A stretch of 38,356 nt of DNA. Source: Peptoniphilaceae bacterium (GTDB taxonomy: Bacteria; Bacillota; Clostridia; Tissierellales; Peptoniphilaceae). The stretch lies in assembly GCA_028723425.1 (NCBI GenBank), contig JAQYEZ010000024.1, forward strand, positions 1 through 38,356. Direction: 5' to 3'. This document shows, piece after piece, positions 1 through 38,356 of this stretch (within the stretch, counting starts at the first letter, position 1; the number at the start of each line of letters is the position of its first letter). The translations under genes were made by a program, and so were the position numbers. The notes under the pieces were generated by a model that made no database searches, was not told where the DNA came from, and saw only the letters and a list, made by a program, of their open reading frames with translations.

Positions 1-40
1 ATTCAAAATACTCATTCATAGTCAAATCCACCTTTTTCAT
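1..40 (-). CDS. Transposase N-terminus (partial, runs off the window)
   Basis: Only 13 codons are visible, reading MKKVDLTMNEYFE, with an AGGAGG ribosome binding site 8 bases before the ATG. The opening resembles what I recall of ISNCY/IS1202-type transposases, which often begin with a K-x-x-LTMNE stretch followed by a helix-turn-helix. That is recall of a family pattern from a very short fragment. Its position just inside a likely IS end supports the call. Confidence 0.45.
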   Translation of the reverse strand, partial: MKKVDLTMNEYFE

Positions 41-140
41 TTTCAATTACCTCCTAAGAGATAATTTTACAATATTTTTAATTGAATTACTGACAAATTT
101 ATTTGTGTTTCTACTATGACAATATCACTTGCGTTCTACA
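1..140 (-). mobile_element. End of an insertion sequence (partial, possibly ISNCY/IS1202-like)
   Basis: This is the upstream end of an element that continues beyond the left edge. The coding frame of the neighbouring DUF1538 gene loses family similarity exactly at about position 140/141. The leftward strand then starts with TGTAGAACGCAAGTG, which would be the terminal inverted repeat. A leftward promoter (TTGTCA at 91-96, TATTGT at 69-74, 16-base spacing) and a strong ribosome binding site lead into the transposase-like reading frame at 40. The other end and the target duplication are outside the window, so the family assignment is inference. Confidence 0.55.
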
Positions 141-1352
141 TCCAACAAAAATCGGTGCAACTTTTCTTGACAATATTAAACTTATTGCTATAACAGGTAC
201 TACAAGCATCCACAATTTAAAACCTTCTATATTTAATTTTAGCATAGCTAAGCTAACCGCAAAGGCAACACCTATTGATAGGCATGTTTGAATAGTTTTT
301 TGGTGGATAGAACCTCCTGTTACTTCTTCCACCTGCTCGCTTAATACATAAACGGCAGGTTCTGCCAAAACAACAAGTAGACCTAAAATAAATCCTACCA
401 AGGGTAAAAATTTAAAGTCTGAATAATTTTCTCCCAACTGTCTTGCCAAATCCATAAAGCCACCCTCAACCGAAGCTATAAATATTATTAAACCAATGTA
501 GGTATAAAACAAGCCTAAGTTTATAGTTTTTAGATTTTTTTTCTTAAAAACAAAATGATTCATGACAAAAAATACAAAAATTATTGGGAGAATTGCAAAA
601 GTTGAAGATCTAATTCCACTTAAAATTGGATTTATATGACTTGTCTGTTCAACAATTATTTTTGAAGAATTTGCTTTTAAAGTCATTATTAAGCCCGCGA
701 TTATTGGTCCTGTTGAAGCTATGCCTACAAGGCCAAATGAGTCTTCTTCTTGTTTGTGACCACCCTTTAATTTTGAAATACCTAAGCCGATTGCAATTAT
801 AAAGGGTGTTGTTATAGCTCCTGTTGTTGCTCCTGAGGCATCAAAGGCCATTGAATGAGAAAAATCATTAGATAAAAGCATAAAAGCAAAAATAATCATG
901 TAGATTATTAGCATCATGTTTTTTATTTTTATTTCTCTAAATATTCTAAAAAGTCCCACAGAAAGCATTATACCAACTCCTAGGGAAATGATTACGACTA
1001 TAAATATTGATTTAAGCCCTATGGCTCCACTTATTTGCTTTGCTAGTATCAACAAATCTGGCTCTGCCATAGATATTATAAAACCAATAAAAATTCCAAA
1101 TAAGATTATCTGATATAATTTATTTAGCTTACCTACATAATCTCCCATCATTGATCCAATTTTAGATATTGATAGATCAACTCCTGATAAAAATATAGCA
1201 AGCCCTAAAATTACTCCTAGACAAGCTATTAGGAAATTTATGAGTAAACTAGTTGCTACTGGTCTAAAAAAATTTAAAATCAAAACAATTATAGCTATAG
1301 GAACTACAGCTTTGATGTTCTGTTTTATTTCATCTTTAAAAATGCTATTCAC
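114..1352 (-). pseudogene. DUF1538 family membrane protein, 3' end cut off by an insertion sequence
   Basis: This is a multi-pass membrane protein of the DUF1538 family, whose function is unknown; transport is a guess from its topology. The family is an internal duplication and both halves are visible here. Half one has AEPDLLILAKQ and FDASGATTGAITTPFI; half two has AEPAVYVLSEQ and ends at APIFVG. In intact relatives that point continues with an IAFDSGG-type motif matching the first half. Here it is replaced by eight unrelated residues (CRTQVILS) and a stop at 114. About 75-90 residues are therefore missing and the protein is probably non-functional. The start is also odd. The GTG at 1352 overlaps the AGGAGG site (1352-1357), and the only codon at good spacing is an ATT at 1343. 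It probably has the same orientation and transcription as pta upstream. Confidence 0.7.
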
Positions 1353-1401
1353 CTCCTATGAAATCTCTTATTATCTCTATTAATATTTCATTATATAAAT
1401 T

Positions 1402-1443
1402 AAGATGCCCTTTTTCCATGATAAATATGGATTAGAGCATCTT
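1402..1443 (-). terminator. Possible terminator after pta
   Basis: A hairpin has arms AAGATGC (1402-1408) and GCATCTT (1437-1443), with an inner CCAT/ATGG pairing. It lies just past the pta stop. The downstream run on the leftward strand is only AT-rich rather than a clean U-tract, so termination may be partial. Confidence 0.4.
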
Positions 1444-1462
1444 TAATATCTCAACTATATTA

Positions 1463-2455
1463 TTAGCGTCTAACTTGGTTAGCTGTAAGAATTGCTAACT
1501 TATAAACATCTTCCTCGTTACATCCTCTTGAAAGGTCATTTACTGGTTTGTTAAGTCCTTGTAATATAGGGCCTAAAGCTTCAAAGTGACCAAGTCTTTG
1601 ACCGATTTTGTAACCGATATTTGCTGCTTGCAAGTCAGGGAAAATAAATACTCTTGCTTTGCCAGCAACTTCTGATTCTGGATATTTTTGTGCTGCAACT
1701 TCAGGAACTAAAGCAGCATCAAATTGCATTTCTCCATCAATTAGTAGGTCTGGATCCATTTCTCTGGCAAGTTTTGTTGCAAGGTGAACCTTATGAGCAA
1801 GTGGTGATTTTGCTGATCCTTTTGTTGAGAATGAAAGCATTGCAACAACTGGGTCAATACCAAATTCTTCTGCTGTTTTTGCTGCTTCTACAGCAACTTC
1901 TGCTAGCTCGTTAGCTTCTAGGGTGATATTTATAGCTGTATCTGCAAAAAGATATTTTTGTCCATCAGGTCCTAACATTATCATAACACCAGAAACTCTC
2001 TTTACTCCAGGTCTGGTTTTTATAAGTTGTAGGGCTGGTCTTACTGTATCTCCTGTTGGATTTGTAGCTCCTGAAACCATACCGTCTGCTCTATCTGTTT
2101 GAATTAGCATGGTTCCAAAGTAGTTTGGATCTGTCTTTAATAGATATTCACCGTCTTCTCTGGTATTTTTACCCTTTCTTAATTCAACATATTTATCAAC
2201 TAATTCTTCAAGTAAATCTGATTGTCTAGGATTAATTATTTTTAGGCCTGTAATATCTATTTCTTCTTTATTAGCAAGTTCTTTTATGTCATTTTCATCT
2301 CCAAGAACTATCGGTGTGATAAGTCCATCCTTTAGATGTCTTGCAACTGCCCTAAGAACTCTCCTATCTTTGCCTTCTGGAAATACTATTGTGTAATTTT
2401 TTCCTTTGATATTTTGAATAGCTAATTCCATAACGCCTAATTTTGACTCTGCCAT
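1463..2455 (-). CDS. pta: Phosphate acetyltransferase
   Basis: Pta interconverts acetyl-CoA plus phosphate with acetyl phosphate plus CoA in the cytoplasm; with acetate kinase it yields ATP during fermentation. The 330 residues match the short, single-domain class I Pta. The PTA_PTB fold is seen from FPEGKDRR near residue 25, through ADGMVSGATNPTGDTVRPAL (substrate-binding core) to FPDLQAANIGYKIGQRLG near the C-terminus. An AGGAGG site precedes the ATG. A possible promoter has TATAAT at 2493-2498 with a weak upstream box. No acetate kinase gene is adjacent. The gene lies in the same direction as the par genes but is separated from DUF4446 by 64 bases. Confidence 0.95.
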   Translation of the reverse strand: MAESKLGVMELAIQNIKGKNYTIVFPEGKDRRVLRAVARHLKDGLITPIVLGDENDIKELANKEEIDITGLKIINPRQSDLLEELVDKYVELRKGKNTREDGEYLLKTDPNYFGTMLIQTDRADGMVSGATNPTGDTVRPALQLIKTRPGVKRVSGVMIMLGPDGQKYLFADTAINITLEANELAEVAVEAAKTAEEFGIDPVVAMLSFSTKGSAKSPLAHKVHLATKLAREMDPDLLIDGEMQFDAALVPEVAAQKYPESEVAGKARVFIFPDLQAANIGYKIGQRLGHFEALGPILQGLNKPVNDLSRGCNEEDVYKLAILTANQVRR

Positions 2456-2519
2456 TTTCTCCTCCTAAATTTTATAATCTATAAGCCATATCATTATACT
2501 CGTATATAGAATTTGTGCA

Positions 2520-2993
2520 TCAATTTTTTGCCTTATTTAGACAATCTTTCTCATCTTTAGACAAAATCGCCTTGCTTTCTCCTCTAACTATTTCTTTCAA
2601 GTATATATTTGATCCCTCGTTTGAGTAAAGATTAGTGAGGATAAAACCATTGTGATAAGAATCTAGCATGCACAAAGAAAAGGAAAGTGCATTTGTTTGC
2701 CCTTCAAAGGCATCATAATGTAATACTGCCATTTTTGATACCGCTCCCATAGATGTATCTTTAGTATCAAGAGATCTTTGGTCAATATTCCTTAATTGTT
2801 TATTTGATATTTCTATCTGATCATTTAATGATAAAATCAGTTCCTCTATATTCACATCAGGATTTGTTCCTCTTAAAAGATGATCATATCTTCTTTTTTG
2901 TCTTTTCATTTTTTGATTTAGGGTCATTATCATGGATAATTCAATTATTACTAGAAGAGCTAATATTGCTAAGCCTATATATATTCCTATCAT
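2520..2993 (-). CDS. DUF4446 family membrane-anchored protein
   Basis: A 157-residue protein with one N-terminal transmembrane helix (about residues 3-27), then a short basic stretch and a coiled-coil-prone region. A conserved C-terminal domain follows, with AVLHYDAFEGQTNALSFSLC and a DSYHNGFILTNLYS segment. I recognise this as DUF4446, a family commonly encoded close to parAB in Firmicutes; its function is unknown. The start codon overlaps the stop of the cyclodeaminase gene by 4 bases (ATGA type), so the two are translationally coupled. The topology implies the C-terminal domain faces the cytoplasm, if the basic KRQKRR after the helix obeys the positive-inside rule. Confidence 0.8.
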   Translation of the reverse strand: MIGIYIGLAILALLVIIELSMIMTLNQKMKRQKRRYDHLLRGTNPDVNIEELILSLNDQIEISNKQLRNIDQRSLDTKDTSMGAVSKMAVLHYDAFEGQTNALSFSLCMLDSYHNGFILTNLYSNEGSNIYLKEIVRGESKAILSKDEKDCLNKAKN

Positions 2994-3562
2994 TTATTCC
3001 TTCCTTTTATTATTTCTACGTTTCTATCATAAAGCTTATTACATCTATTAATTATGTATTCTTTATCAAAATCATAGGTCACGTGTTTTTGGTTAATTTC
3101 TATATTAATTATTGAACTCATTACCGCTTCTTTCATAAGTCTATTGGCTATTTGTCCGTCAGAGATTGCTTCTATTCTTCCATTTTCTAGAAAAAAATCT
3201 GAAATATCCATAGCTTCAAGTACTAGGTCTATGGTTTGTCTTGGAGGTTTTATGGCAGATAGAGTTTTTATTTCTATTTCTTTTTGATCTGCTTCATTTT
3301 TATAAGCCTTTAATAAGATATTTATCTTATCTATATCCTCCTGCATTACTTCTTCAAGTCTTTTTGAGATTTCTAAAAGTCTTTTTTTCCTATATTGGGC
3401 CTTTATTTCTAGATTTATCGTGGGATATGATTTTCTATCTACCATCAATAATAGATTTATAGCCAAATTTCCTATAAGGCTTACCAAAGCACCCCCACCA
3501 GGATTTGCGTTTTTCTTCCTAGTTTGTTCTAAAAGCTTGTCTACTGTAAAGTCAATCATCAT
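2990..3562 (-). CDS. Cyclodeaminase/cyclohydrolase family protein (FTCD_C domain)
   Basis: A 190-residue all-helical protein of the formiminotetrahydrofolate cyclodeaminase/methenyl-THF cyclohydrolase superfamily. Signature parts are visible: the glycine-rich NPGGGALVSLIGNLA near residues 20-34, PPRQTIDLVLEAM in the middle, and SDGQIANRLMKEAV followed by INIEIN. Members convert 5-formimino-THF to methenyl-THF, but many small stand-alone homologues have no tested substrate, so the reaction is inferred. The start overlaps the end of parB by 11 bases (8 if the second Met is used). Its stop overlaps the DUF4446 start. It is thus embedded in the par unit rather than with histidine-degradation genes. 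Confidence 0.8.
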   Translation of the reverse strand: MMIDFTVDKLLEQTRKKNANPGGGALVSLIGNLAINLLLMVDRKSYPTINLEIKAQYRKKRLLEISKRLEEVMQEDIDKINILLKAYKNEADQKEIEIKTLSAIKPPRQTIDLVLEAMDISDFFLENGRIEAISDGQIANRLMKEAVMSSIINIEINQKHVTYDFDKEYIINRCNKLYDRNVEIIKGRNK

Positions 3563-4412
3563 TTTTATTCAATCTCCGATACAAATTTTCTATATCATCT
3601 ATGGAAAAACAATCAAAGGTCACCTTATATATATCTTGGGATTTACTTATATTAACTTTTGTACCAACCAAATTAATAAATTTTTCTTCAAAATCTTCAA
3701 ACAAAATCCTATCAAGTTCAGTATCCTTATCTTCTTTTATGACCTTCTTATTTTTTTTTGATTTTTTACTTTTTTCTTCAACTTTTCTTATATTGGTTTT
3801 ATTATTTAAAAAGTCATCCAAATAAGTCATCCTTTGGTCCAAGTCATCTATAGCCAAAAGTGTCCTTGCTTGAGATGAAGAAATATTGCCCTTTTCAAGT
3901 TCATCTTTAGTCCTATCATCAAGTTTTAACAACCTCATTGTATTAGCTATGTAAGACCTTGATTTTCCAATTGTTTTAGAGATAGCTTCTTGTGTCATAT
4001 GGTAATTATCTGCAAGTTCTTGGTAGGCATTTGCTTCTTCTATGGCAGATAAATCTTCTCTTTGAATATTTTCAACTATAGAAAGTATATCAAGATCCTT
4101 ACTATCTATTTCTTTAACCACAGCATCTATGTACTCAAGACCTAAAAGCTTACTTGCCCTATATCTTCTCTCTCCAGCAACAATTTCATATTTATCATTT
4201 TTTTTTGTAACAACTATTGGATTTAGTAAGCCATATTGTTTTATAGATTGAGATAGGCCTTGCAGAGCAATCCCATCAAAATTTTTTCTAGGTTGATCTT
4301 TTCTTGGCCTAATATCAGCTATAGGTATTTTTTTTATTTTTCCTTCTTCTTTATCAAAATTTGTATCAGGGATAAGAGAATTTAAACCTCTTCCCAAAGA
4401 TCTTCTATTCAT
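3552..4412 (-). CDS. parB: Chromosome partitioning protein ParB (Spo0J-like)
   Basis: This DNA-binding CTPase loads at parS near the origin and spreads to organise and segregate the chromosome. In 286 residues it shows the N-terminal ParB/sulfiredoxin fold with IRPRKDQPRKNF and the CTP-binding GERRYRASKLL motif. The central helix-turn-helix includes MTQEAISKTIGKSRSYIANT. A lysine-rich linker and a C-terminal dimerisation domain follow. I placed the start at 4412 (MNRRSLGRGL), with an AGAGGA site upstream and only an 8-base overlap with parA. A start 33 bases further up is open but would lie deep in parA. Three parS sites in the window are its expected targets. Confidence 0.93.
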   Translation of the reverse strand: MNRRSLGRGLNSLIPDTNFDKEEGKIKKIPIADIRPRKDQPRKNFDGIALQGLSQSIKQYGLLNPIVVTKKNDKYEIVAGERRYRASKLLGLEYIDAVVKEIDSKDLDILSIVENIQREDLSAIEEANAYQELADNYHMTQEAISKTIGKSRSYIANTMRLLKLDDRTKDELEKGNISSSQARTLLAIDDLDQRMTYLDDFLNNKTNIRKVEEKSKKSKKNKKVIKEDKDTELDRILFEDFEEKFINLVGTKVNISKSQDIYKVTFDCFSIDDIENLYRRLNKNDD

Positions 4413-5316
4413 GATGGTCCTCTTTTTCTCCTGCTTTAGCATCAATTACTTCAAGACTTTCTTCTTTTAGATCATCCTTATCTTCTTTGCTAGCTTTTTT
4501 TGTTGGTGTAAGACTTTTAGATTTTTCCTTTGCCTTTTCATATTTGTCCAAATTTTTTATTATTTGGTCGGCTAATTCCATATAAGCTCTAGATCCCTTT
4601 GATGTTTTATCATAAATAACAGCCGCTTGTCCAAAAGATGGGGCTTCAGCCAGTTTGATATTTCTAGGAATCATTGTTCTAAAAACTTTTGCTTTGAAAT
4701 ATGCCTTAACTTCTTCTGCAACTTCGTAGGAAAGTTTAGTTCTCGTATCAAACATTGACAAAAGTACCCCTTCAATCTCAAGTTTAGGATTTAAGGATTC
4801 TTTGACTAATTCATAAGTTTTTAACAACTCACTCACCCCTTCAAGGGCATAATATTCTGTCTGAATAGGAATTATAATAGAATCTGAACCTACTAGAGCA
4901 TTTATAGATAAAAGTCCCAAGGATGGTGGACAATCAATGAGAACTACATCATAAGTCTTATCCAAAAGATCTATGATTTCTTTTAATTGTTTGGTTCTTT
5001 CCTTCTCTTCTAGACTAACAAGTTCTACCTCAAGACCTGATAGGGCCGATTCAGAACAAATCAAAGATACTTTCTCAGGACTTTCTTTAATATATTTTTT
5101 TAGATCAAAGTCTTCTTGGTCCCTATAAAATAAATCATAGATAGTATTTTCAAGTTTATTCTTATCAAAGCCAAGCCCTGTTGTTGTATTAGCTTGGGGA
5201 TCTAGGTCTATAACCAAAACTTTTTTATTTTTTAAAGCCAAAGCAGTAGCAAGATTTACCACAGTTGTTGTCTTGCCAACTCCTCCTTTTTGATTAAAAA
5301 CTGATATAACTTTCAT
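4405..5316 (-). CDS. parA: Chromosome partitioning ATPase ParA (Soj-like)
   Basis: A Walker-type ATPase that works with ParB in origin segregation and, in relatives, modulates DnaA. The deviant Walker A motif KGGVGKTTT is at residues 10-18, the Walker B-like VVLIDCPPSLGLLS is near residue 125, and QTEYYALEGVSELL follows. The conserved domain ends near residue 257. About 45 residues of Lys/Glu-rich, low-complexity tail follow, beyond the usual Soj length of about 250. The gene overlaps the 3' end of cinA by 23 bases and parB by 8, so all three are probably translated from one message. An AGAGG-type site precedes the ATG. Confidence 0.94.
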   Translation of the reverse strand: MKVISVFNQKGGVGKTTTVVNLATALALKNKKVLVIDLDPQANTTTGLGFDKNKLENTIYDLFYRDQEDFDLKKYIKESPEKVSLICSESALSGLEVELVSLEEKERTKQLKEIIDLLDKTYDVVLIDCPPSLGLLSINALVGSDSIIIPIQTEYYALEGVSELLKTYELVKESLNPKLEIEGVLLSMFDTRTKLSYEVAEEVKAYFKAKVFRTMIPRNIKLAEAPSFGQAAVIYDKTSKGSRAYMELADQIIKNLDKYEKAKEKSKSLTPTKKASKEDKDDLKEESLEVIDAKAGEKEDHHE

Positions 5317-6514
5317 ATGAACCTCTCATTATAATTATAGAAGCATCTATGGCCCTATTTCTTGTAAATAATCTAACCTTATTTCTATCAGGTGCAAATT
5401 TAAGTTCTAAAATATGACTTTGCTCATGATATTTTATACCAAGATACACTTGACCTAAGTGGGCATAACCAGTTGTAACTATGCAAAGTTCTGCCCTAGT
5501 CTTATCATATAAGCCTTGTAGCATTTCTCTTGCTGTTTCTTTACTTACTGCACTATATTTTTCCAATGTTTCATGTGAAACATTTAAGATTTTCTCCTTA
5601 GCTTGGTCGGAATATACTATATAAGATTCTTTAAGGCAATCACTAGCACCTGCTATATCTATTATTGAAGAAGCAATAAGACCTCCTGTTATTGATTCTG
5701 CCGTAGCGACTTTTTCTGATCTCGATCTTAATAGATCAAGAAGAATTTCTTCTTTTCTTTGGCCATTTTTGCAGATAATCAAGGGTCCAAAAATTTTATC
5801 CAAATAAGCTTCTTTTTCTTTTATCATTTTAAGAGCCTTAGCCTTACTTTCTGCCTTGGCAGATACCCTGATATAAGCACCATCGTCTGTAAAATATGGG
5901 CTAAGAGTTGGATTTTCTCCCCTAAAATCGACTCGTCTTGCCATATCCCATTCACCCAAGATTCCGATCTTAAAAATTCTAGACTCTATAACCCCATCTG
6001 TTTTAAGGTAATTTAAGACGTGATTTTCAAACATCCTCTTCATTTCTCTTGGTGGTCCCGGCATCAAGATGATTTTACAAGCATTTTTAGTTTCTATTAT
6101 ACAACCTGGAGCAGTACCTACTTCATTTTCTAAAACTATAGCATCTTTGGGAAATTTAGCTTGTTTAATATTATTTTCTAGGGCTATTTTATTATCATTA
6201 AAATAATTTCTAAGAGCTTTTAAGGCAGCTTGGTTAAGTTCTACCAAATCTTCTTTTTCTGCTACTTTTATGGCAACTTCCTTGCTTATATCATCAGGAG
6301 TAGGTCCAAGCCCTCCTGTAACAAAAATATAATCACAAGTTTTTGATGCTTCTTTCATTTCAAAATAAAGCCTATCAAAATTATCTCCTACAGTTAACAT
6401 TTTATATACATTTATCCCAAGTTCAGCAAGTCTTTGTGCTAGATATTGTGAATTGGTATCTACTATATTTCCTAATAATATTTCTGTCCCTACAGAAAAA
6501 ATTTGTCCTTTCAT
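5294..6514 (-). CDS. cinA: CinA family protein (competence/damage-inducible, NMN deamidase-type)
   Basis: A two-domain protein of 406 residues. The N-terminal MoCF-like domain (residues 1-170) has FSVGTEILLGNIVDTNSQYL and FVTGGLGPTPDD. The C-terminal CinA domain (about 250-400) has VATAESITGGLIASSI and VVTTGYAHLG-like segments. Known relatives have ADP-ribose pyrophosphatase and NMN amidohydrolase activity, so a role in pyridine-nucleotide recycling is likely. The start at 6514 has an AGAGGT site. Starting at an upstream ATG (6607) would translate the parS site and the promoter and is not credible. It is unusual as the first gene of the parAB unit, since rsmG is often directly next to parA. 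A parS-like 16-mer lies inside the gene at 5567-5582. Confidence 0.9.
   Translation of the reverse strand: MKGQIFSVGTEILLGNIVDTNSQYLAQRLAELGINVYKMLTVGDNFDRLYFEMKEASKTCDYIFVTGGLGPTPDDISKEVAIKVAEKEDLVELNQAALKALRNYFNDNKIALENNIKQAKFPKDAIVLENEVGTAPGCIIETKNACKIILMPGPPREMKRMFENHVLNYLKTDGVIESRIFKIGILGEWDMARRVDFRGENPTLSPYFTDDGAYIRVSAKAESKAKALKMIKEKEAYLDKIFGPLIICKNGQRKEEILLDLLRSRSEKVATAESITGGLIASSIIDIAGASDCLKESYIVYSDQAKEKILNVSHETLEKYSAVSKETAREMLQGLYDKTRAELCIVTTGYAHLGQVYLGIKYHEQSHILELKFAPDRNKVRLFTRNRAIDASIIIMRGSYESYISF
5567..5582. promoter_or_regulatory. parS-like site within cinA
   Basis: The sequence is TGTTTCATGTGAAACA. It differs from the consensus palindrome TGTTTCACGTGAAACA by one base in the centre. 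Its location inside a coding region near oriC is typical of parS. Confidence 0.8.
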
Positions 6515-6536
6515 ACTACCTCTTTTCTTCTTAATA

Positions 6537-6566
6537 AGTATAACAAAAAATAGCCACTTGGTACAA
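6537..6566 (-). promoter_or_regulatory. Promoter of the cinA-parA-parB unit
   Basis: Leftward TTGTAC (6561-6566) and TATACT (6537-6542) are separated by 18 bases, about 20 bases before the cinA ribosome binding site. The -35 box directly abuts the parS site at 6567-6582. ParB bound there could block RNA polymerase, suggesting autoregulation. Confidence 0.6.
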
Positions 6567-6582
6567 TGTTTCACATGAAACA
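6567..6582. promoter_or_regulatory. parS-like site between rsmG and cinA
   Basis: The sequence is TGTTTCACATGAAACA, one base from the consensus. It sits between the rsmG terminator and the -35 box of the cinA-par promoter. Confidence 0.85.
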
Positions 6583-6585
6583 TAT

Positions 6586-6613
6586 AAAAAAGGCCGTCAC
6601 TAAACAACAGCCT
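6586..6613 (-). terminator. Terminator of the mnmE-mnmG-rsmG unit
   Basis: On the leftward strand, AGGCTGTTG and TGACGGCCT pair over nine positions with some G-U pairs and a five-base loop. A TTTTTT run follows. It lies just after the rsmG stop. Confidence 0.8.
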
Positions 6614-6619
6614 AATCTT

Positions 6620-7249
6620 TTATAGAGGTTCTTTCTTGGGTAAGTTTTTCCCTCTTGGATATTTTTTTGAAGTTTGATGAATCTTTTTTATAAGAATATT
6701 ATTTCTCTGATTACCGCAAAGATTTATTTGGTCTACTTTTACTAAACTTCCACCTAAAATCTTTAGGGCATTTTGGGCTTGGTCAATTTCTTCTTTAGCC
6801 TTTGGTCCTTTCATGGCAATAAAAATCCCACCTACTTTTAAAAAAGGTAGACTTAATTCTAGTAAAGTCGATAAATTTGCCACAGCCCTAGAAACCACAA
6901 AATCAAATTCTTGTCTATGATCTTTTGCAAAATCTTCTGCCCTGGTATGGATAGCCTTGGTCTTATCAAGCTCTAAGGCCTCTATGACTTGATTCATAAA
7001 ATTAACTTTTTTATTAACTGAATCTATAAGGGTTAGGTCAAAATCTTTTTCTATCCTTAAAGGAATGCCTGGAAAACCAGGACCTGAACCTATATCCAAT
7101 ACCTTACTATTTTCTTTTATATAAGGAAGGATTGTAAGAGAATCCTTAAAATGCTTTAAATCTATCTGACAAGAATCAGTAATAGTCGTTAGGTTGAATT
7201 TTTTATTGGTTTCTACAAGCATTTGCTTATAGAGATCAAATTTATCCAT
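6620..7249 (-). CDS. rsmG: 16S rRNA (guanine-N7)-methyltransferase RsmG
   Basis: RsmG (GidB) methylates N7 of G527 (E. coli numbering) of 16S rRNA using S-adenosylmethionine. The SAM-binding motif [17 protein letters not shown] is near residue 50, and the Rossmann-type methyltransferase fold follows, including [11 protein letters not shown] and a MKGPKA segment. At 209 residues it lacks the first 25-30 residues of typical homologues. The ATG at 7249 has a good AGGAGA site and overlaps the mnmG stop by 8 bases, so the short N-terminus appears real. It is last in the mnmE-mnmG-rsmG unit. Confidence 0.94.
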
Positions 7250-9140
7250 GTATTTCTCCTGTTTTCATTCTTATTAAAAGGACATTAACATCAGAAGGAG
7301 ATACACCAGAAATTCTTGAAGCTTGTCCTATAGAGTCAGGTTTTATTTTGTTTAATTTTTCGGCTGATTCTTTTTTTAAGCCTGAAATTTTGCTATAGTC
7401 GATATTGGGACTTAGTTTTTTATTTTCATATTTTTTAAACTTGTCAATATCAATCATTTGCTTTCTTATATAGCCTTCATATTTTATTTCTGTTTGTACT
7501 TGAATTTGTTGGAATTTTGGAAGAGTAGGCCTATCAGGGTCAAATACTTCTAGCATCTTATAGGTCAATTCTGGTCTTTTTAAAAGATCATACAGGCTAT
7601 AGCCAGTTTTTATAGGATTTGAACCTAGTTTTTCAAGCTTTTTGTTAACTTCTGCCGTTGGATTAATATTAACAGATTTTAATCTTTCAATTTCACTTGT
7701 AATATTTTTCTTTTTTTTAAGCATTTTTTGGTATCTTTCTTCTGAAACTAGTCCTATATCGTAACCTTTTTGTGTAAGTCTTAAATCAGCATTATCTTGT
7801 CTCATAGTAAGTCTGTATTCACAACGTGATGTCATCATTCTGTAGGGCTCGTTTGTACCTTTTGTTACCAAGTCATCTATCAAAACTCCTATATAAGCAT
7901 CTGACCTATCTAAAATTAGAGGATCTTCGCCTTTAAGTTTTAAAGCCGCATTGATACCAGCTATAAGACCTTGACCGCCTGCTTCTTCATAACCAGAGGA
8001 TCCATTAATTTGGCCTGCAAAATACAAGTTTTCATAAGCTTTTGCTTCCAAAGTCCTTTTTAAATCTCTTGTATCAATCATATCGTATTCTATACCATAG
8101 GCAGGTCTCATTATTTTAGCATTTTCAAGACCTACTATAGTTTTATAAAACTGTTTTTGGATCTCTTGAGGCAATGTTGAAGATACCCCTTGTATATACA
8201 TTTCATTGGTAGATAAGGATTCTGGCTCTATAAAGACTTGGTGGGTGTCTCTATCTGGAAATCTTACCATCTTATCTTCTATAGATGGACAATATCTTGG
8301 GCCAACTCCTTTAACTATTCCTGCATACATAGGGCTTCTATCGAGATTATCCATAATAATTTCTTTGGTTTCTTCAGTGGTATAGGTCAAATAACATGGA
8401 TATTGCTCTCTATCTGAAAAGTCTTTGCCTTCATTCATAAAGGAAAAGGGGATGACCTCCTTATCACCTTCTTGAATTTCAGTCTTAGAATAATCAATAG
8501 TTGAAGAATCTACTCTAGCAGGAGTACCTGTTTTAAATCTTCTTAGCTTAAAACCTAAATCTTCCAAACATTCTGAAAGGTGAGTTGCTGCAGAAAGTCC
8601 ATGAGGTCCTGAAGTTTTTGAAAATTCTCCCATTAATATTTTTCCATTTAGATAGGTCCCTGTACAAACTATAACTGCTCTTGTAGGAAAAATAGCCCCT
8701 TGAACAGTTTCAACAGAAACTACCTTTCCATCTTCAACATTTATCTTGTCAACCTCTTGTTCAAACAAATCGAGATTCTTCTCATTTTCCAAAGTCTTTT
8801 TCATTTCAGTATGATATTTAATCTTATCTGCTTGAACTCTTAAAGAGTGAACAGCAGGACCCTTAGATGTGTTTAACATCCTAGATTGGATAAAGGTCTT
8901 ATCTATATTGATTGCCATTTCTCCACCTAAGGCATCTATTTCTCTTACTATATGACCCTTACCAGTACCACCTATATTGGGATTGCATGGCATATCTGCC
9001 ACTGATTCCATAGATGTTGTTAAGACTAAAGTCTTAAAACCCATTCTAGCTGTTGCTAGAGAAGCTTCACAGCCAGCATGACCTGCCCCTATTACTACAA
9101 CATCATAGGCTTGATCTAAATATTTCTTATTACTTTCCAA
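7242..9140 (-). CDS. mnmG: tRNA uridine-5-carboxymethylaminomethyl synthesis enzyme MnmG
   Basis: An FAD-dependent partner of MnmE that modifies U34 in the wobble position of certain tRNAs. It has an N-terminal Rossmann motif [16 protein letters not shown], the cysteine-containing [11 protein letters not shown], and [13 protein letters not shown] second conserved block is [19 protein letters not shown], and the GidA C-terminal helical domain ends at the stop. The start is unclear. I chose TTG at 9140, seven bases after AAGGAG, giving 632 residues. GTG at 9143 is the other candidate. The ATG at 9194 would add 18 residues deep inside mnmE. Either choice overlaps the mnmE end by about 11-14 bases. 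Confidence 0.92.
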
Positions 9141-10497
9141 CACAAAACTCCTTAAATACTTTATCCATAATTTCATCAGAAACAGCTTCGCCAATTATTA
9201 GACCCAAATCTTCATAGGATGACCTAAGATCAACTTCTATAGCATCTATTGGTACCTGCCTCTTTATATCTCTAAGAGAATTTTCAAGCTTTTGTTTGGC
9301 TGATTTTAAAAGTCTTTCATGTCTTAGATTTGTGATTAAGACTGGTTCTTTTTCTAGCTGTTTGGTATCAAAGATATCTGAAATTAAATTTTCCAACCTA
9401 TCTATACCAACATTATTCTTCACAGAAGCTTCTATAATTGGTAGAGACAAATTTTTTATTTTATTGTAATTAAACTTTTGATCAAGGTCTGTCTTATTTA
9501 AAATAATAATAGATGTTCTATCCTTAATAAGGTCTATTATCTCTTGGTCTTCTCTATCAAATGGCCTTGAAGAATCAAAAATTCCAATAATCAAATCCGA
9601 AGTATTGGCAAGTTTTTTTGACCTATCAACACCAATTTGCTCAACAAGATCATCAGTTTCTCTTATACCTGCAGTATCATTTATCTTTAGAGTCAAATTT
9701 CCTAAAGATATATATTCGGTTATAGAATCTCTAGTAGTACCTGGTATATCTGTAACTATGGCCCTATTTTCTTTTAAAAGAGCATTCAAAAGCGAAGATT
9801 TCCCAACATTAGGCTTGCCAATAATTGTTGTGTTAACTCCTTCCTTGACAATTTTGCCATTCTTAGATGTACTAACAAGTTTATCTATCTTAGCCCTCGC
9901 TTCTTCCATGTAAGAAATAATATTATCGACAGGCAAATCTTCCCCATCTTCCGTAAAATTAATAGAATATTCAATCCTCGATAGAGCTTCCAGTTGACTC
10001 TTTCTAACATCGGCTATAGCATCTCTTAATGAGCCAGAAAGTTGTTCTAGACCAGATTTTTGTGAAAGTTCATTAGTTGAATTAATTATATCCAAAACGG
10101 CTTCAGCCTGAGAAAGATCAATTCTTCCATTCAAAAAAGCCCTTTTTGTAAATTCTCCTCTATCTGCCATGTAGGCTCCCTGATTTAATAGTAGATTTAG
10201 GATTTTTTTAACAGAAATATATGACCCATGGCAATTTATCTCGCAAATATCTTCCCTAGTATAGGTGTAGGGTCCTTTCATAAAGGCAACCATAACCTCA
10301 TCAATTAGCTCTTCTCCATCATAAATATAGCCAAATCTTAACTTTCTATTATCTCTGTCCTTATCAATTGGTCCACCCTTGTTAGGCCTAAAGATTCTAT
10401 TAATAATGTCAAAAGAATCATCGCCACTCATACGAACTATTGATATCCCCCCTGTTCCAGGAGGAGTTGAAATTGCCGCTATTGTTTTTTCACTCAT
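9130..10497 (-). CDS. mnmE: tRNA modification GTPase MnmE
   Basis: A 455-residue GTPase that works with MnmG in U34 modification. The N-terminal folate-binding domain begins with [21 protein letters not shown]. The central G domain is seen in [12 protein letters not shown] (P-loop, near residue 228), [10 protein letters not shown] (switch I), [11 protein letters not shown] (G3) and NKTD (G4). The protein ends in the diagnostic FCVGK, whose cysteine is conserved. An AAGGAAG ribosome binding site precedes the ATG. The gene probably has its own promoter at 10553-10579 and heads the mnmE-mnmG-rsmG unit. Confidence 0.97.
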
Positions 10498-10552
10498 AAT
10501 TCTTCCTTTCTTTTAACGATAGTTTACCTTTGACATAAACTTTATTCTTTGA

Positions 10553-10579
10553 TTATATTTATATTTTAGCACCTGTCAA
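10553..10579 (-). promoter_or_regulatory. Probable mnmE promoter
   Basis: Leftward TTGACA (10574-10579) and TATAAT (10553-10558) both match consensus. The 15-base spacing is shorter than ideal. It lies 55-80 bases before the mnmE start. Confidence 0.5.
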
Positions 10580-10625
10580 TCTTTTTACAAATCTAATCTT
10601 AAAGATAATTTTCTTTAAACAAATA

Positions 10626-10649
10626 GAGATGTTTCACGTGAAACATCTC
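10626..10649 (-). terminator. Possible jag terminator formed by the extended parS palindrome
   Basis: The perfect 12-base arms GAGATGTTTCAC/GTGAAACATCTC follow the jag stop on the leftward strand and are trailed by TATTTGTTT. The hairpin could end the rpmH-jag transcript as well as bind ParB. The two roles are not mutually exclusive. Confidence 0.4.
10630..10645. promoter_or_regulatory. parS site (perfect consensus) between jag and mnmE
   Basis: The sequence TGTTTCACGTGAAACA is the exact parS palindrome known from Bacillus subtilis. It is about 3 kb from oriC. The symmetry extends outwards to GAGATG/CATCTC. Confidence 0.95.
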
Positions 10650-10657
10650 CTTAGCTT

Positions 10658-11533
10658 TTACTTAATATCTACAACAACATATCTATTTGGTTCTTGACCT
10701 TCAGAATAAGAAGTTAAGCCTTCATATTTTGCAATTTGTTCGTGAGCAAGTCTTCTTTCATAGGAATTCATATATTTTAAATTCCATTTTTTTCTTGTTT
10801 TTGCAACTCTTCTTGCCGCATAATCAGCTTGCTCTATGATTTTATCATCCCTACGTTTTTTGTAGTTGTTAATGTCAATATTTACTTTGAGATCATTAGC
10901 TTTGGCCTTTAAAGATTTTCTAATTATTAATTCTATAGCATCTATTGTTTTTCCACCCTTGCCTATAGCTATACCTGTATCTCTTTCATCGATTTTTGCC
11001 TCAAGTTTTATGATATTTCCCTCAAGATTTCCTATAACTTTAACATTTTCAAAGTGCATAGCCTCAAGGATTTCTTTGAAAAATTCTTTGGCCCTATAAT
11101 ATCTTTCTATATTATTTTTTTGCCTATCCTCTTCACTTTGATTTTCATCAAGATCATTTTCATCTTCTTCTTGCTTATAATACAGATCAGATTGATTTTC
11201 AAAAACTTCTTCTTTTTCCTTTGCTTGATCTTTTAGTAAATTATCATCATCAAGCACATCTTCTTGGTAAGTTTGGTCATTTAAAATTTCAAGCTCATCA
11301 AAAAGACTTTCATTTTCAAGATCTTCTTTTATTTCTTCAAGATCCTCGTTTATATCATCATCGTAAGTTATCTTTATTACAGCATCTTTTTGACCTATCA
11401 AGCCTAGAAATCCATTAGATTCTTCCTCTAATACCTCTATTTCAACCTCATCAATAATCTTATTTATTTGGCGCAAAGCTTCTTCTATGGCTTGGTCTTT
11501 GGTCCTTGCTGATTTAATTATTGTTTTTTTCAT
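10658..11533 (-). CDS. jag: RNA-binding protein Jag/KhpB
   Basis: A cytoplasmic RNA-binding protein (KhpB, EloR, SpoIIIJ-associated) linked to cell elongation and division control in relatives. The Jag N-terminal domain spans residues 1-55 (KKTIIKSARTKDQAIEEAL to GFLGLIGQKDAVIKI). A long acidic Glu/Asp linker covers about 60-140. The KH domain has the GKGGKT loop in GIAIGKGGKTIDAIE. A C-terminal R3H domain includes NSYERRLAHE. The linker is longer than in many relatives. The start overlaps yidC by 20 bases, as expected for the conserved yidC-jag pair. Confidence 0.95.
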   Translation of the reverse strand: MKKTIIKSARTKDQAIEEALRQINKIIDEVEIEVLEEESNGFLGLIGQKDAVIKITYDDDINEDLEEIKEDLENESLFDELEILNDQTYQEDVLDDDNLLKDQAKEKEEVFENQSDLYYKQEEDENDLDENQSEEDRQKNNIERYYRAKEFFKEILEAMHFENVKVIGNLEGNIIKLEAKIDERDTGIAIGKGGKTIDAIELIIRKSLKAKANDLKVNIDINNYKKRRDDKIIEQADYAARRVAKTRKKWNLKYMNSYERRLAHEQIAKYEGLTSYSEGQEPNRYVVVDIK

Positions 11534-12251
11534 CTTCTACCTCTTTTTCGCCTTGTTTTTTACCAATAACATAAGTAACTGCTAGCATAATCAACCTAAT
11601 TACAGAACTTGTTGTCCAATAAAGTGGAAGTCCAGCTGGTAAATTTCTAAACATAAAGAAATATAAGAGCGGCATAATAAGGAACATATTGTTCATAGAA
11701 CTCATAGGGTTATTTTCACCAGACATTTGTGGATTTGTCTTCATAGAAAATAAGGAATTTGCAAACTGAGTCAAACTTGTAAGTAAAGGTAGACCATAAA
11801 ATAGTGGGTCTTTTTCTTGTAGGGTAGGTACCCAATAAAAATTATCCTTAATATGTTCGATTCCTTCCTTAAATACATAAGCTTTAGGATCTCTAATAAC
11901 TCTATATAAAGCCATCAAAATTACAAGTTGGAAAATCATAACCAAACAAGAGGAAATTCCAGGACTTATCCCTTCTTCCTTATACAATTGTTGCATTTTT
12001 TGTTGCATTATTTGTGGATCATAAGAGTACTTTTTTTGGATCTCATCCATTTTTGGTTTTAACTGGCTTGATTTCTCTGCAGTCTTTTTTTGGTTTGACA
12101 TCATTGGTATTGTAATAATATTTACAATAATTGTCATTATTATGATAGAAATAGCATAGAAACTTACATCGGCTGATTCAGTAAAGTTATTAGCCAAGGT
12201 TTCATATATCCATCTCATTAGTGCACCTAGTAAAGTGGCTATAAAATTCAT
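11514..12251 (-). CDS. yidC: Membrane protein insertase YidC
   Basis: A 245-residue Oxa1/YidC insertase that places proteins into the membrane with or without SecYEG. The core 60KD_IMP domain is visible: helix 1 near residues 30-50 (ISIIIMTIIVNIITIPMM), a cytoplasmic hairpin with KPKMDEIQKKYS, then three further helices. NMFLIMPLLYFFMFRNLPAG and GLPLYWTTSSVIRL are typical C-terminal signatures. No lipobox cysteine is seen at the N-terminus, unlike many Gram-positive YidC proteins. The tail is charged (KKQGEKEVEDEK). It is translated together with jag. Confidence 0.95.
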   Translation of the reverse strand: MNFIATLLGALMRWIYETLANNFTESADVSFYAISIIIMTIIVNIITIPMMSNQKKTAEKSSQLKPKMDEIQKKYSYDPQIMQQKMQQLYKEEGISPGISSCLVMIFQLVILMALYRVIRDPKAYVFKEGIEHIKDNFYWVPTLQEKDPLFYGLPLLTSLTQFANSLFSMKTNPQMSGENNPMSSMNNMFLIMPLLYFFMFRNLPAGLPLYWTTSSVIRLIMLAVTYVIGKKQGEKEVEDEKNNN

Positions 12252-12326
12252 ATATCTCTCCTATTTGTATAGTAATTTATTTATTAAAAGAAAATAATAA
12301 ATAATAGCATATAAAAAATTTTTCTT

Positions 12327-12548
12327 TTAATATTTTTCAACTGGATCATATCCACCCTTAGAAAAAGGATTACATCTTAAAATTCTCCACACTGATTTAA
12401 AAAATGCCTTGAAAAAACCATACTTTTTAAAGCACTCATAAGCGTATTGACTGCAAGTAGGATAATATTTGCATTTTCCAAAACCCAATTGTGGAGAAAT
12501 ATATAATTGATAAAATTTAATCAATCTAAGAAAAAGTTTATTTACCAT
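12327..12548 (-). CDS. yidD: Membrane protein insertion efficiency factor YidD
   Basis: A small (73 residues) membrane-associated protein that helps YidC-dependent insertion. The family pattern is clear: [14 protein letters not shown], then [19 protein letters not shown], and [17 protein letters not shown] near the C-terminus. The start at 12548 gives the family length and overlaps the rnpA end by 11 bases. An upstream in-frame ATG at 12614 would add 22 residues inside rnpA and is not favoured. Confidence 0.93.
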
Positions 12549-12888
12549 ATCTAATTCTCTTTTTCCTTTTGGCAAGGCCAAAAATATGATTAATAGAAGA
12601 TTTAAGTTGATCATATGTATAGTCTACAGTATGTCTTTTCGGGATTATAATTATATCTACATTATTGATGTTATTATAATTATGTCTGATAATTTCTCTA
12701 AGTCTTCTTTTAAGTTTGTTTCTTCGATTGGCTTTTCCAACTTTTTTAGAAATGGAAAAGCCAAATCTAGGATGGTCTAAACCATTATTTTTTATTAAAA
12801 TTGTAAAGTCTCTGTTATAAAAAGCTTTTGATTTTTTATAAACTCTTTCAAAGTCTGTATTCTTCCTTAAACTTAATTGTTTTTCCAT
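12538..12888 (-). CDS. rnpA: Ribonuclease P protein component
   Basis: The 116-residue basic protein subunit of RNase P, which assists the catalytic RNA in removing tRNA 5' leaders. It begins with the typical [18 protein letters not shown]. It carries the RNR signature in [18 protein letters not shown] (about residues 50-67), which contacts the RNA. It sits between rpmH and yidD in the conserved order. Expression relative to rpmH may be reduced by the hairpin at 12917-12943. Confidence 0.96.
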
Positions 12889-12916
12889 TAGAATCCATTC
12901 TCAAAATTCTACAATA

Positions 12917-12943
12917 TAAAAAAGCCATAAGCTATTTCTTATG
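12917..12943 (-). terminator. Hairpin between rpmH and rnpA, possible attenuator
   Basis: A perfect CATAAG/CTTATG stem with a six-base loop is followed on the leftward strand by GCTTTTTT. The upstream arm includes the rpmH stop codon. It looks like a weak intrinsic terminator that would let L34 be made in excess over RnpA. Confidence 0.6.
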
Positions 12944-13073
12944 CAGATAATCTTTTTCTACCTTTTTTCCTTCTAGCTTTTAATACTCTTCTTCCACCTG
13001 GAGAAGACATTCTTTTTCTAAAACCATGTACTTTACTTCTCTTTCTTCTGTTTGGTTGATAAGTTCTTTTCAT
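12939..13073 (-). CDS. rpmH: 50S ribosomal protein L34
   Basis: A 44-residue, very basic protein that starts [20 protein letters not shown] and ends KGRKRLSA, the hallmark sequence of bacterial L34. A perfect AGGAGG site (13082-13087) lies 8 bases before the ATG and a strong promoter precedes it. It is the first gene of the leftward arm, immediately next to oriC, as in most Firmicutes. Confidence 0.98.
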
Positions 13074-13110
13074 CTTTATCACCTCCTGTTAATAATTTAC
13101 GCTAGTCTTA

Positions 13111-13139
13111 ATTATATTTAAAAAAGCCTATACTGTCAA
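13111..13139 (-). promoter_or_regulatory. rpmH promoter
   Basis: Consensus TTGACA (13134-13139) and TATAAT (13111-13116) with the ideal 17-base spacing, reading leftward. It drives rpmH and probably the genes behind it. Confidence 0.85.
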
Positions 13140-13230
13140 GGTTTTACCTAGTAAAATTAGATAAATTAATTATTCATTTAATAAATAAAATTTTATGCAG
13201 AATTAAGCTAATTTTGCATAAGTAATCATG

Positions 13231-13741
13231 TGTGGATAAGTTTTTTTATAAATATTTTATCCACAACCAATAAAGATAGATTTTTTTAAAAATTTACTGC
13301 ATAAAAAATTAGTTTTTTTAATAGAGCATTTTCCAATCACCTTAATTTAGGAACAAATAAATAAAACTATTACATTATTTTAATAATTTACCAACTTATC
13401 CACTTTATCCACATCAAAATGTTAAGCTAAAATATATTTCCCTATACTTTATCCAAAACTTATCAACAAATTGTGGATAACTTGATTGAATGGCATAATT
13501 AGTGTATAATTTGATGTGTATAAGATATTAATAAAGGGATTTTTCCTAATATTTTTGAGATGTTTTTGTGGATAAGTTTTTAAAATCTTCTCTTTTTTTT
13601 ATTTATATTAAAAAAAATCCTTATTTTCCAATAAAATAATAATCCACAAAATACTTATCCACAAGTTATCCGCAAATTGTGGATAAGTAGATAAAAATAG
13701 GCTTAACTATTATTTTATCAGTATTTTTACCTTGTGGATAT
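13231..13741. other. oriC: oriC, upstream part: DnaA-box cluster before dnaA
   Basis: The 660-base rpmH-dnaA gap holds no gene. It contains perfect TTATCCACA boxes on either strand at 13231, 13257, 13405, 13472, 13567, 13655 and 13678. A TTATACACA-type box is at 13515. Near matches lie at 13396, 13460, 13501, 13640, 13666 and 13733. Long AT-rich runs lie between them. Box density is highest at 13396-13480 and 13640-13686. With the second cluster behind dnaA this forms a bipartite origin like that of Bacillus subtilis. Confidence 0.93.
13482..13510 (+). promoter_or_regulatory. dnaA promoter, surrounded by DnaA boxes
   Basis: TTGATT (13482-13487) and TATAAT (13505-13510) are spaced by 17 bases. 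DnaA boxes lie directly upstream (13472-13480) and downstream (13515-13523), and a near match overlaps the -10 box. This arrangement suggests repression of dnaA by its own product. Confidence 0.65.
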
Positions 13742-13763
13742 TATTTTTAAGATCGGAGAAATA

Positions 13764-15146
13764 ATGAAGAGTATAGAATACATTACTAATGAATTAAAAA
13801 AACAAATGAAAATGAATATTCCTGATGAAGGTCAATATAAAACTTGGATAGATATTATTCAACCCTTAAATTTATACAAGGATGTCATCTATTTAGAAAT
13901 TGACAAATCAGAGGATATGATTTTTATCTACAAGCAGCTTTGGGTTCCTCAACTTCAAGCTTGTCTTGATAAAATCAACAAAGAAGAAGGAACAAACCTT
14001 AAAATAGATGTAGTTGCCAAAGATTCTGACCAGTATGAAAAAATCCTAGCTTTGGGAAGAAATACAGATGAAAATGGTCAACTTGTAATGGATGCTGTAA
14101 AATCCTACCCAAGACCAATCCTTAACCCAACCTACACTTTTGAAAATTTTGTCCAAGGAAAATCTAATGCTTTTGCCTTAACAGTTGCAGAATCTGTAGC
14201 CAAAAATGCTAGTAGATCAGAAGTTATAAGATCCTATAATCCACTATTTATATATGGGGCATCTGGCCTAGGCAAGACTCACTTAATGCAAGCCATAGCC
14301 CATAGGGTCCTAGAAAATCGTGATGATGCCTACGTTATGTACATTTCAAGTGAGAAGTTCACCAATGAGTTGATAACCTCCCTTGGCAAAAGGCAAATGC
14401 CAGCCTTTAAAGAAAAATATAGGTCGGCTGATATCCTATTAATAGATGATATCCAATTTATCTCAGGCAAAGAATCAACCCAAGAAGAACTTTTCCATAC
14501 CTTTGAAGACCTCTATAACTCAGGCAAACAAATAGTTATATCTTCTGATAAACCTCCAAAAGAAATTAATGATTTGGAAGATAGACTAGTTACAAGGTTT
14601 GGTTGGGGTTTGTTGGCAGATATATCTAAGCCTGATTTTGAAACAAGAGTAGCCATTCTCCAAAAGAAATTAGAAGAAATTGGGGTTGATGTTGATAACA
14701 ACATTTTAGAATATATAGCAGAAAATATTGATACCAATATAAGAGATTTAGAGGGAGCTTTATCCACAGCTATAGCTTGTGCAAAGTCTGATGGCAGAAT
14801 AACAGTAACTATTGATGATGCCCTCCAAGGAGTGGAATCTAGAGTAAGTGATAAAAAGGTAAAAAGACTTACTATCAAAGATATACAAGGAGCAGTTGCC
14901 AATAAATATAATATAAAGCTTAATGATTTAAAAGGAAAATCCAGAAAAAAGGAAATAGTTATACCAAGGCAAATAGCCATGTACTTGTGTAGGGAACTTT
15001 TGAGTACGTCCTTGGTTTCTATAGCCAATGAATTTAATAGGGACCACACAACAATTATGCATGGTTATGAAAAAATCGAAGTAGAAATGCAAGAATCAGA
15101 AATTTTGCGTCAAGATATTGAAGATTTAATTAAAGAATTAAAGTAG
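13764..15146 (+). CDS. dnaA: Chromosomal replication initiator protein DnaA
   Basis: A 460-residue AAA+ initiator that binds DnaA boxes and melts the origin. Domain I is at residues 1-80. The AAA+ core has Walker A GASGLGKTHLMQAIAH and Walker B DILLIDDIQFISGK, with the sensor segment LVTRFGWGLLADI following. Domain IV carries the DNA-reading helix-turn-helix in STSLVSIANEFNRDHTTIMH. The start at 13764 has GGAG at a suitable distance. The earlier in-frame ATG at 13734 overlaps a DnaA box and lacks a ribosome binding site. LLADISKPDFETR has a local variation from the more usual V-A-x-I-x-P-P. Confidence 0.98.
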   Translation: MKSIEYITNELKKQMKMNIPDEGQYKTWIDIIQPLNLYKDVIYLEIDKSEDMIFIYKQLWVPQLQACLDKINKEEGTNLKIDVVAKDSDQYEKILALGRNTDENGQLVMDAVKSYPRPILNPTYTFENFVQGKSNAFALTVAESVAKNASRSEVIRSYNPLFIYGASGLGKTHLMQAIAHRVLENRDDAYVMYISSEKFTNELITSLGKRQMPAFKEKYRSADILLIDDIQFISGKESTQEELFHTFEDLYNSGKQIVISSDKPPKEINDLEDRLVTRFGWGLLADISKPDFETRVAILQKKLEEIGVDVDNNILEYIAENIDTNIRDLEGALSTAIACAKSDGRITVTIDDALQGVESRVSDKKVKRLTIKDIQGAVANKYNIKLNDLKGKSRKKEIVIPRQIAMYLCRELLSTSLVSIANEFNRDHTTIMHGYEKIEVEMQESEILRQDIEDLIKELK

Positions 15147-15149
15147 AAC

Positions 15150-15335
15150 TTATCCACAATTTGTGAATAAGTCTGTGGATAAAGCTGTTAATAAGTAAAG
15201 TTATAAAATTTTTCCAAAAATCAAGGTGGATTATGTTGATAAGTAGGCAATTTTTCCTAGTACTTTCCACATTTTATTAAATTAATAAAACTTTTAAATA
15301 CTAACATTAACTAGACTTATCCACTTTTATACATC
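15150..15335. other. oriC: oriC, downstream part: DnaA boxes between dnaA and dnaN
   Basis: The 236-base gap holds TTATCCACA (15150), TTATTCACA on the reverse strand (15162) and TTATCCACA reversed (15174). A near match TGTTGATAA is at 15235. Two boxes one base apart, TTATCCACT (15317) and TTATACATC (15327), directly precede the trio element. The region between is AT-rich. Confidence 0.88.
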
Positions 15336-15337
15336 AC

Positions 15338-15355
15338 CTACTACTACTACAACTA
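15338..15355 (+). other. DnaA-trio unwinding element
   Basis: CTACTACTACTACAACTA on this strand reads 3'-GAT-GAT-GAT-GAT-GTT-GAT on the other. This is the trinucleotide series described as the DnaA-trio in Bacillus subtilis, which guides DnaA onto single-stranded DNA. It lies three bases after a pair of DnaA boxes, the expected geometry, and is followed by AT-rich sequence. Confidence 0.75.
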
Positions 15356-15382
15356 AACTTATATAACTATTAGGAGAACAAT

Positions 15383-16495
15383 ATGAAACTAAAGATTAAT
15401 CAAAGAGAATTATTAAATGGAATTTCTATAGCTCAAAGGGCAGTATCCAAAAAAACAAATATACAGATTCATGAATTAATATACTTTCAAGCCAAAGATG
15501 ACTGTCTCTTATTGTCTTCTTTTGATGGAGAAATAGCTTTAAAAACTAAAGTTTTTTGCTCAGTAGAAGAGGAAGGAGAACTAGCTGTAAATGCAAATAT
15601 TATAGCTAATATAGTAAGAAAATTGCCAGATGATTTAGTAACTATAAAATTAAATAATGGAAAAATTACTATACAATGCGAGGATTCCAAATTTAATATC
15701 ATTGCTTTTGATTATTATGAAAAAGAAGATATACAAATACCTGAAGTTGACCCTATAGAAATAGATAATGATAAATTAAAAAGATCAATAATCCAAACAG
15801 AGTTTGCGACATCACTTGATGAAACAAAACTTGCCTTAACTGGAATTCTTTTTGAGCTAAAAGAGGGATTTTTAAATTTTGTTGCCCTTGACGGTTACAG
15901 GGTTGCTTTAAAAAAATTAAATATTTCCTATCCGAGTGATTTGGAAAATCTTAGGTTGATACTACCAAAAAGATCAATAACAGAATGGATAAGGATAATA
16001 GGAGATGAACAAATAACCAAAATCTATAAATCAGATAATGACCTTATCTTTGACTCAGACCTTACTACTATGGCATGCAAGGTAATAGACAAAAATTATA
16101 TAGATTATACCAATATTATTTCTGATATATCTACTACATCTGTATATATTGATAGGAAAGCCTTGATTGATTCTTTGGAGAGAGCTCAATTATTAACAGA
16201 TTCTCAAAGAGCTAATTTAATAAAAATAAGCATAGAAGATACTACCATGCTTATAGAGTCAAACTCAGAAATAGGTAATGTAAGAGAGCTAATAGACATT
16301 GATAAAGAAGGGGATAACTTAAATATAGCCTTTAATGCAAAGTATCTCTTAGATGGTGTAAGGGCTTGTGATACAGATACTATCAAAATGAACTTTAAAT
16401 CATCTCTAAATCCTTGTCTTATTTATCCTAAAGATAGTACAAGAGAAGACGAGGACTACATCTACTTGGCTTTACCAGTTAGATTAGCAAACTAG
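15383..16495 (+). CDS. dnaN: DNA polymerase III beta subunit (sliding clamp)
   Basis: A 370-residue clamp that encircles DNA and tethers the replicative polymerase. Three repeated clamp domains of about 120 residues are present: the start MKLKINQRELLNGISIAQRAV, the middle TSLDETKLALTGILFEL plus FVALDGYRVALKK, and the C-terminal half ending YIYLALPVRLAN (family ends P-x-R). An AGGAG site lies 7 bases before the ATG. It follows the origin element and starts a run of closely spaced genes to gyrA. Confidence 0.97.
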   Translation: MKLKINQRELLNGISIAQRAVSKKTNIQIHELIYFQAKDDCLLLSSFDGEIALKTKVFCSVEEEGELAVNANIIANIVRKLPDDLVTIKLNNGKITIQCEDSKFNIIAFDYYEKEDIQIPEVDPIEIDNDKLKRSIIQTEFATSLDETKLALTGILFELKEGFLNFVALDGYRVALKKLNISYPSDLENLRLILPKRSITEWIRIIGDEQITKIYKSDNDLIFDSDLTTMACKVIDKNYIDYTNIISDISTTSVYIDRKALIDSLERAQLLTDSQRANLIKISIEDTTMLIESNSEIGNVRELIDIDKEGDNLNIAFNAKYLLDGVRACDTDTIKMNFKSSLNPCLIYPKDSTREDEDYIYLALPVRLAN

Positions 16496-16504
16496 GAGTT
16501 TTTT

Positions 16505-16711
16505 ATGCAAGAAATAGAATTTAAAGCAGAAATTATAAGGCTAAAGGATTTATTAAAAAAAACATCTATGCTTGCTTCGGGTGGTATGGCAAAAAATATC
16601 ATTAGAGAAGAAGGAATCATCTTAAATGGTAAGCCTTGCTTTATTCCTGGTAAAAAAGTTACCAAGGGTGATCAGGTAATTTTTGATCATTATCTTATAA
16701 AGATTGTATAA
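16505..16711 (+). CDS. yaaA: S4 domain protein YaaA
   Basis: A 68-residue S4-like RNA-binding protein: IRLKDLLKKTSMLASGGMAKNI followed by EEGIILNGKPCFIPGKKV. It is the conserved small gene between dnaN and recF in Firmicutes. In Bacillus subtilis the homologue takes part in 50S ribosome assembly. Its stop and the recF start overlap (TAATG). Confidence 0.9.
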   Translation: MQEIEFKAEIIRLKDLLKKTSMLASGGMAKNIIREEGIILNGKPCFIPGKKVTKGDQVIFDHYLIKIV

Positions 16712-17787
16712 TGTGGATTCAAAATTTAAAAGTAAATAATTTTAGAAATTATTTTTATGAAAATATAGATTTTAATGAGGATATAAATATTTTTTTGGGA
16801 GATAATGCCCAAGGCAAAACAAATCTTTTGGAAGCAGTTTACTATCTTTCCAATGCCAGATCTTTTAAAACTGTAAGGGATAGGGACATAATCATGTTTA
16901 AGGAAAATTCCATGAAACTTGAAGGAAAGATTAGAAAGAAAAATTCCTTTAAAAATGTTTCTATAAAAGTAAATGATAAGGATAAGGATATTTATGTTAA
17001 TGACATAAAATATTCTAAAAATAAGGATTTGAAGGCTCTTTTTAAGCTAGTCCTTTTTACTCCAGAAGATTTAAGTATAATTAAAGAAGGTCCAAATTTT
17101 AGAAGAGAACTTTTTGATGATATAATAGTAAGTGTTGATTATTCTTATAGTATTATAAAAAAGAATTTTGAAAAAATACTTTTCCAAAGAAATAAATTAC
17201 TAAAGAATCAAAAATCTAAATATTTTAAAGAGCAACTTGCTGCCTTTGACAGACAAATTATCAAATTAGCTTATACAATTTACCAAAGAAGAGAAAAGTT
17301 TGTAAAACTAATAAATGGTTTTGCCAAGTCCTACCACCAAAGTCTTAGTAACAATAAAGAAGACTTAGAAATTACTTATAAGCCTGATATATTTGCTCAA
17401 AGTTTTGACCAATATGAAGAAGAATTTAAAAAAAATATAGCCAATGATTTGAAACTAATGACCACAACATCTGGTGTTAATAGAGATGATATAGACATAA
17501 AAATAAATGGCAAAGCAGTCAAAAAATTTGCCTCTCAAGGACAGCAAAGATCGGTTATCTTAAATATAAAACTTGCTCAAGTTAAGTTAATTAAAGAATC
17601 ATCATCAGATAAGGCAATTATTTTATTTGATGATGTTTTTTCGGAGCTTGATGAAAATAGAAGTCAATTTCTATTAAATAATTTAGGAGCTTATCAAACA
17701 ATAATAACAGCAACAAATATAAAATCGCTAGAAAATGTAGACAAATCCAAGGTTAGAAAAATATCCGATGGACACATTTTAAGCTAG
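16711..17787 (+). CDS. recF: DNA replication and repair protein RecF
   Basis: An SMC-like ATPase of 358 residues that helps load RecA at single-strand gaps. Walker A GDNAQGKTNLLEAVYYLS is at residues 30-47. FASQGQQRSVILNIKLAQ is the ABC-like signature near residue 275, and AIILFDDVFSELDENR is Walker B. It is translationally coupled to yaaA and lies 11 bases before gyrB. Confidence 0.97.
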   Translation: MWIQNLKVNNFRNYFYENIDFNEDINIFLGDNAQGKTNLLEAVYYLSNARSFKTVRDRDIIMFKENSMKLEGKIRKKNSFKNVSIKVNDKDKDIYVNDIKYSKNKDLKALFKLVLFTPEDLSIIKEGPNFRRELFDDIIVSVDYSYSIIKKNFEKILFQRNKLLKNQKSKYFKEQLAAFDRQIIKLAYTIYQRREKFVKLINGFAKSYHQSLSNNKEDLEITYKPDIFAQSFDQYEEEFKKNIANDLKLMTTTSGVNRDDIDIKINGKAVKKFASQGQQRSVILNIKLAQVKLIKESSSDKAIILFDDVFSELDENRSQFLLNNLGAYQTIITATNIKSLENVDKSKVRKISDGHILS

Positions 17788-17798
17788 AAAGGAAGTTT

Positions 17799-19703
17799 AT
17801 GACTAAATCCAACTACGATGCATCCAACATAAGAGTCCTAAAAGGACTAGAGCCTGTTAGACTTAGACCTGGTATGTATATAGGTTCAACAAGTGAAAGA
17901 GGTCTTCACCATTTGGTCTATGAAGTTGTGGACAACTCTATAGATGAGGCCTTGGCTGGTCGTTGTGACTATATAAAAGTTACAATTGACAAAGATAATG
18001 TAGTAAAAGTAGAAGATGATGGATCAGGAATTCCTGTAGAAGTCCATCCAGTTACAAAAAAATCAACCTTAGAAACTGTACTTACAGTTCTTCATGCAGG
18101 TGGAAAATTTGACGATAAGGCTTATAAGTTTTCTGGAGGACTCCATGGAGTAGGTGTAAGTGTTGTTAATGCCTTGTCAGAATACTTGATAGCAGAAGTC
18201 AAAAGAGATGGAAAAATCAATAGAATGACCTTTAAAAGAGGTATACCACAAACTGACTTACAAGTTATTGGAGAAACTGACCAAACAGGTACAACTATAA
18301 CTTTTAAACCTGATGGAGAAATTTTTGATACAACAGTTTTTGATAAAATAACTTTGGAAAACAGATTCAGAGAAATGGCCTTTTTGAACAAGGGAGTTAA
18401 AATAATATTTGAAGACCAAAGGGTAGATTCTATTCAAACTTTTAAGTATGATGGTGGAATTTCTGAATTTGTAAAATACTTAAATAGAAATAAAAATCCT
18501 TTAAGTCCTACAATAGCTCACTTTGAAGGAGTACAAGAAAAAACAGAAGTAGAAATAGCCTTCCAATATACAGATTCTTATTCTGAATCAATCTTAACTT
18601 TTGCCAATAATATTTTCACTATAGAAGGTGGTACCCACTTATCAGGTTTTAGAACAGCCCTAACCCGTACTATCAATGATTATGCAAGAAAGTACAACAT
18701 AATAAAAGAAAATGAAGAAAACTTTTCTGGAGAAGATGTAAGAGAAGGAATGACAGCTGTTGTTTCTGTAAAGATATCTGAGCCGCAATTTGAAGGACAA
18801 ACAAAGGGAAAATTAGGAAATTCTGAAGTTAGAGGAGCAGTTGATGCCTTCTTCTCAGAGCACTTAGAATATTTTTTAGAAGAAAATCCACAAATTGCAA
18901 AGGCTATAGTCTCAAAGGCTGCTGCCTCAAGAAGAGCTAGACAAGCAGCAAGAAAAGCCAGAGATTTAACAAGAAAAAGATCTATCTTAGATTCTGCCAC
19001 ACTTCCTGGCAAACTTGCAGATTGCCAATCTACAGATATAAGTGAAAATGAAATTTTTATAGTCGAAGGTAATTCAGCCGGCGGTTCAGCCAAAGGTGGA
19101 AGAGATAATAGGATTCAAGCTATCCTTCCCCTAAGAGGAAAAATTTTAAATGTAGAAAAGGCAAAACTTGATAAGATTTTAAATTCGGAAGAAATAAAAA
19201 ATATGATTACAGCTTTCGGAACTGGTATTGGAGAAGAATTTGATATATCTAAATTAAGGTATGGAAAAATTATTATTATGACCGATGCCGATGTAGATGG
19301 AGCTCACATTAGAACCTTGCTTTTAACTTTCTTTTATAGATATATGAAGCCTTTAATAGACGAAGGCCATGTATTTGTAGCCCAACCACCCCTTTATAAA
19401 CTAAAAATTGGTAACAAAGAAAGATATTGTTATGACGATAAAGAACTTAACGATATTATAAATGAGGTTGGAGAAGGAAATTACAAGCTAGAAAATAGAT
19501 ACAAGGGACTTGGTGAAATGAACGCTGACCAACTTTGGGAAACAACAATGAATCCTGACAATAGGGTTTTGTTAAAAGTTTACGAAGATAGCGAATCTAC
19601 GACAACAGATGATACTTTCTCAATGCTTATGGGAGAAAAAGTAGAACCAAGAAGAGAATTTATCCAAGACAATGCAAAATATGTTGAGAACTTGGATATT
19701 TAG
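17799..19703 (+). CDS. gyrB: DNA gyrase subunit B
   Basis: The ATPase subunit of gyrase, 634 residues. The GHKL ATP site includes [20 protein letters not shown] and the lid [15 protein letters not shown]. The transducer domain follows. The TOPRIM domain has [18 protein letters not shown] and [18 protein letters not shown]. The C-terminus has [18 protein letters not shown], a gyrase-type hallmark. An AAGGAAG site precedes the ATG and gyrA begins 8 bases after the stop. Confidence 0.98.
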
Positions 19704-19711
19704 GGGGAAAA

Positions 19712-22159
19712 ATGACAGAAGAATATAAACAAAATATTCTAGAAGTTGAACTTGAAAAGCAAATGAAAAAAGCATACCTTGACTATTCTATGTCAGTAAT
19801 AGTTGCAAGAGCGCTTCCAGATGTAAGAGATGGCCTAAAGCCAGTACATAGAAGAATTCTTTATGGTATGGAAGGTCTTGGACTAGATCCATCCAAAGGA
19901 ACAAGAAAGTCTGCCAGAGTTGTTGGGGAGGTTATGGGTAAATTTCACCCTCATGGGGACTCAGCTATCTATGATGCTATAGTTAGACTTGCCCAAGATT
20001 TTTCAACTAGGTATCCTTTGGTTCAAGGTCAAGGTAACTTTGGTTCAATAGATGGGGATGACCCAGCAGCTATGCGTTATACCGAAGTTAAAATGAGCAA
20101 GATTGCCAAAGAAATGCTTAGAGATATCAACAAAGAAACAGTAGATTTTGGACCAAACTTTGATAATTCGGAAAAAGAACCCTTGGTTTTGCCATCAAGA
20201 TTTCCAAATCTAATAGTAAATGGTTCAAACGGAATAGCAGTAGGTATGGCAACCAATATGGCTCCCCATAATCTAGGGGAAACTATAGACGCCTGCATAG
20301 CCTATATGAAAAATAATGACATCACAATAAAGGAACTTTCAGAGATAATCAAAGGACCTGATTTTCCGACAGGAGCTTTAATTCTTGGAAAAAGCGGTAT
20401 AAAAGATGCCTACCAAACAGGAAGAGGAAAGATAAAACAAAGGGCTGTTGCTACTATTGAACCCTTTAAGAAAAATAGGGAAAGAATAATAGTTACAGAA
20501 ATTCCTTACCAAGTAAATAAGGCAAGATTAATAGAAAAAATTGCCGAATTAGTTAAGGATAAAAAAATAGATGGAATTTCTGATATTAGGGATGAATCAG
20601 ACCGTAAAGGAATGAGAATTGTAATAGAAGTAAAAAGAGATTTTAGCGCTAATATAGTTTTAAACAAACTATACAAGCACACCCAATTAGAAAATACCTT
20701 TGGGATAATAAATCTAGCCTTGGTAAATGGTGTACCAAAAATTTTAAACCTAAAAGAATTAATTGAATATTATATAGACCATCAAGTAGATGTAGTAACA
20801 AGAAGGACAGTATTTGATTTAGATAAGACTAAAAAGAGAAAACACATTGTAGAAGGCTTGATAATTGCTATAAATAATATAGACGAAGTTATTAGAATTA
20901 TCAGATCTTCCTATGATGATAATCAAATCAAAAAAGAATTCTACCAAAGATTTGCCTTAACAGATGAGCAAACCCAAGCTATACTTGATATGAGATTAAG
21001 AAGATTATCAGGTTTAGAAATAGAGAAATTAATGGCTGAAGATAAGGAATTGGAAGAAAAAATTGCCTATTTATCAGCAATACTTGCCTCCAAAGAAAAA
21101 TTGATGGAAGTAATAATAGATGAATTAACAGAAATAAAAGAAAAATACCAAGATGAAAGAAGAACAAAGATAGTAGCAGATGTAGGAGAATTTGAGATAG
21201 AAGAGCTAATAGAAAAAGAAGATGTGCTTATTACTCTAACCTACGATGGCTATATTAAAAGGCTTCCTATAGATACTTATAAGGTGCAAAATCGTGGTGG
21301 CAAGGGCATAAATGCAGGATCTACAAAAGAAAATGATTATATCAAAAAAATTATGACCACCAACACCCACGAAGACCTTTTATTCTTTACTTCCTTAGGA
21401 AAAGTTTATGAATTAAAAGCCTACGAAATTCCAGAAGGGACAAGGACATCAAGGGGTCAAGCTATAATAAACTTATTAAGGCTAGAAAATGGAGAAAGAA
21501 TAACAGAAATAATAGCTCTATCTGACTTAAATGAAAATAGCCAAATTATCCTTCAAACTCAAGGAGGCCTAATAAAAAAGACAGATGCAAAAAATTTCAC
21601 TTCCATTCAAAAAAATGGAATAATAGCCATAGGTCTAAATAAGGGTGACAAGCTTATTTCAGTTAGACAATTAAATGAACCAAAAGATATAATAGTAGCT
21701 ACTAGTCAAGGCATGGCTATAAAATTCTCATCAAAAGATGTAAGAAGTATGGGCAGACAAGCTCAAGGAGTTAAAGCTATAAAACTTAATGATGATGACA
21801 GGGTAGTTTCTATGAATATAGTGGAAAATGAAACCTACCTTGTTGTAGTAACAGAAAATGGCTATGGAAAGAAAACATCATTTAACAATTTCAAAAATCA
21901 AAATCGTGGTGGCAAAGGCTTAAAATGCCACAAGGTAACTGAAAAAACTGGACTTATAGTGGACAGCCTTCCTGCAGATTTAGAAGATGATATAATGATG
22001 GTATCCCTAAAGGGGGATATGATTAGAATTTCATCTAGGGATATATCCACAATGGGAAGAAGTACAGTTGGAGTAAAACTTAAAAATTTGGCCAACGAAA
22101 ACGACAAAATTGTTTCTGTAACCAAATATGAAGAATCAAGGCAAGAAGATGAGGGATAG
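19712..22159 (+). CDS. gyrA: DNA gyrase subunit A
   Basis: The breakage-rejoining subunit, 815 residues. The catalytic tyrosine is Tyr123 in [15 protein letters not shown]. The quinolone-determining region reads [19 protein letters not shown] with Ser84 and Asp88, the wild-type residues usually linked to fluoroquinolone susceptibility. The C-terminal beta-pinwheel carries a GyrA-box variant QNRGGKG twice, in [11 protein letters not shown] near residue 527 and [11 protein letters not shown] near residue 730. Only one is usual. The short acidic end (SRQEDEG) is typical. The stop is 2 bases before the next gene. Confidence 0.98.
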
Positions 22160-22161
22160 GT

Positions 22162-22470
22162 ATGTTTGATAAAAAAATCACAAGGACAGATGACTTACTA
22201 ACAGTAGAACTAAAAGGCGATTTGGATGTGTATTTTGAAAAAGAGTTCAAAGAATTTGCAAAAGAGAATCTTTTAAATGAAGATATAGATATGGTTTTTG
22301 ATTTTAAATATCTAAACTATATAGATTCTACTGGACTTGGACTTTTTATGAACCTTTATAAAAACCAAAAAGAAAAAAATAAGTCCATCAAGATTATTAA
22401 TGCAAAGGATAATATCTACAAACTATTTAAAATCACAGATTTGACAGAACTTTTCAATATGGAGAAATAA
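22162..22470 (+). CDS. Anti-sigma factor antagonist (RsbV/SpoIIAA-type STAS protein)
   Basis: A 102-residue single STAS domain. It frees a sigma factor by binding the anti-sigma protein when unphosphorylated. VELKGDLDVYFEKEF opens the fold and YLNYIDSTGLGLFMNLY contains the phosphorylation serine, Ser56 by my count, the same position as in RsbV. It lies 2 bases behind gyrA, and a GAGGGA-type site inside the gyrA end serves as its ribosome binding site. It overlaps the next gene (TAATG). The three genes form an rsbV-rsbW-sigB type set. Confidence 0.88.
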   Translation: MFDKKITRTDDLLTVELKGDLDVYFEKEFKEFAKENLLNEDIDMVFDFKYLNYIDSTGLGLFMNLYKNQKEKNKSIKIINAKDNIYKLFKITDLTELFNMEK

Positions 22471-22817
22471 TGGATAAAATAGAAATAAGAGTACCAGCAA
22501 AAGAAAACTATTTAAAATCACTTAGACTTTTATCAGCCTCTATAGCTAGTGATATGGGCTTTGATATAGAAGCTGTTGAAGATATAAGAGTGGTTGTATC
22601 TGAAGCTGTTAATTATAAATTAGGTCAAGAATACGTAGATATAAAATTTTATGTCAAAGAAGATTCTCTAACAGTTTTAGTCTTAGGAAAAGATAAAAAA
22701 ATTGACAAACAAGCTTTGGAAATGAGAAACCTAATACTAGAAGTTTTGGCAGATGAAGCATATGTTTCAGAAGATGAGATTAGACTGGTAAAGAGAGTAA
22801 AAAATGACAAACAATAA
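22470..22817 (+). CDS. RsbW-like anti-sigma factor with degenerate ATP-binding site
   Basis: A 115-residue protein that aligns with RsbW from its first residues (IEIRVPAKENYLKSLRLLSASIASDMGF) to EDIRVVVSEAV. Downstream the kinase features are missing. The N-box asparagine spacing is altered (SEAVNYKLG). The D-x-G box is replaced by VLVLGKDKKID. The glycine-rich G2 box (GGLGL in RsbW) is absent from MRNLILEVLADEAY. It is also about 40 residues shorter than Bacillus RsbW. It probably still binds the sigma factor encoded next to it, but I doubt it phosphorylates the STAS protein. The 14-base overlap with the sigma gene supports a functional pair. Confidence 0.75.
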   Translation: MDKIEIRVPAKENYLKSLRLLSASIASDMGFDIEAVEDIRVVVSEAVNYKLGQEYVDIKFYVKEDSLTVLVLGKDKKIDKQALEMRNLILEVLADEAYVSEDEIRLVKRVKNDKQ

Positions 22818-23565
22818 ACTTTCTAAAGAAGAAACAAAGAAAAAATTCGAAGAATTCTATAAGACTAAAGATAAAAAACTAAGAGATGAGCTTATAGAAG
22901 ACCATCTTTATATAGTTGATATTTTGACTAATAAATATGTAGGCAAGGGAATAGAAAGAGATGATCTATACCAAGTAGCCTCTCTTGGCCTTATCTATGC
23001 CATAGATAGATATGACCCTAGCAAGGGTTTTGAATTTTCATCATTTGCGACTCCAACTATCATGGGAGAGATAAAAAGATACTTTAGAGATAAGGGCTGG
23101 GTTATAAGAGTTCCAAGGAGAATCCAAAATCTCTATAAAAAAATAAACTCAGCAAAAAAAATACTCCCACAGGAAATTCAAAGGATTCCAACAGTCAAAG
23201 ACCTAGCAGACTATTTGGGAGAAGATGAAGAAATGATCCTTGAAGCCATGGAAGCAAGCAAAGTTTACTCTCCCCAAAGTCTAGATATGAAATACCAAGT
23301 CCAAAAGGGAGAATCATCTGTAGACTTATCTGATATGATAGGAGAAGATGACAAAAATTTCGACTCAGTTGAACTAAGAGATTTAATAGAAAAATCTACC
23401 AAAAGGTTAAATGATATGGAAAAGCAAATCTTAAAACTTCGCTACTATGAAGGAAGAACTCAAGTAGAGATAGCAGACAAACTCTCCATAAGTCAAATGA
23501 CTGTATCAAGACTAGAAAAGAAAATTTTGCAAAAATTCACCCAAGAATTAGAAAAACAAAGTTAA
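22804..23565 (+). CDS. SigB/SigF/SigG-family RNA polymerase sigma factor
   Basis: A 253-residue sigma-70 family factor lacking region 1, as in the SigB/F/G group. Region 2 has DDLYQVASLGLIYAIDRYDPSKG and FSSFATPTIMGEIKRYFRDKGW, the strongest group signature, followed by RVPRRIQ. Region 3 follows (PTVKDLADYLGEDEE). Region 4 has LRYYEGRTQVEIADKLSISQMTVSRLEKKIL, a helix-turn-helix for the -35 box. Since no sporulation genes are seen, a stress-type regulon is more likely than a sporulation role; this is inference. It probably shares the gyrase transcript and a terminator follows at 23612. Confidence 0.92.
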   Translation: MTNNKLSKEETKKKFEEFYKTKDKKLRDELIEDHLYIVDILTNKYVGKGIERDDLYQVASLGLIYAIDRYDPSKGFEFSSFATPTIMGEIKRYFRDKGWVIRVPRRIQNLYKKINSAKKILPQEIQRIPTVKDLADYLGEDEEMILEAMEASKVYSPQSLDMKYQVQKGESSVDLSDMIGEDDKNFDSVELRDLIEKSTKRLNDMEKQILKLRYYEGRTQVEIADKLSISQMTVSRLEKKILQKFTQELEKQS

Positions 23566-23611
23566 AAAGCTTTGTTAAAAAATAGAAAAAATAAAGAAAA
23601 TAAGGACAATA

Positions 23612-23640
23612 AAAGCTGGTAGGAAAAATCTACCGGCTTT
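23612..23640. terminator. Bidirectional terminator between sigma factor and lipoprotein genes
   Basis: An 11-base stem AAAGCTGGTAG/CTACCGGCTTT has one G-U pair and a seven-base loop. T-rich sequence lies on the right and, for the opposite strand, an A-rich stretch on the left. It separates converging genes and fits termination from both sides. Confidence 0.8.
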
Positions 23641-23651
23641 ATTTATAATAT

Positions 23652-24593
23652 TTAATTTCCTGGATACATAGTAGATGAGCCAGGATACATTTTTCCAATT
23701 TCATCAAAAACAAGTCCTATATCCCCAAAACCAGTTTCTTCAAGTCTTTTTTGTGCCCTAGCATTGGCTATATCTATGTCTTTATTAGGAATCTTTGCTA
23801 CTACATCTGGATCAAAACCATATTGTTCTACCATGTCTTTTTTTAGTTGGTCATAAAGAGCTTCATTATCATACATGGCTTTTACATTTCCTTCATTATT
23901 ATTATTATTATTATCAGTATTCTTACCATTATTTTCTTTACTATACATATTAACTACTGCCTTAATATAGTCCTCATAATAATAATCCTCATTTTCTTCA
24001 TAGGTTTTTCTAAAAGCTTTTTTTAGATCGGAGTTTGTAATTTGATAGGCAAGATTTGAATCCAAGCCCTCATTCACCAAATATTTTCTTTCACTTTGAT
24101 ATTTATCCACACCCTTATCATCATCAGAAATTTCCCAATCATAGATTTCATCTATAGAAGCTAGAGGAAATTTATTACTTTGATCGGGAAAGGCCTTAGA
24201 AAGTTCTTGGAATACAAAATCTTTTACATCCCAATATCCAGTCTTATCAGAAAGATCTTGGGCTTTTTTTACCAAATCCCTAATCCTATCCTTAGCAAGG
24301 CCATCAACAAAATCCTTGTTAAACTGACCAATATCTACAAGTTTTTTCTTCCAAGCCTCAATGTCAATTTCTTTTGTTGAATTTTCTTTATTTTGATTAT
24401 TATCTTTATTCAAAATAGAACTAATGTCTTTATCATCAGTTGATAAAAAATCTTTCTTAGGCTTTTTATCCTTTTCATAATCATCAAGGACTAGGTTGGT
24501 ATCCTTAGTATTTACATTTGAACTGCTAATTTGTTTACAGGAAACAAGGGCTAGAGAAAAAGCTACTAGTAAACTTATATTTTTGATTTTCAT
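23652..24593 (-). CDS. Lipoprotein with three related domains, function unknown
   Basis: A 313-residue protein with a lipoprotein signal: basic start, hydrophobic core and lipobox LVSC with Cys19. A charged, probably disordered linker covers 20-75. I see three divergent copies of a domain of about 50-60 residues, at about 82-143, 169-219 and 250-312. Each has a pattern like V-x-x-G...I/L-x-x-A...E...G/Y...F/V-x-E...YP. Copies 1 and 3 are the most alike (GYWDVKDFVFQELSKAFP versus GFGDIGLVFDEIGKMYP). An Asn-rich stretch encoded by AAT repeats separates copies 2 and 3. AGGAGG precedes the ATG. No family is recognised. It is the only leftward gene on the rightward arm. Confidence 0.75.
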   Translation of the reverse strand: MKIKNISLLVAFSLALVSCKQISSSNVNTKDTNLVLDDYEKDKKPKKDFLSTDDKDISSILNKDNNQNKENSTKEIDIEAWKKKLVDIGQFNKDFVDGLAKDRIRDLVKKAQDLSDKTGYWDVKDFVFQELSKAFPDQSNKFPLASIDEIYDWEISDDDKGVDKYQSERKYLVNEGLDSNLAYQITNSDLKKAFRKTYEENEDYYYEDYIKAVVNMYSKENNGKNTDNNNNNNEGNVKAMYDNEALYDQLKKDMVEQYGFDPDVVAKIPNKDIDIANARAQKRLEETGFGDIGLVFDEIGKMYPGSSTMYPGN

Positions 24594-24708
24594 ATCTCCT
24601 CCTATTTAATCATATATATAATACCCTATTTACAAAAAATAAGATAGGTCCAATAATTGCAAAAAGGTTACAAAATTTCAAAAAAAGCTAGAATTTGTAA
24701 TAATTTTG

Positions 24709-24737
24709 TTGCTTTTACTATAGATTAGGTATATACT
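24709..24737 (+). promoter_or_regulatory. Possible promoter of the cell-wall hydrolase gene
   Basis: TTGCTT (24709-24714) and TATACT (24732-24737) with 17-base spacing lie about 45 bases before the chosen start. Confidence 0.45.
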
Positions 24738-24781
24738 AGAAGTGATCTTTAAAAATGAATATGATTAAAGTGAGGTTAAAC

Positions 24782-26572
24782 ATGAAAAAAATTCCCAAAA
24801 TAACAGTTTTAGCATCGACTGTTCTTTTATCCACTATATTTTCACCAAAAGCCCATGCCGCTAGTGAAGATATATACTACTATAAGTCAAACAACAATAC
24901 AGAAAAAATACAAGCAAGTGACACTTCAAAAGTATATACTTATAAGCTTAGCGAAGATAAACCACAAGCTAGTAAAGAAGAAAGTTTGGAAAATATAGCA
25001 AACGATTCTAACAAAGAAGTAGAAAATGAAGATTCTACAGACCTTAAGAAGGATACAGATTTAAATGATAAGTCTGTTCCTGTAAATAAAGCAAAGTCTA
25101 TTTCAGTTACTCCTCAAAAAGTTCAAGTAAAAACCTATAGCAATACAACCAATACAAAAAGTACAACAAGTAAAGAATCAACAAAAGCTAGTGATTCTTC
25201 TAATAAGAGCAATACTCAAACAAATTCATCATCTTTTTCTTATAGTGATGTTTATAAGTATACATCTATAGATTTGGATAATGGCCTAATAGGGAATACT
25301 TCTACTACAAGTAATTCAAATAAAAGTTCAAATACTTCTACCAATAATAGTCAAAAACAAGAAGAACTAAAAGTAGTAGATAAGACTTCTGATGGTAGAT
25401 ATGTCCTAAAATCTGATGGAGTTAATTCATACTACTATGACAATGGCGTTTTGCAAAAAAATAAGGATACAGTCTTAAATGGCAAATTCTATAGCCTAGA
25501 TTCCCAAGGAAAGGCAAATGTAGCCAAAAACAAATGGGTCAATGTTAATGGAGTAAAATATTATGCCAACCAAAACGGCTATACACAAGTAGGCCTAAAA
25601 AAGATTGGAAATACTACCTATAACTTTGAACAAAATGGCAAACTATCTGCAAATAAAACAATTTTTGCCAATGGAACTTACTATAAGATTAATAACCTTG
25701 GCATAGCCTCTGCTATTAGAAACCAATGGCTAGATTATAATGGTTCAACTTTCTATGTAAACAACAAAGGTGGAAAAGCAAGTGGCTTAACTGAAATTTC
25801 AGGCAAAACTTATTATTTTAACAATTCAGGTATGGTCAAAAACCTTCCCCTTCTTTATACAGGAGATAGGTTCTACAGCGTAGATAGCAAGGGAGTTGTT
25901 AGCCTAAAAAGAAATACTTGGGTAAATTACAAGGGCATAGATTACTACGCTAACAATGAAGGTTGGCGCTGTCAAGGAATTACAAATATAAATGGAAAAG
26001 TTTATAATCTAACCAAAAGTGGACCTGGCAAAAATTACTATGCTTATAGCGAAAAAGATAATGCAACCTATTACTTTGATAGCAATGGAGTAGGCACTCT
26101 AGTTTCTACTGGAAAGCCAAAAAAAGATTTAAATCTATTGGTAGGTTGGATGTATGATGGCATGAACAATAACATGACTTACAGCATGTCAGCTGCCCGT
26201 ACATCTGCCAATGCATCTGACTGTTCATCTGCCGTATTTAGGGCTATGATATATGCAGGCTTTAGGGATAAAGGTTCATTTATAGGAAACACAGAAACGC
26301 TCTTTAGCCTAGGAAGTAAAGGTCAGGTCCTAAAAGAAATTTCAGAAGATGAGATTGACTATGGAGATATATTTGTAGCTGGAGTTCCAGGACAAAGTCT
26401 TGGAGCAGGAGGTCATACAGGTATTATCTTAGATAAAAATACAATTATCCATTCAAACTACACCGACAATGGCATCAGCGTAACTCAAAGAAAAGGAAGA
26501 ATGGGAGATGCCAGTGGGTATCCGATAAGATATTATAGATTAGTTGGTGGATCAAGAAGATTATACATTTAA
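24782..26572 (+). CDS. Secreted cell-wall hydrolase: wall-binding repeats plus Amidase_5 domain
   Basis: A 596-residue exported peptidoglycan hydrolase. A signal peptide ends at about AHA-AS. A Ser/Thr/Asn-rich, probably disordered region runs to about residue 195. About ten choline/glucan-binding-type repeats of about 20 residues follow, such as NKWVNVNGVKYYANQNGYTQ and GKTYYFNNSG. The C-terminal domain from about residue 455 resembles Amidase_5, the catalytic part of pneumococcal phage Dp-1 Pal. It keeps Cys481 (DCSSAV), His545 (GGHTGI) and an HSNY motif at 557-560, giving an NlpC/P60-type active site. The start at 24782 follows GAGGT at good spacing; an upstream ATG at 24755 would add nine residues before the signal peptide. 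No holin or phage genes are adjacent, so a host wall-remodelling or bacteriocin-like role is likely. Confidence 0.85.
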   Translation: MKKIPKITVLASTVLLSTIFSPKAHAASEDIYYYKSNNNTEKIQASDTSKVYTYKLSEDKPQASKEESLENIANDSNKEVENEDSTDLKKDTDLNDKSVPVNKAKSISVTPQKVQVKTYSNTTNTKSTTSKESTKASDSSNKSNTQTNSSSFSYSDVYKYTSIDLDNGLIGNTSTTSNSNKSSNTSTNNSQKQEELKVVDKTSDGRYVLKSDGVNSYYYDNGVLQKNKDTVLNGKFYSLDSQGKANVAKNKWVNVNGVKYYANQNGYTQVGLKKIGNTTYNFEQNGKLSANKTIFANGTYYKINNLGIASAIRNQWLDYNGSTFYVNNKGGKASGLTEISGKTYYFNNSGMVKNLPLLYTGDRFYSVDSKGVVSLKRNTWVNYKGIDYYANNEGWRCQGITNINGKVYNLTKSGPGKNYYAYSEKDNATYYFDSNGVGTLVSTGKPKKDLNLLVGWMYDGMNNNMTYSMSAARTSANASDCSSAVFRAMIYAGFRDKGSFIGNTETLFSLGSKGQVLKEISEDEIDYGDIFVAGVPGQSLGAGGHTGIILDKNTIIHSNYTDNGISVTQRKGRMGDASGYPIRYYRLVGGSRRLYI

Positions 26573-26589
26573 AAATAAAGCAAATAACA

Positions 26590-26627
26590 AAAAAGTCTTA
26601 GTAAGAAAAAATATACTAAGGCTTTTT
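26590..26627 (+). terminator. Terminator of the cell-wall hydrolase gene
   Basis: A stem of AAAAAGTCTTAGTA with TACTAAGGCTTTTT (one G-U pair) ends in a T-run, 18 bases after the stop codon. Confidence 0.8.
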
Positions 26628-26760
26628 TGGTATGCCGACCTTGGTCTAATGCTAGGATCGTCAAAGTCCTGATTTGGGAAAATATAAAAAATGTTGGAAA
26701 ATTATCAAATTTAATAATTTAATCATTTACTCCTACAACTTATTATCACTTTAATTCATA

Positions 26761-26789
26761 TTGACAAAAGAATAAAAATAGCTTATAAT
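26761..26789 (+). promoter_or_regulatory. Promoter of the first oppA
   Basis: Consensus TTGACA (26761-26766) and TATAAT (26784-26789) with 17-base spacing, about 35 bases before the oppA start. Confidence 0.85.
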
Positions 26790-26823
26790 CATTTTACATT
26801 ATATTTTAAAGGAGAGAGAAGAA

Positions 26824-28962
26824 ATGAAAGTAAATAAACTGATCTCCTCTGTAATGGCTCTAGGCCTTGTATTTTCAATTGCTGGATGTGGTGGCAAAAA
26901 ATCCAACACTCCAAGTACAGAAGGTTCCATGCCAGCTAGTAACGGAGGATCGCAAGCAACAGAGAGTCAATCAGCAGATAAATTTGAATCGCAAACTTCA
27001 GATGATACTCTAGTAATTGGTACAACAGAAATGAATGGAGACTTCATCGAAGGCTTCACTAATAGTGCCTATGATATAAAGGTTAGAAACCTTATGGGTA
27101 TCCAAGGATCTGTTGGCTATAGGACTTATCAACAAAATGAAGAAGGGGAGTTTGTCTGGAATAGTGCAGTCTTAGCAGAAGAACCAAAAACTGTAGAAAA
27201 CAAAGATGGTTCAAAAACTACTACCTTCAAATTAAAAGATGACTTAAAATGGTCAGACGGCAAGCCAGTAACAGCTGATGATTATTTATGGAAATCCCTA
27301 ATGACATCAAATGGTGACTACAACCTAGTAACAGGATCAATAGAAATTGGTAACTATTCATTAAAAGGTTACGAAGATTATCGTGCTGGCAAAAATGAAG
27401 TCTTTGAAGGTATAAAGAAGATTGACGATCATACCTTTGAAGCTACAATAGATTCATCTTTCTTACCATATTATGAAGAAGAATCCCTAAAGATGTTTGA
27501 TCCAAGACCAATGCATCTTGAAGCACCAAATTTAGTAATCGATGTTAATAAAGTAGCAGTAAAACCTGACTATAAACTAACAGACGATGAAAAGAAAGCC
27601 TATATTGATTCAATCGACCAACAAATAGAAAATGAAAATAAAGATTTTGAAGCCAACAAAAAAGAAGCTGGTGGCAAGGTTGATGATGAAACTCAAAAGA
27701 AACACGATGAAAAGCTAGCAGGTCTTGAAGAAAGAAAGAAACAAGCAGAATCAGGTCAAGGACTAGATCCTACTAAACTTATATTTGAACAAGCTATGCT
27801 ATATGATACAGGAACATATAGAAAGAACCCAAGCGTAACACCTGGACCATATAAATTCGTAGAATTTAAAAACAATATGGTAAAACTTGAGAAAAATGAT
27901 AACTACGCTGGAGACTTCAAGGGTAGAAAACCATCTATACCAAAGATAATAGTCCAAGCAGTTAACCAAAAAATATCTATAGATCTTCTTGCAAATGGCG
28001 ATATCGATATTTGGGAAGAAGAAATGGAAGGTGCCAAAGTTGACCAAATGATAGCAGATGCTAAAGATGGAAAAATTGGTGGTTACCTAAACTATGACAG
28101 AAACGGTTATGGTAAACTAGTATTTTTAAATGATAGAGGAGCAACCAAGTACAAAGAAGTTAGACGTGCAGTAGCCTACCTAATGGACAGAAATGACTTC
28201 GTACAAAACTTTGCTGGTGGTTACGGTGTAGTAACAAACGGTATGTACGGATCAAGTCAATGGATGTATAAAGAAAGAGGAGCAGATCTAGAAAGTAAGC
28301 TTACCAACTATACTTTAAACGTTGATCAAGCGAATAAAGAATTAGATAATTCTCCATACAAATTCGAATCTGATGGAAAAACTGCTTGGGATCAAGAAAA
28401 AGCTCAAAAAGCCTACCAAGACAACCCAGAAAACTTCGATTATTGGAGATATGATAAGGATGGCAAGAAACTTCAAGTTAACCAATATGGTGCTCAAGAC
28501 TCTGGTATAACAACCCTACTAAATAACCAACTTCCAGACAATGCAAAACAAGCAGGTATGGAATATAACGTTCAAGCAGGAAACTTTACTACCTTACTTG
28601 ATTACTTATACTATCCAAAAGAAGATGCTGAATATACAGCCTTCAACATGGGATCAAACTTTGAAGTACCTTATGACCCTTACTTCCAATTTAACTCAGA
28701 AGGTAACGACAATACAGACAGAGTTAACGATCCTGAAGCTGATAAGCTAACAGTAGAATTAAGAAGCGTAGAACCAGGAAACAAAGAAGAATACTTAGAC
28801 AAGTGGGAAGCATTCAATATTTGGTTTAACGAAAATTTACCAGAAATTCCACTTTATGCTAACAAATACTACACAGGTTATTCAAAGAGAGTTAAGGGAT
28901 TTGATACAGCAACTCCATTCTGGGATGCAACCTATGAAATCAATAATATGAAACTAAAATAA
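26824..28962 (+). CDS. oppA: Oligopeptide ABC transporter substrate-binding lipoprotein, copy 1
   Basis: A 712-residue SBP_bac_5 family lipoprotein that captures peptides outside the membrane. The lipobox is IAGC with Cys22, followed by a Ser/Gly-rich linker. The SBP_bac_5 core is recognisable in LKDDLKWSDGKPVTADDYLW and VRRAVAYLMDRNDFVQNFAGG. Residues 250-315 form a Lys/Glu-rich predicted coiled coil not found in standard OppA, which is about 540 residues. The second copy at 29489 has exactly the same length and is very similar. The gene has its own promoter and a GGAGAGAG ribosome binding site. Substrate specificity cannot be read from the sequence. Confidence 0.93.
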   Translation: MKVNKLISSVMALGLVFSIAGCGGKKSNTPSTEGSMPASNGGSQATESQSADKFESQTSDDTLVIGTTEMNGDFIEGFTNSAYDIKVRNLMGIQGSVGYRTYQQNEEGEFVWNSAVLAEEPKTVENKDGSKTTTFKLKDDLKWSDGKPVTADDYLWKSLMTSNGDYNLVTGSIEIGNYSLKGYEDYRAGKNEVFEGIKKIDDHTFEATIDSSFLPYYEEESLKMFDPRPMHLEAPNLVIDVNKVAVKPDYKLTDDEKKAYIDSIDQQIENENKDFEANKKEAGGKVDDETQKKHDEKLAGLEERKKQAESGQGLDPTKLIFEQAMLYDTGTYRKNPSVTPGPYKFVEFKNNMVKLEKNDNYAGDFKGRKPSIPKIIVQAVNQKISIDLLANGDIDIWEEEMEGAKVDQMIADAKDGKIGGYLNYDRNGYGKLVFLNDRGATKYKEVRRAVAYLMDRNDFVQNFAGGYGVVTNGMYGSSQWMYKERGADLESKLTNYTLNVDQANKELDNSPYKFESDGKTAWDQEKAQKAYQDNPENFDYWRYDKDGKKLQVNQYGAQDSGITTLLNNQLPDNAKQAGMEYNVQAGNFTTLLDYLYYPKEDAEYTAFNMGSNFEVPYDPYFQFNSEGNDNTDRVNDPEADKLTVELRSVEPGNKEEYLDKWEAFNIWFNENLPEIPLYANKYYTGYSKRVKGFDTATPFWDATYEINNMKLK

Positions 28963-29071
28963 TTACTAAATTCATATTTTCCCTAGTATTAGTATAAAAA
29001 TAATTTCAATAAGGCTATAAGCTCTAAAAAATTTAATAACCTAGAAGAATATGCAAAAAAATAAATTATTA

Positions 29072-29099
29072 TTGACAAAAATTTCTACTAATGTATAAT
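29072..29099 (+). promoter_or_regulatory. Promoter without a downstream coding gene
   Basis: TTGACA (29072-29077) and TATAAT (29094-29099) with 16-base spacing. No open frame with a ribosome binding site follows. Instead three hairpins follow, the last terminator-like. The gap between the two oppA genes (28963-29488) otherwise holds only the second oppA promoter. Confidence 0.6.
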
Positions 29100-29105
29100 A
29101 GAAAT

Positions 29106-29310
29106 ATATTAAGGCTTTATAAGTTTAAATAACTAAATAGCACTTATAAAGCCTTATAGATTAAATTAGCTTATCTTTAATTTGCTATACATTTTCTATA
29201 CTAGCATGCCTTAAAAAATAGCAACAAAAGATAAACTTATTCATTAAATCGATTTTTTAGTATAAAATCTCTCTTTATGAAGTACAGTTTTCGCTGTACT
29301 TCTCTTCTTT
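29106..29310 (+). ncRNA. Candidate structured small RNA between the oppA genes
   Basis: From the predicted +1 near 29106 there are three stems. A perfect 15-base stem spans 29110-29124 and 29142-29156. A two-part stem pairs TTATCTTT (29171-29178) and TTGCTAT (29182-29188) with ATAGCAA (29218-29224) and AAAGATAA (29227-29234). A terminator-like GAAGTACAG/CTGTACTTC stem at 29279-29302 is followed by a T-rich TCTTCTTT. No protein is encoded. No known RNA family is recognised, so this rests on structure and promoter only. Confidence 0.45.
29279..29310 (+). terminator. Terminator-like hairpin upstream of the second oppA
   Basis: A perfect nine-base stem GAAGTACAG/CTGTACTTC with loop TTTTCG is followed by TCTTCTTT. 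It could end the candidate small RNA or read-through from the first oppA. Confidence 0.55.
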
Positions 29311-29423
29311 ATTATAAAAATAAATTTATAAATATACTTAGAATTAAATCCTTTATACTTATATTAGAAAGTAAGAATGTTTAATTAATAACAATCTATA
29401 GTTGCGTCTCTTTTTTAAGGGTG

Positions 29424-29452
29424 TTGACAAAAAAATAAGCATAAAATATAAT
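29424..29452 (+). promoter_or_regulatory. Promoter of the second oppA
   Basis: Consensus TTGACA (29424-29429) and TATAAT (29447-29452) with 17-base spacing, about 37 bases before the start. The layout closely resembles the promoter of the first copy. Confidence 0.85.
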
Positions 29453-29488
29453 GAATACATATAAAAAAAGAAGAAAAGGAGAGATAGG

Positions 29489-31627
29489 ATGAAAGTAAAA
29501 AGAATTTTCTCGTCTGTAATGGCCCTAGGTTTAGTGGTGACTCTTGCAGCATGCGGTGGAAAGGATTCCAATAAGGGATCTGCTACTGGATCAGCTAGTA
29601 CAGAAGGATCGCAAACAGGAGCAGACGCTACAAGTGTCGATAAATTCGAATCTGTTACATCAGATGACACCCTTGTTATAGGTGTAAGCTCAATTGGTGG
29701 AGATTTTATTCAAGGTTTTGCAAACTCTACTAACGATGTAAAAATTAGACAACTTATGGGTATCCAAGGTAATACAGGTTATGGAACCTATGTTCAAGAT
29801 GAACAAGGCGCTTGGGTTTGGAATAAAGCAGTACTTGCAGAAGAACCAAAAACAAAAGATAATGAAGACGGTTCAAAAACAGTTACCTATAAACTTAAAG
29901 AAGGTTTAAAATGGTCTGATGGCAAACCTGTAACATCAGATGATTACATCTGGAAAACACTTATGTTGTCAAGTCCAAGTTATAGTCTAGTTACTGGCTC
30001 AACAGAAATAGGTGCAGACTCTGCCAAAGGCTATGAAGCCTATCACAGTGGAAAAACAGATGCTCTAGAAGGAATCAAAAAAATCGATGATTTAACCTTT
30101 GAAGCTGTAATTGATGCATCTTTCTTACCATACTATGAAGAAGAATCTCTAAAAGCATTTGATTTAAGACCTATGCACTTAGAAGCACCAAATCTAATCA
30201 TAGATGTTAACAAGGTAGCAGTAAATCCAGACTACAAATTAACAGATGAAGATAAAAAAGCTTACACAGATTCTATTGATCAACAAATTGCCAAAGAAAA
30301 TGAAGATTTTGATGCAATGAAAAAAGAAGCAGAAGATGGCAAAGTTGATGAACAAGATCAAAAAGCACACGATGATAAAATAGCAGGCCTTGAAGATAGA
30401 AAGAAAAAAGCTGAATCAGGAGAGGGAATTGACCCAACTCAACTTCTATTTGAACAAGCTATGCTATTTGATACAGAAACCTACAGAAAGAATCCATCAG
30501 TTACTGCTGGATCATATAAGTTTGTAGAATTTAAGAACAACATGGTTAAACTTGAAAAAGATGATAACTATGTTGGAGACTTCAAAGGCAAAAAACCTTC
30601 AATTCCTAAGGTAATAGTTCAAGTAGTTAACCCAAAAATTTCAATCGATCTATTAGAAAATGGCGATATTGATGTTTGGCAAGAAGAAACTGAAGGAGCT
30701 AAAATTGACCAAATGAGAAAAGCAGCTGATGATGGAAAAATCGGTGGTTATTTGACCTTTGATAGAAATGGTTATGGTAACCTAGTATTCCTTAACGATA
30801 GATCAGCAACTCAATATGCAGAAGTTAGACGTGCAGTAGCCTACCTAATGGACAGAAATGACTTTGTACAAAACTTTGCCAGTGGATATGGTGTAGTAAC
30901 AAATGGTATGTATGGTACTAGCCAATGGATGTATAAGGAAAGAGGAGCAGATCTTGAAGCAAAACTTACAAATTATACCCTAAACATTGACCAAGCAAAC
31001 ACAGAATTAGACAATTCACCATACAAATTTGAATCTGATGGAAAAACTCCATGGGATAAAGAAAAAGCTCAAAAAGAATATCAATCAAACGCAGCAGGAT
31101 TTGATTATTGGAGATACGACGAAAAAGGTAAAAAATTACAAATTAACCAATATGGTGCTCAAGACTCTGGTATTACAACCTTGTTAAACAACCAACTTCC
31201 AGACAATGCAAAACAAGCAGGTATGGAGTATAACGTTCAAGCAGGAGATTTCAATACCTTACTCCAATACCTAACCTTCCCTAAAGAAGATGCTGAATAT
31301 ACAGCTTTCAACATGGGAACCAACTTTGGTACACCATTTGACCCATACTACCAATACAACTCTAAAGGATTTAACAATAAAGACAAGGTTAATGATCCTG
31401 AAGCTGATAAAATTACTGAAGAGTTAAGAAGAACAAAACCTGGTGATAAAGAAAAATATCTAGATAAATGGGAAGAATTTGAAGTTTGGTTTAACAAGAA
31501 CCTACCAGAAATTCCACTATATTCTAACCAATACAATACAGGTTATTCAAAAAGAGTTGAAGGTTTCGAAACAGCTACTCCATATTGGGATGTAACTTAC
31601 GAAATCAATAACATGAAACTTAAATAA
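29489..31627 (+). CDS. oppA: Oligopeptide ABC transporter substrate-binding lipoprotein, copy 2
   Basis: A 712-residue paralogue of the preceding oppA, similar along its full length. The lipobox is LAAC with Cys22. The core motifs VRRAVAYLMDRNDFVQNFAS and INQYGAQDSGITTLLNNQLP are nearly unchanged between copies. The coiled-coil insertion lies at about residues 250-315 (DEDKKAYTDSIDQQIAKENE onward) and is conserved but more divergent than the core. Tandem duplication with separate promoters suggests differential expression or different peptide preference. AAAGGAGAG precedes the ATG and a terminator follows, so it is uncoupled from oppB. Confidence 0.93.
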   Translation: MKVKRIFSSVMALGLVVTLAACGGKDSNKGSATGSASTEGSQTGADATSVDKFESVTSDDTLVIGVSSIGGDFIQGFANSTNDVKIRQLMGIQGNTGYGTYVQDEQGAWVWNKAVLAEEPKTKDNEDGSKTVTYKLKEGLKWSDGKPVTSDDYIWKTLMLSSPSYSLVTGSTEIGADSAKGYEAYHSGKTDALEGIKKIDDLTFEAVIDASFLPYYEEESLKAFDLRPMHLEAPNLIIDVNKVAVNPDYKLTDEDKKAYTDSIDQQIAKENEDFDAMKKEAEDGKVDEQDQKAHDDKIAGLEDRKKKAESGEGIDPTQLLFEQAMLFDTETYRKNPSVTAGSYKFVEFKNNMVKLEKDDNYVGDFKGKKPSIPKVIVQVVNPKISIDLLENGDIDVWQEETEGAKIDQMRKAADDGKIGGYLTFDRNGYGNLVFLNDRSATQYAEVRRAVAYLMDRNDFVQNFASGYGVVTNGMYGTSQWMYKERGADLEAKLTNYTLNIDQANTELDNSPYKFESDGKTPWDKEKAQKEYQSNAAGFDYWRYDEKGKKLQINQYGAQDSGITTLLNNQLPDNAKQAGMEYNVQAGDFNTLLQYLTFPKEDAEYTAFNMGTNFGTPFDPYYQYNSKGFNNKDKVNDPEADKITEELRRTKPGDKEKYLDKWEEFEVWFNKNLPEIPLYSNQYNTGYSKRVEGFETATPYWDVTYEINNMKLK

Positions 31628-31657
31628 TATTAATATATTATAATTAAATATCTATCT

Positions 31658-31698
31658 AGCTTGCCTTTATTAAGTAAATGCTATAACAAAGGCAGGCT
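31658..31698 (+). other. Hairpin behind the second oppA
   Basis: AGCTTGCCTTT (31658-31668) pairs with AAAGGCAGGCT (31688-31698) over 11 positions with one G-U pair. No T-run follows. It may protect the mRNA 3' end ahead of the terminator at 31711. Confidence 0.4.
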
Positions 31699-31710
31699 TA
31701 TAGATCAAAT

Positions 31711-31736
31711 AAAAGCAGTGCGAGGTCACTGCTTTT
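31711..31736 (+). terminator. Terminator of the second oppA
   Basis: A ten-base stem AAAAGCAGTG/CACTGCTTTT with a six-base loop ends in TTTTAT. The rest of the 525-base gap to oppB holds AT-rich sequence with repeated short palindromes and the oppB promoter. Confidence 0.8.
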
Positions 31737-31872
31737 ATAGTACATAGTAAATTTACAAATAAATCATAAAAAAATTAATGTTTTCAAGCTTTAACACATT
31801 ATATAAATATATTAAACAGTATATAAATTCATAGGCTTATTTGGTTAAAATTAGCAAAATATTTAAAATGAA

Positions 31873-31962
31873 TATAAATTTATAACTATGAAAAAGTATT
31901 CCTTAGCTACAAATTTTGATAAATTTATATGTATAAGTTTTAAATAAAATGAAATTTATATC
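31873..31962. repeat. AT-rich palindromic repeats before oppB
   Basis: TATAAATTTATA (31873-31884), ATAAATTTATAT (31919-31930) and GAAATTTATATC (31951-31962) recur, the last just before the oppB promoter. A related TATAAATTCATA lies further upstream near 31832. They could be operators, but AT-rich background can also make such patterns. Confidence 0.3.
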
Positions 31963-31972
31963 AGTTGACTAA

Positions 31973-32001
31973 TTGACAAATAGAGGACTATATATTATTA
32001 T
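31973..32001 (+). promoter_or_regulatory. Promoter of the oppB-oppC-oppD-oppF unit
   Basis: TTGACA (31973-31978) and TATTAT (31996-32001) with 17-base spacing give a leader of about 145 bases before oppB. I see no recognisable riboswitch or T-box in the leader. Confidence 0.65.
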
Positions 32002-32152
32002 ATGAGTTATGATATTATAAGTTTTAATACAATAAGTGATATTAATATTTATAAAAAATTCTTTATATTATGATAATCGAAGACTTGCTTGGTGGATATA
32101 AAAGTTGGTTTTTTGTCTTACATAATAAGGAAAAAAGAAGGAAGGGAGAAAA

Positions 32153-33115
32153 ATGTTACGATACATAGGAAAAAGAATCATTAACTTGATTCCTGTAGCA
32201 CTTATTATATCTGTTTTGATATTTGTATTATCAAAAGCAATGCCTGGAGATCCTATTAGAGCTATGATACCTCAAGATGGTAGAATGACTAAAGCTCAAC
32301 AAGAAGAGCTATATAAGACTCTTGAACATAGGTATGGTTATGACAGGTCATTGCCTGAACAATACGTACTTTGGATGGGTAGGACCTTAAAAGGAGATTT
32401 TGGAGAATCTACTCAAGCAAGAGAGCCAGTTAAAAAATACTTGGCTGAGCCTTTAAGAAATACTATTTATTTAAACTTAGGCTCAACTATTATTTCATTT
32501 GTCCTATCTATACTTATAGGAATTAGGTCGGCGGTTCATAGGGGAGGCTTTTTTGATAGATTCTTCCAAGTCTTTACTTTGATAGGAATTTCACTACCTA
32601 CATTCTTTATAGGCTTATTCTTAATTTTCTTATTTGCCTTTAGATTAAAATGGTTCCCAGCCAATGGTATGCCTAGGGGTAATTCTTTTGGTGAGTGGGT
32701 CAGGTACTTGGTATTACCAACCTTGACTTTGACTTTTGGATCTATGGCATCTATATCAAGATATGTAAGAAATGCCATGCTTGATTCTTTGGACCAAGAC
32801 TACATTAGAACTGCTAGGGCAAAGGGTCTAAGGGAGAAAACTGTTATATATTCACATGCTTTTAGGAATGCTCTTATACCAGTAGTTACAGCTATGACAT
32901 GGGCTATACTTGGTATGTTTTCAGGTTCTGCAATTACAGAAACCATCTTTGCTTATAGAGGTATAGGAAACCTCCTTATCAAGGGTGTTTTGGCCCAAGA
33001 CTACAATGTTATCTTGGCTCTATCAATGTTTTATGCTATTTTAACCTTGTTAGGTAACTTGTTGATGGATATTGCTTATGCCCTAGTAGATCCAAGAGTA
33101 AAATTGGAGGCTTAG
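32153..33115 (+). CDS. oppB: Oligopeptide ABC transporter permease OppB
   Basis: A 320-residue inner-membrane permease of normal family length with six predicted membrane helices. The first helix is near residues 10-30 (IPVALIISVLIFVLSKAMPGDP). The EAA cytoplasmic loop that docks the ATPases is YIRTARAKGLREKTVIYSHAFRNALIPV, and the C-terminus ends DIAYALVDPRVKLEA. A GGAAGGGAG ribosome binding site precedes the ATG. The stop is one base before oppC. Unlike its partner OppC it has no extra domain. Confidence 0.95.
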   Translation: MLRYIGKRIINLIPVALIISVLIFVLSKAMPGDPIRAMIPQDGRMTKAQQEELYKTLEHRYGYDRSLPEQYVLWMGRTLKGDFGESTQAREPVKKYLAEPLRNTIYLNLGSTIISFVLSILIGIRSAVHRGGFFDRFFQVFTLIGISLPTFFIGLFLIFLFAFRLKWFPANGMPRGNSFGEWVRYLVLPTLTLTFGSMASISRYVRNAMLDSLDQDYIRTARAKGLREKTVIYSHAFRNALIPVVTAMTWAILGMFSGSAITETIFAYRGIGNLLIKGVLAQDYNVILALSMFYAILTLLGNLLMDIAYALVDPRVKLEA

Positions 33116-33116
33116 A

Positions 33117-35030
33117 ATGAAAAAAGAACTAAAAAGATCTTTAAAGTCTTTTGGTAATTTGCTCTTATCCTTATTTAGCTTTGGTACTAGATCAGAAGAT
33201 ATTAATTTTGATCCAAAGCAAAAACCAGAAGATTTAAACCAAGAACCATTAGAAAATGACAAATTAAGAGAAGAAGCAATTATGTCACCAGGAAAGATTG
33301 CCGTAAGAAACTATTTCCATAATCCGCTTGGAGTTATAGGTTTGGTTTTGTTCTTAGCTATAATTGGAGTTGTCTTTATTGGTTCAGCTCTTATACCTTT
33401 TAACCCTTATAAGTCAGAAGGAACCCTTATAAATGTATCTCCTGGTGCAGGTTATATGAAATTTCCTTCCGAACTTGAAAGTGAGAAAGTAAAGGAAGTT
33501 TCTATAGGTAATACTTTTGGTGTTGGCCTATCTAAAAAAGGAAACTTATATTATTGGGGCAAAAATAACGAAGACGATGTCTTAAAAATGCCAAAAGCAA
33601 TCGAGAAAAAACTTAAGGGAAAGAAAATTTCCCATGTAGCAGCTGGAGATAAGCATATTATCGTCTCTACTAGTGATAATGAAGTTTATGGCTGGGGTAA
33701 TGATTCCTTTAAGCAATCTGAAATGCCACCAATGGCAGAAAGTCAAATAAAACAAGAAGGTATAAAAAAGCTTGGTGGTGGTGTTCAATATTCTGTTGTT
33801 TTAACAGAAAAAAATAATATTATAGTTTGGGGTTCTACTATGAACTCAAGATTAGATCTTATTCCTTCAGAAATCCAAGGCAAGATTGTTGATTTTTCTA
33901 CAACAGGTATAAACATACTTGCACTTTTGGATGATGGATCAATTAGATTATTGGGTGTTAGAGGGGCAGAAGTTGACAAAAAAATGCCTAAAGAATTAAC
34001 AGATGGAACAGAGAAGGTCGAAAAAATAGCCCTTTCTACAAAGTCTGGCGCTGCAATAACAAAAGATGGCAAACTTTATGTTTGGGGTCCATCTAGTGAT
34101 AACTTGTCAGGAGATAAGATTCCAAAATTAAAGGGAAAACCAGTAGACATCCAAGGTGGATCTAGTCACTTCACTGTTTTAGATGATAAGGGAAATATTT
34201 ATTCTTGGGGTAATAATGGCTATGGAGAAACTGATGCTCCAAAAGATGGAAAATTCACACAAATCTATGCTAATTACTTCAACAATTATGCCGTAAAAGA
34301 AGATGGCAAGATAGTGACCTGGGGACTTGATGGTTTTATCTTTGGTTCTGATGACCAAGGCCGTGATATTTTCACAAGACTTATCCATGGTGGTAAGATG
34401 ACCATGATAATTTCCTTTGTATCTGTAGTTATCCAAGTAGTACTTGGTGTCCTTATAGGTATGGTTTCAGGTTATGCTGGAGGAAAAATAGATAATATCT
34501 TGATGAGATTTACAGAAATTGTATCCTCATTCCCATTCTATCCACTTATCATAACCCTTTCTGCACTCTTGCCAGTAAATGTAAGCCAAAATACTAGACT
34601 TATGATGATAATGATACTTTTAGGTATCATAGGCTGGACAGGTATAGCAAGGCTAGTTCGTGGACAAATCCTTGCCGAAAGAGAAAGGGATTATATAACA
34701 GCGGCTAAAGCCTTAGGAGTTACAAATAGTTCTATCTTAGTAAGACATATTTTACCAAATATTCTTTCAATAGTTATAGTAAATGCTACCTTAGGCTATG
34801 CTGGAAACTTACTAACAGAAGCTGGTCTATCATTCCTTGGATTTGGTGTACAAGAACCTATGCCATCTTGGGGTAATATGATGACCTCAGCCCAAACATC
34901 AGATGTAATTAACATCTTCTGGTGGAGATGGATTGTACCTGCCTTAGCAGTATTCTTATCAGCATTCTCAGTAAACCTTGTAGGTGATGCTTTAAGAGAT
35001 GCTATAGACCCAAGAGCAAATGAAAGATAG
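33117..35030 (+). CDS. oppC: OppC-type permease with an inserted seven-repeat RCC1-like propeller
   Basis: A 637-residue permease, about twice the usual 300. The N-terminal cytoplasmic part and first membrane helix (about 70-93) are normal. In standard OppC the loop after helix 1 leads within some 30 residues to a GTDxxGRD motif. Here that motif (FGSDDQGRDIFTRLIHGG) only appears at residue 409. The segment between, about 124-407, consists of seven RCC1-like repeats, six ending in W-G (Trp147, 193, 238, 323, 364 and 402) and the fourth in L-G (279-280). A typical unit is YGWGNDS after an A-G-D-x-H-core. Five further helices and the EAA loop YITAAKALGVTNSSILVRHILPN follow. The propeller should lie outside the membrane, near OppA. 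The reading frame is uninterrupted and codon use matches its neighbours. Confidence 0.93.
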   Translation: MKKELKRSLKSFGNLLLSLFSFGTRSEDINFDPKQKPEDLNQEPLENDKLREEAIMSPGKIAVRNYFHNPLGVIGLVLFLAIIGVVFIGSALIPFNPYKSEGTLINVSPGAGYMKFPSELESEKVKEVSIGNTFGVGLSKKGNLYYWGKNNEDDVLKMPKAIEKKLKGKKISHVAAGDKHIIVSTSDNEVYGWGNDSFKQSEMPPMAESQIKQEGIKKLGGGVQYSVVLTEKNNIIVWGSTMNSRLDLIPSEIQGKIVDFSTTGINILALLDDGSIRLLGVRGAEVDKKMPKELTDGTEKVEKIALSTKSGAAITKDGKLYVWGPSSDNLSGDKIPKLKGKPVDIQGGSSHFTVLDDKGNIYSWGNNGYGETDAPKDGKFTQIYANYFNNYAVKEDGKIVTWGLDGFIFGSDDQGRDIFTRLIHGGKMTMIISFVSVVIQVVLGVLIGMVSGYAGGKIDNILMRFTEIVSSFPFYPLIITLSALLPVNVSQNTRLMMIMILLGIIGWTGIARLVRGQILAERERDYITAAKALGVTNSSILVRHILPNILSIVIVNATLGYAGNLLTEAGLSFLGFGVQEPMPSWGNMMTSAQTSDVINIFWWRWIVPALAVFLSAFSVNLVGDALRDAIDPRANER

Positions 35031-35039
35031 GGGAGACAT

Positions 35040-36047
35040 ATGGCATTATTAGAAATAAATAATCTTCATACTTATTTTTCTACTAAAAAAGGGCTCATCA
35101 AAGCTGTAAACGGCGTTTCATGTTCTATAGATGAAGGAAAAACGCTGGGCTTAGTAGGAGAATCAGGTTCAGGAAAGAGTCAAACTGCAATGAGTATCTT
35201 GCAACTTTTTGAGCCTAATCAAAAAATATACGAAGGAGAGATTTACTTTGATGGTAAAAAAATCTCAGAATTCTCCAGGGATAAAATGGAAAAAATCAGA
35301 GGTAATGATATATCAATGATTTTCCAAGAGCCTATGAGCTCACTAAATCCTGTATTTACAGTAGAAAAACAAATAGGCGAAGTTTTGAGGCTTCACAAAG
35401 GTATGAACAAAAAACAAGCAGCAGCAAGATGTGAGGAACTTTTGGCCCAAGTTAAAATTCCTAATCCACAGGTAGTTGCCAAGCAATATCCATTTGAGCT
35501 TTCAGGTGGTATGAACCAAAGGGTTATGATAGCCATGGCCCTTGCTTGTGAACCAAAGCTATTAATAGCAGATGAACCAACAACAGCCTTAGATGTTACA
35601 ATCCAAGCGCAAATTCTAAGATTGATGAATGAATTAAAGGAAAAAAACAACACATCTATTCTATTTATCACACACGACTTGGGAGTAATTAACCAAATGG
35701 CAGATGAAGTTGCTGTAATGTATTGTGGACAAATAGTAGAACAATCACCAGTTGACTATATTTTCAAAAATGAAATCACTGACTACAACCATCCATATAC
35801 AGTAGCACTCTTAAATTCTATCCCTTCAATAACAAGTGATAGAAATGAAAGACTTGATATAATACCAGGCTCCGTGCCCCATCCACTTAACCTTCCTAAG
35901 GGTTGTAAATTTGTAGACAGATGTAAATATGCAACAGATAAGTGTAGACAAGAGATGCCAGAATTAGTTCAAGTAACAGAAAAGCAAAGAATCAGATGTC
36001 ATTATCCAAACAGAAGGGAGAGAGAAGATGGAAGCTACCAAGAATAA
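35040..36047 (+). CDS. oppD: Oligopeptide ABC transporter ATPase OppD
   Basis: A 335-residue ABC ATPase of normal length. Walker A is GESGSGKSQT (near residue 40), the Q-loop MIFQEPMSSLNP, the signature LSGGMNQRVMIAMAL, Walker B LLIADEPTTALD and the switch histidine THDLG. The C-terminal oligopeptide/dipeptide domain has the cysteine pattern C-x5-C-x6-C plus a later C (GCKFVDRCKYATDKC, RCHYP), a site reported to hold an iron-sulfur cluster in some relatives. It overlaps oppF by 20 bases. Confidence 0.95.
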   Translation: MALLEINNLHTYFSTKKGLIKAVNGVSCSIDEGKTLGLVGESGSGKSQTAMSILQLFEPNQKIYEGEIYFDGKKISEFSRDKMEKIRGNDISMIFQEPMSSLNPVFTVEKQIGEVLRLHKGMNKKQAAARCEELLAQVKIPNPQVVAKQYPFELSGGMNQRVMIAMALACEPKLLIADEPTTALDVTIQAQILRLMNELKEKNNTSILFITHDLGVINQMADEVAVMYCGQIVEQSPVDYIFKNEITDYNHPYTVALLNSIPSITSDRNERLDIIPGSVPHPLNLPKGCKFVDRCKYATDKCRQEMPELVQVTEKQRIRCHYPNRREREDGSYQE

Positions 36048-37671
36048 AAAAGTCCTATTCAAAGTAAGAAATCTCAAAAAATACTTCCCTGTAAAAAAGA
36101 AGTCAATATTCTCTAGAGAAACTAACCAATACGTTCACGCCAACGAGTCCATATCCCTTGATATCTATCAAGGAGAAACTCTAGGACTTGTAGGAGAATC
36201 AGGTTGCGGTAAATCAACCTTTGGAAGAACACTTCTACAAATATATGAACAAACAGAAGGCACAACTCTTTATTACGGAACAACCTTAGAAGAGATGGCT
36301 CCAGCTTATATGGGAAAAGATATAAATGACATACCTAAAAAATTCCCTAACTATAACAAAGAAAGCGAAGAACTTCAACAAATCTACCAAGAATTAGATG
36401 ATCCAAATATAGATGATGTAAAAAGAGCTCATCTAAACGAAAAGGCCATGTTTAAAAGAAGAGAAATCCAAGCTGAATATGAAAATATGCTTAGAATAGC
36501 TGGAGGACTACTATCTTATGACAACCTTGAAGAAGTGAAAAATGTCCTTGCTGACTACTACAAATCTCTAAAAGAAAGAGCAAAAATACAATTTGAACTT
36601 AACAAAATGAGAGATAGACAAATAGCAAGGATCGAAGGCAAAAAAGAGCTAGCAAATTCTTTAGAAAATGATCCAAAATACAAAGACTTAGTGGCAAAAA
36701 AATCTGAGCTTAACCAAATAATAGAAGAAAAAGTTGCAAAAATTGACCAACTTAGATCAAAAGTAAAAGATGATGACCTATATGATGAATATGAAGCGTT
36801 TAGGGATAATGGCATAGACATATCAAGACTTGATAACGAAGAAATGAGAGAATTAAGACGAGAACTCCAAATGATCTTCCAAGACCCATACGGTTCGCTT
36901 GATACAAAGATGACTGTTGGTAACATAATCGGAGAAGGAGTTTTGGGTCATGATATCTTCAAATCAAGAAAAGATCCTGGCTATAACGAATACATTCAAA
37001 AAGTTATGGAACAATGTGGACTTGCTCCATACTTTCTTCACAGATATCCTCACCAATTCTCTGGTGGACAAAGACAAAGAATAGGCATAGCAAGAGCCCT
37101 TGCCCTAAAACCATCATTTATAGTTTGCGATGAGGCTGTATCAGCCCTAGATGTATCTATCCAATCACAAATTATTAACTTGCTTCAAGACCTAAAAGTT
37201 GAAAATAACCTTACCTATTTATTTATTACTCACGACCTTTCAGTAGTAAAATATATATCTGATAGAATAGGGGTAATGTATTTGGGAGTGATGGTAGAAC
37301 TTTCAGAATCAGAAAGAATCTTTGACAATCCATTCCACCCTTACACCCAAGCTTTACTCCAAGCCATACCAAGAACTGATGTGGATAAGGGTCAAGAGTT
37401 ACAAATAATAGATGGAGATATACCTTCAGCCGTAAGACCACCAAAAGGATGTAGATTCCACACTAGATGTAAGTATTGTATGGAAATCTGCACAAAATAT
37501 GAGCCAGAACTAAAAGAACTAGAAGAAGGTCATTTTGTATCCTGCCACTTGATGGATGTTTCTGCAGAAGAAAAAGAAAAAGCCTACCAAAAGAACTTGG
37601 AAGCTAAGAAAGAACAAGAAAAGAAATTAGAAAAAATAATAGAAGAAAAAGAAAAAGAGGCTAAACTATAA
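36028..37671 (+). CDS. oppF: OppF-type ABC transporter ATPase with a large helical insertion
   Basis: A 547-residue ATPase where the family norm is about 310-330. Walker A GESGCGKST is at residues 56-64. The Q-loop MIFQDPYGSLDTKMTVG only comes at about residue 282. Normal OppF has some 45 residues between them. The extra residues, about 85-260, are rich in Lys, Glu and Leu with heptad-like stretches (KAMFKRREIQAEYENMLR, KSELNQIIEEKVAKIDQLRS) and should form helices or coiled coils. The signature FSGGQRQRIGIARALAL, Walker B FIVCDEAVSALD and switch THDLS are intact, so it should be active. The C-terminus has the cysteine motif and ends in a further Lys/Glu helix. The start has GGGAGAGAG at good spacing. 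Confidence 0.93.
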   Translation: MEATKNKKVLFKVRNLKKYFPVKKKSIFSRETNQYVHANESISLDIYQGETLGLVGESGCGKSTFGRTLLQIYEQTEGTTLYYGTTLEEMAPAYMGKDINDIPKKFPNYNKESEELQQIYQELDDPNIDDVKRAHLNEKAMFKRREIQAEYENMLRIAGGLLSYDNLEEVKNVLADYYKSLKERAKIQFELNKMRDRQIARIEGKKELANSLENDPKYKDLVAKKSELNQIIEEKVAKIDQLRSKVKDDDLYDEYEAFRDNGIDISRLDNEEMRELRRELQMIFQDPYGSLDTKMTVGNIIGEGVLGHDIFKSRKDPGYNEYIQKVMEQCGLAPYFLHRYPHQFSGGQRQRIGIARALALKPSFIVCDEAVSALDVSIQSQIINLLQDLKVENNLTYLFITHDLSVVKYISDRIGVMYLGVMVELSESERIFDNPFHPYTQALLQAIPRTDVDKGQELQIIDGDIPSAVRPPKGCRFHTRCKYCMEICTKYEPELKELEEGHFVSCHLMDVSAEEKEKAYQKNLEAKKEQEKKLEKIIEEKEKEAKL

Positions 37672-37863
37672 ATGAAAAAGCCCATAGATAGATTTCAAGG
37701 AAAAACCAAGGAAGAAATAGCGGAAAAAGAAGGGCTCTTGGACGAGGAAAACCTAGAAAAACATGATAGGTTGGCTATGTTTCTAGCAGCTATGAAAGTA
37801 TTCTTCCCACCACTTATTTTAATAATATTAATCTTTGGATCTTTAGTATTTTTCTTTAAATAA
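37672..37863 (+). CDS. Small single-pass membrane protein of the Opp unit
   Basis: A 63-residue protein starting directly after the oppF stop codon, so co-translated with it. The first 35 residues are charged (KEEIAEKEGLLDEENLEKHDR) and one hydrophobic helix covers about 40-62 (FFPPLILIILIFGSLVFFF). It ends with Lys. No family is recognised. Its place between oppF and the terminator suggests a small accessory subunit of the transporter, with its acidic N-terminus probably cytoplasmic. Confidence 0.7.
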   Translation: MKKPIDRFQGKTKEEIAEKEGLLDEENLEKHDRLAMFLAAMKVFFPPLILIILIFGSLVFFFK

Positions 37864-37864
37864 C

Positions 37865-37900
37865 AACAAAAGTCGGATCTCAAAAAGTTCGGCTTTTGTT
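37865..37900 (+). terminator. Terminator of the opp unit
   Basis: AACAAAAGTCG (37865-37875) pairs with CGGCTTTTGTT (37890-37900), with one G-U pair, directly after the small membrane protein gene. The T-rich part is inside the second arm. Confidence 0.7.
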
Positions 37901-37999
37901 GTGCAAATTTTTAAGCTATTTAGCAAATAGATAAATGAAAATTATTAGAAAATCATCTTTTGGGTAAACACTATTATATAAGTACGAGGAGGTAATATT

Positions 38000-38233
38000 T
38001 TGAAATTTGAGTTATATTTTAAGCCACAATGTCCATATTGTATGAAGGTTTTAGATTTTTTGAATAATAATAATATTAGAGATTATGTTTCTTATAATAT
38101 TAATGATGGCCTAAGTGGAGAAGAAAATAAGAAAAATTTGGAAAAACTTGGCGGAAAAGTTCAAGTTCCCTATATTGTTAAAGAAGATGGAAGCGGTATG
38201 TATGAATCTGATGATATGGATAGGATACAATAA
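38000..38233 (+). CDS. Glutaredoxin-like protein
   Basis: A 77-residue thioredoxin-fold protein. The active-site CPYC is in FKPQCPYCMKVLDFL near residue 10, and the cis-proline motif is in KVQVPYIV near residue 56. A GMYES-DD-type end corresponds to the glutathione or thiol-binding region. Such small proteins reduce disulfides in the cytoplasm. The start is TTG, seven bases after a perfect AGGAGG site (37987-37992), which decides the start. It stands alone between the opp terminator and an insertion sequence. Confidence 0.85.
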   Translation: MKFELYFKPQCPYCMKVLDFLNNNNIRDYVSYNINDGLSGEENKKNLEKLGGKVQVPYIVKEDGSGMYESDDMDRIQ

Positions 38234-38293
38234 ATAGGACAATTTAATACCGAACAGATATAATATAAATAACAAATCTAGGAGGAAATTAAA

Positions 38294-38356
38294 TTGACAA
38301 AACATTATGAAGAAAATTTCAAAAAACAAATAGTTAGTATCTATAATCAGGGTAAC
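38294..38356 (+). CDS. IS3-type transposase OrfA, N-terminus only (partial)
   Basis: Twenty-one codons from a TTG start are visible: TKHYEENFKKQIVSIYNQGN after the start residue. This is the characteristic beginning of IS3-family OrfA helix-turn-helix proteins. AGGAGG (38280-38285) lies 8 bases upstream and a TATAAT box is at 38259-38264. The insertion sequence therefore begins between the glutaredoxin gene and this start, but its terminal repeat cannot be fixed from one end. Confidence 0.75.
   Translation, partial: MTKHYEENFKKQIVSIYNQGN

Follow-up and report, generated by a model that had tools for sequence, protein, structure and literature searches.

A predicted seven-bladed RCC1/BLIP-II-type ring in the OppC permease of an Opp-family operon: a candidate extra grip for OppA

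In the current view, importers of the Opp fold use small loops, e.g. the scoop of DppB, to contact their binding protein. The stretch of DNA analysed here (the window, 38,356 nucleotides of contig JAQYEZ010000024.1 from a Peptoniphilaceae bacterium) holds an Opp operon whose OppC permease carries a large inserted domain, and this raises the question of what the domain is, how widely it is shared and what it might bind. A complete seven-bladed ring of the RCC1/BLIP-II type in the segment between membrane helices TM1 and TM2 of OppC is a well supported architecture. From the architecture a function is here inferred; that the operon represents a distinct and so far undescribed subtype of Opp, in which the ring gives an additional hold on OppA, appears to have about an even chance of being right.

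The OppC gene and its predicted ring

OppC is encoded by a single, unbroken open reading frame (Table 1) and has the features of a C-type permease: OppC_N at residues 57-100 and BPD_transp_1 at residues 444-634 (Pfam), the GxDxxGRD motif and the EAA loop. The best NCBIfam model, Opp4C, matches from residue 407 with 302 bits, under its cut-off of 350, and the protein is therefore classed as an OppC-type permease and not as an Opp4C equivalog. Between the two permease domains the RCC1_2 family (PF13540) is found over five stretches with 108 bits, the cut-off being 22 (E=1e-31), i.e. the tandem RCC1 repeats of an RCC1/BLIP-II propeller; PF00415 scores 20.4, below its 21.7, and PF25390 scores 126.5, below its 150. 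Phmmer comparison with the PDB matches residues 406-633 to E. coli OppC (E 9e-51) and the insert to HERC2, UVR8, BLIP-II and others.

Seven tandem repeats, six ending in W-G and one in L-G, had been read from the sequence in an earlier note, and this is borne out: the W of the six W-G ends is at residues 147, 193, 238, 323, 364 and 402, and L-G is at residue 279. The length of 30-47 residues given for the repeats has to be replaced by a measured spacing of 38-46, although the repeats themselves stand, and the figure of about 284 intervening residues is correct for the repeat stretch alone, the distance from the end of TM1 (residue ~92 in the model) to GSDDQGRD (residue 410) being about 317. 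Aligned without gaps, the seven 28-residue blade ends have a mean identity of 6.9/28 versus 2.0 in 2000 shuffles, none of which was as high, about two of the 6.9 identities being built in by the placing of the blades in W-G register. The end residue of blade 3 is W in 29/48 relatives and F in 18/48, and the G of the L-G of blade 4 is kept in 46/48. Since no DNA-level tandem repeat is reported within the insert and the identity between blades is low, recent amplification or duplication of blades is ruled out.

Structure prediction of OppC alone with AF2, from a 17-row alignment of the window protein, eight Anaerococcus proteins and eight insert-free OppC, gave a model with mean pLDDT 72.5 and pTM 0.51. 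It contains 21 strands of at least three residues in seven groups of three between TM1 and TM2, which agrees with the ring that the earlier note had proposed for this position. Most ring blocks have pLDDT 80-90 with weaker turns. On the basis of the pTM and of a linker (residues 97-113) with pLDDT below 50, the modelled angle of the ring to the membrane part is uncertain. In a Foldseek search with the model E. coli OppC is the top match, with an rmsd of 1.7 over 228 columns; by target length the ring fits BLIP-II best (TM 0.81 and 0.80), followed by the ectodomain of ACR4 (0.75) and by UVR8 (about 0.6). Closure of the seven-bladed ring is thus a prediction from the AF2 strands and the fit to BLIP-II. 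Hydropathy gives the order TM1, ring, and core helices with the EAA loop, and together with the established topology of such permeases it supports the earlier proposal of an extracellular position; the ring is probably on the outer side of the membrane.

The ring is less conserved (0.49) than either its entry linker (0.56) or its exit linker (0.70), and a second measure gives 0.50 for the ring versus 0.65 for the OppC core. The latter values would suit a passive spacer or an inherited accretion with no specific partner, and propellers have neighbouring ends that are easily carried in a loop. However, the full set of seven repeats and the linkers persist even where sequence identity in the insert has fallen to 28-35%, and no loss of blades was found among the 80 ring-bearing lineages measured (4-6 W-G/W-S motifs each); a ring with no partner therefore seems very unlikely. 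Loop conservation was also searched for an invariant ligand face, and the means for the AB-loops and BC-loops overlap. One ring-OppC (L094) has roughly 70 additional residues of acidic, low-complexity sequence within the ring, where they separate blade 2 from blade 3.

Table 1. Features of the Opp operon in the window
Feature	Positions	Strand	Basis
OppA1, 712 aa, lipoprotein-like start by eye	26824..28962	+	Pfam
OppA2, 712 aa, 76% identical to OppA1	29489..31627	+	Pfam
Predicted helical hairpin in OppA2, aa 253-310	30245..30418	+	structure model, local pLDDT about 80
OppB	32153..33115	+	Pfam
OppC permease, 637 aa, with RCC1/BLIP-II-type propeller insert	33117..35030	+	ORF, Pfam, NCBIfam, AF2, Foldseek
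TM helix 1, aa 70-92	33324..33392	+	AF2 helix 70-92; hydropathy 71-89
Entry linker, aa 97-117, low model confidence at 97-113	33405..33467	+	AF2, alignment conservation
Seven-bladed ring, aa 118-403	33468..34325	+	Pfam, AF2, Foldseek
Blade 1, W-G end	33489..33560	+	AF2 strands 125-130, 134-139, 144-150
Blade 2, W-G end	33627..33698	+	AF2 strands 171-176, 180-185, 190-194
Blade 3, W-G end	33762..33833	+	AF2 strands 216-221, 225-230, 235-239
Blade 4, L-G end	33885..33956	+	AF2 strands 257-263, 266-271, 276-279
Blade 5, W-G end	34017..34088	+	AF2 strands 301-306, 311-315, 320-323
Blade 6, W-G end	34140..34211	+	AF2 strands 342-347, 351-356, 361-365
Blade 7, W-G end, six residues ahead of GSDDQGRD	34254..34325	+	AF2 strands 380-385, 390-394, 399-402
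OppC core, aa 407-633, with EAA loop	34335..35015	+	Opp4C 302 bits; PDB 8z21_B match
GSDDQGRD motif, from aa 410	34344..34367	+	GxDxxGRD in OppC core
OppD ATPase, ordinary size	35040..36047	+	Pfam, NCBIfam
OppF ATPase, 547 aa	36028..37671	+	Pfam, NCBIfam
Insert of OppF from Walker A to Q-loop region, aa 84-262	36277..36813	+	alignment, insert profile

Distribution, descent and the OppF insert

Ring-bearing OppC occurs in 31/31 genomes of the window's genus, 63/249 of its order, 17/391 sampled from the class (at E 1e-80) and 14/398 sampled from the phylum (by a ring-region profile); these samples overlap, and the counts are lower bounds because only some candidates were scored within each genome. 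Two of the class matches (G463 and G262) were at first partial and were then confirmed as full-length, and in the phylum sample one ring-OppC (G917) is interrupted by a contig end. Scores in the latter sample separate ring-OppC (367-539 bits) from RCC1-only proteins (at most 139). A scan of named genomes for close relatives gave eight Anaerococcus records with 73-76% identity and nine core-only matches, eight from Pseudomonadota and one from Chloroflexota. The expected conservation in several species is accordingly seen, as is the lengthening relative to normal OppC: 372-466 residues precede GxDxxGRD in 80/80 ring-bearing relatives versus 73-140 in 28/28 insert-free ones. A sequencing or assembly chimera of two genes, which would have undone the earlier reading, is ruled out because independent genomes of many species share the design.

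A maximum-likelihood tree of the OppC core from 109 rows (81 with and 28 without the ring) places 81/81 ring-bearing rows on one side of one branch with support 99/98 (99% of 200 bootstrap trees), the tree being unrooted (midpoint only) and the insert-free rows having been picked by similarity. Multiple origins of the ring are unsupported by this single branch in the midpoint-rooted tree. Rows dropped as duplicates or short pieces were L001-L003, L021-L028, L050 and L111-L114; a 578-residue open reading frame lacking the ring (L019) and long RCC1 proteins (L126-L128) were excluded from both tree and counts. Both main subclades contain members of the window's own family, a pattern that points to transfer or old paralogy. 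One genome (G187) has two ring systems in tandem (L071, L072).

In ring systems OppF, too, is enlarged, a feature absent from the earlier note: Walker A is followed by about 175 additional residues, charged and helix-like by eye. For this insert the best PDB match has E 0.077 and no Pfam match is above cut-off. The spacing from Walker A to the Q-loop is 184-226 residues in 52/54 OppF rows of ring systems versus 38-44 in 23/25 rows lacking the ring, the two rows left on each side being those in which both motifs were not found. With a profile of the insert only, 62/63 ring genomes of the order score at least 100 bits and no other genome of the order does so, and in the phylum sample the insert is present in 13/14 ring genomes with one exception on each side; weak matches of 20-25 bits were excluded from the counts. 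The insert search took 248 genomes of the order versus 249 in the ring search, and G200, whose contig has 3494 bases, may be missing from the former. G223 has an OppF fragment at a contig end that scores 51 bits, and in G958 the contig ends in OppD, with no insert found elsewhere in that genome. A Fisher p-value for the co-occurrence is disregarded because the genomes are related, and simple descent from a single ancestral operon may account for the pattern.

The almost one-to-one occurrence of ring and OppF insert speaks for the reading that the two form one two-sided device, in which the ring would sense OppA or an outside ligand and the insert would relay this to the ATPase or a cytosolic partner. 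Among the sampled genomes no complete operon clearly has the ring but lacks the OppF insert, and in the accessible part of the E. coli Dpp description the equivalent subunits, DppC and DppF, pair (PMC12136057). Against this reading, G800 keeps OppD and an insert-bearing OppF (L129, 4218-6756) with no ring match at E 1e-25, and with no A, B or C genes within the 9444 bases fetched; the insert matched no family in the PDB and Pfam searches; and the divergence of ring and insert is only modestly correlated (0.10-0.36). Such a device is unlikely, and the same grade is given to its stronger form, a transporter-receptor whose outer ring and inner insert were gained together to read OppA or a ligand and so control the ATPase cycle or a cytosolic partner. 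If true, it would set these importers apart as a class that is regulated in a way of its own.

Candidate partners of the ring and its possible function

Genes for a substrate-binding protein, a second permease and two ATPases lie around OppC, all on the + strand. Systems in which all five genes are present, ring-bearing or not, usually have them in the order A-B-C-D-F. An exception is the B-C-A order of L054, a second ring-OppC copy in G013, which has OppB and OppA homologues nearby and no OppF homologue in the stretch fetched. The substrate of the window's transporter is presumably oligopeptide, going by family membership. Since the ring system is one of two transporters of the Opp family found in the window's genome, it probably serves as a main path for the uptake of peptides. 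An FeS-type cysteine motif terminates the window's OppD and OppF, as in OppC/DppC-type systems; for OppF it is present in 49/76 rows from ring loci, 23 of the 76 being pieces of <200 residues cut by the locus end, and in 25/25 rows lacking the ring. Other genes nearby are dnaA, dnaN, a recF-like gene, gyrB and gyrA (13734-22159), which lie a few kb from the Opp operon and are the usual neighbourhood of a chromosome origin, and a sigma factor with regions 2, 3 and 4 preceded by two small overlapping open reading frames (22162-23565), which may be a partner-switching sigma operon. Directly upstream of the Opp operon, 24755-26572 encodes a probable wall hydrolase, which combines an Amidase_5 domain and glucan/choline-binding-like repeats.

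Changes specific to ring systems are also found in the presumed partners of OppC. OppB has four extra residues (53-56, positions 32309-32320) in its TM1-TM2 region, and alignment shows several short extra segments in OppA, the lengths of which overlap between systems with the ring (598-866) and those without (555-635). The OppA model is poor overall (mean pLDDT 52.8), the local hairpin of Table 1 excepted.

Correlated divergence was calculated in ten variants from 31 of the 81 ring rows, i.e. those with all five genes complete and <80% identity. Pairs expected to be in physical contact gave partial r of 0.56-0.62 (OppB with the OppC core) and 0.37-0.45 (OppD with the OppF core). OppA and the ring gave 0.40-0.47 across the ten variants in these 31 systems, comparable to OppD-OppF, with 0/500 permutations as high and jackknife values of 0.31-0.47 in the two variants tried. 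Divergence of the ring does not track that of its own OppC core (-0.06 to 0.09). The signal is higher for the middle lobe of OppA (0.45-0.47) than for the first (0.27-0.28), with lobe borders that we take to follow those of E. coli OppA. The OppF insert, which is cytosolic, gave 0.22-0.29 with OppA. Fast evolution of both OppA and the ring could inflate their correlation. In a 19-row clade the OppA-ring signal is strong (0.57 and 0.48), but in the window's own clade of 12 rows it is outside the six highest pairs and the ring instead tracks OppB (0.38 and 0.62); for this reason the grip on OppA is held at about an even chance.

The published account of E. coli DppABCDF, in its accessible part, provides a parallel: the TM1-TM2 scoop of DppB enters the cleft of DppA, which caps both DppB and DppC, and DppA is not retained on the E. 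coli complex, whereas mycobacterial binding proteins stay bound (PMC12136057). By analogy with the scoop, the ring would be the corresponding site on the partner permease, near the docking site of OppA. It would stand outside the membrane beside the translocation mouth on its short conserved linkers, as a second grip for lipoprotein OppA adjoining the OppB scoop, and might keep OppA docked or orient it for the passage of released peptides into the pore. The ring would then be on the same half of the transporter as the enlarged OppF, the insert of which, on the expected OppC side, could tune ATP hydrolysis to OppA docking. Docking of OppA is the sole function suggested in the earlier note to have gained support, which is indirect and incomplete; gating of the peptide path and binding of a host or wall ligand are, like it, conjectural.

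Binding of a target other than OppA, e.g. a wall polymer, a host or neighbour protein or a peptidase, could place the importer at sites of peptide release. RCC1/BLIP-II rings often bind proteins, and the closest solved fit by target length, BLIP-II, is a secreted protein inhibitor; that the ring is more variable than its mount and that an Amidase_5 gene with binding-type repeats adjoins the operon are further points in favor of such a ligand. A host-specific ligand is argued against by the presence of the ring throughout the genus and in many other lineages. Overall a ligand of this kind is a possible but doubtful explanation, and the grip on OppA is preferred.

Sharing of the ring by many related bacteria, together with the added OppF segment, marks a distinct peptide importer. 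Its signature is RCC1 repeats between OppC_N and BPD_transp_1 and an OppF spacing from Walker A to Q-loop of >180. If the preferred reading is true, the ~290-residue permease ring and the ATPase insert that matches it would control binding-protein docking in a new way, with relevance to how anaerobes of the human flora, e.g. Anaerococcus, take up peptides.

Comparison with known transporters and propellers

The earlier note knew of no described ABC importer with this design, and open-access literature, searched by titles and the starts of abstracts, yielded no description of an RCC1 ring in a permease. The accessible part of a propeller survey (PMC9218822) names the RCC1/BLIP-II group, and the words transporter and permease are absent from that part. 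As far as these searches reach, the ring-bearing Opp subtype is undescribed.

In its permease core, EAA loop and A-B-C-D-F operon the window's system is like E. coli OppBCDF (8z21), DppABCDF (8z1v-8z1z) and the NCBIfam Opp4C model. It differs in its TM1-TM2 segment, which is short in those permeases and here accommodates the ring with its roughly 290 residues, and in the insert of OppF. The DppB scoop, according to the accessible part of its description, resembles the ring in belonging to the TM1-TM2 region of a permease, the partner of the ring-bearing one, and in contacting the binding protein (PMC12136057). However, the scoop is about 30 residues and is in DppB; the window's OppB keeps this region with its four added residues, and OppC adds the ring.

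Among propellers, BLIP-II (1jtd, 3qi0), UVR8, HERC2 and RCC1 have a seven-bladed RCC1-type propeller like the window's ring. BLIP-II is a free secreted inhibitor, whereas the window's ring is built into a membrane permease, and no beta-lactamase binding is implied by the likeness. The ectodomain of CRINKLY4/ACR4 (7a0j) is likewise an extracellular RCC1-like ring on a membrane protein, but of a plant receptor kinase, whereas the window protein is a transporter subunit.
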